In this document: positions 1-64,000 of the stretch, piece after piece
Position numbering within the stretch: position 1 is the first letter of the stretch
Layout: the number at the start of each line of letters is the position of its first letter
Origin: Luteimonas sp. JM171
Lineage (GTDB): Bacteria > Pseudomonadota > Gammaproteobacteria > Xanthomonadales > Xanthomonadaceae
NCBI RefSeq assembly: GCF_001717465.1
Contig: NZ_CP017074.1
Coordinates: forward strand, 615,162-679,161
DNA: 64,000 nt
Direction: 5' to 3'
Program-made: the position numbers and the translations under genes
Notes under the pieces: model-generated
The model's database searches: none
What the model saw: only the letters and a program-made list of their open reading frames with translations
What the model was told of the DNA's origin: nothing

Positions 1-246
1 GCCCCCCGCCCCGGTTCGCGGACGCCTCTTCGCGAACACGTGGCCAGGTCGGTCCGGCGCTACCTCGGCGACCTCAACGGCAGCGGTACCGACGAGCTTT
101 ACCAGATCGCCCTGCGCGAGCTGGAGATCCCGCTGTTCGTGGAAGTCCTCAACCACTGCGATGGCAACCAGAGCCGCGCCGCCGCCATGCTCGGCATCCA
201 CCGCGCCACCCTGCGCAGGAAGCTGCGCGACTACGGCCTGAGCTGA
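1..246 (+). CDS. fis: Fis family DNA-binding protein (5' truncated by window edge)
   Basis: Small nucleoid-associated DNA-bending protein. The frame is open to base 1 and reads [14 protein letters not shown] before the first internal GTG at 40, so the true start lies outside the window; Fis proteins are normally about 90 aa. The C-terminal part is the Fis-type helix-turn-helix, with the diagnostic [20 protein letters not shown] followed by LRDYGLS. It ends 5 bases before purH, so the two are probably co-transcribed, as in other Xanthomonadaceae. Identification is strong; only the N-terminus is missing. Confidence 0.92.
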
Positions 247-251
247 ATCCC

Positions 252-1841
252 ATGACCGCCGATCGACTGCCCGTGCGCCGGGCGCTGCTGTCCGTTTCCG
301 ACAAGACCGGGCTGGTTGAACTGGCCCGCGCCCTGGCGGCCCGCAACATCGAGCTGCTCTCCACCGGCGGCACCGCCAAGGCGATCCGCGACGCCGGCCT
401 GGCTGTGCGCGACGTGTCCGAAGTGACCGGCTTCCCCGATTTCATGGACGGCAGGGTCAAGACCCTGCACCCGAAGGTGCACGGCGGGCTGCTCGGCCGG
501 CGCGGGGTGGACGACGCGGTGATGGCCGAACAGGGCATCGAGGCGATCGACCTGCTGGTGCTCAACCTGTACCCGTTCGAGAAGGTCTCGGCCGATCCGG
601 CGGCGAAGTTCGCCGACATCATCGAGAACATCGACATCGGCGGCCCCGCGATGCTGCGCGCGGCGGCCAAGAACTTCGCCTTCGTGGCCGTGGCCACCGA
701 TCCATCCCAGTACCAGGGCCTGCTGGCCGAACTGGACGCAAACGACGGCACGCTGTCTGCGCAGACGCGCTACGCGCTGGCGGTGGAAGCGTTCAACCGC
801 GTGGCGCAGTACGACGCGCGCATCAGCGACGTGCTCTCGTCGATCCAGGCGCCCTCCGACGACGGCGCGGCCGCGCGCAGCGCATTCGCCGGCCAGGCCA
901 ACGGCAACTTCATCAAGGTCATGGACCTGCGCTACGGCGAGAACCCGCACCAGCAGGCCGCCTTCTACCGCGACCTGCAGCCGGCCCCGGGCTCGCTGGC
1001 GACCTTCGAACAGCTGCAGGGCAAGGCGCTGAGCTACAACAACATCGCCGACGCCGACGCCGCGTGGGAATGCGTGCGCCAGTTCGACGCCCCCGCCTGC
1101 GTGATCGTCAAGCACGCCAACCCCTGCGGGGTGGCGGTGGGCAGCGGCTGCGGCGAGGCGTATGCGCGCGCGTTCGATACCGATCCCACCAGCGCGTTTG
1201 GCGGCATCATCGCCTTCAACCGCACCCTGGATGCGGCCACGGCGAAGGCCATCCTCGACCGCCAGTTCGTCGAGGTGCTGCTGGCGCCCGACTACGAGGA
1301 CGGCGCGCTGGCCTATGCGGCGAAGAAGGCCAACGTGCGCCTGCTGCGCATTCCCGCCGCACCGCCCGCGCCCGGCTTCATCGACGTGAAGCGGGTTGGC
1401 TCGGGCCTGCTGATGCAGACCGCCGACGACCGCGTGGTGACCCGCGACGAGCTGCAGGTGGTGACCAGGCTGGCTCCGACCGAAGCCCAGGTGGACGACC
1501 TGCTGTTTGCGTGGAAGGTGGCCAAGTTCGTCAAGTCCAACGCCATCGTCTATGCGCGGGACCAGCGCACCATCGGCGTGGGCGCCGGGCAGATGAGCCG
1601 GGTGTACTCGGCCCGCATCGCCGGCATCAAGGCGGTTGACGCCGGGCTCGAAGTGGGAGGCTCGGTGATGGCCAGCGATGCGTTCTTCCCGTTCCGCGAC
1701 GGCATCGACGCGGCGGCGGAAGCCGGGATCAAGGCCGTGATCCAGCCCGGCGGCTCCATGCGCGACGCCGAGGTGATCGCCGCGGCCGACGAGCACGGCA
1801 TCGCCATGGTGTTCACCGGCGTGCGCCACTTCCGGCACTGA
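252..1841 (+). CDS. purH: Bifunctional AICAR formyltransferase / IMP cyclohydrolase
   Basis: Catalyses the last two steps of de novo IMP synthesis: formylation of AICAR with 10-formyl-THF, then ring closure to IMP. It is cytosolic. The 529 aa match the usual length of the family. The N-terminal MGS-like cyclohydrolase domain (about residues 1–150) begins [17 protein letters not shown] and carries the STGGTAKAI loop. The AICARFT domain follows, with LRYGENPHQ, the KHANPCGVA motif around residue 285, and the [12 protein letters not shown] and QPGGSMRD blocks near the C-terminus. purD follows 41 bases downstream on the same strand. Confidence 0.98.
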
Positions 1842-1882
1842 GCCGGCGATAGAATGTCCGTCACCCCAGACGGACCAGCGCC

Positions 1883-3193
1883 ATGAAAGTTCTCGTCATC
1901 GGCGGCGGCGGCCGCGAACATGCGCTTGCGTGGAAGCTTGCCCAGTCGCCCCGGGTCAGCGAGGTGCTGGTTGCGCCGGGCAACGCGGGCACGGCCAACG
2001 AGCCGGGCTGCCGCAACGTGGACGTGGCCGCGGACGACATCGACGGCCTGGTTGCGCTCGCCCGGCGCGAATCCATCGCGTTCACCGTGGTCGGGCCCGA
2101 GGCGCCGCTGGTCGCCGGCGTGGTCGACCGCTTCCGGGAAGCGGGCCTGCGCATCTTCGGCCCCACCGCCGCGGCCGCGCGGCTGGAAGGCAGCAAGGCC
2201 TTCGCCAAGGAATTCATGGACCGCCACGGCATCCCCACCGCACGCCACGCGGTGTTCACCGAGACCGAGGCCGCGCTGGAGTTCCTGCAGGAACACGCCG
2301 CCCGCCACGGCGAGAATGCCCCGGTGGTGGTCAAGGCCGACGGCCTGGCCGCCGGCAAGGGCGTGATCGTGGCCAGCGGCCTGGCCGAGGCCGAGGCGGC
2401 CGTCACCGACATGCTCTCCGACTACGCCTACGGCGAGGCCGGGGCGCGGGTGGTGATCGAGGAATTCCTGCAGGGTGAGGAAGCCAGCTTCATCGCCATG
2501 GTCGACGGCACCCACGCGCTGGCCCTGGCAACCAGCCAGGACCACAAGCGCGTGGGCGACGGCGACACCGGCCCCAACACCGGCGGCATGGGCGCCTATT
2601 CACCGGCGCCCGTGGTCACGCCCGAGGTGCATGCGCGCATCATGCGCGAGGTCATCGAGCCAACCGTGCGCGGCATGGCCGCCGACGGCGCCCCGTTCAC
2701 CGGTTTCCTCTATGCCGGCCTGATGATCGGCGAAGACGGCACGCCCCGGGTGATCGAGTTCAACGTGCGCTTCGGGGATCCGGAGACCCAGCCGGTCCTG
2801 ATGCGCCTGCAGTCCGACCTGGCCGACCTGGTGGAGGCGGGCATCGATGGAACGCTGGACGCGGTGCAGGCCCAGTGGGATCCGCGGCCCGCGGTCGGCG
2901 TGGTGATGGCGGCCGAAGGCTATCCGGGCAAGCCGCGCACCGGCGACACCATCAACACCTGGGACGTCCCCGAGCCGGAAGACACCAGGATCTTCCACGC
3001 AGGCACCCGGATCGAGGGCGCGCACGTGGTGACCTCCGGTGGACGCGTGCTGTGCGTGTGCGCGCTGGGCGACACCGTGGCCGATGCCCAGGCCCGTGCC
3101 TACTCGGCGGTGGCCGGCATCTCCTGGCACGGCGCCTTCCACCGCCACGACATCGGCTGGCGCGCCATCGAGCGCGAACGCGCCGCGCGCTGA
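1883..3193 (+). CDS. purD: Phosphoribosylamine–glycine ligase
   Basis: GAR synthetase: an ATP-grasp ligase joining phosphoribosylamine and glycine in the second step of purine synthesis. The 436 aa fit the family (about 430). The N-terminus has the nucleotide-like [13 protein letters not shown] loop. The ATP-grasp region has [11 protein letters not shown] (around residue 150) and the [10 protein letters not shown] and [12 protein letters not shown] signatures. It lies downstream of purH in the same direction. Its stop codon falls inside a perfect hairpin that probably ends the transcript. Confidence 0.98.
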
Positions 3194-3202
3194 GCGCGCG
3201 GC
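3182..3202. terminator. GC hairpin at purD stop (possible bidirectional terminator)
   Basis: A perfect 9-bp stem (GCCGCGCGC / GCGCGCGGC) with a 3-base loop spans the purD stop codon and lies between two convergent genes. There is no T-run, so a role in termination is inferred. Confidence 0.4.
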
Positions 3203-3205
3203 CGG

Positions 3206-3559
3206 CTACAGGAACAGCCGCTGCAGTTCCAGCAGCACCACTCCTGTCGCCATGCCGATGGCGAACCACTGTGCCACCCCGACCAGCCTGGGCTCCTGGC
3301 CGCGCCGGGCGGCACCGATGCCGCCAACCACCAGCAGCACCACCAGCGGCGCACCCAGCAGCAGCCACGCCCAGGCTGCCACCGCGAGGGTATCGGCGAA
3401 GCTGCGCTCCGGGCCGGCCAGCCACAGCAGCGGCAGCGCGAACGCCAGGACCCCCGCCACGAGGCAGGCGATTTTCATGACCATCCGGCGCGGCTGGCCC
3501 GCCGTGCCTGGACCGCCTGCTGCAACCGCCGGCTCCCGCGTCATCGATGCTTCCGACAT
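3206..3559 (-). CDS. Small inner-membrane protein, unknown function
   Basis: 117-aa protein with three predicted hydrophobic spans: roughly residues 28–47 (IACLVAGVLAFALPLLWLAG), 55–80 (the LAVAAWAWLLLGAPLVVLLVV region) and 96–113 (FAIGMATGVVLLELQRL). The short N-terminus is polar. The start at 3559 is preceded by a GGGAG-type ribosome site at suitable spacing. It is convergent with purD and divergent from the downstream transporter. I do not recognise the family; it is probably a conserved lineage-specific membrane protein. Confidence 0.65.
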   Translation of the reverse strand: MSEASMTREPAVAAGGPGTAGQPRRMVMKIACLVAGVLAFALPLLWLAGPERSFADTLAVAAWAWLLLGAPLVVLLVVGGIGAARRGQEPRLVGVAQWFAIGMATGVVLLELQRLFL

Positions 3560-3724
3560 TCCCAGACTCCCTCCCCCTTTGAAGGTGGCGGCCCCGGCTC
3601 ACCAGCCGGCGCAATCCTGCCGAATAGCACGGCAGCAGCCGGCGCCGCAATCGTGCGCTGCACCACGCAGCCTGGCCGACACCGGCCTCTGCTAGGCTCC
3701 GCCGGTCCCACCGCGGAGGCCCGC

Positions 3725-5644
3725 ATGGCCGGCCACAGCCAGTTCTCGCTGCTCACCCAGCGCCGCTTCCTGCCCTACTTCACGGTGCAGGCGCTGGGCG
3801 CGTTCAACGACAACGTCTACCGCCAGGCGATCATCGGCCTGCTGTTCTTCCTGGGCGTGAGCAGCGCCGAGCGCACGCTCTACACCAACTTGGCGCCGGC
3901 GATCTTCATCCTTCCCTATTTCCTGTTCTCGGGGATCGCCGGCCAGATCGCCGAGCGCATGGAGAAGCAGCGTCTGATCCGCATCACCACGCTGATGGAG
4001 ATCGCCATCATGTCGGTGGCCGCGGTCGGCTTCCTGGCCTCGAACATGATCCTGCTGCTGGTGGCGCTGTTCTTCACCGGGGTGCAGGCGGCGCTGTTCG
4101 GGCCGGTGAAGTACTCGATCCTGCCCTCGGTGCTCAGGCCCGAGGAACTGACCGGCGGCAACGGCCTGGTCGAGATGGGCACCTCGATCTCGATCCTGTG
4201 CGGGATGATCTACGGCGGGCTCATCTACCAGGTGGCCGGCGCCTGGGGACCGGAGACGGCGGCCGCCTCGATCGTGGCGCTGGCGGTCCTGGGCAACATG
4301 GCCGCGCGCCGGATCCCGGTGGTCGATGCCGGCGACCCGTCGCTCAAGGTCAACTGGAACCCGTTCCCCGAGAACCTCAGGGTCTGGAAGCTCACCCGGC
4401 GCACCCCGGCGGTGCGCAACGCGGTGCTGGGCGTGTCGTGGTTCTGGTTCATCGGCACCATGATCACGGCGCAGCTTCCGACCTATGCCGAGATCAACCT
4501 GGGCGGCGCGCAGGAGCTTTACATCTTTGCCCTGGCGCTGTTCTCGGTGGGCGTGGGCGTGGGCTCGCTGCTGTGCGAGAAGCTGTCCGCGCGCACCGTG
4601 GAGATCGGCCTGGTGCCGCTGGGCGCCCTGGGCGTGAGCGCCTTCATGCTGGACCTGTATTTCGCCCGCCCGGGCGAAGCCCTGGCCGCCGGGCTGGGGG
4701 CGGCCGAGTTCCTGCGCCAGCCGGGCAGCTGGCGCATCGCCATGGATCTGGCCGGCATCGGCCTGTTCGTCGGCTTCTACGTGGTGCCTCTGTACGCGCT
4801 GATCCAGAGCCGCACCCCGCGCGGCGAGCTGTCGCGGGTGATCGCCGGCATGAACATCCAGAACGCCGTTTTCATCGTTTCGGCGGCGCTGGCGGGCATC
4901 GCGGTGCAGCGCCTGCTGGGCTGGAGCATCCCGCAGCTGTTCCTGGCCCTGGCGATCGCCAACCTGCTGGTGGCCACGTATATCGTCACCATCGTCCCCG
5001 AGTTCCTGATGCGCTTCCTGAGCTGGCTGCTGGTACGCACGCTGTACCGGCTGCGCATCCAGGGCATCGAGGAGCACGTACCCGACGAAGGGCCCGCGCT
5101 GCTGGTGTGCAACCACGTCAGCTACATGGACGCGCTGGTGCTGGCTGCGAGCACGCCGCGGCCGGTGCGCTTCGTCATGTACCACCGGATCTTCGACATC
5201 CCCGTGCTGCGCTGGATCTTCCGCACCGCGCGGGCGATCCCGATCGCTCCGGAGAAGGAGGATCCGGCGCTGATGCAGCACGCGTTCGACGAGATCGACC
5301 GGACCCTGGCCGAGGGCGGGCTGGTGGCGATCTTCCCCGAGGGCCGGCTGACCGCCGACGGGGAGATTGCGGCGTTCCGACGCGGCGTCGAGCGCATCGT
5401 GGAGCGTGCGGCCGGGCGCGGCCAGGCGGTGCCCGTGGTGCCGATGGCACTGCAGAACATGTGGGCGAGCATGTGGAGCCGGCGCGGCGCGCGGGCCGGC
5501 GAGGGATGGCTGGGACGGATGCGCCTGCCGCGCCGCCTGCGCGCACGCATCGGCGTTGTCGCAGGCCCGCCGGTCGCCGGTGCCGATGCCACCGCAGCCA
5601 GCCTGGAGGCCGCGGTCAGGAACCTGCGCGGCAACAACCCGTAA
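3725..5644 (+). CDS. MFS transporter–PlsC acyltransferase fusion (LplT/Aas-like)
   Basis: 639-aa two-domain protein. Residues 1 to about 410 form a 12-span major-facilitator transporter resembling lysophospholipid transporter LplT, with ALGAFNDNVYRQA near the N-terminus. The C-terminal roughly 190 aa are a PlsC-type 1-acylglycerol-phosphate acyltransferase with the HX4D motif in CNHVSYMDAL and the FPEGRLT motif. The family's likely role is flipping and re-acylating lysophospholipids at the inner membrane. The AMP-ligase (Aas) domain seen in some tri-domain relatives is absent. The start is placed at 3725 because GGAGG lies 7 bases upstream; an in-frame start at 3653 lacks this. Confidence 0.88.
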   Translation: MAGHSQFSLLTQRRFLPYFTVQALGAFNDNVYRQAIIGLLFFLGVSSAERTLYTNLAPAIFILPYFLFSGIAGQIAERMEKQRLIRITTLMEIAIMSVAAVGFLASNMILLLVALFFTGVQAALFGPVKYSILPSVLRPEELTGGNGLVEMGTSISILCGMIYGGLIYQVAGAWGPETAAASIVALAVLGNMAARRIPVVDAGDPSLKVNWNPFPENLRVWKLTRRTPAVRNAVLGVSWFWFIGTMITAQLPTYAEINLGGAQELYIFALALFSVGVGVGSLLCEKLSARTVEIGLVPLGALGVSAFMLDLYFARPGEALAAGLGAAEFLRQPGSWRIAMDLAGIGLFVGFYVVPLYALIQSRTPRGELSRVIAGMNIQNAVFIVSAALAGIAVQRLLGWSIPQLFLALAIANLLVATYIVTIVPEFLMRFLSWLLVRTLYRLRIQGIEEHVPDEGPALLVCNHVSYMDALVLAASTPRPVRFVMYHRIFDIPVLRWIFRTARAIPIAPEKEDPALMQHAFDEIDRTLAEGGLVAIFPEGRLTADGEIAAFRRGVERIVERAAGRGQAVPVVPMALQNMWASMWSRRGARAGEGWLGRMRLPRRLRARIGVVAGPPVAGADATAASLEAAVRNLRGNNP

Positions 5645-5651
5645 GCCGGAC

Positions 5652-6521
5652 CTACGCCAACGCCTGGTACCAGCGCTCGATCAGCCGGCGGGCGATCGAC
5701 ACCGGCGGCGACAGTTGCACCGGCCCCTCGTCGCGCAGCGCAGCGCCGATCTCATCGCGGGTGAACCAGCGCGCGGCCTCCAGCTCGTGGCTGTCGGGCA
5801 CGGGTTCGTCGGCCTCGGCATCGGCCTCGAAGCCCAGCATGAGCGAGGAGGGGAACGGCCACGGCTGCGAAGCCAGATAGCGGCAGGCACGCACCCGCAC
5901 CGCCGACTCCTCGTACACCTCGCGCATCACCGTCTGCTCAAGGGTCTCGCCGGGCTCCACGAATCCGGCCAGCACGGACCAGCGCCCGGGCGGCCAGGAC
6001 GCTTCGCGCCCCAGCAGCAGGCGCTCGCCGTCGCTCACGGCCACGATCACCGCCGGGTCGGTGCGGGGGTAATGCTCGATGCCGCAGGCCGAGCAGCGGC
6101 CCAGCCACCCCGCGCGTTCGAACGCCAGCCTGCCGCCACAGGCGCCGCAGAAGCGGTGCCGCGAGCGCCAGTGCAGCACGGCGCGGGCCTGGGCGAACGC
6201 CGTGGCTTCCCGCACCGGCCACAGCGAGGCGGCCGCGCGCAGGGCCAGGCGACCGGGGGACTGGACCCCGGCTGTTTCAGCCGGCATCGCGAACCAGCCC
6301 CGGCCCTCGTCCAGGCCGAGGAACACCGCGTCGGCGGGCAGCGCCTTCGCGACGTCCCCGGGCTGGACCGCCAGCAACGCATCATCGGCGTCCACCAGCA
6401 CCAGTCCATCGGCATCAAGCAGCAACAGGCGCGCCCGCGGCCAGAGATCCGCGAGCGCGGCGGCATCGGTACGCAGGTGTTCGGCGCGGTCCAGCGGCGC
6501 GTCGACGAAGGCGAATGACAT
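5652..6521 (-). CDS. nudC: NAD(H) pyrophosphatase, Nudix family
   Basis: 289-aa Nudix hydrolase that cleaves NADH to NMNH and AMP and, in E. coli, also removes NAD caps from RNA. A zinc ribbon in the middle (CGACGG and CSACG pairs, around residues 140–160) precedes the Nudix box GFVEPGETLEQTVMREVYEE. The NudC-specific SQPWPFPSSLM motif follows it. The N-terminal domain is typically divergent. It is convergent with the transporter gene, with only 7 bases between their ends. Confidence 0.95.
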   Translation of the reverse strand: MSFAFVDAPLDRAEHLRTDAAALADLWPRARLLLLDADGLVLVDADDALLAVQPGDVAKALPADAVFLGLDEGRGWFAMPAETAGVQSPGRLALRAAASLWPVREATAFAQARAVLHWRSRHRFCGACGGRLAFERAGWLGRCSACGIEHYPRTDPAVIVAVSDGERLLLGREASWPPGRWSVLAGFVEPGETLEQTVMREVYEESAVRVRACRYLASQPWPFPSSLMLGFEADAEADEPVPDSHELEAARWFTRDEIGAALRDEGPVQLSPPVSIARRLIERWYQALA

Positions 6522-6559
6522 GCGCCAATCATCGCACGGCGGCCGGCGCCGGCAAGGGC

Positions 6560-6937
6560 TTACATGGTGAAGCTGGAACCGCAGCCGCAGGTGGTCTTGG
6601 CGTTGGGGTTGCGGATGGTGAACTGGGCCCCGTGGAGGCTCTCCACGTAGTCCACGGCCGAGCCCATCAGATACTGCAGGCTGAGCGGGTCAACCAGCAG
6701 GCGCACGCCATCGGTATCCACCGCCACGTCGTCTTCGCCCTGTTCCTCGTCGAACTCGAAGCCGTACTGGAAACCGGAACAGCCGCCGCCCTGGATGTAC
6801 ACGCGCAGCTTGAGCGCCGGGTTGCCCTCGCCCTCGATCAGCTGCTTGACCTTGGCCGCCGCGGCGGGGGTGAAATCGATCGGACGCTGCAGGGACTGGT
6901 AGCCAGCGTTGCTTTCGGGAAGACCAACGATATCCAT
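6560..6937 (-). CDS. erpA: Iron-sulfur cluster insertion protein ErpA
   Basis: 125-aa A-type Fe-S carrier that delivers clusters to apo-proteins such as the isoprenoid enzymes IspG/IspH. The three ligand cysteines are visible: one in [11 protein letters not shown] (around residue 53) and two in the C-terminal CGCGSSF. The start is chosen at MDIVGLPE; the open frame runs upstream into the neighbouring gene without family similarity. It lies 32 bases downstream of the membrane-protein gene on the same strand, so may share its transcript. Confidence 0.95.
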
Positions 6938-6969
6938 GCCGCTCAGGATGGGGCCCGCGCGCGCGCGGT

Positions 6970-7740
6970 TCAAGCGCCCGGGCTGGAACGGCCCGTCGCG
7001 TCGGCCCACGGGAACGACTGCTCCACGGCGCTGCCGCGGGCGGGCGCCGCGCGTACCGTCACCCGCACCGGGGTGAACCCGGCCGGCAGCATGATGTCGC
7101 CCTGCACCTGCTGGAAATACTTGAACGAATAATCCAGCGGCGCCGCGTCCTCGCGCTGGCGCAGATCCGACCACGCCAGCTCCTCGTAGCGGCCGTTGCG
7201 GCTGCCGCCGATGGCCAGCGTGAGGCCACCTTCGCTGGGCTGGCCGCGCTCCAGGTTCTGGGTGAGCGTGGCCGAGAAGTGCCACACCCCGCCCTCGCCC
7301 GGCCGCATCTGCAGCTCATGCACGGTCAGGCCCTGGCGCTGGGCGGTGGAGCCCACGAAGCGCTCGTAGAACGCCACTTCCTCGCGCAGCGCCGCCACCT
7401 GCTCCTCGCGCTCGGCCAGGGCGCCCTGGAGTTCGCGGTTGGCCTCGCGGCTGATCTGGTCCGAGCGCGCAAGGGTGGTCACCTGCTGTTCCAGCGCCTC
7501 CACCTGCTGGCGCAGCGAGGCGGGATCCTCGCCGCCGCCACCGCCAAGCACCGTCCACAATCCCCAGGCGCCGAATGCCAGCGACAGCAACACCAGCGCC
7601 AGCAGCCCGTACAGCCAATTGACGTGGAGTTCCTGGCCGTCCCGGGGCGCGGCGCCTGCCTCCGGGGCCGCAGCGCCGCCGCCCGGGGCCTCCGTGGCCT
7701 CCTCGCCCGCCACGCTGTCGGGGTGCTGGCTGTCGCTCAT
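6970..7740 (-). CDS. Single-span membrane protein with coiled coil (DUF6776-like)
   Basis: 256-aa protein. An acidic, Ala/Gly-rich N-terminus (about 40 aa) is followed by one membrane span ([20 protein letters not shown]). Next comes a coiled coil rich in Glu/Gln (about residues 75–130) and a C-terminal beta-rich periplasmic domain. This layout matches the DUF6776 family common in Xanthomonadaceae and Pseudomonas. Function is unknown. The start at 7740 was chosen because the downstream region is family-like while the longer frame adds low-similarity residues. It lies directly upstream of erpA. Confidence 0.75.
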
Positions 7741-7876
7741 CGGCCCATGGTAGCCCGCATGCGCGGCCGCCACGCGCGCCCGCGTCCATCGGTTCAGCCT
7801 TGCGTAAACCGGCCGCATGGGCGTAGAGGGTTGCCTATACTCGCCAGGAGCGCGGCAACGCGCCCCCGGAGGCCCC

Positions 7877-8452
7877 ATGTCCGAAGCCCATCTCTTCGCG
7901 ATCGGCGTGCTGCTGGCCTGGCTGGCCGGCATCCGCGCCTACCTGACGGTGTTCGGCGTTGGCCTGGCGGGCGCCCTGGGCTGGCTGGACCTGCCCCAGG
8001 CGCTGGAAGTGACCACTTCGCCGTGGGTGCTCGGCATCTCGGGCGTGTTGGCGCTGGTGGAGTTCTTCACCGACAAGATCCCCGGCGTGGACTCGGCCTG
8101 GGACCTGTTGCAGACCCTGGCGCGGGTGCCTGCCGGGGCATTCCTGGCCGCGGCCGCGCTATCGCCCGATGGCGAACTGGGCGCCGGTATGCTGGCCACC
8201 GGCGCCGGCGTGGCGCTCGCCAGCCACGTGCTCAAGGCCGGCTCGCGGGCGATGCTCAACACCTCGCCCGAGCCGATCAGCAACCTCGCCGCATCCGGTT
8301 CGGAGGATGCGGTGGTGGTGGGCGCGCTGGCGCTGGCGCTGGCCTCGCCGTGGCTGGCCCTGGCGCTGGTGCTGGCGGTGGGGATTGGTGGCGCGCTGGC
8401 GGTGTGGTGGGTATGGCGGCGCGTGTTCGGGCGCCGTCCGCGACGGGCCTGA
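7877..8452 (+). CDS. DUF4126 family membrane protein
   Basis: 191-aa hydrophobic protein with several membrane spans. It shows the DUF4126 features: an N-terminal AIGVLLAWLAGIRAYLTVF segment, the FFTDKIPGVDSAWD motif, and a C-terminal Gly-rich span. A GGAGG ribosome site lies about 5 bases upstream of the ATG at 7877, so an in-frame start at 7817 is not preferred. Function unknown. It is divergent from the DUF6776-like gene. Confidence 0.8.
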   Translation: MSEAHLFAIGVLLAWLAGIRAYLTVFGVGLAGALGWLDLPQALEVTTSPWVLGISGVLALVEFFTDKIPGVDSAWDLLQTLARVPAGAFLAAAALSPDGELGAGMLATGAGVALASHVLKAGSRAMLNTSPEPISNLAASGSEDAVVVGALALALASPWLALALVLAVGIGGALAVWWVWRRVFGRRPRRA

Positions 8453-8542
8453 GCCCGGGAGTGTGCTGGCGCGCACGGAACGGCCGCGCGGCGCGCCTTG
8501 CGGCGCTTGCCTGCACGGTCCAATAGCGGCACAGTCCGACAG

Positions 8543-10356
8543 ATGGGGATTCCAGTTGACATTCCCCGCGCCGAGTTCCCGCCGGCGCGGTATTGGCGAC
8601 GCTGGTGCGCGGATGCGGACCCGCCGAAGCCGCCGCTGGAATCGGCTGAGCTTGAATCCCACGCCATCCCCGTGGCCCCGCCCGGCCCGGCCGCCGAGGC
8701 CGCCCGCAGCGGCGAGGCGCCGTACCGGGTGCTGATCGTGGAGGATGACCGCAGCCAGGCCCTGTTCGCCACCAGCGTACTGGCCGGCGCAGGAATCCAG
8801 GCCGAAGCGGTCGCCGATCCCGAACAGGTCATGGCAACGCTTGAATCCCAGCGCCCGGACCTGGTGCTGATGGACCTGCACATGCCGGCCATCGACGGCG
8901 CCGAGCTCACCAACATGATCCGCTCGCATCCCGTGCTGTCGCACACCCCGATCGTGTTCCTGACCGGCGACCCGGATCCCGAGCGCCAGTTCGAGGTGCT
9001 GGAGATCGGCGCGGACGACTTCCTCACCAAGCCGGTCCGCCCGCGGCACCTGGTGGCAGCGGTGGAGAACCGGATCATGCGGGCGCGCCAGCTCAAGGCC
9101 CAGCGTGCCGCCCAGGGCGCGGACACGGGCACCGGCCTGCATACCCGCAGCCGCATGTTCCAGCGCCTGGCCACCGCCATCCCCAACGACACCGGCGCCC
9201 TGCACGTGGTGGAGGTGGCCGGCATCTCGGCCCTGCGCGAACAACTGGGCTACTCGTCGCTCGAGGACGTGCTCACCGCCGCCGCCCGGCGCGTGGCGGA
9301 ACTGGCCGGCGACAACCCCGCCGCCCGGCTCAACGACAACACCTTCCTCGTGCACGTCTCGGGCGACGGCGATCTGGAAGCGTTCGCGCGTGAACTGCGC
9401 GACGGCCTGGGCCGGGAGCGGTTCGGCAGCGGCGCCGACGGCCTGCGCCTGCGGGCCTGCGTGGGCAGCACCCGCATCACGCCGGAGTTCCCCGATGCAG
9501 GCAGCGCACTGGCCGCCGCCGAGCAGGCGCTGCGCGATGCCCGCGCGGCGCCGCATGGCATCGCGACCTGGACGCCCCCGCAGAGCACGGGCAACGCCAC
9601 CGGCGGCCTGGCCGACCAGATTTCCACGGCCCTCGCCGAGCGCCGCCTGGAACTCGCCTTCCAGCCGATCGTGGCCGTGGCCGGTGGCGAGGACGCCCAA
9701 TACCAGACCCTGCTGCGGATGCGCGACGACGGCGGCGCGCTGCTGCCCGCCGGCACCCTGCTGCCGGCGGCCGAGGCCGCGGGCCTGATGCACGAAGTCG
9801 ACCGCCAGGTGCTGGAACTGGCGATCAGCACGCTTGCGCGCCGCCAATCCGCCGGCGCCCCGGTGCGGCTGTTCGTTTCCCAGTCGCCGCGCAGCCTGGG
9901 CCGTGACGGCTACGCCGAGTGGCTGCTTGAAGCGATGCAGGCGGCGGGGGTCAGCGGCCACTGCCTGGTCATCGACGTGCGCCAGGACGACGCCCTGATC
10001 CACGCCATCTCGCTGCAGGAATTCAGCGCGAAGATGGTGCCGGCCGGGGTGCAGCTGTGCCTTGGCCACTATCGCCCGGGCACCGAGGTGGACGCGCTGC
10101 TGTCGCAGCTGCCCCTGGGCTTCGTGCGCCTGGCGCCGGACTTTTCCAGCGGGCTGACCGACAACAGCGTGCGCGACCGGATGCGCGAGGCGATCGACCG
10201 CGCCCACCGGAGCGGCCTGCTGGTGATCGGCCAGCAGGTGGAGGACCCACAGGCGGCGGCCACGCTGTGGATGAGCGGCATCGACTTCATCCAGGGCAAC
10301 CTGGTGCAGGAGGCCGCAGGTGACCTGGAGTTCGACTTCCAACATTCGGTGCTGTG

Positions 10357-10357
<1 letters not shown>
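8543..10357 (+). CDS. Response regulator with degenerate GGDEF and EAL domains
   Basis: 604-aa signalling protein. Residues about 60–180 are a receiver domain (VLIVEDD acidic pair, MDLHMP phospho-acceptor Asp, KPV Lys). A GGDEF-like domain follows in which the catalytic signature is replaced by LNDNTFLV. The C-terminal third is EAL-like: FQPIV is kept, but the ExL motif reads YQTLLRM, and the metal-binding Asp/Glu residues look eroded. Neither cyclase nor phosphodiesterase activity is expected; a c-di-GMP or protein-binding role like FimX is more likely. The start is uncertain (8498 or TTG at 8558 possible). The stop overlaps the next gene's ATG by one base (TGATG), so the two are translationally coupled. 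Confidence 0.85.
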
Positions 10358-13014
<2,657 letters not shown>

Positions 13015-13020
13015 CCCGGC

Positions 13021-13491
13021 TCAGTCCTCGACCTGGTCCTGCAGCCAGTTCTCCAGGCCGATGCGCTCGATGAGGTCGAGCTGGGTCTCCAGCCAGTCCA
13101 CGTGCTCCTCCTCGTCATCGAGGATGTCCACGAACAGCGCGCGGCTCACGTAGTCGTCCACCTGCTCGCAGTGGGCGATCGCCTCGCGCAGCAGCGGGAT
13201 GCCTTCCAGCTCCAGCGCCAGGTCGCACTCGAGGATCTCGCGCGGGCCTTCGCCGATCTTCAGCTTGCCCAGCGCCTGGAAGTTGGGCAGCCCCTCGAGG
13301 AAGAGGATGCGCTCGGCGAGCTTGTCGGCGTGCTTCATCTCGTCGATCGATTCCTCGTACTCATGCTTCGCCCAGCGCCCCAGCCCCCAGTTCTTGAGCA
13401 TCTTGGCGTGCAGGAAATACTGGTTGATCGCGGTCAGCTCGTTGTAGAGCGCCTTGTTGAGGAACTCGATGACCTTCTTGTCGCCTTGCAT
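13021..13491 (-). CDS. bfr: Bacterioferritin
   Basis: 156-aa four-helix ferritin subunit; 24 copies form a haem-containing iron-storage shell. Ferroxidase-site residues are in place: Glu in NELTAINQY, Glu and His in DEMKHADK, and [10 protein letters not shown] near the C-terminus. The haem-ligand methionine is in DEMKHAD (around residue 52). It is convergent with the kinase gene, 6 bases away. bfd lies upstream on the same strand, the usual partner gene. Confidence 0.96.
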
Positions 13492-13593
13492 GGGGGGCCT
13501 CCTTCAATGCACCGCCCACACTCTACCGCTCCCGCGGCAAGGACGGCGGAACGCGAATCATCATCATCCGCAAGGGCGCGCGGTTGGCGCGGG

Positions 13594-13785
13594 TCAGGCG
13601 GCCTCGTTCACCACCGACAGCGGGGCCACCGCTTCCGACAGGATGCCGGTGGCCGTCTCGATGCAGCTCCCGCAGCTGGAGCCGCAGCCGGTGCGCATCA
13701 TCAGTTCGGACATGCCAGCGCAGCCGGAGTCGGCCGCGTCGCGGATTTCAGAGTCGGTGATCCCGTGGCAGAGGCAGACGTACAA
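13594..13785 (-). CDS. bfd: Bacterioferritin-associated ferredoxin
   Basis: 63-aa [2Fe-2S] protein that reduces bacterioferritin to release stored iron. The four ligand cysteines are present: CLC at the N-terminus and CGSSCGSC near residue 40. A TTG start at 13785 is chosen because it gives the family N-terminus MYVCLCHGITD; the in-frame ATG at 13815 adds ten atypical residues and falls on the putative -10 box. It lies between bfr and rppH on the minus strand, with a Fur-box-like site just upstream. Confidence 0.88.
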   Translation of the reverse strand: MYVCLCHGITDSEIRDAADSGCAGMSELMMRTGCGSSCGSCIETATGILSEAVAPLSVVNEAA

Positions 13786-13813
13786 GGCGCAGAACCGGTG
13801 CGGACCGGGGTGC

Positions 13814-13843
13814 ATTCTGGCCCCAATCGAGAATGATTGTCAA
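13814..13843 (-). promoter_or_regulatory. Putative bfd promoter
   Basis: On the minus strand a -35 TTGACA (13838–13843) and -10 CAGAAT (13814–13819) are 18 bases apart. Initiation would fall near 13807, which agrees with the TTG start at 13785. Confidence 0.5.
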
Positions 13844-13847
13844 TTCA
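13829..13847 (-). promoter_or_regulatory. Fur-box-like site upstream of bfd
   Basis: The plus strand reads GAGAATGATTGTCAATTCA, close to the Fur consensus GATAATGATAATCATTATC, and it overlaps the putative -35 region. Fur-iron repression of bfd is known in enterobacteria; here it is inferred from the sequence. Confidence 0.6.
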
Positions 13848-13857
13848 CGACTGATTC

Positions 13858-14466
13858 TCAGGCCGGATCGACCTCGCGACCGCGCCCGGGCGCCTGCCCG
13901 CCACCGCCGCTGCGCTCTCGCCGCGCCCGGTGCCGGCGCGACCCGCGGCGCGGCGGGTCGAACTTGCGGAACGGGATCGCCTGCGGCCCCGCCACCTGCC
14001 GTGCGAACGGCGCCAGGTGCCGCAGCGCGCTGGCATACACCCCGCGCTTGAAGGTCACCACGTTGTCCATCGGGTACCAGAAATCCACCCAGCGCCAATG
14101 GTCGAACTCGGGCTTGGGGGTCAGGTCCAGCTTGAGGTCCGACTCCTGGCCGTTGAACTGCAGCAGGAACCACACCTGCTTCTGGCCGATGCACACCAGC
14201 CGGTCGTTGCGGCGGATCGCCCGCGGCGGCAGCCGGTAGCGCAGCCAGCCGGGCGTCGCGCCCAGCACCGACACATGCTCGGGCAGCAGCCCGGTCTCCT
14301 CGTGCAGCTCGCGGTACATCGCCTCCAGCGGCGTCTCGTCGGTGTTCATCCCGCCCTGCGGGAACTGCCAACCGTCGCGGCGCACGCGTCGGGCCCAGAA
14401 CACCCGGCCATCGTCGTGCATCAGCACGATCCCGACGTTGGGCCGGTATCCGTCCGGATCGATCAC
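13858..14466 (-). CDS. rppH: RNA pyrophosphohydrolase
   Basis: 202-aa Nudix enzyme that removes pyrophosphate from the 5' triphosphate end of mRNA and so starts 5'-end-dependent decay. The Nudix box is [20 protein letters not shown]. The N-terminus [14 protein letters not shown] and the WQFPQGG segment are RppH-specific. The start is set at GTG 14466 because the family begins [10 protein letters not shown], with GGAG about 9 bases upstream; an ATG at 14541 adds 25 unrelated residues. The basic, Arg-rich tail (about 40 aa) is longer than usual. Confidence 0.94.
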
Positions 14467-14600
14467 GGCACGGACTCCGAAAAATTGACTGGTTTGACTG
14501 TGCCACGCCCCGCCCGGGGCGACAAGCAAGACCGGCCGCATTGACGCCGGGGGCCCGCGCGTGGAAAATTGCGGGTTCGCCGCGACAGCGGGCGAGCCGT

Positions 14601-14677
14601 GGCTATGTAGCTCAGCCGGTTAGAGCACAGCACTCATAATGCTGGGGTCGGTGGTTCGAGTCCACCCATAGCCACCA
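14601..14677 (+). tRNA. tRNA-Met (CAT), elongator
   Basis: Complete cloverleaf: 7-bp acceptor stem GGCTATG/CATAGCC, D-stem GCTC/GAGC, anticodon stem CAGCA/TGCTG with loop CTCATAA (anticodon CAT), T-loop GTTCGAG, and an encoded CCA end. It closely resembles E. coli elongator tRNA-Met. The accessory region begins right after it. Confidence 0.97.
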
Positions 14678-14693
14678 TCTTCAAGAACGGCTT

Positions 14694-14719
14694 AACCCCG
14701 CGGATTTGCGGGGTTTTTT
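14694..14719 (+). terminator. Rho-independent terminator of tRNA-Met
   Basis: An 8-bp stem (AACCCCGC/GCGGGGTT) with a 6-base loop is followed by a run of T, 17 bases after the tRNA. From here to 14876 I see no gene. Confidence 0.9.
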
Positions 14720-14876
14720 GTGCCTCCGCCCCGCCCCCCCCGATCCCCTGCGCCCACGGGGACCGATGTTTCGGACCCTCTGTGACACATTCTGTGACAG
14801 TCTCATGTGTCACAGATGCGGCGAGGATCGCGAAAACGACCCCAGCACGCCGAAGGGGCGGCAGATCATTGCGCTA

Positions 14877-17800
14877 TCACACCTGCTCCCCAGCCCACAG
14901 ATCCGCGAGCAGTTCAGCCTGTTCAATTACCTTCTCCGTGGCCTGCGGCTGCCGATCCGGAGGATAGCGGTAGCGAGCCAGCAGGATCTTGACCATCGCC
15001 ACCATCCGGGCCCGGGAATCCTTGCGGTTCTGCCAGTCGATGGTGGCCGACTTGCGCAGCTTGTCGGTCAGCTCCTGGGCCAGTGCGCGGAGCGTCGGGT
15101 GCCCGAGATCACGCACCGCGGACTCGTTCTCCGCCAGCGCCTGGTAGAAGGCGAATTCTTCCTCGCTCATGCCGTCCGGCGGCCGCGCCTCGTTGATCTC
15201 CTTCGCCAGCCGGATCAGCTCCTCGATCACCTCCACCGTGGTCAGGCCGCGGTTGCGGTAGCGGTTCACCGCTTCTTCCAGGCGTTCGGCGAACTCCTTC
15301 CCTTGCAGCGCGTTCTTCTGCCCGCGCGAGCGGATCTGGTCGGCCAGCAGGCGCTCGAGCAGTTCGGCCGCCAGGTTCTTGGTCGGCATTTCGCGGATCT
15401 GGGCGAGGAACTCCTCGTCCAGCAGGCTGATGTCGGGCTTGTCCAAGCCCAGGGTGGTGTAGATGTCGTTCACGCCCTCCACCAGCACGCCCTTGGCTAC
15501 CAGTTGGCGCAACGCGGCTTCTTTCTCGAGCTTCGACATCCGCGAACCCGAGCGGGTGAGCTTGATCAGGGTGACCCGCACTGCCTGGAAAAAGGCGATC
15601 TCCTCGCGCAGCGGCATGCCTTCCGGCCGGGTGCCGGCAAGCGCCTGCGCCTTGGTGAGTTTGGCCACCTGGTCCATGTAGGCGCGCACGCCGCGGTTGC
15701 GGCCCTTGTCGTCGGTCTCCGGGTCCAGCGCCAGCACGTGGTCCACCGCCGGGCCCAGCAGCGCCAGCGCGTGCTTCGGCTCTTCGAAGCCCGAGTAGTC
15801 GAAGCCGGCGAAGAACTTCCTGCGGATCACGTCCAGCGTATCCAGCAGGATCCCCAGCGCCGCGCCCGAGGTGTCCACCGGCTCGCGCTCGCTCCCAGAG
15901 TCGCGCGTGTACTGGCGGATCGCCTTCTTCAGCTCCTCGCCGATCCCGATGTAATCCACCACCAGCCCACCCGGCTTGTCGCGCCAGATGCGGTTGGTGC
16001 GGGCGATCGCCTGCATCAGGCCGTGGCCCTGCATGGGCTTGTCCACGTACAGGGTATGCACCGGCGGCGCGTCGAATCCCGTCAGCCACATGTCGCGGAC
16101 GATCACCAGCTCCAGCGGATCGTCCGGGTCCTTGAAGCGCTTCTCCAACAGCTTGCGGTCGGCCTTGTCGGTGCGGTGCGGCTGGAAATGGACAGGGTCT
16201 GCGGAACTGCCGGTCATCACCACCTTCAGCGCACCCGCGTTGATGTCATCCGAACGCCAGTCCGGCCGCAGCTTCACCAGCGCGTCGTACAGGCGCACCG
16301 CGGCCTCGCGCGAGACCGCCACGATCATGCCCTTGCCTGCGCACTGCTCCTTGCGCGCTTCCCAGTGCGCCACCAGGTCGGCGGCCAGCGTCTCCAGCCG
16401 CCCGTCGGCCATCGCCAGCGCCTCCAGCCGGGTATGGCGGCTGGCAGTGCGGCCCTGTTCGGCCTCGTCCTCGTCTTCCGTTGCCAGCAGGAACTCGTCC
16501 ATCAGCGCCTGCTTCTCGGCCTCGTTGAAGCGCAGCTCGATGATCCGCGACTCGTAGTGCACCGGCACCACCGCCCCGTCTTCCTGGGCGGCGATCATGT
16601 CGTACACGTCCACGTAACTGCCGAACACCGCCTCGGTGTCGCGGTCATCCAGGCTCACCGGGGTGCCGGTCATGCCCAGGTAGATCGCGTTCGGCAGCGC
16701 ATCGCGCATGTACTTGGCCAGGCCGTACTTCGTCTTGCCGGTCTTCGTGTCCAGCTCGGCGCGGAAGCCGTACTGGGTGCGGTGCGCCTCGTCGGCGATC
16801 ACCACCACGTTGTCGCGCTCGCACAGCACCGGCACCGTGGCCTGCCCCGGCTCCGGGGCGAACTTGTTGATGGTGGTGAAGAACACCCCGCCGGCCTGCA
16901 CCTCGCCGAGTAGCCGGCGCAGGTCCTCGCGGCTGTCCGCCTGCACCGGCGTTGCCCGCAGCGACCAGGCGCTGTCGGAGAAGGTCTCGTAGAGCTGTCC
17001 GTCCAGGTCGTTGCGGTCGGTGACCATCACCACGGTGGGATTGCGGAATTCCGGCCGGTCGCGCAGCGCCATCACGTAGAACAGCGCCAGCAGCGACTTG
17101 CCCGAGCCCTGGGTGAACCAGATCACCCCGCCCTTGCCATCCTTGCGCTTGGTGAGCGCCTCCACCGCCCGCTCCACCGCCCGCTGCACGCCGTGGTACT
17201 GGTGCCACTGGGCGATGATCTTGAAGCTGGCCCCGCCGCCCGCGCCGCCATAGGCCACGAAGCCGCGGAAGAAATCCCGCAGGGTCGCCGGCGCCAGCAG
17301 CCCGCGCACCAGCACTTCCAGCGACATCACGGCGTTGTCCCGGACCTTCCTGCCGTCCAGCAGCCGCCATCGCGAGTAGCGACCCAGGTCCGCGCTCAGC
17401 GAGCCGTAGCGCGCCACCGTGCCGTCGGAGATCACGTTCAGCAGGTTGAACCAGAACAGCTGCGGGATCTCCGCCTTGTAGTTCTGGATCTGGTTGAAGG
17501 CGGACTCGATATCGGCATTGAGCTGGGCCGGATTTTTCAGCTCCAGCACCACCAGCGGCAGGCCGTTGACGAACAGTACGATGTCGGGCCGGCGCGGCTT
17601 CGTGCCCTGCACAGTGAACTGGCGCACGGCCAGCAGATCATCGCCGTTGTCGAAGCCGAGCACCGGCACCCGCAGCACCTCGCGCCGGCCGTCGGCCGCG
17701 TTGCGCTCCAGCGGTACGCCGTTGCGCAGCCAGTCGTAGATCTCGCGGTTGCCGTCCACCAGCGACTGGTGGCCGTAGCCGGCGACCCTGGCCACCACTT

Positions 17801-17990
17801 CGTCCACCTGGGCGGATGGAAGATCGGGATTGAGGCGAACGATGGCGGCCCGGAGGCGTCCGGACAGCACCACGTCCGCCCAGCGCTCGCGCTCACCCTC
17901 CCCGGGCGCGACGGCATCGCCGCTCAGCACGGACCAGCCGAGCCCGGCCAGCCAGTCCAGGCAGGCGTCTTCGAGGTGGTTTTCCTTCAT
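14877..17990 (-). CDS. hsdR: Type I restriction enzyme, R subunit
   Basis: 1037-aa motor and nuclease subunit. The N-terminal PD-(D/E)XK nuclease reads RPDIVLFVNGLPLVVLELKNP (about residues 140–160). The SF2 translocase follows with Walker A in FTQGSGKSLLAL and the DEAH box in IADEAHRTQYG. Motifs such as GMTGTPVS and a C-terminal helical region for MTase binding come next. The start at 17990 has AGGGGAGGGA immediately upstream. hsdM and hsdS lie about 6 kb away, separated by a toxin–antitoxin pair, lipoproteins and McrBC, which is unusual. R-subunit identity is strong; pairing with this hsdMS is inferred. Confidence 0.95.
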   Translation of the reverse strand: MKENHLEDACLDWLAGLGWSVLSGDAVAPGEGERERWADVVLSGRLRAAIVRLNPDLPSAQVDEVVARVAGYGHQSLVDGNREIYDWLRNGVPLERNAADGRREVLRVPVLGFDNGDDLLAVRQFTVQGTKPRRPDIVLFVNGLPLVVLELKNPAQLNADIESAFNQIQNYKAEIPQLFWFNLLNVISDGTVARYGSLSADLGRYSRWRLLDGRKVRDNAVMSLEVLVRGLLAPATLRDFFRGFVAYGGAGGGASFKIIAQWHQYHGVQRAVERAVEALTKRKDGKGGVIWFTQGSGKSLLALFYVMALRDRPEFRNPTVVMVTDRNDLDGQLYETFSDSAWSLRATPVQADSREDLRRLLGEVQAGGVFFTTINKFAPEPGQATVPVLCERDNVVVIADEAHRTQYGFRAELDTKTGKTKYGLAKYMRDALPNAIYLGMTGTPVSLDDRDTEAVFGSYVDVYDMIAAQEDGAVVPVHYESRIIELRFNEAEKQALMDEFLLATEDEDEAEQGRTASRHTRLEALAMADGRLETLAADLVAHWEARKEQCAGKGMIVAVSREAAVRLYDALVKLRPDWRSDDINAGALKVVMTGSSADPVHFQPHRTDKADRKLLEKRFKDPDDPLELVIVRDMWLTGFDAPPVHTLYVDKPMQGHGLMQAIARTNRIWRDKPGGLVVDYIGIGEELKKAIRQYTRDSGSEREPVDTSGAALGILLDTLDVIRRKFFAGFDYSGFEEPKHALALLGPAVDHVLALDPETDDKGRNRGVRAYMDQVAKLTKAQALAGTRPEGMPLREEIAFFQAVRVTLIKLTRSGSRMSKLEKEAALRQLVAKGVLVEGVNDIYTTLGLDKPDISLLDEEFLAQIREMPTKNLAAELLERLLADQIRSRGQKNALQGKEFAERLEEAVNRYRNRGLTTVEVIEELIRLAKEINEARPPDGMSEEEFAFYQALAENESAVRDLGHPTLRALAQELTDKLRKSATIDWQNRKDSRARMVAMVKILLARYRYPPDRQPQATEKVIEQAELLADLWAGEQV

Positions 17991-18165
17991 TCCCTCCCCT
18001 TCGGATCCGCATGGACGCGAGACTGTTCGCCTTGCGACCAAGCGTTACGCAACCCCTGCGGTCCGCTGCGACTTATAGCCGGTTCCGGCTATAGATAACT
18101 ATAAATCCATATTTTCACATGCGCTCAGTCGCGGCATCCCGGGCTAGTGCGGCCACCGCACCAGC

Positions 18166-18477
18166 TTAAGCATTTGGTTTGCATGTGCTCGGACTGAAGC
18201 CAATCTTCAGTCCGAGCGCGTCGGCCACTTTCAGTACAGTGGCGAAGCTCGGATTCCCGTCGCTGGATAGAGCCTTGTACAGGCCTTCGCGGCTGATCCC
18301 CGTATCGCGCGAAAGCTGACTCATGTTACGGGCGCGGGCCGCCACGCCGAGCGCGTGGGCGATGAAGGCCGGATCGTTGCCGGCTTCCTCGATGCAGGCT
18401 TCCAGGTACAGCGCGATGTCTTCGCTGGTATTGAGGTAGTCCGCCGAGTCGTAGCGGCCAAAAAATTCCTTGATCAT
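18166..18477 (-). CDS. HI1420-type addiction module antidote
   Basis: 103-aa antitoxin. The N-terminal SADYLNTSEDIALYLEACIEE is typical of HI1420-family antidotes. A Cro/CI-like helix-turn-helix (NMSQLSRDTGISREGLYKAL) follows. Its start overlaps the toxin stop by 4 bases, as expected for a coupled pair in which the antitoxin also represses the operon. Confidence 0.88.
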   Translation of the reverse strand: MIKEFFGRYDSADYLNTSEDIALYLEACIEEAGNDPAFIAHALGVAARARNMSQLSRDTGISREGLYKALSSDGNPSFATVLKVADALGLKIGFSPSTCKPNA

Positions 18478-18773
18478 GATCGACTCCAGGCGAGTGCAAC
18501 CTGCTGAGCTCTGGCGATATCCGCCGCCTGGGTAGACTTGTCGCCACCGACCAACAGGATTACGAGCCTCGCGCCGCGCTGGATGAAATACACCCGGTAG
18601 CCGGGTCCGTGATCGATTCGCATCTCCCTGATGCCCCCACCCACTGGCTTCACATCACCCGGGTTGCCATGAGCCAGCCGGTCAATCCGCGCCGCGATCC
18701 GCGCCCTTGCACGCACATCCCGCAGACCTGCCATCCAGCGGTCGAAGGTCGCGCTCCTTGCGATCTCGATCAT
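18474..18773 (-). CDS. RelE/ParE-like toxin, HI1419 family
   Basis: 99-aa toxin of the HI1419 (HigB-like) group. Features include a basic N-terminal helix (FDRWMAGLRDVRARARIAAR), the central GDVKPVGGGIREMRIDHGPGYRVYF core, and the C-terminal LLVGGDKSTQAADI motif. By family these ribonuclease-fold proteins act on translation. The gene order toxin then antitoxin is that of HI1419/HI1420. Confidence 0.87.
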   Translation of the reverse strand: MIEIARSATFDRWMAGLRDVRARARIAARIDRLAHGNPGDVKPVGGGIREMRIDHGPGYRVYFIQRGARLVILLVGGDKSTQAADIARAQQVALAWSRS

Positions 18774-18775
18774 CT

Positions 18776-18815
18776 GTCAACTGTGGATCACAAAAGCGGG
18801 CGCGTCAACTGTGGA
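18776..18815 (-). promoter_or_regulatory. Direct repeats upstream of the toxin–antitoxin operon
   Basis: A perfect 12-base repeat, GTCAACTGTGGA, occurs at 18776–18787 and 18804–18815, directly upstream of the toxin start. It may be the antitoxin operator. Confidence 0.45.
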
Positions 18816-18849
18816 CTACGCATCCGGAAACACCCAGTTCAGGACACGC

Positions 18850-19314
18850 TTACTGGCTTGGAGCAGACCGCGGATCGGCAATGATCCGGGCCGGGCTTCC
18901 ATAGAGCACCAGCACCCGCATGCCCGGGGCGAACGCAGGCTCGGCGCCCTGGACCACGGTCATCAGGTTGCCGTTGACGGTCTCGACCACATACTCCATG
19001 CCCATCTGAGATGACACGTTGCGCTCGGCGGCGGCGCCGGCGATTGCACCCACCACCAGCCCGCCGATCGCGCCAACGGCGTTGGCGGCATCGCTGCCAC
19101 CAACCTGCGAGCCCGCCACCCCGCCTACCGCCCCGCCGGCTGCCGCCCCGCCGCCGCGCGAGCCATCGATGTGGACCTGCCTGGCGCTGACCACCACGCC
19201 GCCCACGGAACGGTTGACCTGGCCGACGCTGCCGATCGAATAGCTGTCCGGGCGCACGTTGGGCGTGCATCCAACGATGCCCAGGGCCAGCAGGAGAAGC
19301 ACGAGCATCCTCAT
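18850..19314 (-). CDS. Glycine-zipper outer-membrane lipoprotein (SlyB-like)
   Basis: 154-aa lipoprotein precursor. The signal peptide ends in a lipobox (LALGIVGC; Cys about residue 16). The middle has a Gly/Ala zipper (GGGAAAGGAVGGVAGSQVGG and GAIGGLVVGAIAGAAA). The C-terminus reads YVVETVNGNLMTVVQG, a pattern of the 17-kDa antigen/SlyB group. Its ATG overlaps the stop of the preceding lipoprotein pseudogene by 3 bases, so they form one operon. Confidence 0.8.
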   Translation of the reverse strand: MRMLVLLLLALGIVGCTPNVRPDSYSIGSVGQVNRSVGGVVVSARQVHIDGSRGGGAAAGGAVGGVAGSQVGGSDAANAVGAIGGLVVGAIAGAAAERNVSSQMGMEYVVETVNGNLMTVVQGAEPAFAPGMRVLVLYGSPARIIADPRSAPSQ

Positions 19315-19882
19315 GGCGTGGCCGCCTCACGGCTGCTCGGGAACATCGGGCGCGAAGCGTCCACCGTTTCGAGCGACTGCAGGAACTGGGCGATGTTGTT
19401 CTGCACCGAGCGGTTGATGGATTCCCGCGCACGGATCACGCCGGCAAAGGCGTAGCCCATGGGCACTTCGCCCGCCGCCTGAACGTCCTGCGTGAAGATG
19501 ATCGACCCGTCCTCGCGGTCGATGATCTCGTAGCGGGCCGTGGTGCGCGTGGTCATGGACGCTCCGAAGGCAGGCACGTCCAGCTCCAGAATTTTCACCG
19601 ACAGGCTCACCTGCGGCTGGAGCTGTCGCTGAAGATCGCCATCCGGTTCAGCGCCTCGGTCAACGCCGACTGCCACATCTGCGGCACTTCGTGCTGGGCC
19701 GCTGCGGGAATCTTTCCCTTCGCCTCGTCGGGCCGTGCGAACGTGACCGTCAGCGAGCGCATATCGGCATCCACCTTCTGCTGCGCGACCCCGACCCCGG
19801 GCACCGAAAAATTCAGCGGCGGATTGGACGCACAGCCAGCCAGCAACAGAGCCGCAAATGCGGCTGCAATCAGCTTCCTCAT
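19311..19882 (-). pseudogene. Lipoprotein gene broken by a frameshift
   Basis: The first part (19607–19882) starts MRKLIAAAFAALLLAGCASN with a clear lipobox and a good ribosome site (GGGGGAAATC-ATG). It runs to LNRMAIFSD and then stops. The second part continues in another frame from about QPQVSLSVKILELDV to REAATP (stop 19311). Joined they would make one protein of roughly 190 aa. The break lies near 19607–19630 and implies a gain or loss of one or two bases. It may be a real pseudogene or a sequencing error. Confidence 0.7.
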
Positions 19883-20112
19883 GATTTCCCCCTGTAGAGA
19901 TCAGTAAAGAGCAGCGCGACATCGCGCGCCGATCACTTTCCGACGAAGGGGTCTCACAGGCTGAGAACAGTTTTCACGCAAACGGCAGCCGGGCTGCTTA
20001 AACTCGACGCGAAGCTGCTATGGTTCACGTCAATATGACCGACGCCTCTGCACTTCCATGCACGCGTCGGTTTTCATTTCCAGATCCGGAGATTCTGCGC
20101 GAGTTTCCCCAC

Positions 20113-21378
20113 TCAATTCACCGGCGCAATGAGCCACTCCAGCTCCCATGCTCCGCTTTCCAAGTCCAGCGGCAACACATCCAGGCTCAGCTGGTCATCC
20201 AAGTGGAACCGGGGCAGCGCCGAGTCGAACCTGGGCGTACGGGGATGCACCAGCGCCATTCGCCCCTCACCGGTCAGGTAGCGATGCCCATAGGCGAACA
20301 GCTGGTAGAAGTCGCCCTGTGACAGTCCGTAGTTGTTCGCAGGATCCGCGGCATCGAGCAGCTTCCACTTGGCATCCAGTACATACCTTCGCCCATCGCA
20401 CTCGATCACAAAGTCCGGGCGCAGGTTGAACATCTCCCGCTCTTTGGTCCTGCACAGCCACTGGCTTGCCACCTGGGAACGGAGCACCGCGCCGCGTGGG
20501 AGCAAGGCTCGCAGGCGCGCCTCGACATACCGCTCAAACACCCGCTCCATCGGGAACAGCAGGCTGCGCCCGCGCCACTCCCCCAGCGCTGACAACGGAT
20601 TGCGGTCACCCAGGATCAGCTCACACCACGGCCTGATGTCGCGGTAATGGGCCATCAGCCGGTCGCTGCTCCAGCGCCGCAGGTCCGCCGCAATGTCGCG
20701 ACTGCACTCGATCTCGACCAGTTGGTGCTCAAGCTCGTGCGCCAGCCGCCAGTTGCCCGGGTCGCGCGTGGCCTTCGCCACTTTCAGCAGGGCCGACGCA
20801 ATCAGCCGGTTCTCCGGCCGGTCCGGGCTGAACACCTGGTGCTCCACCTGGAACAGGTGCTGGCGGCCCGGCGGCTGGCGCAGCTGCGCACCCACCCGCA
20901 GGCGCCCGCGCAGGTAGCGCAGATCCTCCTCCACCGCGACGTAATCGAACCGCAGCCCGCGCCGCACCAGACGGTCAAGCTCCAGCAGGAACTGCTGGAT
21001 GATCCACTCGCTCACCGGCGCATCGAACGTCTGCAACGCCGTTGGGCCAACGTCCCGGACTGGAAGGCGAAGCCCGTGGCGCAGCATGTTCACCAGCACC
21101 CGGCGCGCCGTGGCAACGTCGGTTTCGCCGTCCACATGCTTGGGCAGGATCTCGATCCGGGTGCCGCAGGGCGACTCCAGGACGCCCACGTAATTGTCCA
21201 CGCGCAGCCAGCGCCGCCCGCCGACTTCGACCAGTGGCGCTCCGCCCGAACGATGCCGCTGCGCCTCGGCGCACAGCCAGTCGAATGCAGACTCCGGGAT
21301 GCTGGCCTCGTCCAGGCTGCCGGCGGCCACGGGGCCGACCGCCAGGCGCGCGTGCTCGCGGACGGTGACCAGGTTCAC
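20113..21378 (-). CDS. mcrC: McrC-like restriction system subunit
   Basis: 421-aa nuclease subunit of a McrBC-type modification-dependent system. The C-terminal PD-(D/E)XK site is visible in RPDFVIECDGRRYVLDAKWKLLD (around residues 335–360). The N-terminal region with EILPKHVDGE and the central LRYLRGRL segment match McrC. A GTG start at 21378 is chosen because it overlaps the mcrB stop by 4 bases (GTGA) and gives an N-terminus without the low-similarity extension. Confidence 0.9.
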   Translation of the reverse strand: MNLVTVREHARLAVGPVAAGSLDEASIPESAFDWLCAEAQRHRSGGAPLVEVGGRRWLRVDNYVGVLESPCGTRIEILPKHVDGETDVATARRVLVNMLRHGLRLPVRDVGPTALQTFDAPVSEWIIQQFLLELDRLVRRGLRFDYVAVEEDLRYLRGRLRVGAQLRQPPGRQHLFQVEHQVFSPDRPENRLIASALLKVAKATRDPGNWRLAHELEHQLVEIECSRDIAADLRRWSSDRLMAHYRDIRPWCELILGDRNPLSALGEWRGRSLLFPMERVFERYVEARLRALLPRGAVLRSQVASQWLCRTKEREMFNLRPDFVIECDGRRYVLDAKWKLLDAADPANNYGLSQGDFYQLFAYGHRYLTGEGRMALVHPRTPRFDSALPRFHLDDQLSLDVLPLDLESGAWELEWLIAPVN

Positions 21379-23891
21379 GCGGGTGCGGACGCCACTTCGA
21401 TGATGCCGCGATAGGCGTCGGCCCGCGCGAACGCGGCGTTGTTCACTTCCCAACGGCTGCCGCCGCGCGGCACATCCACCTCGGCCCCGAACAAGGCCTC
21501 CAGCCCCGCCGCGCGCTCACGCACGAACCGGTCCTCCGATGCCTTGCGGTGATCGTTGAGGACCAGGGCAATCTTCTCCCAGTCCTCGAAAAAGTATTCC
21601 TGCAGCAGCGGCAGTACCTGCCTGCGGAAGACCCGGGCCAGGTCAGCCAGTTCGCCGGAATCCCTCAGACCCATGAAGTACGCATGGCCGATCATGAAGT
21701 CACGGCCCAGCAGCACCTCGATCCGCTGGTTCATGGTCTCCAGCATCCGGTCCACCGGGATCCCCGCGACGGCCACACCCGCCAGGGCGCCAGTGTCCGG
21801 CATCATCTCGCGGAACTCGAAGCGGCGGCGCAGCGCAACATCCAGCCCGGCCAGCGACCGGTCGGCGGTGTTCATCGTGCCGATGATGTGCACATTGCGC
21901 GGCACGCTGAAGGGCTCCTTGGAATAAGGCAGTGTGACCTTCAGCGCTTCCTCGGCCCCTTCACGCTTGGACGGCTCGATCAGCGTGATCAGCTCGCCGA
22001 AAATGCGCGACACGTTGCCGCGGTTGATCTCATCGATGATCAGCACCCGCGCCTCCGGCTCACCGGAATCCCTGCGCGTTGGCGCCACCAGATCAGCCAG
22101 GCGCTCCAGGTTGACTGATCCAGGCCGAAGCTCATAGATCGTCCTCTGGCTGAAGCGATTCTCCATAAGGTCGCCGTACGGCCGCGGCGGTCGGTACTGG
22201 CGCAGCCAACGCACAGGCCGCGCCTGCACATAGTGCTCGCCTTCTTCATGCTCCCGATGGAAGTACTCGCCTGTGACCTCGCCGATGGCACGGAAGGCCA
22301 GGTTGCCATGCGTCACCACCAGCAGATCGCCGGTCCGCACCTTGCGGATGAACGTGTCGAGCGCGGTGACCGCGTAATCCCCGGCTCCGACCTCATCGTT
22401 GGCCTGCTGGATGCGGTGCAGGATCGCCTCTCGCGAATCCACCCCCGAGAAGTCCGCGCCAAAGCCGAAGCCAAGCAGCGCGATTCCTTCCTTCATGCAC
22501 TCATCGAATACGTGGCTCTCCGTATTCGCATCACCGAGCGAGATCTTCCAGATACGGCGACCGGTGATGTCGATCCCACCATCGGCGTCCACAACGGCCC
22601 GACTGCGGGCGGCTTCGCAGATCTCCCGGAACACGCCGGGCTCCACACGGTATTGCAGCTCCCCGTCTTCGCTGTCGGCACGAATGCCCTCCACGAAGTC
22701 CTCGTAGCTGAAGCTCTGGTGGAAGGTGACAAAGCGGATCCGCTGTGCGGCGGCCAGCTCATCGAACCGCGCCTTCAACGCGGCGCGATCATCCTCGTGC
22801 GCCCGCTTGAACTCCGGATCCAGCAGGTCCAGCGCCTCGTTGACGGTGTGGTAAGTCTTGCCGGTGCCCGGCGGGCCGAACAGGATGCGGTTGATTGGCC
22901 TGGCCATGTGTTCGCTCGTTTCCTGGATTGCAGCGGCCGGAGCCGCTTCCTGCACCCGCGGCGCCGGCGGCGCCGCGCCCTTGGGAATGTGGGTGATCAG
23001 AAACCCGTCCTCGTCGTCGGGTTCAACCTGGATCACATCGCCGGGCTGCACGTTCCTGCTCTGGTAGTAGCTGTCAAGCCGCTTTCGCAGCCGTCCTGCC
23101 GTGCCGCTCCCGACCCGGACATCACTTTCGAATTCCATTCCGCTGTCGGTGCGGAAGCGGACCGGATCACCGGATTCGGCATCGGTGGCACCGCCGGCAA
23201 TCGAGTCCGGGAACGGCGCGTTCAACAGATCCAGCGGCAGGTAACCGTTGCGCACCGCGCCCTCCGTGAGGGTGATGCGCAGCGGAGTGGAAAGCGCCCA
23301 ATCCCGCCAGACCCGACGGCTGAAAGCCATCAACGATTCACCGGCCTGGCGGTGACGGGCAGCGTCGCGATACAGCATGCTCAGCGGGATGGAATTGTCG
23401 TTCTGCGGGTGGCCACACAGGTGCAGCAGCGGCTTGCGCTGGAACACGCAGGGGATCAGGTGCTCGGCATCGCGGTCCTGGTAATGGAAAGCGATCTTCC
23501 ACCGGTAGGCCGGGCCCAGGCGGCTGTCATCCACGCGCTCGAACTCGCCGCGGCGCGCGGCCTCCGCAATGCGCACCACCTCTTCCCGCACCGCCTCGAA
23601 GGCCTCCTGGGCTGTCTCGCCAAACTGCCGGTACCAGCCGTACTGCCCGTCATAGGCCCGTGAGCCGTCACCCGCCTTGGGCGCGGTGTCATTGCGCGAA
23701 TAGATCCCGAACTTGAACGCGGAGCCGCCCCAGATGCTGCCGTGCTGATCGAGCCCACCTTCCATCCAGTAGGTGAAACAGCTCTTGTCACCTGCCTGGG
23801 TGTATTCCGCCAGAGACATCGTGCGCAGGCGTTCGAGCGGCCACTGCGCAAGAAATGCGTCCCAAGCGGACAAATCCTCTGAAAATGCCAT
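21375..23891 (-). CDS. mcrB: McrB-like AAA+ GTPase with EVE-like domains
   Basis: 838-aa motor protein. The N-terminal roughly 270 aa look like an MrcB/DUF3578-type region, followed by a short SFL/EVE-like segment. The AAA+ domain has Walker A RILFGPPGTGKTY (about residue 335). It also has Walker B VLIIDEINRGNVSRIFGEL and the MNTADRSLAGLDVALRRRF sensor/Arg-finger block. An EVE-like insert (TGDLLVVTHGN, around residues 500–540), which could read a modified base, lies within the AAA+ region. The start at 23891 has GGAGA just upstream. Together with mcrC it should cut foreign DNA carrying modified cytosine; the exact target is unknown. Confidence 0.92.
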   Translation of the reverse strand: MAFSEDLSAWDAFLAQWPLERLRTMSLAEYTQAGDKSCFTYWMEGGLDQHGSIWGGSAFKFGIYSRNDTAPKAGDGSRAYDGQYGWYRQFGETAQEAFEAVREEVVRIAEAARRGEFERVDDSRLGPAYRWKIAFHYQDRDAEHLIPCVFQRKPLLHLCGHPQNDNSIPLSMLYRDAARHRQAGESLMAFSRRVWRDWALSTPLRITLTEGAVRNGYLPLDLLNAPFPDSIAGGATDAESGDPVRFRTDSGMEFESDVRVGSGTAGRLRKRLDSYYQSRNVQPGDVIQVEPDDEDGFLITHIPKGAAPPAPRVQEAAPAAAIQETSEHMARPINRILFGPPGTGKTYHTVNEALDLLDPEFKRAHEDDRAALKARFDELAAAQRIRFVTFHQSFSYEDFVEGIRADSEDGELQYRVEPGVFREICEAARSRAVVDADGGIDITGRRIWKISLGDANTESHVFDECMKEGIALLGFGFGADFSGVDSREAILHRIQQANDEVGAGDYAVTALDTFIRKVRTGDLLVVTHGNLAFRAIGEVTGEYFHREHEEGEHYVQARPVRWLRQYRPPRPYGDLMENRFSQRTIYELRPGSVNLERLADLVAPTRRDSGEPEARVLIIDEINRGNVSRIFGELITLIEPSKREGAEEALKVTLPYSKEPFSVPRNVHIIGTMNTADRSLAGLDVALRRRFEFREMMPDTGALAGVAVAGIPVDRMLETMNQRIEVLLGRDFMIGHAYFMGLRDSGELADLARVFRRQVLPLLQEYFFEDWEKIALVLNDHRKASEDRFVRERAAGLEALFGAEVDVPRGGSRWEVNNAAFARADAYRGIIEVASAPA

Positions 23892-24044
23892 TCTCCAACT
23901 TCCCCCGTTTCTGGCGGCTAAGCACTGACCTCTACGACGATCCCGAAGCGGACCTCGTCGACGCGGCGGGCGGCAGGCCGCGCAGCATGGTGCGGGTAGT
24001 AGACCGCGACCCCAGCTGGCTCCCCCAGACGGAGCAGGCATGGC

Positions 24045-25350
24045 TCATGCGGTGACGGCCTCGACCTCGCGCTCGACGTCCGGCAGGCGAAGCTCGCCGG
24101 AAATCAGGCGGGGAAGGATGGTGTCTCGAATTTCTGAGAGGGTGTTTGCTTGCTTCTGCTGCATCCTTATTCGTTCGAACAACGGGGCAACAGCGTCGTT
24201 GAACGCAAGGGCGAGCGGATCACCTGGATGTGTGATCGCAAGGCCACGGATCGCCTTGGAGTTTGTCGCCGTGGCAATGGAGGACGTACTCGCGATCGAG
24301 TCCATGTCGTACGACTTCAGATAACAATAGAGATATGACTGCGGCAAGGATTCCGGCATCGATTTGAAGTGCGCGATCGCTTCATTAGTGGTAAGAACTC
24401 CGTCAGATATCGCGAGCCTCCCCACAGTCAGCTTGAAGCTCATCATCACCGTGCCCGCCGGAACACAGCGGACATTGAAGCGAGTAACTGCTTCGGTAGT
24501 GAGCTTTTCGGCAGTATTCATCAAGAACACGCCCGCCTCGCCCATGTCACGTATGGAAACCCACGGGACATCCTCAACACTTTGAGAGAACCATTGCGCT
24601 TCTTTCCGGGGCGGCGTTTTCCCGATTCCCACATCAAAGACGTCTCCAAGCTTGACCCAGGCCCAACCACACGGAAGCGCGTTGTCGGAATCAAATTCAG
24701 CAGGAAACAGAGCAGCGGTCGTGGCGTCCATGCCCTCGGGTTCGCGGCCTTCGGCCTTGGCGCGGACGGGGTCGAAGTCCACGAACCAGGACTTGAACAG
24801 GGCTTGGGCGATGGCTTCGAGGGCCTCATTCACCAAGAAGATGTTATCGATGCGGTCCTCAATCGCTTCAAGTACTTCGAGCACCTCATCTTGGGTGGAG
24901 AGGCCAGGCAGCACGACTCTTAAGGACTTCAAGTCTCCTGCGTTCAGGTAAGGCAAGGCGCTACCTTTTGCAACAACATTGAAATCCACGGTGCAAAGTA
25001 AAAAGTACAGATAACGCGGCCTCACTAATGCCTCATCAGGAGTGGCCGACATTAAATTGTTGTCGATCAAAGATTCTTGAATGAGCAGTCGTCTCCTGTT
25101 GGTCGTCAGCGCCACTCCAATTTTTGCGAACACCGTCGCGCCTTTCGGGTGGTGCGTCGCCTTGATATCCCTAGCAAGATCACGGCTAACCCAGTTATTC
25201 GCGAAACGGATGAAGTATTCGTTTCCAGGAAGGTTGAGATCGCTGACCTTAAGGAAGGGCAACTCTCCAGTGCGCTCCCCTTGATATTCCTTTTTGAACG
25301 CCGACCCCGCCCTGAATTTGGCAATTTCACCCAAAGTTACCACTCGCCAC

Positions 25351-25361
<11 letters not shown>
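24045..25361 (-). CDS. hsdS: Type I restriction specificity subunit
   Basis: 438-aa HsdS. Two target-recognition domains are followed by the conserved helical repeats EVLEVLEAIEDRIDNIFLVN and RIRMQQKQANTLSEIRDTIL. These are the halves that fix the spacing of the bipartite DNA target. Both repeats and both TRDs look intact, so a two-part recognition site is likely. Its start overlaps the hsdM end by 11 bases. Its base composition is lower in GC than its neighbours, as is common for HsdS. Confidence 0.93.
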
Positions 25362-26952
<1,591 letters not shown>

Positions 26953-27016
26953 TTCATCCCCTGCTGATCACAGCGATCCTCGCAGATCGCGTTCTCAGAT
27001 GCTGACCCCGGATCGG

Positions 27017-27253
27017 TCAGACCGCTCCCGCGTCGTCGTCGACGTACATCAACAGCTCGCCGGGCTGGCATCCGAAGTACTTGCAGAGCTTGTCGATGAT
27101 GTCCGTGCCGATGTTCGCGCCTGGTTGATTGGCCATCTTGGACAAGGTGGCGCGGTGGACTCCCGATTGACCGGCCACCTCTGTCAGCGATAAGGCACGC
27201 CGCTCCTTGAAGGCTTTCTCCGCGATCAACTCGCTTAAGCGGAATCGAATCAT
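27017..27253 (-). CDS. Xre-type transcriptional regulator
   Basis: 78-aa Cro/CI-like repressor. The helix-turn-helix is SLTEVAGQSGVHRATLSKM, followed by DIIDKLCKYFGCQPGELLMYVDD. It sits at a divergent promoter facing the AlpA-like/integrase genes and upstream of hsdM. It is likely the regulator of one or both transcripts. Repeated CGACA/TGTCG motifs in the intergenic region are candidate binding sites. Confidence 0.87.
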   Translation of the reverse strand: MIRFRLSELIAEKAFKERRALSLTEVAGQSGVHRATLSKMANQPGANIGTDIIDKLCKYFGCQPGELLMYVDDDAGAV

Positions 27254-27283
27254 GAACAGCTCTTAAATGTCGTCGCGCACAGG

Positions 27284-27295
27284 CGACACTTGTCG
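27284..27295. promoter_or_regulatory. Palindromic operator-like site
   Basis: CGACA-CT-TGTCG is a perfect 5-bp half-site palindrome in the divergent promoter region; likely bound by the adjacent Xre protein. Confidence 0.5.
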
Positions 27296-27323
27296 TTGAC
27301 AGGCGACGGACGTTGACTAATAT
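27296..27323 (+). promoter_or_regulatory. Putative promoter for the AlpA-like/integrase genes
   Basis: -35 TTGACA (27296–27301) and -10-like TAATAT (27318–27323) are 16 bases apart. The site lies between the two palindromic operator-like sites, so a repressor could block it. Confidence 0.45.
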
Positions 27324-27346
27324 CGACAACAAGCGTCGCCTATACG

Positions 27347-27358
27347 CGACAGTTGTTG
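27347..27358. promoter_or_regulatory. Second operator-like site
   Basis: CGACA-GT-TGTTG, an imperfect copy of the site at 27284–27295, about 25 bases before the AlpA-like start. Confidence 0.4.
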
Positions 27359-27382
27359 ACGACAATCGACAGGAGCCGCCAG

Positions 27383-27637
27383 ATGGAAACTTACATCACC
27401 ACCGACGAACTCGCCACCCGCATCCACTACGACGCACGGACCATCCGCACCCGCCTGAAGGATGCCGTTCTGCTGGAAGGCGTCCACTACATCCGCCCCT
27501 TTGGTGGCCGGAAGCTCCTCTTCATCTGGGAAGCGATCCAACGGGACATTGGCAAGTTCTCCGCTGAACGAGCCCCAGCAGCTGCAGGCACGGGCGGCGG
27601 CATCCCGATGGCCAGCGGCGGTGTGATCCATGGCTAA
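27383..27637 (+). CDS. Small AlpA/Xis-like DNA-binding protein
   Basis: 84-aa protein with a predicted helix-turn-helix near the N-terminus (TYITTDELATRIHYDARTIR, residues 3–22) and a wing-like GGRKLLFIW segment. Such proteins often act as excisionases or activators of integrase modules. The start at 27383 is preceded by GGAG; an in-frame ATG-like start 30 bases upstream is not favoured. The stop overlaps the integrase start by 8 bases (27630), so the two genes are coupled. Confidence 0.75.
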   Translation: METYITTDELATRIHYDARTIRTRLKDAVLLEGVHYIRPFGGRKLLFIWEAIQRDIGKFSAERAPAAAGTGGGIPMASGGVIHG

Positions 27638-28961
27638 GGTTCGCGTCCGCCCGGAAACGGGCATGCTCTACCTCGATTTCTTCTATCGAGGTGTGCGCTG
27701 CCGGGAGCAGACGGCCCTGCCCGACACCGCCGAGAACCGCCGCCGGGTCCAGTCCCTGATGAGCCGGATCTCACGGGAGATCAAGCAGGGTCTGTTCGAC
27801 TACGCGGCCACGTTCCCCGAAAGCCCAAGGGCAGCCAAGTTCGCAGCGTCGCCGACGGGTGCCGTAGGTACTTTTCCGACCATGGCCGGAGGCAATCCCC
27901 TACCCGCGGCTCCGGCAACTCCCGACACGCCCTCCTTCTCGGACTTCTCCGTGACCTGGCGTAAGGAAATGGCGCCCCAGTGGCGCCGCCAGCACCAGGA
28001 CAGCGTCGACGCCACGTTCGACGCCCACCTGCTGGCCGAGTTCGGCGAGCGCCCGGTTGGCTCCATCACCAAGGCCGATGTGCTGACTTTCCGCGCCAAG
28101 CTCGCGAAGCTGCCTGGCCGCTCCAGCCCGAAGCTGTCCCCTGCCACCATCAACCGGACGATGGGCCTGCTGCGCCAGTGCCTGACCGAGGCCAGCGAGC
28201 GCTTCGGCACCCCGGACGCCTTCAGGGGCGTGAAGCGGCTCAAAGGGCGGCGCCCCGACGTCAAGCCGTTCTCGCTGGAGGAGGTGGAGAAGATCCGGAA
28301 CACGATCCGACCGGACTACCGGAACTACGTGACCTGCCGGTTCTTCACCGGCATGCGCACCGGCGAGATCAACGGACTGAAGTGGAAGTACGTCGACTTC
28401 GAGAACGAAGTCATCCAGGTCCGGGAGGTGTTCTCCGCCGGCAGGTCGGAAGAGAACGCCAAGACGGAGAGCTCCATCCGCGACATCCCGATGCTGCCCA
28501 TGGTCAAACAGGCCCTGGAGCTTCAGTGGGAGGAGCGGGATCGGGATGTGGAGTACGTGTTCTGCAGCCGGGGCGGCTATCCGGTCGATGCCCACAACTT
28601 CGCCAACCGCATCTGGTACCCGCTGCTGCGCTACCTCGAACTGGAAAAGCGCAGGCCTTACCAGACCCGTCACACCGCCGCGACGCTGATGCTGGCCGCC
28701 GGGGAGAACCCCGAGTGGATCGCACGGCTCATGGGCCACACCAACACCCAAATGCTGTTCACGGTGTACTCGCGGTTCGTGCCGAACCTGACCCGGCAGG
28801 ACGGCCTGGCCTTCACCGGCCTGGTCAACCGCAAAACAGCCAGCCCCACGCCTACCCGGCTGAGCGACGCCGAGATCGACGCGCTTGACCCGGCCGCCCT
28901 GCGTGAACTCCTCAAGCGCCAACTGGCCGATCAATCGCCGACCCGAAACCACTCGCCCTGA
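27630..28961 (+). CDS. int: Tyrosine-type integrase with Arm domain
   Basis: 443-aa site-specific recombinase. The N-terminal region (MAKVRVRPETGMLYLDFFYRG) matches an Arm DNA-binding domain of the DUF3596 type. A core-binding domain follows. The catalytic residues are visible: Arg in TGMRTGEINGLKW, His-x-x-Arg in YQTRHTAATLML, GH in RLMGHTNTQ, and the nucleophilic Tyr in FTVYSRF. It forms the core of an integrated element, but no matching attL/attR pair was found by eye. Confidence 0.94.
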   Translation: MAKVRVRPETGMLYLDFFYRGVRCREQTALPDTAENRRRVQSLMSRISREIKQGLFDYAATFPESPRAAKFAASPTGAVGTFPTMAGGNPLPAAPATPDTPSFSDFSVTWRKEMAPQWRRQHQDSVDATFDAHLLAEFGERPVGSITKADVLTFRAKLAKLPGRSSPKLSPATINRTMGLLRQCLTEASERFGTPDAFRGVKRLKGRRPDVKPFSLEEVEKIRNTIRPDYRNYVTCRFFTGMRTGEINGLKWKYVDFENEVIQVREVFSAGRSEENAKTESSIRDIPMLPMVKQALELQWEERDRDVEYVFCSRGGYPVDAHNFANRIWYPLLRYLELEKRRPYQTRHTAATLMLAAGENPEWIARLMGHTNTQMLFTVYSRFVPNLTRQDGLAFTGLVNRKTASPTPTRLSDAEIDALDPAALRELLKRQLADQSPTRNHSP

Positions 28962-28980
28962 CTTGCCAAGGAGCCATCCC

Positions 28981-29271
28981 ATGACCGATTCGACTACCCC
29001 CGAGATCTCCGTTTTCCGCGGCATTCTGCTGGGCACGCTGGACCAGGACATGCCCCATCAGCCCGACAAGATCTGGAAGCTGTGCAACGGAGCCGAACGG
29101 ATTGATTGCCTGATCCCTTCGGAAGACCTCTCCCGGGAGCTGCTCTCCATGCCGATTTCGACGCACTGGCTGCAAACCGTGGACTGGCCTGCCGCCGCTG
29201 ACACGAGCACCAGGCCGCTGCCGATTCTTACCAGCGCCTGGACCGATGACAGCCTGGATGACGCCCTCTAA
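28981..29271 (+). CDS. Unknown 96-aa protein in the integrase module
   Basis: 96-aa soluble protein beginning MTDSTTPEISVFRGILLG, with a Trp-containing middle and an acidic tail (DDSLDDAL). AAGGAG lies 7 bases upstream of the ATG, a strong ribosome site. It follows the integrase by 19 bases, so is probably in the same transcript. No family recognised; sizes and position fit an accessory protein of integrative elements. Confidence 0.7.
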   Translation: MTDSTTPEISVFRGILLGTLDQDMPHQPDKIWKLCNGAERIDCLIPSEDLSRELLSMPISTHWLQTVDWPAAADTSTRPLPILTSAWTDDSLDDAL

Positions 29272-29280
29272 CAGCTCCCC

Positions 29281-29880
29281 ATGGACATCTGCCCCATCGA
29301 CGGGGTCTACATGGGAATCCTCGAGCTGATTGAGACGTTCAACGTTCCGGCGCTCTATCACATGATGGCGAGCATCTTCTGCGAACGGGATGTCGTTGAT
29401 CGCTTCTGGATCATGCCGGCCTCCGCAAGGCACCACCATGCCTTTGCGGGCGGGCTCGCCGCGCACACCCTTGAGGTTGCACGCGACCTGGCCGGCCAGA
29501 GCTGCCTGGAGGATCACGAGCGGGAGCTTTGCGTTGCCGCCGGGCTCCTGCATGACATTGGCAAGGTCTGGTCCTACACGCCGGACATGTTCCTCAATAC
29601 CGCGGCAAGGGCGATGGGCCACGAACTGGTGGGCCTGGCGCGGCTCGAGCGCGAACTGAGTGAGCTGGAGAGCGAGTGGTCTGACGGAGCCTACGCCCTT
29701 CGCGTGCTGATCAGCGGCTGCGGGCGCATGCGTCAGGACGGGTCGATGCCCTCTGCCCTCGTTGCCCGGCTGCGGGCGGCGGACCAGCGGAGCTGCGAGC
29801 AGGAGCGTAGCCGCCAGCGGCCCAAGCAGGTTTGGACGCCAGGCCAGTGGAAGTCGACCACCCCACCACCCGTGCTCTGA
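29281..29880 (+). CDS. HD-domain phosphohydrolase-like protein
   Basis: 199-aa protein with an HD metal-binding motif set: HHHAFAGGLAAHTLEVA, the HD pair in GLLHDIGKVW, and MGHELVGLARLERE. This is typical of the HD superfamily and resembles the HD part of TraI_2-type proteins in integrative elements, but the helicase part is missing. The substrate is unknown. An alternative start lies at 29311. It follows the 96-aa gene by 9 bases. Confidence 0.75.
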   Translation: MDICPIDGVYMGILELIETFNVPALYHMMASIFCERDVVDRFWIMPASARHHHAFAGGLAAHTLEVARDLAGQSCLEDHERELCVAAGLLHDIGKVWSYTPDMFLNTAARAMGHELVGLARLERELSELESEWSDGAYALRVLISGCGRMRQDGSMPSALVARLRAADQRSCEQERSRQRPKQVWTPGQWKSTTPPPVL

Positions 29881-30005
29881 GCATTCCGCCCACTGACGTA
29901 TCGGCGTCGCAACAGGACGGACTTGGCGCGCCAATACGCCTGACCTGTCGCGCCTGGAGAGAACCGAGTTCTCCAAGATCATCTCCCCACTCAAGGAACC
30001 TGGCC

Positions 30006-30287
30006 ATGACAACACCAGACGAAAGAACGCGATCACTCCTTTGGGCAGGCAGCTTCCTGATCGAGCTTGCACAGGACGAAACACTTCCTCTGCGCGTCAG
30101 GAGAAGCGCGGTGGCTATTGCGCGCCACTTCCCCACCATCGAGCAAGTGGGCCAGATGGCTTCGTTCCAAGCCCCTTCCGGGTTTGGAATTGGACTGGCA
30201 CCTCCGGACGAAGTCGATTGGGAGGGAGAGTGGCCTTCGGGCCCGCTTCGGTACTCCACCCGGCTGGCGTGGCCTTCGGAGCCCTAG
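30006..30287 (+). CDS. BPSL0761 family protein
   Basis: 93-aa protein beginning MTTPDERTRSLLWAGSFLIE and continuing LAQDETLPLRVRRSAVAIARHFPTIEQV. This is the pattern of the BPSL0761 family, small proteins found beside integrases and phage-like elements. Function is unknown. An in-frame start at 29832 adds non-family residues and overlaps the HD gene, so 30006 is used. Confidence 0.78.
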   Translation: MTTPDERTRSLLWAGSFLIELAQDETLPLRVRRSAVAIARHFPTIEQVGQMASFQAPSGFGIGLAPPDEVDWEGEWPSGPLRYSTRLAWPSEP

Positions 30288-30317
30288 CAGTATCGGCTAC
30301 CGCAGATCGCGTAAACG

Positions 30318-30542
30318 CTAGCCGGCCTCGGCTTCCTTGAACACTTCCCAGATCGACGTCTGCAGCCCTTCGCAGACCCGCTGGAGGGTATCCAGCTGCA
30401 GGTTCTTCTCTCCACGCTCGATCGCACTGTAGTACGTGCGGTGCATGCCGATTTCATCGGCATAGCTTTCCTGGCTGAAGCCCAGTGCCTCCCGGCGCTT
30501 GCGGAAGGCCTTGCCCAGGCGCTGGGAGAGGGTGTCGGTCAT
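30318..30542 (-). CDS. Xre-type transcriptional regulator
   Basis: 74-aa Cro/CI-type protein, almost entirely a helix-turn-helix: FSQESYADEIGMHRTYYSAIERGEKN, then LDTLQRVCEGLQTSIWEVF. It is convergent with the BPSL0761-type gene and divergent from the lipoprotein at 30657. It may mark the end of the integrase module. Confidence 0.85.
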   Translation of the reverse strand: MTDTLSQRLGKAFRKRREALGFSQESYADEIGMHRTYYSAIERGEKNLQLDTLQRVCEGLQTSIWEVFKEAEAG

Positions 30543-30656
30543 GGCTGGACACCCTAGAAAGCCGGAACTTAAAGCTCTACAGTCCTGAGAGCAGACTACT
30601 TATAGATTCCATCCCGGCGGACGCCGGAACCCCCCGTGTAAAAAGGAGACACGCAG

Positions 30657-31265
30657 ATGAAGCACAAGTTCGTACTGGCTGCGGCACTCGCTGCATCCCT
30701 GGCAGGATGTGCATCCACCACGCCCACAAGGGAACAGGAGTCGGCGTATGCGATCTACCGGATCGCGCCCGGCGCTGAAGTTACTCCGGCGCAGATGTCA
30801 CAGGCGATCCTGACAGCCCTGCAGAAGAACAACAGTAGCGTGCAGATCAGCCGCGGCATTCCGCCGTCGCCCCTTCCCGAGACCCCACCGCGCTTCCAGC
30901 TCATCAATCCCTTCGGCAGTACGGGGTTCGCGGCGCTCGCTGCGCAGGGTGGCGCCAATCTCCAGGTCGCAACCTGCGAGGGCGCCCTGGTCACCGCCAT
31001 GGCGCAGGACACCAGCATGTCCGACTACGGTGAGGCCACCCGGTTCACCACCTGCCTGTGGCAGTACCAGGACGGGTACCACCTTGATATCCACACCAGC
31101 TTCACCCGAAGCTCCGGCGGCGGCAGCCCCAACATGCTGGGTGCAATGCTGGCACGCAAGGTGGTGGGCGACAGCAGCCAGTTCATTCCCCGCACTATCA
31201 ACGACCTGGTCGCCGGGCTTGAGGCCACGGGCTCGCAGGTCACGCTGGTCGAGCAGTACCCCTGA
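30657..31265 (+). CDS. Putative lipoprotein, 202 aa
   Basis: Signal peptide with lipobox: MKHKFVLAAALAASLAGCAS (Cys 18). The mature part has a possible periplasmic domain with two cysteines (VATCEGAL and TTCLWQYQ) and ends LVEQYP. AAGGAG lies about 9 bases upstream of the ATG, a good ribosome site. The gene is divergent from the Xre gene. No known family recognised; composition is close to ordinary periplasmic or outer-membrane lipoproteins. Confidence 0.75.
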   Translation: MKHKFVLAAALAASLAGCASTTPTREQESAYAIYRIAPGAEVTPAQMSQAILTALQKNNSSVQISRGIPPSPLPETPPRFQLINPFGSTGFAALAAQGGANLQVATCEGALVTAMAQDTSMSDYGEATRFTTCLWQYQDGYHLDIHTSFTRSSGGGSPNMLGAMLARKVVGDSSQFIPRTINDLVAGLEATGSQVTLVEQYP

Positions 31266-31276
31266 GCCGCCAACGG

Positions 31277-31305
31277 CGGAACGGCTGCCCCGGCACGCCG
31301 TTCCG
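31277..31305 (+). terminator. Hairpin after the 202-aa lipoprotein gene
   Basis: A 9-bp stem (CGGAACGGC / GCCGTTCCG) with an 11-base loop, 11 bases past the stop. No T-run follows, so termination is inferred. Confidence 0.4.
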
Positions 31306-31368
31306 CTGTCGCGGCCAGTGAGAACCGGAGCGGACATACTCTGATCCACAGACTCGGGAGCCAGGTCG

Positions 31369-31671
31369 ATGAAGTACCGATTGATTTCCCTGTTCACTGC
31401 ACAGATCGCGCGGCTGCTTGGACTCGTGCGCTACGTCGAGCCTGTCCAGTTGGAGGGACAGTCCCGCCCCCAGTGGGCCCTGCTGGTTCGGGGACGGGGC
31501 TTCACGCGAATCCTGCGGGACCAGCCGCTGCTCTCCCCCTCCCTGCTCCGCACCGTTGATCCGACCGCACCCCGGCCGATGCGATTCCTGGCGCGCAGGG
31601 CGGCAGTGGGATACGCGCAGAGTGTCGGGCTGCTGAAGCAGCAGCGGCTTTGGACTGTCAGGGGGAATTGA
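31369..31671 (+). CDS. Unknown 100-aa basic protein
   Basis: 100-aa, Arg/Leu-rich protein starting MKYRLISLFTAQIARLLGLV with one modest hydrophobic stretch. It has no recognisable family motif. Coding potential is modest; it is supported by length and by its place between two lipoprotein genes on the same strand, not by a clear ribosome site. Confidence 0.45.
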   Translation: MKYRLISLFTAQIARLLGLVRYVEPVQLEGQSRPQWALLVRGRGFTRILRDQPLLSPSLLRTVDPTAPRPMRFLARRAAVGYAQSVGLLKQQRLWTVRGN

Positions 31672-31734
31672 TCGGATCTCGCCTGGGAGGTGTGAGACGC
31701 CTCCCCCTACCCATCAACTTACAAGGACGTCTCC

Positions 31735-32139
31735 ATGAGCAAGTCAGGCATCGCCAGCATTGTCGTCAGCGCCTTCCTGATAGGTGCGTGCGCCCCTTCC
31801 ACCTCCCCTGCGCCCGAGCCAGCGCTCGACCCACCGCCGGAAGCAGCCTCTCCGGCCGCGGAGGAGATGATCGATCAGGAAAATCTCTGCGAAGTCAGCA
31901 GGTGGCAGCACGATGTGGCGAAGGAGTACTGTGAGCCGGGCCAGAAGGTCGTCTACCTCCCGGAATCCTTCGGCAATGAGCAGCTGCCGATCCTGTTTGC
32001 CGCGGTCAACTGCGACCTGCGGTACTCAGTGGCACTGACGAAAGGAGCGGTGACGTGCATTTACGCGCCGATCAACGTGGAGCCGGAAAACTCCGCGCCT
32101 CCCCTGCCCGGCCCCGTCGTGGTGCCTCCTCAACCATAG
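31735..32139 (+). CDS. Putative lipoprotein, 134 aa
   Basis: The N-terminus MSKSGIASIVVSAFLIGACA looks like a lipoprotein signal peptide with the Cys in the lipobox IGAC. A Pro/Glu/Ala-rich segment follows (SPAPEPALDPPPEAASPAAEE), then a small domain with paired cysteines (LCEVSRWQ, KEYCEPGQ, VNCDLRYS, VTCIYAP). This pattern suggests disulfides in the periplasm. No known family recognised. Confidence 0.6.
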   Translation: MSKSGIASIVVSAFLIGACAPSTSPAPEPALDPPPEAASPAAEEMIDQENLCEVSRWQHDVAKEYCEPGQKVVYLPESFGNEQLPILFAAVNCDLRYSVALTKGAVTCIYAPINVEPENSAPPLPGPVVVPPQP

Positions 32140-32177
32140 CCGTGGCGGCAGCCTGAAGCGCCGAACGCAGTGTACCC

Positions 32178-32642
32178 ATGACCCCCGACATCGAACCTCT
32201 ACCATGCATCCTGGAACAGGCTGCTGCCAGACGGGCAGAGCTTGCGGCCGAGTGGCCCACGGCCGAACAGGTCGGCCTGGCAATGGGACTCGATGCGAAG
32301 GACGCTGTTCGAACAGTGACCCAATATCGCCGCGAGGGAAAACTCCTTGGCGTCTACATGTTGGAACCCAAGCACCATTGGCGATACCCAAGCTGGCAAT
32401 TCGGCGCCGGCCATTGTCCGATCAAGCTCTTCGCAGAGATCCTGGCGATCCTGCATGAGCATGGTCCCTATCTCGACGAGCGAGGGTTGACGACGGGCTG
32501 GGGCGAAGTGGAATGGTTCCGCTCGGCACACGTGCTGCTGGACGACCGGCCGCCTTTTGAAGCCATCCACCAAGACCCCGGTGCGGTGCTCGAGGCCGCC
32601 CGGGTGGAATACATCGAGGAAAGCAATGAGGGCGGGTTCTGA
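32178..32642 (+). CDS. Possible MbcA/ParS-like antitoxin-type protein
   Basis: 154-aa soluble protein. The C-terminal part (WFRSAHVLLDDRPPFEAI, then HQDPGAVLEAARVEYIEES) weakly resembles the toxin-binding region of MbcA/ParS (DUF2384-like) antitoxins. The N-terminal half (EWPTAEQVGLAMGL) could form a helix-turn-helix. No RES-type toxin gene is seen next to it, so the assignment is tentative and it may be an orphan regulator. Confidence 0.5.
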   Translation: MTPDIEPLPCILEQAAARRAELAAEWPTAEQVGLAMGLDAKDAVRTVTQYRREGKLLGVYMLEPKHHWRYPSWQFGAGHCPIKLFAEILAILHEHGPYLDERGLTTGWGEVEWFRSAHVLLDDRPPFEAIHQDPGAVLEAARVEYIEESNEGGF

Positions 32643-32833
32643 ATCTCCGACTCACTCCGTCGTCCCCGATTCCGCAGCGGGCTGACATCATCCAGAACGG
32701 CGATGCGCAAGCCGAGTGCGGATAGCCAGTTGTCATTGGCTAACCACCTTGGTTCAACCAGCCGGCTGACTGGAGACTGCGTGGCTCCTGCCTCGAAGTG
32801 CGCTGATCGATGACTGTTGAACACGATCAGCAC

Positions 32834-34192
32834 TCAACGCCTGTACTGTGCACCCATCTTGATGTTCGGGACGAAGCGGCTGGTGTCCATCCACCGCTTC
32901 CTACCCGACATCCGCGGCGTATGAATAGTGGCCTGCGGCGGCGGATCGAACTCTTGATCGTCCAACTGGATGTTCTTACGAGCGGCAGCCATCCGCACGT
33001 ACCCCCGGACCATCGCTTCACGGAATCGATATAGCCGCCTGCTCGGGATGCCCTCTAGGATTTCGCCCTTAGCATCCGTCTTGAGGTTGCGCAGCTGGCT
33101 CAGAAACTTCTTCTTCTCCAGCGCATCGACATCTAGCGTGTCGCAGATCTGCATGTAGGATTTCCAGATCGCGTCCGTGGTTCGTTCAAGATCGAAGGCA
33201 TCGGCCGTCGCCCACAGCACGTAGGCAGCCTGATCCCTGCCTCGTGTTGCCTCGTCGTACGGTTTGCGCAGATCAGCATGCACCGCATCGGTAGCCTTGA
33301 TAAAGGCTTCGTGCAAATGACCCATGGTGACCTGCTGAGCCCCAGCGTCGCCATACCATGCCCAGAGCAGGTGCTCGGTCAACAGGTGCACGTAGTACGG
33401 AAAACCATTGCTGACATTTCCGATCCGATACACCACACTCGGATCGGCATCCAGGTCGAATTCGCCCAACGCTTTGTTGGTGATATCCAGCCGCGGCTGA
33501 TAGGCAAGACGCTCCAACTGGATCGTATCCAACTGTCTGTGCGCCGAGGCGTGCGAAGCAAGCAGTTCGTCCAATGCGGACGCCACGCCCGTGAAGATCA
33601 GCTTGACTTCAGATTTTCGGTCCCCTAATGCCTTGATCAGCTCGGCGAACTTGTTCCGTTCCGTCTCTTCCGGGATCAGGTCGAATTCGTCAATGACCGC
33701 GACCGTACGTTTGGAGTAGGCGCTGAAGGCGGCATCCAGACGCTGCGCAGCGTCCTCGATGTCGAGCGGCGCGGTCGCCGGCTGCGTATTGGTCTCGACA
33801 TGTCGGGCCAAGCTGAGACCTTTGCCTTCTACGCCACGCTTTTTGTGCACAGTGACGGAACTGCTCGATTCGTTCCCGGTAGCACGGATCAGGCACGAGA
33901 CGACCCCTGCGAACGATGAATTGGAACCGCAGGAAGCATGCAGCGGCACCGCATCACTGGACTGACACTCCACCGCAGCCGCACCGGCCAAAGAGGACTT
34001 GCCGACACCACGCTCGCCATAAATGAAGACCTGACGCCCGGGGGCCATCAACGCCCGTCGTATCCGTTCCAACTGGTCGTCCCGCCCGAACAGAAACTCG
34101 TGTGATTGAATCGGTGACGACGGAAACAGAACGGCATGGATTCGCTTACCGAATTCCGTCTCTTCGAGGTCATGCAAATTTGCGTTGTTCAT
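32834..34192 (-). CDS. AAA+/STAND-like ATPase, ORC-type
   Basis: 452-aa ATPase. It has LFGRDDQLERIRRAL then Walker A GERGVGKSS (about residues 50–60), and Walker B TVAVIDEFDLIP around residue 165. Sensor-like IFTGVASALDELL follows, then a region with FPYYVHLLTEHLL typical of ORC/Cdc6-like P-loop ATPases. The C-terminus reads GIPSRRLYRFREAMVRGYVRM, a winged-helix-like region. The start is set at 34192 (GGTGGGTGG upstream). It may act in a defence complex with the PIN protein next to it; this is inference from proximity only. Confidence 0.75.
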   Translation of the reverse strand: MNNANLHDLEETEFGKRIHAVLFPSSPIQSHEFLFGRDDQLERIRRALMAPGRQVFIYGERGVGKSSLAGAAAVECQSSDAVPLHASCGSNSSFAGVVSCLIRATGNESSSSVTVHKKRGVEGKGLSLARHVETNTQPATAPLDIEDAAQRLDAAFSAYSKRTVAVIDEFDLIPEETERNKFAELIKALGDRKSEVKLIFTGVASALDELLASHASAHRQLDTIQLERLAYQPRLDITNKALGEFDLDADPSVVYRIGNVSNGFPYYVHLLTEHLLWAWYGDAGAQQVTMGHLHEAFIKATDAVHADLRKPYDEATRGRDQAAYVLWATADAFDLERTTDAIWKSYMQICDTLDVDALEKKKFLSQLRNLKTDAKGEILEGIPSRRLYRFREAMVRGYVRMAAARKNIQLDDQEFDPPPQATIHTPRMSGRKRWMDTSRFVPNIKMGAQYRR

Positions 34193-34350
34193 CCACCCAC
34201 CCAGTTGCGTCACCGCCGCCACTATTATGCGACGTCCACTCCCCCACGATCCCCGTACAGCGGCGCCCTCAAGCCTTCCTCCTCCGCCTTCTCTAAATTC
34301 AGACGTGCCGCGTTCGCGGGGGATGACCACCAAACGAATTGCTGCAGGCG

Positions 34351-34368
34351 GGCGCTAGTGCGCCGCCC
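34351..34368. repeat. 18-bp imperfect palindrome, copy 1
   Basis: GGCGCTAGTGCGCCGCCC, nearly identical (one change) to the copy at 36039–36056. It lies in the gap between the ATPase start and the PIN gene's end, so the PIN gene is flanked by the two copies. Confidence 0.6.
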
Positions 34369-34404
34369 TCAACAACTCTTGCCGCTCCTCTGCGGACGGG
34401 CGAA

Positions 34405-35976
34405 CTACCCACAGCGCCCCACCATGTCTTCCGCCATCGTTTGGATCGAGTACGTTTCGATGGTGCGACGCACGGGAACACGAAGGGTCAGGGGCTCGGT
34501 CATGTTTTCGGCGTGCACCGTGCACAGGACGGCTCCGCTCGCGTCGCCATCTTTCGGGAACTGAACCTCCACCTCGAACAGCTCTTCATCGCCCCGATGC
34601 CGGAACAGCTCGCACGTCAGCGAGCCCCGCTCAACCGGTACATCGGGCGGCCACCCATCGTAGTAAAAGCCCTCGGGGTCGCGGTGCAGAGGGCGCACGG
34701 GCGGCATGATCGGCACGCGCGAGACATCTTCTGCGAAATTTGCGCGCCCCATGACACCCAGATCCGAGGCGTATCGCTGCGCCACGCCGGATATGCCCAT
34801 CATGTTCGCCAAGTCGTAAGCGCCATACCCGGCTGCCTGCTGCACAAGGTCTTCAAGCGTAGACCGATGCCGCCGCAGGTCGGCCAGCCCGCGCACGTCA
34901 CTGCCCACAGCCGGAATGCGCTTCACGATTTGCGGAAACGAGGGCGACGCCGGAGGTGAGGGTAACCTGGGAGGCACCGGCTCATCCCCATGCTGACCGT
35001 CGGACATCACACTGGAATCTTCCGAGCGCCGATAAAGAAAAATGCTCCCACACGCCTCGAACGACACCCGCATCCGAGACGCAGGCCGCGTGCCGCTGTT
35101 GATGAGCGAAAACCGCAGCTGCACCCGCGGCTCACGCTCATCGCGCTCTTCGTGCAGGGACTCAAGGATCGCCCGGCATCGCGCCATCCAATCCGGATAA
35201 TCATTCGACGTGTACGCTTCGATCTTCTCCGCATCCGGCGCGGCATAAGAAATTTCCGTGCCATCCGGCAGCCGGCCAGGCTCGGGTGGCGTGAAGTCTG
35301 TGCGCATCGGGTGGCGGGATTGGAGCTCATCAACCAGACGGTCGACCAAGGCCTGAGGAAGTGCTTCGGCGACCCTGCGCACAACGTGCCCGCCCGCGGC
35401 AGCGGCTTCAGTCTCGCTCAGCTCGATCACCGGCTCCTGCGACCGATAGGTGGCCAGGTCCTGCTCAAGCTCGCGGATCTTTTTGGCCTCTGTGGTTTCC
35501 TCCGGCGGGCGAAGCCACGACTGCGGTATTAGCTGGAAGGAAACCCCCGCCGCCTTGGCGGTGGACGCTGCGACGGCATCGTGCGTGAGTACCACTACCG
35601 ACGCGTACCCAGTCTGTTGTGACAGTGCAGCGGCAATTCCAACGATGCGGTCATCATTTTGCGTGTAATCAAGCACCTCCTCCAACTTAGGCGTCGGCGG
35701 GACGACTGGCATCAATCTCAGGATCACGCGGGGGCCAGCCTCCCGGATCACGCTCTCCGACTGCCCCTCCACCAGCATCCTGCGGATACGTCCACTAATG
35801 TCCAGCGCCCGCTTGCGCGTTCTCCCTCCGCCCTTCTTGTGCTTGTCTATCTCACCCATGACCGGCTTCGTCAGCGCGATGGCCAGAGGGTGCGCGCCCA
35901 GGTCGGACCATGGCAGATCTTCGAGGCGCCTGCACTCGAAGAAGAGATTGGTATCTGCAACAAGAAGATGATCCAT
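34405..35976 (-). CDS. PIN-domain protein, 523 aa
   Basis: The N-terminal roughly 145 aa form a PIN ribonuclease domain (PIN_4-like). Visible acidic residues are in LLVADTNLFFE, GEIDKHKKGG, DYTQNDDRIVGIA and VVVLTHDAVAAS. The basic stretch RTRKRALDISGRIRRM lies between them. The remaining roughly 370 aa have a coiled-coil segment (TTEAKKIRELEQDLATYRSQ) and unknown C-terminal regions. It lies upstream of the ATPase and downstream of the HEPN gene, all on the minus strand. A two-metal RNase activity is plausible; the role in defence is inferred. Confidence 0.75.
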   Translation of the reverse strand: MDHLLVADTNLFFECRRLEDLPWSDLGAHPLAIALTKPVMGEIDKHKKGGGRTRKRALDISGRIRRMLVEGQSESVIREAGPRVILRLMPVVPPTPKLEEVLDYTQNDDRIVGIAAALSQQTGYASVVVLTHDAVAASTAKAAGVSFQLIPQSWLRPPEETTEAKKIRELEQDLATYRSQEPVIELSETEAAAAGGHVVRRVAEALPQALVDRLVDELQSRHPMRTDFTPPEPGRLPDGTEISYAAPDAEKIEAYTSNDYPDWMARCRAILESLHEERDEREPRVQLRFSLINSGTRPASRMRVSFEACGSIFLYRRSEDSSVMSDGQHGDEPVPPRLPSPPASPSFPQIVKRIPAVGSDVRGLADLRRHRSTLEDLVQQAAGYGAYDLANMMGISGVAQRYASDLGVMGRANFAEDVSRVPIMPPVRPLHRDPEGFYYDGWPPDVPVERGSLTCELFRHRGDEELFEVEVQFPKDGDASGAVLCTVHAENMTEPLTLRVPVRRTIETYSIQTMAEDMVGRCG

Positions 35977-36038
35977 GGCATGAGGTTACAGGACTCCCCT
36001 GCAACCGCGGGGAGCTCACAACCCATACCGCTGCGGCC

Positions 36039-36056
36039 GGCGCTAGTACGCCGCCC
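36039..36056. repeat. 18-bp imperfect palindrome, copy 2
   Basis: GGCGCTAGTACGCCGCCC, near-identical to copy 1 at 34351–34368. It lies between the PIN start and the HEPN gene's end. The rest of this 288-base gap (35977–36264) shows no gene. Confidence 0.6.
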
Positions 36057-36264
36057 GAGGGCTCAATCGGGGCCCGCGTGGAAGCGGCTTGTCTGGTTCA
36101 CGGTCACGCGTCAGCCTGGCTCCATCCGCTCAAGAGTTGGAGATTCCGGAAAAGCCGGGGCGGTTCATTGCACTTCGCGTGTTAATTCACCACTCTTAGA
36201 GCCCAGCAGTTCGAAGAATTGGTAGCAAACCCGCGTATGACAATGAGTCTCAACACTTCGCTGG

Positions 36265-37806
36265 TCATCGTTTCCACTCGTCCCGCCAGACGTCAAGCAG
36301 CATCGGTGCACTCAATCCGCTGCGTTCCTTTGCGCGCCTGCGCTCCTCCTGATGCATGGCCAGCGACAGGTAAACCAGCGCCGATCTGACCAATTGCAGT
36401 AGCCGCAACGTCTTCTGCTCCAAATCGAAGCGTGTGAGGCTGTAAGCCAGCGTGTCGCGGAACGGATCGCCATTGCCGGACGAAGAAACCGAGAATTCGT
36501 GGACTTTTACGTATTTGTGCTCCAGATGATTGCGCAACTCAGCCAACGCGCGCGCCTGCGGTTCCATCGAGTTCTTCATACCTTCTTCGAACAGATCCTT
36601 GCTCAACCAATACAAACCGCGCAGTGGCCAGTTCTCGGACATCGCAATCGGGTCGCGCAATGGGCCATTATCTTTTTCACGCCAGATTGTCTTGAAGCTG
36701 ACCCGGTGTTCGGCGACACCCAGCCCGAGGTAATGGTTCAGGAAATAGGCGATCTTGTCGAAGATCGAATAGCTCAGTCGGAAAGCCGCTTTCACCTTTT
36801 CGACAGAAAGCCCGTAAGACGGATAGTCCAAGGTGTTGAACAGTGCAACGTCGCGATCCGAGAAGTGGTCTCTCTCCCCATGTAGCCCCTCCCAAAGTAT
36901 CCAACGTGCCGATGCGAACAACTGCTTCAATTCGTTAAACATCCCCGTGACGACAGGAGGCTCGCCCGCCGGCAGGACGAAGTCCGGCAAGCACAATGCG
37001 TCTCGGGCGGCGATCGGCACCGCATCAACGTCGTTCAACGGATTCAGGAATAGCGTCTTCGTCAGACACCACCGGCGGTACTCCTGTTCGGCTGGTTCTT
37101 CCCCAATCGGCCAGTCATCCGGCCGGTAAGTCTGATGAATGGCCTTCAGATCGTAATGGCGCAAAATCTGTTCCGCGGCGGGCTCAAAAACTTCTCGCAG
37201 CCTGGAATCACCCAACTGCGGATACTTATCGATCAACTCCAATGCTTCAACCAGATCGCCGTGGGCCCGATAAGCGAAGACACCCTGATGGCCAGGGTCG
37301 TACAGTGCTGCAGCGTAGAACATCAGACCGCGGCCTCGATTAGCGCGCGCCATCCAGAATCTGGGCTCGATGAAGAGGGCGGCATTCCAACAGGCTCGCG
37401 CCTCGACAAAGCGACCCAACGCATCAAGCTGGTTACCAAGGTTGGTCAGGATCTGGCAACGTCGGATCGCATTCATTGTCTCGAATCCAGCGCCATGCGC
37501 TGCGCGACGCAACAGGAGTACCTGCTGCTGAATCTCGGGTTGCTCAAAATCCCAGAGGGCATCGCGTGCACGATATCGGGACTGATAGCGGCATGCCCAT
37601 CCATTGGAACGGAAATAGTCGAGCAATGCCTGCTCTTCTGGGCACAAGCCGCGCGCTTCCAACTGATCCGCAATGGCCAGCGCTTGGTCAACAAGAGTCA
37701 AATCATGTGCATCGATCGCGGTATCGATCAGGCGCGCAATTACGTCAAGTGCGTCGGCGTCCGACAGCGCTTCCAGATTCGGTTCATGGACACCCTCTCG
37801 CCCCAC
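36265..37806 (-). CDS. LA2681-type HEPN-domain protein with TPR-like N-terminus
   Basis: 513-aa protein. The N-terminal roughly 190 aa look like TPR helices (QALAIADQLEARG, CQILTNLGNQLDALGRFVEA, ARANRGRGLMFYA). The C-terminal half matches LA2681-like HEPN proteins: LFLNPLNDVDAV, ARWILWEGLHGE, AAFRLSYSIFDKIAYFLNHY and NWPLRGLYWLSKDLFEE. The HEPN Rx4-6H motif reads RNHLEHKY. HEPN proteins of this type are often RNases in stress or defence. The gene is on the same strand as the PIN and ATPase genes and divergent from the Gabija-like pair. Confidence 0.85.
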   Translation of the reverse strand: MGREGVHEPNLEALSDADALDVIARLIDTAIDAHDLTLVDQALAIADQLEARGLCPEEQALLDYFRSNGWACRYQSRYRARDALWDFEQPEIQQQVLLLRRAAHGAGFETMNAIRRCQILTNLGNQLDALGRFVEARACWNAALFIEPRFWMARANRGRGLMFYAAALYDPGHQGVFAYRAHGDLVEALELIDKYPQLGDSRLREVFEPAAEQILRHYDLKAIHQTYRPDDWPIGEEPAEQEYRRWCLTKTLFLNPLNDVDAVPIAARDALCLPDFVLPAGEPPVVTGMFNELKQLFASARWILWEGLHGERDHFSDRDVALFNTLDYPSYGLSVEKVKAAFRLSYSIFDKIAYFLNHYLGLGVAEHRVSFKTIWREKDNGPLRDPIAMSENWPLRGLYWLSKDLFEEGMKNSMEPQARALAELRNHLEHKYVKVHEFSVSSSGNGDPFRDTLAYSLTRFDLEQKTLRLLQLVRSALVYLSLAMHQEERRRAKERSGLSAPMLLDVWRDEWKR

Positions 37807-37955
37807 ACCTGCTCCTTAATCTGCCAGCCAAGGACTACAAGCTGCCAAAACCGGATACTGAGATCACAGCATCTGGAAATCCTGTCTCGGGCGCGAGCTA
37901 TCATCCGCAGAGGGAGGAGTAATCGCCCGGGAACACGCCGCTATGGGGGATACGG

Positions 37956-39707
37956 ATGTACTTGGCAACACTGAGTATTGCAAACTTCCGAAAGCTCAAG
38001 GAAGTCCAGATCCAGTTTCAGCCTGGACTGAACATCATTGTGGGTGCCAACAACGTCGGCAAGACCGCCGTCGTCGATGCGCTGCGTGCGTTGCTTGCCG
38101 GCCACGACGAGCCGCCGCCGCGACTGGACACTGACGACTTGCACCGCCCAAAGGAAGGGGATCCTGCCGGCGACATCACATTCCATTACGTGTTCCGGGA
38201 CCTCGCCCCGGACGACGAAGCAGACTTTCTGGCTGCGCTGAAGCCCGACGAAAACGGAAACCTGGAAGCGCACGTCTATGTTCGCTATTCCAATGCAGAT
38301 GCCAGTGGGCGCCTTCGCATCAAGCGCTGGTGCGGCGAACACGAAGACGTCGGCCTGACCTCCGACATGCTGGAGAACCTGCGGGGTGTCTATCTGCAGC
38401 CGCTCCGGGATGCCGCGCAGAGCCTTCGGCCGGGCCGCGCGAGCCAACTGTCGCGACTTCTGCGGATGCTGGCCGACGATGCCGGTCGCGAGGGCATCAA
38501 TCAGGCGTTGAGCGAACTCGACCAGAACCTGAGGGCACACGCACCGATCGTCAATACGCAGAACGCCATCACCACCCGCCATGCGTCCATGCTGGGCGAG
38601 CAGTTGGCGCAAGCGCTGGAAGTAGGGCTGAGCGCGAGCGATTTCCAGCGGCTGTCCTCCCGGCTCTCGCTCCTCGTTGACAACTTCGAGATAGAGCAGA
38701 ACGGGTTGGGTTTCAACAACATGATCTTCATGGCAGTCGTGCTCAGCGAACTCGTCAAAAATGCCGAGGCGAGCTATCGGGGTCTGGTCATCGAAGAGCC
38801 AGAAGCCCATCTGCATCCTCAACTCCAATCCATCCTGTTGCGCTATCTGGAAAGCATCCACGCCCACGAGGGAGAAAAGCCGGTCCAGCTTTTCGTCACC
38901 AGCCATTCCCCGAACTTCGCCAGCATCGCGGACTTGAATTGTCTGACCTGCCTGGTGGACACCGGTGCGGCCGTAGAGACGTTCTTCCCCAGGACCGTCG
39001 AGTTTGCCGCCGGCAAGCGCGAAAAACTCGAGCGCTATCTGGACGTCACTCGCGCGGAGTTGTTCTTCGCCCGCCGCGTCATCTTCGTGGAAGGCGCAGC
39101 CGAACTTATGCTAATGAACGTACTCGCGGCCCGGGCAGGTTTCGACCTGCGTCAGCACGCGGTGAGCCTGATCAGCGTGGAAGGGCTGAACTTCGACTCC
39201 TTCCTGCCGCTGTTCGGCGAAGGCGCACTGAAGATCCCCGTCGCATTGATTACCGACGCCGACCCGGCGCAGGAACAGGACGGCAACGGTATTCCGCAGG
39301 CGCTATACCCGGCGTTAGGAGATGTCGTAGCGGTATCCGCCAATACCGCGAAGATGAAGGAGAGGGAAGACGCCTTCGTCAAGGTCTTCCACGGGTTGAA
39401 GACGCTGGAGTATGACTTCGCCCTACACGCCGACAATCGCACGGCGATGCTCGCGGCACTGAAGGAGCTGCATCCCAAGATCGGGGAAGCGGTGCAAGCG
39501 GCAGTGGAGGCAGCAGATGGAGACGCAGCCAAGGCCAAGGCCCTGTTCACCGGCATGTTCGAGCGCCCGCAAGGAAACATTCAGAAAGGCAAATTCGGCC
39601 AAGCACTCGCGCAGATCCTGGCCGACCCGGAAACGCAGTGCGTCGTACCCGCATACATCGGTGACGCAATGGCACATGCATGCCAGTGCGAGGTGCCCGC
39701 CGAATGA
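37956..39707 (+). CDS. gajA: Gabija GajA-like OLD-family nuclease
   Basis: 583-aa protein, close to typical GajA (about 578). The N-terminal ABC-type ATPase has Walker A GANNVGKTAVVDALR (around residue 32), a signature/Walker B region VIEEPEAHLHPQLQS (around 275) and TSHSPNF. The C-terminal TOPRIM domain has RRVIFVEGAAELM and VALITDADPAQE. Class 2 OLD nucleases of this type work with a UvrD-like helicase, which follows with a 4-base overlap. By family, Gabija protects against phages by sensing nucleotide levels and cutting DNA. Confidence 0.9.
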   Translation: MYLATLSIANFRKLKEVQIQFQPGLNIIVGANNVGKTAVVDALRALLAGHDEPPPRLDTDDLHRPKEGDPAGDITFHYVFRDLAPDDEADFLAALKPDENGNLEAHVYVRYSNADASGRLRIKRWCGEHEDVGLTSDMLENLRGVYLQPLRDAAQSLRPGRASQLSRLLRMLADDAGREGINQALSELDQNLRAHAPIVNTQNAITTRHASMLGEQLAQALEVGLSASDFQRLSSRLSLLVDNFEIEQNGLGFNNMIFMAVVLSELVKNAEASYRGLVIEEPEAHLHPQLQSILLRYLESIHAHEGEKPVQLFVTSHSPNFASIADLNCLTCLVDTGAAVETFFPRTVEFAAGKREKLERYLDVTRAELFFARRVIFVEGAAELMLMNVLAARAGFDLRQHAVSLISVEGLNFDSFLPLFGEGALKIPVALITDADPAQEQDGNGIPQALYPALGDVVAVSANTAKMKEREDAFVKVFHGLKTLEYDFALHADNRTAMLAALKELHPKIGEAVQAAVEAADGDAAKAKALFTGMFERPQGNIQKGKFGQALAQILADPETQCVVPAYIGDAMAHACQCEVPAE

Positions 39708-41431
39708 CGGCCCTGTCCGACGAGCAGCGCGCGGTCGTCGATGCGCCAACCGGCCCGCTGTCGGTGATCGCATGCGCCGGCAGCGGCAAAACTCGGACGG
39801 CCGTGCACAGGCTGGTCGAAATGCGGCGGCGCCTTGGGAAACAACGGGGGCGTGTCGCGCTGCTTTCTTTCTCCAACGTCGCCGTTGACACTTTTCGCGA
39901 CAACTATCGACACTTGGCCCAAACCCTACCAGCCACTTCGGGAAGGGATAGGGTCGACATCGACACGCTGGATGCGTTCATCACGACCCACGTCATCAGG
40001 CCGCACGCGCATCGAACGATGGGTGCACAGCAGACCGCCTACCTGGTCGCTGGAAGCGAGCCATTTCTCGCTGGCTTCACGTTCATGACACCGCAGCGGT
40101 TTCCCTTGAGCATCACGAAGATGCGCGTTGGATTCCGTAATGGCGACTTCCATTTCTTCCATAACGTCCACAGTCAGAGCGTGGATCTGAGTAGTGCGGC
40201 AGCCCTGAATCTCATCGCCCGCCTCGGTAGGACCGGCGCATACACGCATGACCTCGGTCGATACTGGTGCCACCGCGCCTTACGCGAGCAGCCAGCCATT
40301 CTCCGGGCACTGGTTCGCCGCTATCCGCATGTCCTGATCGACGAATCGCAAGACATCGGTCCTTGCCACCAGGCCATCCTCGATCTGCTTGCAGATGCGG
40401 GGATGGAGATTTCCTTGATTGGCGACCCCAACCAGGGCATCTACGAGTTTTCCGGGGCGGACGGCAGGTTCCTGACCGAATACGGAAACCGCGCAGGCGT
40501 CCGTTCGTTCTCGCTCACCAAGAACTATCGCTCGGTTCCCGCGATTCTCTCCTTAGCCAACCAGCTCTCGAATCGCAACGACACGCACGACAGGGACGCG
40601 CCCGATACGGTGCATGGCGCCTTCTTTGCCTCCTATCGCACCAATGATCGGAATCACCTGATCGAAACCTTCGAGGCGACCGTAGCCGCAGCGGGGCTTG
40701 ACCCCGGTCGCTGCGCCATCCTTTGTCGTGCGGCGAAGTTGACGAATGAGCTGTCCGGCGCGGATACGCCCGTCGGGCGTGGCCTCGTCAAGGAGTTCGC
40801 GCTGGCCTCGATCCTTCGGGACAAGCGTCGTGACTACAAGCGCTCCTTCGAGGTGCTCGCCCGATGCGTCGTCAGCCTGCTGGACGATCCAGCGGAAAAC
40901 CTGCTCGCAGAGCTCCTGAGTCCGGCTAGATATTCCGAGATGCGGCTCCTGCGACGCCGCCTGTGGCAGTTTGTCCGCGATCCGGTCACCGGGCTGCCTC
41001 CATCCACGTTGCTCGCCGACACTGAGTGGCTTCCCCTTCTACTTGACCGCGTGCGTCAGTTGCTGGCCGCCCTCCAAGCCGATTTTGGGCTGGCTCCCGT
41101 CGATCGCTTGGGGAACAAGCTGACACGACGCGATCTGCCGCATGCTTCGCTAGTGGCCGCTGACGACCTCGGCACTCAGCGCAATACCCGGATCCGGGTT
41201 GACACCGTACACAAGGCAAAAGGGGAAAGCCTTGACGCCGTGCTTTACATGGCGACGAGGGAACACATCGAAGCGATGCTGGACGGTGTTGCGACTGAAG
41301 TCGGCCGTATTGGCTATGTCGCCGCTACGCGCGCCAGAAATTTGTTCTGGCTCGGCGTCCCCATGTCAGCATTTCCGGCTCTTCGCCAGCGCTTGCTTGA
41401 CGCGGGGTTTCGCGAAGTTGGCACGGCTTGA
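39704..41431 (+). CDS. gajB: Gabija GajB-like UvrD-family helicase
   Basis: 575-aa SF1A helicase. Motifs: Q-motif LSDEQRAVV, Walker A ACAGSGKTRTAV (about residue 27), motif Ia LLSFSNVAV, Walker B LIDESQDIGP, motif III GDPNQGIYEFSGA, motif IV TKNYRS, and VDTVHKAKGESLD with AATRARNLFW near the C-terminus. The start is at 39704, overlapping the gajA stop by 4 bases (ATGA). The size is larger than many GajB (about 490 aa), but the gene pair and order fit Gabija. Confidence 0.9.
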   Translation: MTALSDEQRAVVDAPTGPLSVIACAGSGKTRTAVHRLVEMRRRLGKQRGRVALLSFSNVAVDTFRDNYRHLAQTLPATSGRDRVDIDTLDAFITTHVIRPHAHRTMGAQQTAYLVAGSEPFLAGFTFMTPQRFPLSITKMRVGFRNGDFHFFHNVHSQSVDLSSAAALNLIARLGRTGAYTHDLGRYWCHRALREQPAILRALVRRYPHVLIDESQDIGPCHQAILDLLADAGMEISLIGDPNQGIYEFSGADGRFLTEYGNRAGVRSFSLTKNYRSVPAILSLANQLSNRNDTHDRDAPDTVHGAFFASYRTNDRNHLIETFEATVAAAGLDPGRCAILCRAAKLTNELSGADTPVGRGLVKEFALASILRDKRRDYKRSFEVLARCVVSLLDDPAENLLAELLSPARYSEMRLLRRRLWQFVRDPVTGLPPSTLLADTEWLPLLLDRVRQLLAALQADFGLAPVDRLGNKLTRRDLPHASLVAADDLGTQRNTRIRVDTVHKAKGESLDAVLYMATREHIEAMLDGVATEVGRIGYVAATRARNLFWLGVPMSAFPALRQRLLDAGFREVGTA

Positions 41432-41473
41432 CGATGCGCTACTTTCAGCGGCACGCCAAGTTCACGCTATGAA

Positions 41474-41499
41474 TGTCCGCTTCGGGTCGAAAGCGGACA
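41474..41499 (+). terminator. Hairpin downstream of gajB
   Basis: 9-bp stem TGTCCGCTT / AAGCGGACA with an 8-base loop, 43 bases past the gajB stop. No T-run follows. The sequence is also one of three related CCGCTTC-type motifs in the gaps of this island. Confidence 0.5.
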
Positions 41500-41585
41500 C
41501 CATGATCGACTAGTACACTCGTCGGGACTGTCCTAAGGGCTCTATGGGTGCGATAGGGGTCGCCGCCGTTACGTATGGACTGGAG

Positions 41586-41614
41586 AGTGGCGGCGCGATC
41601 TGCGCGCCGCCACT
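41586..41614. terminator. Strong GC hairpin (bidirectional)
   Basis: 12-bp perfect stem AGTGGCGGCGCG / CGCGCCGCCACT with a 5-base loop. It lies 11 bases downstream of the small minus-strand gene and beyond gajB, so may end both transcripts. Confidence 0.6.
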
Positions 41615-41624
41615 ACTAAACCTC

Positions 41625-41798
41625 CTAACGCCGGGGAGGAAGGCTTGTCCGGTTACCGCCCGACTTCGCATGCGGGACCTTCGAAGGCAGTCCCCCGGGC
41701 CCCTTGGCGCCTCTGCCGCTTTTACTCGCTCTGCCCATGTCGCCGTAATTTCCTACTCCGTTGCTGCCAGTGGTGCTTCTGGTGTTGCTCTTTCCCAT
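41625..41798 (-). CDS. 57-aa Gly/Ser-rich basic small protein
   Basis: Small open frame starting MGKSNTRSTTGSNGVGNYGD and ending SGGNRTSLPPRR. It is rich in Gly, Ser, Arg and Lys and probably disordered, and is too short for usual gene calls. An AGAGGA ribosome site lies 8 bases before the ATG and a strong hairpin follows the stop, which argues for a real gene. It is divergent from the 391-aa gene at 41928. Similar short basic Gly/Ser-rich proteins are seen near defence genes in other genomes; that is an impression, not a search result. A plus-strand frame at 41544–41921 covers the same bases and is less convincing. Confidence 0.5.
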   Translation of the reverse strand: MGKSNTRSTTGSNGVGNYGDMGRASKSGRGAKGPGGLPSKVPHAKSGGNRTSLPPRR

Positions 41799-41927
41799 GA
41801 TCTATTCCTCTCGTTCGAATTGATGTCCGGTACGGACAGACACAGCATCGTGGACCGTGAGCGGTGTTTAAGACCAGATTTTTCACAGCGGACATTGACA
41901 CGCTGCGCGCCCAGTCAATAAGCCACA

Positions 41928-43103
41928 ATGACCCAGCCCACTTCATACGCCCCGCCCTCAGCACTTTTGTTGGAACTACTGGCTGAAGCCGGGCTCGCGA
42001 TCCGCGGGCGCACCGCCGCATCTGCATTCCAGGACTCGACGAAACTGAGCCACATGACCTTTCGTCGGCACGGCGCAATGGCTTTCGTTAAGCACGCAGA
42101 TGCAATCCAGGCCTACCAGCGTAAGGAGTGGCTCCCCGAGCAGATGCGCGCGTGGGGCGCATCCGAGACCAAAATCGCCGAGACTCTCTCTACCCTCCAC
42201 ATCTCAGGCGCCGCCGCCTTCACAGTCTTCGGGATGGGATTTCGAACGCCAGACGTATCGGACCAGCTCGTCGAGACCGCTGCGCGTCTCGACCAAGCCG
42301 ATGCAAGGGTGTTGAGGTTGTTCGGCACTGGCGACATTGCGGGATGCCTAGCCGAATTAGGCCCTGGCTCACTATTGGGACCTGAGTACTGCCAGCCGTT
42401 GGATGTAGCCGGGATCGGCCCACTCTCTGGGCCTCTCCCAGCGGACGGTGAAGGTCTGGTTGACTGGGTGCGCGTACGACGAGCGCACATGGCGCTTTCT
42501 TTGCTTGCCGCAATCGACCACGAAATGAGCTTGTGGCGCGAGCGGCAGGTTGGCGACGACGAGTGGAAAGGGGTGCCACGTTTTGCGGCGCTGCTCCTTG
42601 ATCCCAGCAGCCGCACCCTGCAACGCCAGCGGCCGGACGATCCGATCGCACGCCTGGTCGACCTCGTCGGGGCACAGGCAGCTTACTTTGAGAGCGGACG
42701 CTGGCCAGAAGGGCCACCCTCACTTGGTGAGATGGGCCGGCGGGTGGATAGCTCTGCTACTGTCGACATCGTGGGCGAGGTTTTCATCAAGAAGCTTCGA
42801 AACAGCAACTTACGGATGACGGGTCGCAACTTCAGGACGCTAGTCGTTTCGCAGTTCAAAGGCGGCAGCAAGCCGGTCCCTTTCGATCCATTGGCCATGG
42901 CGAGCATGCTTTCCCCCTATCTTTTCACCGCTCATCTCTTGACCAAGCTAATCCCGAGCGATCCACGTGGTCGTCGTCTTAACCGTGCCGGATGGCGTTC
43001 GGCTTATCTGGCTTGGTGGCGCCGGCATGCGCTTGCGCTCGACCGCCCAACCGAACGCTTGAACGATACGGTTCCTCTGTGGCTGACCGGGCCCGTTGGC
43101 TGA
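41928..43103 (+). CDS. Unknown 391-aa protein
   Basis: 391-aa soluble, Arg-rich protein with a DEMSLWRERQVG-like helical middle and a C-terminal segment FDPLAMASMLSPYLFTAHLL. It has no known domain that I recognise, no signal peptide and no clear membrane span. It begins MTQPTSYAPPSALLLELLAE. It lies between the small Gly/Ser-rich protein and the DUF3800 gene. The three could be parts of one locus, but strands differ (minus, plus, minus). Confidence 0.65.
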   Translation: MTQPTSYAPPSALLLELLAEAGLAIRGRTAASAFQDSTKLSHMTFRRHGAMAFVKHADAIQAYQRKEWLPEQMRAWGASETKIAETLSTLHISGAAAFTVFGMGFRTPDVSDQLVETAARLDQADARVLRLFGTGDIAGCLAELGPGSLLGPEYCQPLDVAGIGPLSGPLPADGEGLVDWVRVRRAHMALSLLAAIDHEMSLWRERQVGDDEWKGVPRFAALLLDPSSRTLQRQRPDDPIARLVDLVGAQAAYFESGRWPEGPPSLGEMGRRVDSSATVDIVGEVFIKKLRNSNLRMTGRNFRTLVVSQFKGGSKPVPFDPLAMASMLSPYLFTAHLLTKLIPSDPRGRRLNRAGWRSAYLAWWRRHALALDRPTERLNDTVPLWLTGPVG

Positions 43104-43157
43104 CGAGCCTCTGGTGCTTTGCGATCAGATGTCAAATCAACGAGCGAAGCTCCTGAC

Positions 43158-44300
43158 TTAGGGGATCGTCTCCACACCCTTCGCCATGCCGCTGATCCGA
43201 CGCTCCTCTTGCATCGCCATCATCGCCTGACCCCGTTCCACCTCTTCAGCGGTAAAAGTCCGTTCCTGCAGTGACTTGAAGAAGGGTTCCCAGCGCTCCT
43301 CAATCTTCCTCAAGGAGAGCTCGTCGTACTGGCCACGCCGCATCAGCCTGCGCATGAGAGCGCTGATCGCGGGGTCATGCGCGCAATCCTTGATGCGCTT
43401 GAACATCCACAGAATGAGATCAACGAGTTCCAAGCCTGCCGAGCTTCCGCTCGATTTAAAGGTCGGTCCTTGCGTTGGCATGCCCCTCAGGTCAAGTTCC
43501 GGCAAGCCTGGCCCGAGCGGAAAAACCTGCCCAGTGGCCTTTGCGTAGAAGTCAGCAAGCTCGGACTGAGCGCCGTTGAACTGCTGCTGCTGATCCACAC
43601 AAAGACATTGCAGATTTGTCCTCGCAGATTTCAATCTGCTCACAACCCCGAAGAGCACGAACTGGAACCCGATGAGATTGGGCGATATCGCCAGCTGCAT
43701 GTCTTTTCGGTTGGCGTTGTACTCGATCTCTGATGTGTTGGCGATCGCCCAGTTCAACGTGTCAATGATGAGCTCTCGTGATCGTTGATCGGGCAGTCTC
43801 CCCACTCGACCGAGCAGAGCGGTGCAGACCTCACGAAGCTGACTCTCAGATTTCGCTCCCTGCTTCTCTGTGCGTGCAGCCCAAGCCAGTTGTGTGAGAT
43901 CGTCATCGAACAGATGGGCAACCTTGAGGAGCATCACGTATCGAAGTGGGGTCCAGTAGGTCGTCCAACCTACTGCGGGGTTCAGCCCCTGGTCGAACAC
44001 TTGATCGAAGAACTGGATGACAGCGTAGTCAGCCTTGACCAGCCTGTAGAGGCTGAATCTTATGTCGTACCTGTCCACCAGCCCCAGTAAGGTGGGCGCG
44101 GTCGACGAGATTGGGCCGATCCCGAGGTCATTGGCGTGGAGACGCTCCACGCCCAAGCGCTGACGAAGCACTCGCATGTACGGTTCGGCAAGGACATCCA
44201 GATTCACTTTGCTCGATAGCATTCCGTAGAAGAGATCCGGCTGCGTTCGATCGAACAGGTTGAGGCCGGTGTGGCCACTTTCGTCCACGTAGAAGAACAT
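43158..44300 (-). CDS. DUF3800 family protein
   Basis: 380-aa protein beginning MFFYVDESGHTGLNLFDRT; the DESGHTG motif at the N-terminus is the mark of DUF3800, a predicted RNase H-like fold. An acidic residue cluster later (VDLILWMFKRIKDCAHDP) could complete the site. Such proteins occur with defence and mobile genes, but function is unproven. The start at 44300 is the only ATG in frame with this motif. Confidence 0.85.
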   Translation of the reverse strand: MFFYVDESGHTGLNLFDRTQPDLFYGMLSSKVNLDVLAEPYMRVLRQRLGVERLHANDLGIGPISSTAPTLLGLVDRYDIRFSLYRLVKADYAVIQFFDQVFDQGLNPAVGWTTYWTPLRYVMLLKVAHLFDDDLTQLAWAARTEKQGAKSESQLREVCTALLGRVGRLPDQRSRELIIDTLNWAIANTSEIEYNANRKDMQLAISPNLIGFQFVLFGVVSRLKSARTNLQCLCVDQQQQFNGAQSELADFYAKATGQVFPLGPGLPELDLRGMPTQGPTFKSSGSSAGLELVDLILWMFKRIKDCAHDPAISALMRRLMRRGQYDELSLRKIEERWEPFFKSLQERTFTAEEVERGQAMMAMQEERRISGMAKGVETIP

Positions 44301-44434
44301 CTGCCTGCTCTTGAGCGACTTGGGTGCTCACTCTATCGTCAGCCCGAGGCAGCAAACCAGCCATCCGACGCCGCGCTGCGAAGGTTCAAAGAGATGCCAC
44401 AGTTGAGTGCGAGGACTCGATTACCGTTTCCAAA

Positions 44435-44459
44435 TGCTGGTTCCGGCCAGAAGCGGCCA
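44435..44459 (-). repeat. CCGCTTC-type intergenic motif, copy 2
   Basis: On the minus strand it begins TGGCCGCTTCTGGCCG, matching 13 of 16 bases of TGTCCGCTTCGGGTCG at 41474. It lies in the gap between the DUF3800 gene and the GHKL gene (44301–44701), in which I see no other gene. Confidence 0.4.
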
Positions 44460-44570
44460 TTGCTTACTAAGACTTAGCTGGCTGCGTACCAAGGGTTGTC
44501 GGCGTAGACACAAAAATTGGCGCTGCTTACGGCTTGGGCTAGGGTGGTAGTCATGGCTGAGCTCTGCGAC

Positions 44571-44590
44571 GCGGCGGCGGCGGCGGCGGC
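44571..44590. repeat. Short CGG trinucleotide run
   Basis: Six to seven tandem CGG units in the gap upstream of the GHKL gene. Possibly a slippage-prone site; no coding role seen. Confidence 0.5.
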
Positions 44591-44701
44591 TTCAGCCTGG
44601 CGTCGCGGTAGTTGAGATGAGCAGCACCTAGCTTGGCGGACTCGCTCTCAGTCGGCATAGTCATGCATGCGATCACGCCAATAGATTGGACAGGTACCGC
44701 C

Positions 44702-46642
44702 ATGGTCGGAGGACCACCCATCAACCAAGCCCTTTTCGAAGAGGATTACGTCATACGGACGCTCGGACGAATCGGTTACGACCCCGACGTGGCTCTGACA
44801 GAACTGATCGCGAATGCGTGGGATGCAGGCGCCAGCCGGGTCGATGTGATCATTCCACCGGAATCGGGGGGGCTTCTGTCGGTCGAGGACGACGGCCACG
44901 GCATGACCGAAGAACAGTTTCGCCGTCGCTGGATGACGCTGGGCTACAACCGACAGAAAACCCAGGGTGAGAACGTCCAGTTTCCTCCCGAGCGTGCCGA
45001 CTGGGTCCGAAAGGCTTTCGGACGGAATGGCGTCGGACGGCACGGCTTACTGTGTTTTTCGGATCAGTACACGGTCGATACCTGGGTCGGCGGTGGCCTG
45101 TCAAAGTTCGTCATTGGCACACGCAATGATGCGTCGCCTTTCTATATCAAGAGTCATGAACCAGGCAAGCGGAACGGGCATGGCACGCGATTGGTTGTCC
45201 GGGCCGACCGGCACCGTCCTGACGCGGACCGTGTCCGCACCGTCCTGGCCGGTCGCTTCCTCCACGACCCGCAGTTCGTGGTGTCGGTCAATGGCGCCTC
45301 CGTCCCGTTGTCGGAGCACGAAGGGCTTCTGGAGGAACGCACAATCGAGGTGGATCCAGGATCGATCGTCACGGCCTACGTCGTCGACACCACTCGCACG
45401 GCCAAGTCCACTCGCTATCAGGGCGTGGCGCTGTGGGTCAGCAATCGGCTTGTTGGCCTGCCGAGCTGGACGATCGGATCGACTGCGATCTTGGACGGTC
45501 GCATCCGGTTTGCCAAGCGCTATGCGATTGTCTTTCAGTGCGGCGGTGAGTGGGTGTCGGAAGTCGAACCGGACTGGTCGAAGTTCAAGACGACCGAGCG
45601 TACGGAGCGCCTCTTCGCCTCCGTAAACGCGTACGCGCAGGAAATGGTGGAGAAGCTGTCCGCCACCCTGATAGAGGAGAGTTCCGAGGACGCGCTTTAC
45701 AAGAACCGTGAAGAATTTCGCAACCTGTCGCCACGTTCGATGCTTGAGGTTGCCCAGTTTACAAAGACGGTCGTGCATGACCAGCCCGGCATGCCACCCG
45801 AAACCCTGCAAAGGGTCGTAAAAGCGATCATCCAGATCCAGAATGCGAAGAGCGGCGTAAGCTTTCTCGATAAGCTCATGGCCCTTGATGAGCAGGACAT
45901 TGAAGGGCTGGACCGACTACTCGAACAGTGGACGGTCGAGGACGCTCTCACTGTGCTCGACGAAATCGACGGCCGCCTATCGATCGTGGCGGCAATGGAA
46001 AAGCTGAGCGGTGATCCAGACGCAGACGAATTACATACGCTGCATCCGCTGGTGACGCAGGCGCGGTGGTTGTTCGGCCCGGAATTCGATAGCTCCGAGT
46101 ACGCATCCAACAACACGCTGAAAACGGTTGCCACTTCGCTTTTTAAAGCACGAAAGGGCGACCAGACGTTTGCCAATGCAGCGAAGCGACCGGACATCGT
46201 AGTGCTGTCAGACGCGACGCTCTCGGTGGTGGGGACGGAAGGATACGACAGCACCTATTTGACTACGATGCGCAACGTCCTTTTAATCGAACTGAAGAAA
46301 GGCCGATCGACCATCGGTCGGCAGGAGATGTTCCAGGCGGCCGGGTACATCGACGAGCTCGTACTTGGCGGCGGCATTGAAGGCACGCCGTACTTTCACG
46401 CATTCGTCGTGGGGCACTCGATCGCTGGCAACACTTCAACCGAAGACACGAAGATTTATAACGGTGTCGAGCGGGGCCGCGTTAAGGTGACAACGTACAA
46501 CCAGCTTGCGCTGACGGCCAATCGCCGTCTGCACGGCCTCAAGGCGAGGATCCCGTCGCGTTACGAAGAGGTGTCAGGCTACGACTTGGTGCAGAAAGTG
46601 ATGGAAATCCCGAGCCAAGCGCCACTTGTAAACGGAGCATAG
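44702..46642 (+). CDS. GHKL (Hsp90/MORC-like) ATPase fused to PD-(D/E)XK-like nuclease
   Basis: 646-aa protein. The N-terminal Bergerat ATP site is clear: N-box ALTELIANAWDAGA, G1 VEDDGHGMTE, G2 FGRNGVGRHGLL. A middle S5-like/helical region follows. In the C-terminal third, RPDIVVLSD, then LLIELKKGRS, then QEMFQAAGYIDEL form the D, ExK and Q pattern of a PD-(D/E)XK nuclease. This combination recalls the MORC/MutL-like ATPases linked to restriction systems. The start is uncertain: 44702 has an ACAGG site; 44663 and TTG 44633 are possible. It is flanked by related intergenic motifs. Confidence 0.78.
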   Translation: MVGGPPINQALFEEDYVIRTLGRIGYDPDVALTELIANAWDAGASRVDVIIPPESGGLLSVEDDGHGMTEEQFRRRWMTLGYNRQKTQGENVQFPPERADWVRKAFGRNGVGRHGLLCFSDQYTVDTWVGGGLSKFVIGTRNDASPFYIKSHEPGKRNGHGTRLVVRADRHRPDADRVRTVLAGRFLHDPQFVVSVNGASVPLSEHEGLLEERTIEVDPGSIVTAYVVDTTRTAKSTRYQGVALWVSNRLVGLPSWTIGSTAILDGRIRFAKRYAIVFQCGGEWVSEVEPDWSKFKTTERTERLFASVNAYAQEMVEKLSATLIEESSEDALYKNREEFRNLSPRSMLEVAQFTKTVVHDQPGMPPETLQRVVKAIIQIQNAKSGVSFLDKLMALDEQDIEGLDRLLEQWTVEDALTVLDEIDGRLSIVAAMEKLSGDPDADELHTLHPLVTQARWLFGPEFDSSEYASNNTLKTVATSLFKARKGDQTFANAAKRPDIVVLSDATLSVVGTEGYDSTYLTTMRNVLLIELKKGRSTIGRQEMFQAAGYIDELVLGGGIEGTPYFHAFVVGHSIAGNTSTEDTKIYNGVERGRVKVTTYNQLALTANRRLHGLKARIPSRYEEVSGYDLVQKVMEIPSQAPLVNGA

Positions 46643-46720
46643 CGCCGGCCCGCGACGCTTCTTTAGGTGTTCCGGCTCCTAGCCAATTGCAGAATCATTT
46701 AGCGCTCCCGGGCGAACTCA

Positions 46721-46740
46721 GAGCCGCTTCTGGCTGATAG
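46721..46740 (+). repeat. CCGCTTC-type intergenic motif, copy 3
   Basis: GAGCCGCTTCTGGCTGATAG, 79 bases after the GHKL gene, shares CCGCTTC-TGG with copies at 41474 and 44435. The rest of the gap 46643–46854 shows no gene. Confidence 0.35.
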
Positions 46741-46854
46741 CGAGCGCTGGCACTGGGGTAGGTTTAGCGATCAGGGAGCGTTATCAGGGGTAGAGGACAT
46801 GCTTGTAGGTAACGCCAATGGTTTGCCGAACCCGGCGGGATGGTGGATCCACCC

Positions 46855-47349
46855 CTAGTCAGCACCACCGGAAGGTGGTTGCAGCCACGGGCTCCGCATC
46901 TCTGCGAGGAATCGGCGGCTTGGATACATGATCGACGCCGGCAGGCTTGTCCCGGATAGCCCCGGCAGGACCTGCACCAGTCGCCCTTCCGCTAGGTGCT
47001 CTTCGACCAGGATGCCGGGTACCTGCGCGAGTCCCATGCCGGCGAGAGCGCAGTCGACCAGAGTGCCGGCGTCGTTGACGCGAATGGCACCGGCGAGACG
47101 GACTGCACGATCGCCGTCATCGTCGGCGATCGACCAGTCCATGGGGCGGTGCCCCCTGCCGAAGAAATAGTTGATTGCCTCGTGGTCCGCGAGGTCCGCG
47201 AGACTGGTGGGCGTCCCCCCGGCTGCCAGATAACCCGGTGACGCGCAGATGACCATTGTGAGCCGAACGAGCGTCCTGGCGATCATGCTGTTTTCCGCAA
47301 GCTTGCCGATGCGCAGAACGCAATCCAGCGCGTCCGCTACTAGGTCAAT
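46855..47349 (-). pseudogene. LysR-type regulator, 3' part, interrupted by IS21-family element
   Basis: Reads DLVADALDCVLRIGKLAENS through a LysR substrate-binding domain to LQPPSGGAD. It continues exactly from the fragment at 49305–49382 (…LVLGVSDQPID) once the IS between them is removed, giving SDQPID-LVADALDCV. The helix-turn-helix part is missing because the 5' end is cut by the IS3-family element. Confidence 0.85.
47344..47349. repeat. Target-site duplication, left (GTCAAT)
   Basis: GTCAAT directly precedes the IS21-family left end; an identical copy follows the right end at 49299–49304. The duplication lies in the LysR gene and shows a single simple insertion. Confidence 0.85.
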
Positions 47350-47438
47350 TGTCACCGCCGACGTAAAACTGACCCACCCGCGCCGATGTAAAACTGACCC
47401 ACCCGGGCGAGGATGGCGGTCTTTTGGAGGCCGCCTGG

Positions 47439-49225
<1,787 letters not shown>

Positions 49226-49298
49226 ACGGGCCTGGGTGGGTCAGATTTCAATCGGCGATAACGGGCCAAAGTGGGTCAGAATTCAATCGGCGTTGACA

Positions 49299-49304
49299 GT
49301 CAAT
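49299..49304. repeat. Target-site duplication, right (GTCAAT)
   Basis: Identical to the left copy at 47344–47349. Confidence 0.85.
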
Positions 49305-49382
49305 GGGCTGGTCGCTCACACCCAGCACTAGGTCGACATCCGGATAGGCGCGGCGGAAGCCCGGCAATGCCGGAACAAGGAG
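49305..49382 (-). pseudogene. LysR-type regulator, middle fragment between two ISs
   Basis: Reads LLVPALPGFRRAYPDVDLVL then GVSDQPI, the start of a LysR effector-binding domain. It joins the fragment at 46855–47349. The upstream part is cut off at 49383 by the IS3-family element. Confidence 0.85.
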
Positions 49383-49445
49383 TGAATCGCCCCGTGTTTC
49401 GTAGACACCTTGCAGCCATAATCCACGGCAGCAGCAGGAGTGTCC

Positions 49446-49721
49446 ATGAGCAAGCGATACACGGAAGAGTTCAAAGTTGAGGCGGTCAAGCAGGTCACGG
49501 ATCGTGGCCACTCGGTAGCGGACGTCGCCGCCCGGCTGGGCGTATCGATCCACAGCCTGTACACGTGGCGGAAGCAGTACGGTATGTCGCCGCCGGCGCG
49601 GGCAGCAGCGGCTGACCAGGCGGAAGAGATGCGTCGGCTCAAGTCGGAGCTTCGTCGGGTGACGGAGGAGCGCGACATTCTAAAAAAAGCCGCGGCGTAC
49701 TTTGCAAAGCAGTCCGGGTGA
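49446..49721 (+). CDS. IS3-family transposase OrfA
   Basis: 91-aa protein with an N-terminal helix-turn-helix (YTEEFKVEAVKQV, then SVADVAARLGVSIHSLYTWR) and a C-terminal leucine-zipper-like coil (EEMRRLKSELRRVTEERDIL). AGGAG lies 6 bases upstream of the ATG. An A7G run (49682–49689) near the end is a typical -1 slip site giving OrfAB. Confidence 0.93.
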   Translation: MSKRYTEEFKVEAVKQVTDRGHSVADVAARLGVSIHSLYTWRKQYGMSPPARAAAADQAEEMRRLKSELRRVTEERDILKKAAAYFAKQSG

Positions 49722-50578
49722 AGTACGCCTTCATGCGCAACCATGAGCAGGAGTTCCGGGTGCGCAGCATGTGCCGCGTGCTGGGCGCGCACCCCAGCGG
49801 CTACTACGCATGGCGTCGTGAGCCATTGTCGGCACGGGCCAGGGACGATCGTCGCGTGCTGGGCCTGATCAAGCAGTCGTGGCTGGAGAGTGGCAGCGTG
49901 TACGGCTACCGCAAGGTCACGCGGGACCTGCGCGATCTCGGCGAGCGCTGCGGCAAGCACCGGGTTGCGCGGCTGATGCGTGGCGAAGGCTTGCGAGCAC
50001 AGGTCGGCTATCGCCGTCGTCCTGGCATGCGCGGGGGCAAGCCAGCCGTCGTCGCCGACAACCATCTGGCGCGGCAGTTCGATCCGGATGCGGCGAACCG
50101 CGCCTGGGTCACCGACATCACCTACATCCGCACGCACGAAGGCTGGCTGTACTTGGCAGCGGTGATGGACCTGTTCTCGCGCAAGATCGTCGGTTGGGCC
50201 ATGGGGCCAACCATGCACACCGACCTCGTATTGCAGGCGTTGATGATGGCCGTGTGGCGGCGCAAGCCGCCGGCTGGGTTGCTGGTGCATTCGGACCAGG
50301 GAACGCAGTACACCGGGCACGACTGGCAGGACTTCCTGAAGGCGCACGGCCTGGTCAGCAGCATGAGCCGGCGCGGCAACTGTCACGACAACGCCGTCGC
50401 CGAGAGCTTCTTCCAGCTCCTCAAGCGCGAGCGCATCAGGCGCCGGATCTACACGACTCGCGACGACGCCAGGTCCGATGTCTTCAACTACATCGAGATG
50501 TTCTACAACACCCGCCGGCAGCACAGCCACAACGATGGGCTGCCTCCGGTAGAGTTCGAAAAGCGACAATCAATTTGA
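49718..50578 (+). CDS. IS3-family transposase OrfB (DDE integrase core)
   Basis: 286-aa rve-type integrase core. The catalytic triad is visible: D in NRAWVTDITYIRT, D in LLVHSDQGTQYT, and E in NCHDNAVAESFFQLLK. The HTH_21 region SVYGYRKVTRDLRDLG and the tail NTRRQHSHNDGLPPVEF are typical. It lies in the -1 frame relative to orfA; a GTG overlaps the orfA stop. Probably made as an OrfAB fusion via the A7G site. Confidence 0.93.
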   Translation: MKYAFMRNHEQEFRVRSMCRVLGAHPSGYYAWRREPLSARARDDRRVLGLIKQSWLESGSVYGYRKVTRDLRDLGERCGKHRVARLMRGEGLRAQVGYRRRPGMRGGKPAVVADNHLARQFDPDAANRAWVTDITYIRTHEGWLYLAAVMDLFSRKIVGWAMGPTMHTDLVLQALMMAVWRRKPPAGLLVHSDQGTQYTGHDWQDFLKAHGLVSSMSRRGNCHDNAVAESFFQLLKRERIRRRIYTTRDDARSDVFNYIEMFYNTRRQHSHNDGLPPVEFEKRQSI

Positions 50579-50613
50579 GGCTTCGGGGTGTCTACAGAAG
50601 CCGGGGCGATTCA

Positions 50614-50905
50614 GCTGCATTAAAGCGCTCTTGCGCATTTGAAGAGTTGAAATTTCCGTTGGGCCAGCCACCGCTGCCGCCAGGAGGGTTGACCTGAATA
50701 ACCGAAACGTTGTTCCCCGCACCACCGCCACAGATCCGCGAGCCTGTAGTCTTCTCACACCTTCCATCAGGATCAGTGAACTTGTACGGATTGTTCGCCG
50801 CGTATCGATAGCGATTGAATCCAGCAATTGGCCGGTCGTACGCTGTCACCGGATCCACCGACAGGAATATCGGGATCATCGGATCGTAATAGCGCTGGTC
50901 CACGA
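50614..50905 (-). pseudogene. Displaced Rhs C-terminal tip (fragment)
   Basis: Reads QRYYDPMIPIFLSVDPVTAY, FNRYRYAANNPYKFTDPDGR, the Rhs core end, followed by CEKTTGSRICGGGAGNNVSV, a different tip from the main Rhs gene. It is cut at the C-terminus by the IS3-family element (frame runs NAA then into IS sequence) and at the N-terminus near 50905 by an unrelated fragment. It looks like an orphan toxin tip left by earlier recombination at this Rhs locus. Confidence 0.8.
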
Positions 50906-51122
50906 CTGGGAAGTGCAGGCAGCTTATTTTGCGTACTGCAAGCGCTACGGCGACAAGGCGCTGGAGATGCTGCAACAGGAGTACGGCCAGAACATCCCGA
51001 CCCGCAACCCGCACTTCATCATGGGCACCATGAAGGCGCACCCGCAGACCTTCATCATCATCGGCATCCTGCGTTCTGGCATCGACCCAGCCGACCTTGA
51101 TCGCCAGGGCGGACTGTTCTAA
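50906..51122 (+). pseudogene. C-terminal fragment of an unknown protein
   Basis: Reads HDWEVQAAYFAYCKRYGDKA, LEMLQQEYGQNIPTRNPHFI and ends DRQGGLF. It looks like the end of a longer protein, because no start codon with a ribosome site is seen and the upstream side is Rhs DNA. I do not recognise the family. A hairpin follows its stop. Confidence 0.45.
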
Positions 51123-51126
51123 CAGC

Positions 51127-51150
51127 AAGGCCCGCAGCGATGCGGGCCTT
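51127..51150 (+). terminator. Strong hairpin between the fragment and the immunity gene
   Basis: 10-bp stem AAGGCCCGCA / TGCGGGCCTT with a 4-base loop, right after the fragment's stop; symmetric, so could also serve the minus-strand Rhs operon. No T-run. Confidence 0.55.
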
Positions 51151-51185
51151 GGTGCATTCGACGGTCGATCCCGTCCTACACGGGC

Positions 51186-51407
51186 TTAGTCTTCAGCATA
51201 GTATTTCAAGCCAGATTCATGCACGTCGACAGAGCTTCCATCCTCGAATTCAACAGTGTAAATCTCGCCCGGCGGGAACTGCTCGTAATACGAACCACGC
51301 CTGCTCTCTGGGGATGTGATCCCTACTATCCACGCTTTCAACCCTAGCCTCGACTCGGGCAGCCCAGCAATGGCGCACACAATATCGTCAAAATCAAACT
51401 TGCTCAT
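51186..51407 (-). CDS. Putative immunity protein of the Rhs toxin
   Basis: 73-aa acidic protein (MSKFDFDDIVCAIAGLPESR, then PGEIYTVEFEDGSSVDVHES). Its ATG overlaps the stop of the Rhs toxin gene by one base. A small acidic gene directly after an Rhs C-terminus is the usual place of a cognate immunity gene. No family recognised, so the role is inferred from position. Confidence 0.7.
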   Translation of the reverse strand: MSKFDFDDIVCAIAGLPESRLGLKAWIVGITSPESRRGSYYEQFPPGEIYTVEFEDGSSVDVHESGLKYYAED

Positions 51408-52303
51408 TATCGCCCCCTTGTGGGATCTTCAGGCGGCGGCTTCGGTGGCTCGATTGGTAGGTGTGGATTGCCTGTTTCATCTGTGACTCCAGGCCTATGG
51501 CCATGAGGAGCTTGGGCTTTCGGATCAGAATGTGTTCTATGTCCGCCCTTGTCTAGCCTAACGCCGGTCGGTTGACCAGAACTATCTTTTACCTGTTGAT
51601 ACCGGCCGTCTGGCGAGGATGAAACTTGCTCACCCTCGCCAACCGGAATGGCATTTCCATCGCCATCCACAACGATTACTGGCTCACTTACCGGGCCGTC
51701 GTAGGGATTTGTGTTTCCCCCAGAAGATTCTGCTGAACTTGCCGATTCGTTGTAAGCGTTAAGCGCTTCACTGCCCGCATAGCCAGCTACAGCTGCGCTT
51801 CCCCACTGCACCACCTTCCGAGCTGCCGTAGCAACTGCTGCACGACATGCAGCATTCATCCCACATCGAACACCAAGTGCGATTGGGACCGCTATCGGAA
51901 CACGCCCGTCCGGGTCGGTGAATGCATACGGGTTGTTGTAGGCGTAAGCGTAGCGATTAAAGTGCCTGTAATCGCCGCCGTAAGCCGTCACCGGATCAAC
52001 GCTCAGGAACACTCCAAGCATCGGATCGTAATAGCGCTGCTGCATATACACCAGCCCAGTTGCAGCATCCTGCACATGCCCGGTGTACCCCGGTCCGTCC
52101 TGCACAGCTGGCGTCAGCTGCGCCCCATATGGCTCATACTCGCGCCGCTCCATGACGTTCCCGGATTCGTCGGTCACGACGACCACACTGCCCAGCGCAT
52201 CGGTGACGTAGTACCGCACCACGCTCTGCGCCTGCACCGGTTGCCACACCGCGCCGATGAAGCACGCCAGCAACCAGATCAACGCCCGTACCCAGCCGCT
52301 CAC
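51407..52303 (-). CDS. Short Rhs core–toxin protein with signal peptide
   Basis: 298-aa protein that starts with its own signal peptide (VRALIWLLACFIGAVWQPVQAQ). It continues with the end of the Rhs repeat region (YYVTDALGSVVVVTDESGNV, QRYYDPMLGVFLSVDPVTAY, NPYAFTDPDGR). A variable C-terminal domain follows from about residue 140, with a small hydrophobic stretch and ending SPDGRYQQVKDSSGQPTGVR then KAQAPHGHRPG. The latter is the likely toxin; I cannot name its activity. A GTG start overlaps the previous gene's stop by 4 bases. Normally this part is the end of a single Rhs protein. Confidence 0.82.
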   Translation of the reverse strand: MSGWVRALIWLLACFIGAVWQPVQAQSVVRYYVTDALGSVVVVTDESGNVMERREYEPYGAQLTPAVQDGPGYTGHVQDAATGLVYMQQRYYDPMLGVFLSVDPVTAYGGDYRHFNRYAYAYNNPYAFTDPDGRVPIAVPIALGVRCGMNAACRAAVATAARKVVQWGSAAVAGYAGSEALNAYNESASSAESSGGNTNPYDGPVSEPVIVVDGDGNAIPVGEGEQVSSSPDGRYQQVKDSSGQPTGVRLDKGGHRTHSDPKAQAPHGHRPGVTDETGNPHLPIEPPKPPPEDPTRGR

Positions 52304-55300
52304 TCCCCGTCTCCTTCAGTCATTGGGACGACGGGAGGACCACCCGGCCCCGGCGGCGGGTCTTCGGAGTACGTGGGAACCTTGGGCGGTGATGACCAGG
52401 CCGAACATCCCCCGCCGTTGCACGCACGCACGATGTACCTCGGGGCGCAGTACTGGATCGTGTACGGTGCCGATGACACCGAGGTCTCCGTCCCGGTGTA
52501 CAACAACGCGCCCCCGTCCGCCTGCAGCTGATAGCTGGTTGCACCTGTGGAGGACGTCCAGGTCACCTGACAGGACGTGAAGGTCCCACCCGCCGCGTAG
52601 TAGATGTGCTGGTGCGCATAGGTGATCGACGGCGTGGAAGGCGGACGCACCACTGATACCGTTTTCACTGCAGACCAGCTTCCGCAGCCGGCCGCATTGC
52701 AGCCCCGCACCCGGTAACCCCAGCTGCCCGTGGCCTGGCCGCTGACCGCCTTGCTGGTCGCGGAGGCGTCATGGATCTTGGCCCAGCTGCCGCTTCCCAG
52801 CCGCTCCTGCAACTCGTAGCGCGTGACCGGCGACACCGCGCTCCAGCTCACGGTGTAACTGCCGCTGTTGTTGCTGGTGGGCACCGTCAGCGCGGGCGCT
52901 GAAGTCGGCGGACGCGTGACCTGGGTGGTCTTGACCGCGGAGTAGCCGGCACAGCCGGCAACGTTGCATGCGCGTACCCGGTACCCCCAGGCTCCCGTGG
53001 TCTTGCCGCTGACGGCCTTGCTGGTGCCGGATGCATCGTGGATCGTGGTCCAGCTGCCGCTGCCGAGCCGCTCCTGGAGTACGTAGCGCGTGGCGGTGGC
53101 CACACTGGTCCAGCTGACGGTATAGGCCCCCGTGTAATTGCTGTTGGCGGCCGTCAACGCCGGGGCTGCAGTCGGGGGCAAAGTCACCACCGTTGTACCA
53201 GCGGCCGAGTAGCCCGAGCAACCTCCCGCGTTACACGCCCTCACCCGGTATTGCCAGCTGCCCGCAGCCTTGCCACTCACCGCCTTGTTCGTCTGTGAAC
53301 CGTTGTGGACCCCGCTCCAGCTGCCACTCCCCAGCCGCTCCTGCAGTTCATAACGGGTCGCGGCACTTACGCTGGTCCAACTGACGGTGTAACCCCCCGT
53401 GTAGCTGGTGGCCGGCACCGTCAACGTTGGCGCCGACGCTGGAGGCAGGGTCACCACTATCGTCCCGGTCGAGGAATAGGCCGAGCATCCACCGGCGTTG
53501 CAGGCCCGCACGCGGTAGTGCCAGCTTCCAGCCGTCTTGCCGGTGACCGCCTTGCTTGTCTGTGCGGCGTTGTGGATCCCGCTCCAGCTCCCGCTGCCCA
53601 GTCGCTCCTGAAGCTCATAGCGGGTCGCCGTGGCTGAGCTGGCCCAGCTCACGGTGTACGCGCCGGTGCTGCTGGTCGCCGGCACCGTTACCGACGGAGC
53701 CGAAGGGGGCAACGTCACCTGCGTGGCCGCCTGTGCGCTCCAGGTTCCGCATACATCGCCGTTGCAGGCGCGCACGCGGTAGCCCCACGCCCCCGTCCCC
53801 TTGCCGGTAATCGCTTTGCTGGTCTGGGCAGCATCGTGAACCAGACTCCAGCTGCCCGTGCCCAATCGCTCTTGCAGCTCGTAGCGGGTGGCCGTTGCTA
53901 CGCTCGTCCAACTCACAGTGAAGCTGCCGGTGCTGTTGCTCTCAGGCACCGTCAGCACTGGCAAGGCAGATGGCGGCAAAGTGACTTGAGTGGTGCGCAC
54001 AGCGGAATAGCCCCCACACCCGGCAGCGTTACAGGCGCGCACCCTGTAACCCCACGCGCCATTGGTCTTGGCGGTCAGCGCCTTGCTGGTCCCGGAAGCA
54101 TTGTGGATGCTCGTCCAGCTGCCACCGTTGACGCGCTCCTGCAGCTGATAAGTGGCCGCAGCCGTCACCGCACTCCAGCTGACTGTGTAGCTTCCGTTGC
54201 TGTTGGTGGCTGGCGCCGTCAGCGTTGGGGCCGATGTCGGCGGCAGCTCCACCGTAATGCTGGCGCTTGTGCTCCAACTACCGCAGCCCATGACATTGCA
54301 CGCCCGCACTCGGTACTGCCAACTGCCTGCCGCCTTACCAGTGACGGCGCGGCTGGTCCCTGCCGCATCGTGGATCGTGCTCCAGCTGCCCGTTCCCAGC
54401 CGTTCCTGCAGTTGATACTTGCTGGCCAGGGACACCGAGCTCCAGCTGACGGTGTAACCGCCTGTGTAACTGGTGGCCGGCACGGTCAACGAGGGCCGGG
54501 CCAAGGCGATCGGATCGTCCACGCCCGCCACCAGACTCCCGCCCAGGTGCACGTATTGGGTAGTCTTGCCGGTACGCTCATCGCGCTGAAAGCGCAGCGC
54601 ACCATCCTGCCCGTAGACCGAATAGATGCTGGCGCCACTGCGGATTGCCTGCACCCTGCGCCCGTGACCGTCATACAGGTAACTCTCGACTCCGTTTACC
54701 TCCCGAAGCCGGTTGCCATGGTCAAAGTCGTAGCCTTGGCCGTTCCGGCTGGCCAGATTTCCCTGCGCGTCGTAGGCAAGCGTAACTACAGTCGCCCCGC
54801 CTGATGTATTGGTCACCAGGCCAAGCCGGTTGCTGGCATCGTAGACATAGGTGTGGTTACGCACCTTGGTGCCGGCTGTCACCTGCACGGTTCTCAGGTT
54901 ATCCAGGACGTCGTAGGCGTAACTGGCCGTTCCAAACATCGGCGAGACAGTCCCGGTCAAGCGGTCCATGGCGTCATAGGTCATGGTTCTGTCGCCCCGG
55001 TTGCCCGTTACGCCATCGCTGATCGCCGCCACGTTCCCGTGCTGGTCATAGTCCAGCCCATCGTCGTGGATCGTGGCTCCACTACGCACGGTACGACTAC
55101 GATCCGGCAAGCCACGCGCGTTCTGGGTCAGGGTATGGACTTTCCCGCTGCCGTAGGTGAACTGCTTGATCGCCCCGTTCGGGAAATAGCTCACCCCGGT
55201 CGCATAGCTACCGGCCCTGGTCGCCTGGCCCAGTGCGTTGGGCGCATAGTCCACCGTCAGTCCGCCAGGCAATGCATGCGTGCTCAAGTGGCCGTTGGCA

Positions 55301-58300
55301 TTGTAGCCATACCCGATACCCCACTGATGAGGGCCGACAGCGACCGCCTCTCCGATCAGCAGGCGCCGCTTGTTGTAGGTATAGGCGGTACCCACGATAT
55401 CCACGCCGCCGTTGTCGGTCGTGATCTGGGCCAGCTGCCCATCCGGGTAATAGTCATAGGTGGTGTTGCCCAGGTTGTCCGGGAACACCAGCGACTGGAT
55501 GCGGTTGCGGGCGTCATAGCTGCGAACAGTGCGCTGGGCAACGGGAATATTGCTGGTGTTGCAGCTTGTCGTTCCGGTCTGGGTGGCACCCGCCTTGCTC
55601 CAGGCCAGGTTGCCGGCCCCATCGTAGGCCATGATCGTCGCCCCGGTTTCCGGTTCCACGCTCTTGCACAGCTGCTGATGGGCATCGTAGACGTAGCGGC
55701 GGGTCAGCGAGACGCTGCCGCTGCTGTTCCGTCGGGTCAGGGCAGTCGGCTTGCCGAAGGCATCACGTGCGATATCCGTGAACACCCCTGCCGGATGGGC
55801 AATGGTGACCGGGTAATCGGTTGTCGGCTCGTCCCAGGCCAGGTAGCCGGTGGTGGTCTGGTGGCCCTTGGGGCTGGTTACCCGGGTCTGGAAGCCAGAC
55901 AGGTACTGCGAGAGCGTCACCAGCACGCCCAGTTCGCTGTCCTGCCCCACCGAGATCGGCCGGCCCAGGGCGTCGTAGTCGGTCCAGGTTCCTGTGGCCG
56001 GCGTGCCGCTGCTGCTCGGGTAGGACGCGAAGATAACCCGGCCCGCGTGGTCGAAGGCCTGCTTTGTGAAGCGCTGTGTGGCACTGGCGTTTGCGGTGTC
56101 GTACTCGCGAACCAGTACCGGGCGCCAAAGTGCATCCAGGTAGGTCACCTTGCGACCGTTGCCGGTGGCCACGGTGTGCTGCCAGTGTCCGGCCGGGATG
56201 CCGTAGGCACTGCTGCCAGCCTTCGTAAGGGTGAAGGTGGTCGCGTTCCAGGCCACGCTGTCACCGGTCGGATAGCTGGTCTGGCTCAAACGCCCCATCG
56301 GGTCGTACTGGTAGTTGTGCTGGAAACCGTTCTCGTCGGTGACGCGGGTGATCCAGCCGGAATCGTTGACGACCGCTGATTGGGTGGCACCCGAGGGTGC
56401 CTCCGGCGTGGCCGGATACTTGATCGTCTGCGGGATGCCGCGCTTCCAGCTCGACAACGTGGTGAGGTTGTTATTGCCGTCCTTGACCGAGGCCACGGTG
56501 CCATTGCTGTTGTACGCCAGGGTCTGCACCGTCCTGCCGAACTGCTTGAACACCGTAGGCAGTGCACTGGCGTTATAGCTGGTCTCTGATGCGATGGTGC
56601 CGTTGACCGTGAGTCTGGATTGCTGGCCAAGCACCCAGCTGGACAGGTTGTCGTGATAGGCGGTGACTTCGGTCCTGCTCGGACTTCCGGGCAGCGTGCT
56701 TGACTTGGCAACGCTCAAAGGCCGGGCAAACACGTCAAAGGTGTTGCCTTGCCAGGAGAATTCTGTGCCCTGCTGCACAATCGTGCGCTGGCGCAGCGGC
56801 CGGATGTGCGTTCGCGAGCTGTCATTTCCGCCATACAGCGAGCCATAGCGATCCGGAAATGGCTGCGCTGCTGCCTCAGCTGCAGTCATATACACATGCG
56901 ATTCGTCACGCAGCACCTGTCCACCTGACGACCTGATCTGGCGCCCCAACAGCTTGCCCTCGTTCAAGCCGAAGACGATCCCATAGCTTTCACGCAGCTC
57001 GGTGCCGTCCGGCTGGGTCACAACGGTCGTACGCGTCTGGGGGCAGGAGCCGCAGGGCGGAGCCGTACCGTTCCAGAGCGGAATATTTCCCGTGCTACCG
57101 GCATAGCTCCAGGTCATCGGTGACGGGATAGCCGGACCGCTGATGACCTTGGAGACCAGGCTGTACTTGTCGAAATAATTGGGCGTGGCGAGGGTGTAGA
57201 TGTAGGGAGACGTTGGATCCCACGGATTGGATTCCCTGACACACTGGTTGAGCGGCACACCGCTTCGCCCGTGACGCTGATGTTTGAACAGGAAGCTGCC
57301 ACTCGCTCCCGCTGGATGGGTGATGGTGACGGTGAAATCCGCCTCGACCAAAGGTGCCCGCACAGCACAGGAAGGGCCCGGAGACTCGCCCCAGATAGGG
57401 TAGGCCAAGGTCATATCGTCGCTGTAGCTGAAGCTCCACTGCCTGCTATCCGGCTGGGTGACCTGCGACAGCTGACCGTTCTGGTACCCGTAGGTCCACT
57501 GCCGCCCGTGGGCGGTCGCCGTTGCCAGCCGACCGCTGGAATAGGTCAGGTCGATCTGCCGTCCGTCGTTGGCCTGGATCCGGGTGGGGTGACCCTTGTC
57601 GTTATAGGTGTACTTGACCCAGTTGCCGAACCGGTCCTCGACCCGGCTCGCCAGCAGGAAAACCTGTTGCCGGGGGCGTCCGGTACCGATTTCCGGATGG
57701 TCCGACCCCATCATCCCGCCGGACCGGATTGTTCCTACGTCGAACCGGTAGGTGACTCCCTGCGCCGTCGTCATCAGGAAACCCTCACCCGGGTAGCCGT
57801 ACGCCATCGGGACGCAGCTGAAGGTATCGAACTCCCGGGTGGTCCAGAGCCGGGTGGCGCCATCCGACGGGCGGTGGGACGCATCGGGATGCCCCATGAG
57901 GTCACGGCCACCGGCCCCCGGAATCACGACCGAGTAGCCTGACCAGATATCCTCGATCCGGTGCGGCGGATTTGTGTGGGGGTAGAAGTTGGTTGAACAG
58001 CGCGGCGTAGCCCCGGCTGCGGTGGAATTCCAGCCGTAGGCGGAATCGAACGTGCCGGTGATGTACGGCACCCCGATTTCCCAGTTGCCTACGCCTCCGA
58101 ACAGTTCCGGCCTGGCATTGAGCAGTTGGGGCAGCGGACGCACGTCGAGCTTGCGCCGCAGCTCTACCGGAAGCGCCGAATTTCCCGGCAGGCTGATATC
58201 AACATGCTCAAAGGAAGCTGACCGGTCATACAGATTGACCTGCTCACCGAACACGTCAGAGGTGAGCGGGGCAACCTGCTCCGCTGCGCGCAGCCGCTTG

Positions 58301-58410
58301 TCGTACTCCTGATAGGGCTGCATGAGATCCTGGGCGCCAGCAGTTCCAGCAGCCCACAGAATGGCAAGCCCAAACCCCCACGACCGCAGACGGCCGAATC
58401 GATCGAACAT
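52300..58410 (-). CDS. Large Rhs/YD-repeat protein with fibronectin-like repeats
   Basis: 2036-aa secreted protein. The signal peptide is GFGLAILWAAGTAGAQ. An N-terminal domain (about residues 30–270) precedes a long YD-repeat region (NYQYDPMGRLSQTSYPTGD, YDALGRPISVGQ, YDAMDRLTG, YDGHGRRVQAIRSG) up to about residue 1300. Seven fibronectin type III-like repeats of about 88 aa and one diverged repeat follow. It ends in a short Pro-rich tail with no toxin. The next gene, coupled by GTGA, supplies the Rhs core end and toxin. Upstream region 58411–58723 has no other gene I recognise and should hold its promoter. Confidence 0.9.
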   Translation of the reverse strand: MFDRFGRLRSWGFGLAILWAAGTAGAQDLMQPYQEYDKRLRAAEQVAPLTSDVFGEQVNLYDRSASFEHVDISLPGNSALPVELRRKLDVRPLPQLLNARPELFGGVGNWEIGVPYITGTFDSAYGWNSTAAGATPRCSTNFYPHTNPPHRIEDIWSGYSVVIPGAGGRDLMGHPDASHRPSDGATRLWTTREFDTFSCVPMAYGYPGEGFLMTTAQGVTYRFDVGTIRSGGMMGSDHPEIGTGRPRQQVFLLASRVEDRFGNWVKYTYNDKGHPTRIQANDGRQIDLTYSSGRLATATAHGRQWTYGYQNGQLSQVTQPDSRQWSFSYSDDMTLAYPIWGESPGPSCAVRAPLVEADFTVTITHPAGASGSFLFKHQRHGRSGVPLNQCVRESNPWDPTSPYIYTLATPNYFDKYSLVSKVISGPAIPSPMTWSYAGSTGNIPLWNGTAPPCGSCPQTRTTVVTQPDGTELRESYGIVFGLNEGKLLGRQIRSSGGQVLRDESHVYMTAAEAAAQPFPDRYGSLYGGNDSSRTHIRPLRQRTIVQQGTEFSWQGNTFDVFARPLSVAKSSTLPGSPSRTEVTAYHDNLSSWVLGQQSRLTVNGTIASETSYNASALPTVFKQFGRTVQTLAYNSNGTVASVKDGNNNLTTLSSWKRGIPQTIKYPATPEAPSGATQSAVVNDSGWITRVTDENGFQHNYQYDPMGRLSQTSYPTGDSVAWNATTFTLTKAGSSAYGIPAGHWQHTVATGNGRKVTYLDALWRPVLVREYDTANASATQRFTKQAFDHAGRVIFASYPSSSGTPATGTWTDYDALGRPISVGQDSELGVLVTLSQYLSGFQTRVTSPKGHQTTTGYLAWDEPTTDYPVTIAHPAGVFTDIARDAFGKPTALTRRNSSGSVSLTRRYVYDAHQQLCKSVEPETGATIMAYDGAGNLAWSKAGATQTGTTSCNTSNIPVAQRTVRSYDARNRIQSLVFPDNLGNTTYDYYPDGQLAQITTDNGGVDIVGTAYTYNKRRLLIGEAVAVGPHQWGIGYGYNANGHLSTHALPGGLTVDYAPNALGQATRAGSYATGVSYFPNGAIKQFTYGSGKVHTLTQNARGLPDRSRTVRSGATIHDDGLDYDQHGNVAAISDGVTGNRGDRTMTYDAMDRLTGTVSPMFGTASYAYDVLDNLRTVQVTAGTKVRNHTYVYDASNRLGLVTNTSGGATVVTLAYDAQGNLASRNGQGYDFDHGNRLREVNGVESYLYDGHGRRVQAIRSGASIYSVYGQDGALRFQRDERTGKTTQYVHLGGSLVAGVDDPIALARPSLTVPATSYTGGYTVSWSSVSLASKYQLQERLGTGSWSTIHDAAGTSRAVTGKAAGSWQYRVRACNVMGCGSWSTSASITVELPPTSAPTLTAPATNSNGSYTVSWSAVTAAATYQLQERVNGGSWTSIHNASGTSKALTAKTNGAWGYRVRACNAAGCGGYSAVRTTQVTLPPSALPVLTVPESNSTGSFTVSWTSVATATRYELQERLGTGSWSLVHDAAQTSKAITGKGTGAWGYRVRACNGDVCGTWSAQAATQVTLPPSAPSVTVPATSSTGAYTVSWASSATATRYELQERLGSGSWSGIHNAAQTSKAVTGKTAGSWHYRVRACNAGGCSAYSSTGTIVVTLPPASAPTLTVPATSYTGGYTVSWTSVSAATRYELQERLGSGSWSGVHNGSQTNKAVSGKAAGSWQYRVRACNAGGCSGYSAAGTTVVTLPPTAAPALTAANSNYTGAYTVSWTSVATATRYVLQERLGSGSWTTIHDASGTSKAVSGKTTGAWGYRVRACNVAGCAGYSAVKTTQVTRPPTSAPALTVPTSNNSGSYTVSWSAVSPVTRYELQERLGSGSWAKIHDASATSKAVSGQATGSWGYRVRGCNAAGCGSWSAVKTVSVVRPPSTPSITYAHQHIYYAAGGTFTSCQVTWTSSTGATSYQLQADGGALLYTGTETSVSSAPYTIQYCAPRYIVRACNGGGCSAWSSPPKVPTYSEDPPPGPGGPPVVPMTEGDGE
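52627..54500 (-). repeat. Tandem DNA repeats coding for FN3-like domains
   Basis: Seven tandem units of about 265 bases and one diverged unit. Each codes for a segment with TVSWxSV, YxLQERLGxGSW, GxWxYRVRACNxxGCGxxS and ends in VTLPP. The units are very similar in DNA sequence, so the number may vary by recombination. Boundaries are approximate. Confidence 0.8.
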
Positions 58411-58723
58411 CCATTTCCCCCTAGTCTTCCCCTAAGTCGCTCCCCAGCGACGCAGTGCAATGTACTTGGAACGAAATCTGCTGCCAAGACGGCGGTCACA
58501 GATTGCTCATGTAGAGCAATTACAAGCCGGTCAGACTTCGCATGATGGACCCATGCCGCCGGCGGCTACCACGACATATGGCTGCTGGACGCACTCAGCG
58601 AACTACACGAAAGCTCTCGCCGGCTTTAACCACCCGACGCTTCCCGCCGGGCGGGAACTTGGTATCAAGTGATTCTGGGAATTAATTAGCCTCGACGAAG
58701 CTTCCTGATCGCCACGCCTACCT

Positions 58724-58727
58724 CTAA
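58724..58727. repeat. IS5-family target duplication, left (CTAA)
   Basis: CTAA is the typical IS5 target; an identical CTAA follows the right end at 60969–60972. Confidence 0.75.
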
Positions 58728-58769
58728 GGATCATCTGAATAACGCGCCCTGAGGCTGGTTTTGCTGGGT

Positions 58770-59821
58770 GAGTTCAACTCTCGATCGCAACACCCGAGGT
58801 TGTGAAGAGGCCCAGGCGACCTGACCTGAGCAGCTTCACGACCAAGTGGAGTTGCCCATGGCCGTCGGCCGCCTGGACCAGCACGAACGATATCGCATCC
58901 ACAGCCTGCATGAAGCCGGCTATAGCCTTCGGGAGATGGCCATCGCACTGGACCGTTCTCCCAGCACCCTCAGCCGCGAACTGCGGCGCAATGCGGTCGG
59001 CGGGCGTTACGAGCCGTGCCGGGCGCAACGGCTCAGCGAGCGCCGCCGCTCACAGGCCAGCCGCCGGCCACGGATAGCCCCGGAGACGATCGAACGCATC
59101 GAGGCCCACCTGCGGCAGGACTGGAGCCCGGAACAGATCGCCGGCACAACCGGCCTGGCCAGCCACGAGTGGATCTACCAACACGTCTACGCCGACCAGC
59201 GACGGGGGGGGGGCACCTTGTTCGGCAGCCTGCGTCGCCGGCGCCGGCAGCGCCGCAGACGGGGTCTGCGCGACGGGCGGGGGCAACTGCGACACCGGCG
59301 CAGCTGGCGCGACCGGCCTGCGGTCGTGGAGACGCGCTCGCGTCTGGGCGACTGAGAGATCGACACGATGCACGCCTCACGCGGCAAAGCGGTGGTAGTG
59401 ACGATGACCGAGCGTCGGTCCGGATTACACCTGCTGGCGTGCTCGGCCGATCGCACCGCGGACAATGTCATGCGGGCCATCGTCAAGCGCCTCGGGCGCC
59501 TGCGGCATGCCGTCCACACTCTCACAGCCGACAACGGCAAGGAGTTTGCCGAACACCAGCTGCTGGGCGCCGCGCTCCGGGCCGATGTCTACTTTGCCGA
59601 CCCGTACTCGGCCTGGCAGCGTGGCAGCAACGAGAACGCCAATGGCCTGACCCGCCAGTACCTGCCACGCCGCCTGGATTTCGCTACGATCACCGACGAG
59701 CAGCTACGCCACGTGGAGCACCGACTCAACACGCGACCGCGCAAGCGGCTCAGATTCAAAACGCCCCTCGACGTCTTCGCCGAGGAATTCAACAACTGTG
59801 TTGCGAATCAGAGTTGAATTC
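58770..59821 (+). mobile_element. IS30-family element inserted in the IS5-family element
   Basis: Inverted repeats GAGTTCAACTCTCGATCGCA and (revcomp right) GAATTCAACTCTGATTCGCA frame a single transposase gene. It lies 42 bases inside the IS5 left end. Exact outer bases and the duplication (2–3 bp in this family) are uncertain because flanking GGG/GCC bases extend the similarity. Confidence 0.82.
58858..59817 (+). pseudogene. IS30-family transposase with in-frame stop
   Basis: Full-length frame of about 319 codons with the IS30 N-terminal helix-turn-helix (YSLREMAIALDRSPSTLSRE) and DDE core (LTADNGKEFAEH, SAWQRGSNENANGLTRQYLP). A TGA at 59353–59355 replaces the Trp codon of the family motif GDWEIDT (here GD-stop-EIDT), so the protein is cut at about residue 165. 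Start may also be GTG 58846. Confidence 0.85.
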
Positions 59822-59934
59822 GCCCTGCCATTCGAGCACTGACCTTGCTTCAGATGGCGAGTTTCATCGATTTAAAGCCGGATTTTGGCCGTTTTCGGCC
59901 TGTTTTGATGGGTTTGCCCGCCATCCAGGCGCAC

Positions 59935-60903
59935 CTATCCTGCAGCAGGCAACAACTGCCGTCGAACCATCCACAGGTTCGACAGCGCGAACAGTGTCAG
60001 CACCTGCGCGGTGTTCTTTGCCAAGCCGCGGTAACGCACCTTGGCGTAGCCGAACTGGCGCTTCACCACCCGGAACGGGTGTTCCACCTTGGCGCGCACG
60101 CTGGCTTTGTAGTGCTCCCAACGCTCGGCGTACCTGCGCTCGCGCTTGTTCTTCATCGCCCGAAGCTTCGACGGCTTCTCCGCGATCAGGAAGCCAACGG
60201 CAACGTGCTGAAGCTCTTCCCGTTTGTCGGCACCGGTATAGCCGCTGTCTCCGTAGATCGTGTCTTCCTTGCCATGCAGCAGCTTGTGTACCTGGGTCAC
60301 GTCGGCCACGTTCGCCGCCGTGCATTCCACGTGGTGCACCAGCCCCGATTCGTCATCCACGCCAATGTGTGCCTTCATCCCGAAGTGCCACTGATTGCCC
60401 TTCTTCGTCTGGTGCATCTCCGGATCGCGCTGGCCGTCCTTGTTCTTGGTCGAGCTCGGCGCCGCGATGATCGTGGCGTCCACAATCGTGCCTGCCTTCA
60501 GGCTGTGGCCCTTGCGTGCCAGGTGGGCGTTCACCCGCTCCAGGATCTTTGGCGCCAGGTCGTGCGTCTCCAGTAGCCGCCGGAAGTTGAGGATCGTGGT
60601 CTCGTCGGGGATGGTGTCCAAGCCGCTGAGGCGAGCAAACCGGCGCATCACCGCCGTGTCGTAAAGCGCCTCCTCCATCGCCGGGTCGCTGAGCGCGTAC
60701 CACTGTTGAAGGAAGTGAATCCGCAGCATCGTTGCCAGCGGATACGGCTGCCGGCCGGGTCGGCCCATCTTCGGATAGTGCGGTGAGATCAGCGCCAGCA
60801 GCTTCGCCCACGGCACCACCTTGTCCATCTCCGCCAGAAAGATCTCCTTGCGGGTCCGCTTGCGCTTGCCCATGGCCTCAGCATCACCGAACGTCAGCTG
60901 CAT
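59935..60903 (-). CDS. IS5-family transposase
   Basis: 322-aa DDE transposase of the IS5 group. Visible marks: N-terminal MQLTFGDAEAMGKRKRTRKE, DUF772-type region YPLATMLRIHFLQQWYALSD, the first catalytic Asp in GTIVDATIIAAPSS, TKKGNQWHFGMKAHIGVD, YGDSGYTGA, and the Glu in ARVEHPF-like AKVEHPFRVVKRQFG. The frame is complete. The element lies on the opposite strand to the IS30 insert. Confidence 0.95.
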   Translation of the reverse strand: MQLTFGDAEAMGKRKRTRKEIFLAEMDKVVPWAKLLALISPHYPKMGRPGRQPYPLATMLRIHFLQQWYALSDPAMEEALYDTAVMRRFARLSGLDTIPDETTILNFRRLLETHDLAPKILERVNAHLARKGHSLKAGTIVDATIIAAPSSTKNKDGQRDPEMHQTKKGNQWHFGMKAHIGVDDESGLVHHVECTAANVADVTQVHKLLHGKEDTIYGDSGYTGADKREELQHVAVGFLIAEKPSKLRAMKNKRERRYAERWEHYKASVRAKVEHPFRVVKRQFGYAKVRYRGLAKNTAQVLTLFALSNLWMVRRQLLPAAG

Positions 60904-60968
60904 CGATCGTCACCCTCGTTGCGTTGACCCATTGTCGCCCAGCGAGGGTCGAGTTGTTCAGACCTTCC

Positions 60969-61050
60969 CTAAAGCATATTCCTCGGCGGGGGTCTTCATG
61001 CCCAGCACCTGGTGCGGGCGCCGGAAGCTGTAGAACTGGATCCGCCTAGC
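60969..61050 (-). pseudogene. IS3/IS481-type transposase C-terminal remnant
   Basis: Minus strand reads RRIQFYSFRRPHQVLGMKTP then AEEYAL, the typical tail of an rve-type transposase. It is interrupted at the CTAA target by the IS5-family element; across it the frame continues at 58727 and reads to a stop at about 58683. No larger part of the gene is seen. Bases 61051–61207 hold nothing I recognise. Confidence 0.7.
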
Positions 61051-61207
61051 GTCAGGAACCGCCTGCAACGCAGCCCCTGAAGGAGCGGAACAACAAAGCG
61101 TCAAGAATTCATGGAAGCCGAATTTGAGAAGCTTCCGCTCGAAGTTCAGGATCGGGCGATCAAAGAGACACGCCCAACGCGGCTATTGAGACTGATGTGC
61201 TCGATAC

Positions 61208-63187
61208 TCAGCGTTGTGGCTTCTTTCCGTTCCGTAGCCTGTCCAGCCGGGCTCTAAGCTCCTTTGCCGCCTTTGTAACCTCTCCCGTCGCCTTCTCCAT
61301 ACCATCCGCCACCCTGACAGTTGTTGATGGGCGACGCCCAAAGACTTCTGACATCGCAGCAAGTTCAACCTGATACACGGAAGGGTGGAGCGTGCTGGTA
61401 CTCAGCCAGCTCATGAGGCGGGATGCGGAAACCTCAACAGAAACGACCGCGTCACGCCGAATTTGCTCAAGTCGGCATCGGATCTCGTCCAGAAAGCCGA
61501 GTTCATCGTCGATTCGCCATTGCAGATAGCTAGCTATTACGGCACGAGATTCGGCCGGCTGGCGGCTCCGTATCAGGGAAGCCTTTTTGAAGATCGCTTC
61601 ATCGACCCGTTCAGCCAGCCGGGAGAGCGCAGCCTCGGCTTCAACCGCCCAGTTGCGGTACGTTTCATTCTGAATCCATCCGTCAAGCTTTCCCTTAAAG
61701 CGGGCGGACTGCCGCTGACTCAGAACTGGCATCACCGCGCCTAGCACCAAAGCACCGGCAGGCCCAAAAACCAGCAACCCGACGCCGACTCCTACATAGT
61801 TGCCGGCAACCGCTAACCCAGCGCGAGTTCCGCCGTCGAGTAGCACCTCCTGGAAAGCTTGCGTCCCAGTAATTTCATCGCGATTCACACGTTTGACATT
61901 GCGGATGCCACTCAGGACCAGCGTGAACAGGGGCACACTCGGATGCAACATGTTGTCGCCGGCCTCGAACGAAGAGCGAGTGATGTGCTCAACGACTTCG
62001 TTGCTGTACCCCTCCACGAAATGGATCTGGTCAGCCCATTCCGGAAGATCGCCGCCGGAACGCGCGGCGAGCTCGTCGGCAAGCTCGGCGTTGGCAATCA
62101 CCGGATAGTCGTAACCATGATCGAAGTGCCGCCGCAGGCCAGAGAGACTACCCACATCCTTGACTTGGAACCTTACGCCATCCACGGAGATGTCCCAGCC
62201 TGCCTCGTTGGCCGCATCCGGAAATTCCACCGCGTGCCCTTGTTCTATGAGTTGCGCAGCAACCACGCGCTCTGCCACGTAACCTTTGAGATTGCTTATG
62301 GCGCCCAAATGAGCAGCAGCATCCATGGATTCGATACGGTGCGCGAACGCTGCGAAAGTCACCGGATCATCCAGTTCGTCAACTCGGGCAAAATCCGCCG
62401 CCTGGAGCACCAAGGGGTCAAGACTGAACGCGTTGTAGGCAACGTCGCCCAGCGTCAAGCCAGCCAATATGACGGTGGCGCGTTGCTCGTTCACCAGATC
62501 CCGCAGCCGATCATGTCCGCCTCCCGCACCCGCGGGGCGCTCCATGACATCGGTAACTGCTGTATCGATCGACGTTGCCGTCCGTCGAACTGATTCAATT
62601 CTCTGCCAGTCCGCCTGATAGGCGGCAAGCGCGGCCGGCGCCAAGCCTCGCGACTGCACCAACCCTTGAATGCTCGGCATTGCGGCAAGCATCGCGCGAA
62701 TCCCCCCGGCGCCTGCCTCCAGCCCGTTCAGCGCGAGCAGGGAGAGTACCCGAACGGCCACAGCACCACGAACCTTCTGATTTGCTGAGCGGGTGGCCCA
62801 CCACATCATCCCGCCGGTCGCGGCGATAACTGTGATCGGATTGGATAGCACCGCCACCATCGACACCAACGCCGGTCCGCTGACCAACGGAATGAAGGCC
62901 GACGCTTGGGCAGCCAGGATATAGGCGGAGAACCCCGCCAGACTGACGCTCACGCTGATCCCACTCAATCCCACGCCGGTGATCAAGATGTTACGCAGCG
63001 CGGCGTCATTCAGCCCATCCACCCCCGCCGCCTGCATGAGTCGCTCCTGATCTTCGGGCGGCAACTGATCAAGGCGAGCGCGCGCTTCGGAGAGAAGGCG
63101 CTCCCGGGCCTGCACTGTCTGGGCATCATCGGCGCTGAAGAACGATGCCATCAGCTCTTTCATCGTCTTGCGCGCGAGAGCGTCCAT
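61208..63187 (-). CDS. Membrane protein with PD-(D/E)XK-like motif (unknown)
   Basis: 659-aa protein. Residues about 70–140 contain two or three hydrophobic spans (GVGLSGISVSVSLAGFSAYI, ASAFIPLVSGPALVSMVAVL) and another pair lies at about 460–500 (VAGNYVGVGVGLLVFGPAGA). Between them, about 320–390, GYVAERVVAAQLIEQGHAV, then GWDISVDGVRFQVKDVG give the E…D…QxK pattern of some PD-(D/E)XK nucleases. The N-terminus (ALARKTMKELMASFFSADDA) and C-terminus are helical. The start at 63187 has AGGTG 9 bases upstream; an ATG at 63235 overlaps the transposase end. No family recognised. Confidence 0.65.
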   Translation of the reverse strand: MDALARKTMKELMASFFSADDAQTVQARERLLSEARARLDQLPPEDQERLMQAAGVDGLNDAALRNILITGVGLSGISVSVSLAGFSAYILAAQASAFIPLVSGPALVSMVAVLSNPITVIAATGGMMWWATRSANQKVRGAVAVRVLSLLALNGLEAGAGGIRAMLAAMPSIQGLVQSRGLAPAALAAYQADWQRIESVRRTATSIDTAVTDVMERPAGAGGGHDRLRDLVNEQRATVILAGLTLGDVAYNAFSLDPLVLQAADFARVDELDDPVTFAAFAHRIESMDAAAHLGAISNLKGYVAERVVAAQLIEQGHAVEFPDAANEAGWDISVDGVRFQVKDVGSLSGLRRHFDHGYDYPVIANAELADELAARSGGDLPEWADQIHFVEGYSNEVVEHITRSSFEAGDNMLHPSVPLFTLVLSGIRNVKRVNRDEITGTQAFQEVLLDGGTRAGLAVAGNYVGVGVGLLVFGPAGALVLGAVMPVLSQRQSARFKGKLDGWIQNETYRNWAVEAEAALSRLAERVDEAIFKKASLIRSRQPAESRAVIASYLQWRIDDELGFLDEIRCRLEQIRRDAVVSVEVSASRLMSWLSTSTLHPSVYQVELAAMSEVFGRRPSTTVRVADGMEKATGEVTKAAKELRARLDRLRNGKKPQR

Positions 63188-63231
63188 GGTGGTGGGCACC
63201 TCTTTTGGATCCTGAAGCCCCAACTTTTGGT

Positions 63232-64000
63232 TCATCTCCCAAGTCCGGGGAACGCCGCCCGTATCTTGAGGAAGAAGTAGGCGTCATCGCGGTAGCCGTA
63301 GGCCATGCGCTTGATGACCTTGATGCGATTGTTGATGCCTTCGACCAGGCCGGTGTGCATGGGCCAGCGCACCCGACTGAGGATGCCGCGCCAGTACGGG
63401 CGCAGGCATCTGGCGAAGTGGACCAGCGCCGGGATGCCGCTTTCTTTGGCATGGCGTAGCCACTGGTTCCAGGCACGCCGCCAAGCCCAGGCCGTGGGTG
63501 CGTTCCACAGCGCCTTGAGCTGCTCCTTCATCACATAGGCCACCATCAGCGTCTGGTTGGCCTCCAGCACCTCGGCCAGCCGCACCTGCTCGCTGTCCTT
63601 GAGGTTGGCCGGGTTGCGCAGCAGCAGCCAGTGCGCGCGCTTGACCACCCGGCGCGTCGGCTTGTCGTGGCGCAACTGGTTGGCGGCATCCACCCGTACC
63701 CGGCTGACCACCTCGCGGCCGTACTTGGCGATCACGTGGAACAGGTCGTAGACCACGCGCGCGTTCGGGCAGTGCCGGCGCACTTCCAGGTCGTAGGCCG
63801 TGTTCATGTCCATTGCCACGGCTTCGATCTGCGCACAGCGCTCTGGCCCGAGCAAATCGAAGAACGGTCGTACCTCGGCGCGGCTGCGGCCGCGCCCCAC
63901 CCACAGCACCCGCTTGCGCTGCACATCGACCACGACCGTGGCGTAGCGATGCCCCTTCTGGATCGCAAACTCGTCCATCGCCAACCGGCGTACGCCGTCC
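63232..64000 (-). CDS. ISL3-family transposase (partial, runs off the window)
   Basis: The C-terminal roughly 256 aa of an ISL3 transposase. Visible: DEFAIQKGHRYATVVVD, the catalytic Asp in IEAVAMDMNTAYDLEV, DLFHVIAKYGREVVSRVR, and the tail MHTGLVEGINNRIKVIKRMAYGYRD with the catalytic Glu. The frame is open to the window edge (reads DGVRRLAMDEFA), so the 5' part lies outside. It ends within 45 bases of the membrane-protein gene. Confidence 0.93.
   Translation of the reverse strand, partial: DGVRRLAMDEFAIQKGHRYATVVVDVQRKRVLWVGRGRSRAEVRPFFDLLGPERCAQIEAVAMDMNTAYDLEVRRHCPNARVVYDLFHVIAKYGREVVSRVRVDAANQLRHDKPTRRVVKRAHWLLLRNPANLKDSEQVRLAEVLEANQTLMVAYVMKEQLKALWNAPTAWAWRRAWNQWLRHAKESGIPALVHFARCLRPYWRGILSRVRWPMHTGLVEGINNRIKVIKRMAYGYRDDAYFFLKIRAAFPGLGR

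Follow-up and report, generated by a model that had tools for sequence, protein, structure and literature searches.

An intact GHKL ATPase–nuclease protein encoded in a defence-gene region of Luteimonas: a probable stand-alone restriction factor

The gene and its genomic setting

The window analysed here, a 64,000-nucleotide stretch of the Luteimonas sp. JM171 genome, contains a gene that encodes a GHKL ATPase, an S5 domain, a helical linker and a predicted PD-(D/E)XK nuclease in a single chain (Table 1). The reading frame is unbroken up to position 46642 on the forward strand, and the ATG start at 44702 is supported by public protein cluster P0001, the window's own protein, which has 646 residues and an identical N-terminus. 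Residues are numbered from the Met encoded at 44702.

Table 1. Features of the GHKL–nuclease gene and its nearest neighbours (window coordinates)
Feature	Coordinates	Strand	Size, basis or remark
Whole gene, GHKL ATPase + S5 + helical linker + predicted PD-(D/E)XK nuclease	44702..46642	+	646 aa, intact
GHKL (Bergerat) ATPase + S5/transducer, residues ~1-298	44702..45595	+	Pfam HATPase_c_3, E 1.5e-15; fold matches
N-box with catalytic Glu, E34..N38-A42 (E-L-I-A-NAWDA)	44801..44827	+	Alignment conservation
G1 box, D63-M68 (DDGHGM)	44888..44905	+	Alignment conservation
G2/lid motif, G107-G115 (GRNGVGRHG)	45020..45046	+	Alignment conservation
S5 motif, G241-V251 (GVALWVSNRLV), near-match to MORC GhXhhpXXRhl	45422..45454	+	Motif scan
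Helical linker, residues ~299-436	45596..46009	+	AlphaFold2 model; 385-408 poorly modelled
Predicted PD-(D/E)XK nuclease domain, residues ~437-615	46010..46546	+	
R496-P497-D498 (RPD), putative active-site Asp	46187..46195	+	Alignment conservation
E530-L531-K532 (ELK), putative ExK of nuclease	46289..46297	+	Alignment conservation
Q545...Y549, helix after ExK	46334..46348	+	Alignment conservation; helix in model
GajA (Gabija), defence neighbour	37956..39707	+	PADLOC E 1.5e-293
GajB (Gabija), defence neighbour	39680..41431	+	PADLOC E 9.3e-258
DUF3800 gene, nearest upstream neighbour, divergent, not an operon partner	43158..44300	-	Pfam E 4.9e-5

The gene lies in a region of defence genes (followed here over 14601-46642) that begins at a tRNA-Met gene and carries a type I restriction-modification (R-M) system (HsdR, HsdS and HsdM), a McrBC-like pair (McrC and an AAA_5 McrB-like gene), an integrase, an AAA_16 ATPase, PIN and TPR-HEPN genes and Gabija. 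The tRNA-Met gene ends at 14677, and when 13700-14700 is compared with 22 same-genus genomes, the best match breaks off at 14677-14679 in 12 of them; the following stretch, 14678-16678, finds a match of at least 700 bases in only two of the same 22 genomes, and elsewhere in its own genome. Because sequence matches stop at the tRNA and the next 2 kb are rarely matched, the variable region starts at the tRNA. GC content is 0.68-0.73 over 1-14 kb, 0.57-0.68 over 14-46 kb and 0.59 at the gene itself.

Since the nearest upstream gene is divergent, the GHKL–nuclease gene has its own upstream region, and the 1.5 kb preceding it contain no gene on the same strand. No methyltransferase was found beside it; the only one in scans of part of the window's open reading frames is HsdM, 17.7 kb away. 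The 391-residue protein encoded after gajB (41928-43103) has no match in Pfam (E 1), NCBIfam or PADLOC (E 0.01) and is possibly an unrecognised defence gene.

Domain matches and predicted folds

In Pfam, the 646-residue protein matches HATPase_c_3 (57.9 bits, cut-off 25) and also HATPase_c, and its C-terminal half matches no nuclease domain, indeed nothing at all, at E ≤ 1. The best NCBIfam match is to the BbrUII/HgiDII restriction enzymes and covers the ATPase part only, and PADLOC gives a partial match of the same part to a type II restriction endonuclease model (E 4.7e-13). Structure comparison recovered a GHKL fold joined to an S5/transducer, with matches to MORC2, MORC3, MutL and some Hsp90 chains that extend to residue 320-321.

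For the C-terminal domain, the preliminary description had named the predicted fold as one check on its nuclease assignment. The top 13 structure matches by Z score (8.8 to 6.3) are PD-(D/E)XK-fold nucleases, which agrees with that assignment. EndoMS is among the matches. No Mrr structure appears among the 50 matches listed, and kinship to Mrr may nonetheless exist. Foldseek with the nuclease model gave no match at E ≤ 0.001 (best 6.3e-3), with unrelated folds mixed in from rank 8, and both Shedu and FokI were absent among the 50 rows listed.

Conservation of the two active sites

Species genomes were scanned, and of the 103 relatives detected the best 80 were kept, corresponding to 79 distinct loci. 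After removal of nine loci with a stop before the match end and two cut at a contig edge, the remaining 68 were aligned with the window protein and 10 public proteins (alignment A3, 79 rows; pairwise identity 34-100%, median 46%).

In the ATPase, E34, N38, D41, A42, D63, G65, G67, G107, G110, G112 and H114 are invariant in all 79 rows; N109 (78/79), M68 (63/79) and D64 (60/79) are less strict. E34/N38-A42, D63-M68 and G107-G115 are the Bergerat N-box, G1 box and G2/lid, respectively. Together with the HATPase_c_3 match, this conservation bears out the earlier reading of NAWDA, DDGHGM and GRNGVGRHG as a complete set of Bergerat motifs, and the N-terminal half belongs to the GHKL superfamily, with N, G1 and G2 boxes that include the catalytic Glu and Asn.

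The earlier reading had also taken D…ELK…Q at the C-terminus as residues of a PD-(D/E)XK nuclease. We discarded this pattern as stand-alone proof: when the C-terminal 217 residues were shuffled 2000 times, a loose form (D..[DE]xK..Q) arose in 479 of the results, so the pattern alone is weak evidence and conservation is the real test. Across the 79 rows, R496, D498, E530, K532, Q545 and Y549 are invariant, and D498, E530, K532 and Q545 are also among the 17 of 217 C-terminal positions that are invariant in the 68 rows examined for this domain. Both active sites are thus conserved in homologs, the other check that the preliminary description had set, and its nuclease motif holds. E461 is Glu in 74 rows and Gln in five. 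Judged by the invariant D..ExK and by the restriction-endonuclease core fold in the model, the C-terminal half is a predicted member of the PD-(D/E)XK superfamily.

Distribution of relatives

At E ≤ 1e-5, a search that scored 7999 proteins returned at least 2616, a figure that spans close and distant relatives alike. The best 80 of the 103 genome relatives come from proteobacteria, Bacteroidetes, bacilli, clostridia, Acidobacteria, Planctomycetota and others. A phage home for the gene is not supported: 50,697 phage records gave no match, and four relatives occur among viral contigs. Relatives also occur in 18 plasmid records (best identity 31.6%).

The MutL-type ATPase fold and the presence of EndoMS among the nuclease matches would suit a MutL-like DNA repair nuclease that serves chromosome maintenance rather than defence, and Iyer, Abhiman and Aravind (2008; PMC2292703) raise mismatch repair for versions outside R-M contexts. 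However, a full-length relative was present in only one of 36 same-genus genomes searched, the gene sits among defence genes, distant relatives are carried on plasmids, and a stop or frameshift falls within the match at nine of the 79 loci, which may reflect decay or, in some cases, assembly error. We consider a repair function highly improbable.

Relationship to restriction enzymes, Shedu and MORC proteins

An alternative is a type II restriction enzyme that, in the manner of HgiDII/BbrUII, recognises a specific sequence and has its protective methyltransferase encoded elsewhere in the genome. A member of that family (L105, 797 bits), found through Pfam SduA_C, on which it scores a weak 24.5 bits (cut-off 27), was used to build a family alignment of 29 rows (A4). 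Profile–profile comparison of A3 with A4 revealed distant full-length homology (99.5%, E 2.7e-22, 531 columns), with the nuclease motif in register and the main active-site residues aligned. The nuclease parts alone gave E 1e-4 (57%), four control comparisons of non-corresponding parts gave E 0.069-0.71, and the middle linker did not match the BbrUII family linker significantly (E 0.086). Some relatives of the window gene also adjoin methyltransferases.

Against this reading, the window protein reaches 94.1 bits on NF050001, over the ATPase part only, where the cut-off is 550, and in a tree of 42 rows (29 of the 79 A3 rows, eight of the 29 A4 rows and five others) a branch with 100/100 support divides the 29 family rows from the eight BbrUII/HgiDII rows. 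A further alignment, A8, omits L025. The score and the branch place the protein outside NF050001. Unlike those enzymes, moreover, the window gene has no methyltransferase found alongside, HsdM being the only one in the partial scans. A type II enzyme therefore seems to us quite improbable, even if somewhat less so than a repair function.

The nearest other branch in the tree comprises L092, L107 and L108, with a split of only 91/90 and a warning from the tool of long branches meeting. L092 shows 28% identity over 629 aligned columns, and L093 26% over 491. In a 16-row alignment across branches, E34, N38, D63, G67, D498, K532, Q545 and Y549 are identical throughout, and E461 differs in seven of the nine rows outside the clade. 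The sister-branch protein at L092:1390-3327 (-) has D-L-K in place of E-L-K in its nuclease motif (E530 to D).

A direct sequence link to canonical Shedu is unsupported. Pfam SduA_C (PF14082) matched neither the window protein at E 1 nor any of the 68 C-terminal domains at E 0.1, and profile comparison of the nuclease with canonical Shedu was not significant (E 0.056). This last test is insensitive, because A4, whose member L105 scores 24.5 bits on SduA_C, also fails it (E 0.089). More distant relatives approach the SduA_C cut-off of 27 bits (L093, 21.6) or equal it (L094, 27.0). In a canonical SduA (L100), SduA_C alone was found, without a GHKL ATPase, whereas the window protein has one.

Eukaryotic MORCs (MORC2/3/4) are not known to carry a nuclease domain on the same polypeptide, and whole-profile similarity between MORC chains and the family is weak (E 0.29-0.3). 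A closer likeness in architecture is paraMORC3, described in PMC2292703 as an N-terminal GHKL and S5 followed by a C-terminal restriction-endonuclease fold with E-D-ExK, stand-alone in a subset and prevalent, with a sporadic spread, in proteobacteria and bacteroidetes. By that description the window protein has the same architecture; the first Glu of E-D-ExK is E461, the position held by Gln in five of 79 rows. In the same source, the S5 motif GhXhhpXXRhl is said to unite prokaryotic and eukaryotic MORCs and to be lacking in paraMORCs. The clade has a near-match to this motif: 12 of the 79 A3 rows fit it strictly and 76 fit with the polar position freed, the window protein only in the latter form, against none of 29 BbrUII/HgiDII rows in either form. 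Among 5000 shuffled versions of the window protein, 44 contain the strict and 108 the freed form. This distribution of the motif hints, at the sequence level, that the clade may be MORC-like in its ATPase while being paraMORC3-like in its nuclease.

Neighbourhoods of relatives

The varied defence genes near relatives suggest another role, that of an ATP-gated nuclease plugged into an adjacent DNA-sensing system (type I R-M, GmrSD, MmeI or Gabija) and doing little alone. At five loci (L036, L046, L048, L050 and L083) the nearest ATG lies within the end of hsdS with an 8-nt overlap, hsdS being called by Pfam/PADLOC in L046 and by blastp to L046 in the other four; at two more (L040 and L041) it lies in the same way within the end of a GmrSD gene, identified by Pfam in L040 and by 97% identity in L041. 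The gene at L036 is broken. Methyltransferase genes lie directly upstream in L043, L044 and L069, and an HsdM-like group is the commonest cluster within 8 kb (blastp clustering of neighbours), at 12 of the 79 loci. Gabija genes are neighbours in the window and at L022, and an ATPase–UvrD pair occurs at L107. More broadly, restriction, GmrSD, Mrr, MmeI, methyltransferase, OLD/AAA_15 and mobile-element genes occur near relatives, a descriptive tally without a control set.

No general operon partner emerged, however, and this candidate was discarded. At E 1e-5, any one Pfam family was matched by at most three of 75 upstream and three of 70 downstream neighbours (those of at least 150 aa), a count that underestimates weakly scoring families such as hsdS, and the HsdM-like maximum is 12 of 79. 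Gabija was likewise discarded as a general partner, as L022 alone among the 79 loci matches the window's GajA/GajB at 1e-10, and neither the 391-residue protein nor the DUF3800 protein has a blastp match at 1e-10 among the neighbouring open reading frames of these loci. Nor is there a same-strand upstream gene in the window itself, and a similar protein, VcSduA, works alone (PMC12137116). We regard dependence on an adjacent system as unlikely, if less so than the type II reading.

Two observations from these loci stand apart. The identical 8-nt start/stop overlap recurs although the upstream genes involved, hsdS and gmrSD, are unrelated. At L083:5664-6836, a DUF1016/YhcG PDDEXK nuclease gene lies directly upstream of the hsdS-like gene that the GHKL–nuclease gene overlaps.

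Proposed function

The reading that we favour, with a probability of about 0.77, is that the protein is a stand-alone restriction factor of paraMORC3/GHKL-Shedu architecture, in which an ATP-driven clamp licenses a nuclease that degrades phage DNA. Its basis is the domain anatomy, the invariance of both active sites, the predicted fold, the full-length kinship to restriction enzymes and the position in a defence region. This supports the earlier suggestion of an ATP-dependent clamp and a nuclease in one chain, following MORC/MutL-like restriction logic, as a possible one-protein defence effector. The dimeric clamp, metal-dependent cleavage and anti-phage activity are inferred.

The closest experimental parallel is VcSduA (Shedu type I-D; PMC12137116, 2025), which combines a GHKL ATPase with a PD-(D/E)xK nuclease in a single polypeptide. 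In that study it shields E. coli from Drexlerviridae phages and, in strains without ddmABC, V. cholerae from phage X29. The substitutions E27A and K557A abolish its activity, so ATPase and nuclease are both needed; growth curves fit direct restriction, and in a modelled dimer the ATPase sits beneath a clamp-like middle domain. By motif only, E27 and K557 appear to correspond to E34 and K532 here, spaced 530 apart in VcSduA as described and 498 in the window protein. VcSduA is reported with DUF4263 (SduA_C), in contrast to the 68 C-terminal domains without an SduA_C match at E 0.1.

If the restriction-factor reading holds, ATP binding would bring the N-terminal GHKL-S5 modules of a pair of subunits together into a clamp on DNA, in the way known from MutL, Hsp90 and MORC. 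The clamped state and hydrolysis by E34 would then license the tethered pair of nuclease domains (D498, E530, K532 and Q545) to nick or cut, with E34 and K532 taking the roles of E27 and K557 in VcSduA. Release might follow upon ATP hydrolysis, and invading phage DNA would be degraded while the cell survives. Because no methyltransferase was found beside the gene, the cue that separates self from non-self is likely to be a feature of DNA structure, such as its ends or its replication or topological state, or else the marks that other systems leave, for example the resident R-M system.

A more specific proposal, to which we give only tentative weight and which we think doubtful as a whole, is that the clade is an unnamed defence family of MORC-type GHKL-S5 ATPases with a Shedu-like nuclease, in no need of a cognate methyltransferase and able to be coupled to type I R-M or GmrSD through the 8-nt overlap. 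If so, these proteins would be portable effectors licensed by ATP, and bacterial relatives whose MORC clamp works directly on a nuclease.

The architecture is already known, and the clade is a widespread branch without a specific name in the family libraries searched. The Pfam, NCBIfam and PADLOC copies hold no specific model for it, so it may escape surveys that rely on them. Our literature search found nothing on the clade, which the Shedu sensor-domain work of Gu et al. (2025) may already cover. As far as the consulted parts go, GHKL–nuclease chains are treated in PMC2292703 and PMC12137116 but not in PMC8011034, PMC13092281 or PMC11626157, and published anti-phage data for such fusions were found for VcSduA only. 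Through these fusions, a single clamp mechanism may connect restriction of phages, repair by MutL and silencing by eukaryotic MORCs, and the window protein offers a single chain for direct measurement of clamp-gated cleavage.

Other features in and near the window

The hsdR gene (14877-18041) has a partial second copy, 86% identical, at G000:C1:690579-692387, about 11 kb past the window end, and a 78% copy of the stretch directly after the tRNA lies at 689020-689170; these copies may perhaps mark a duplicated or composite island. Downstream of the GHKL–nuclease gene (46855-50578), a LysR-type regulator gene, whose pieces at 46855-47355 (-) and within 49248-49553 (-) were named by eye from their translations, is seemingly interrupted by an IS21-like element (47424-49225), next to which lies an IS3-like element. 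The transposase at 47424-48284 has the sole Pfam match (rve) among these pieces. Further on, 51407-58410 holds a YD-repeat gene of 2036 aa and a separate, adjoining reading frame of 298 aa with an RHS match below the cut-off.
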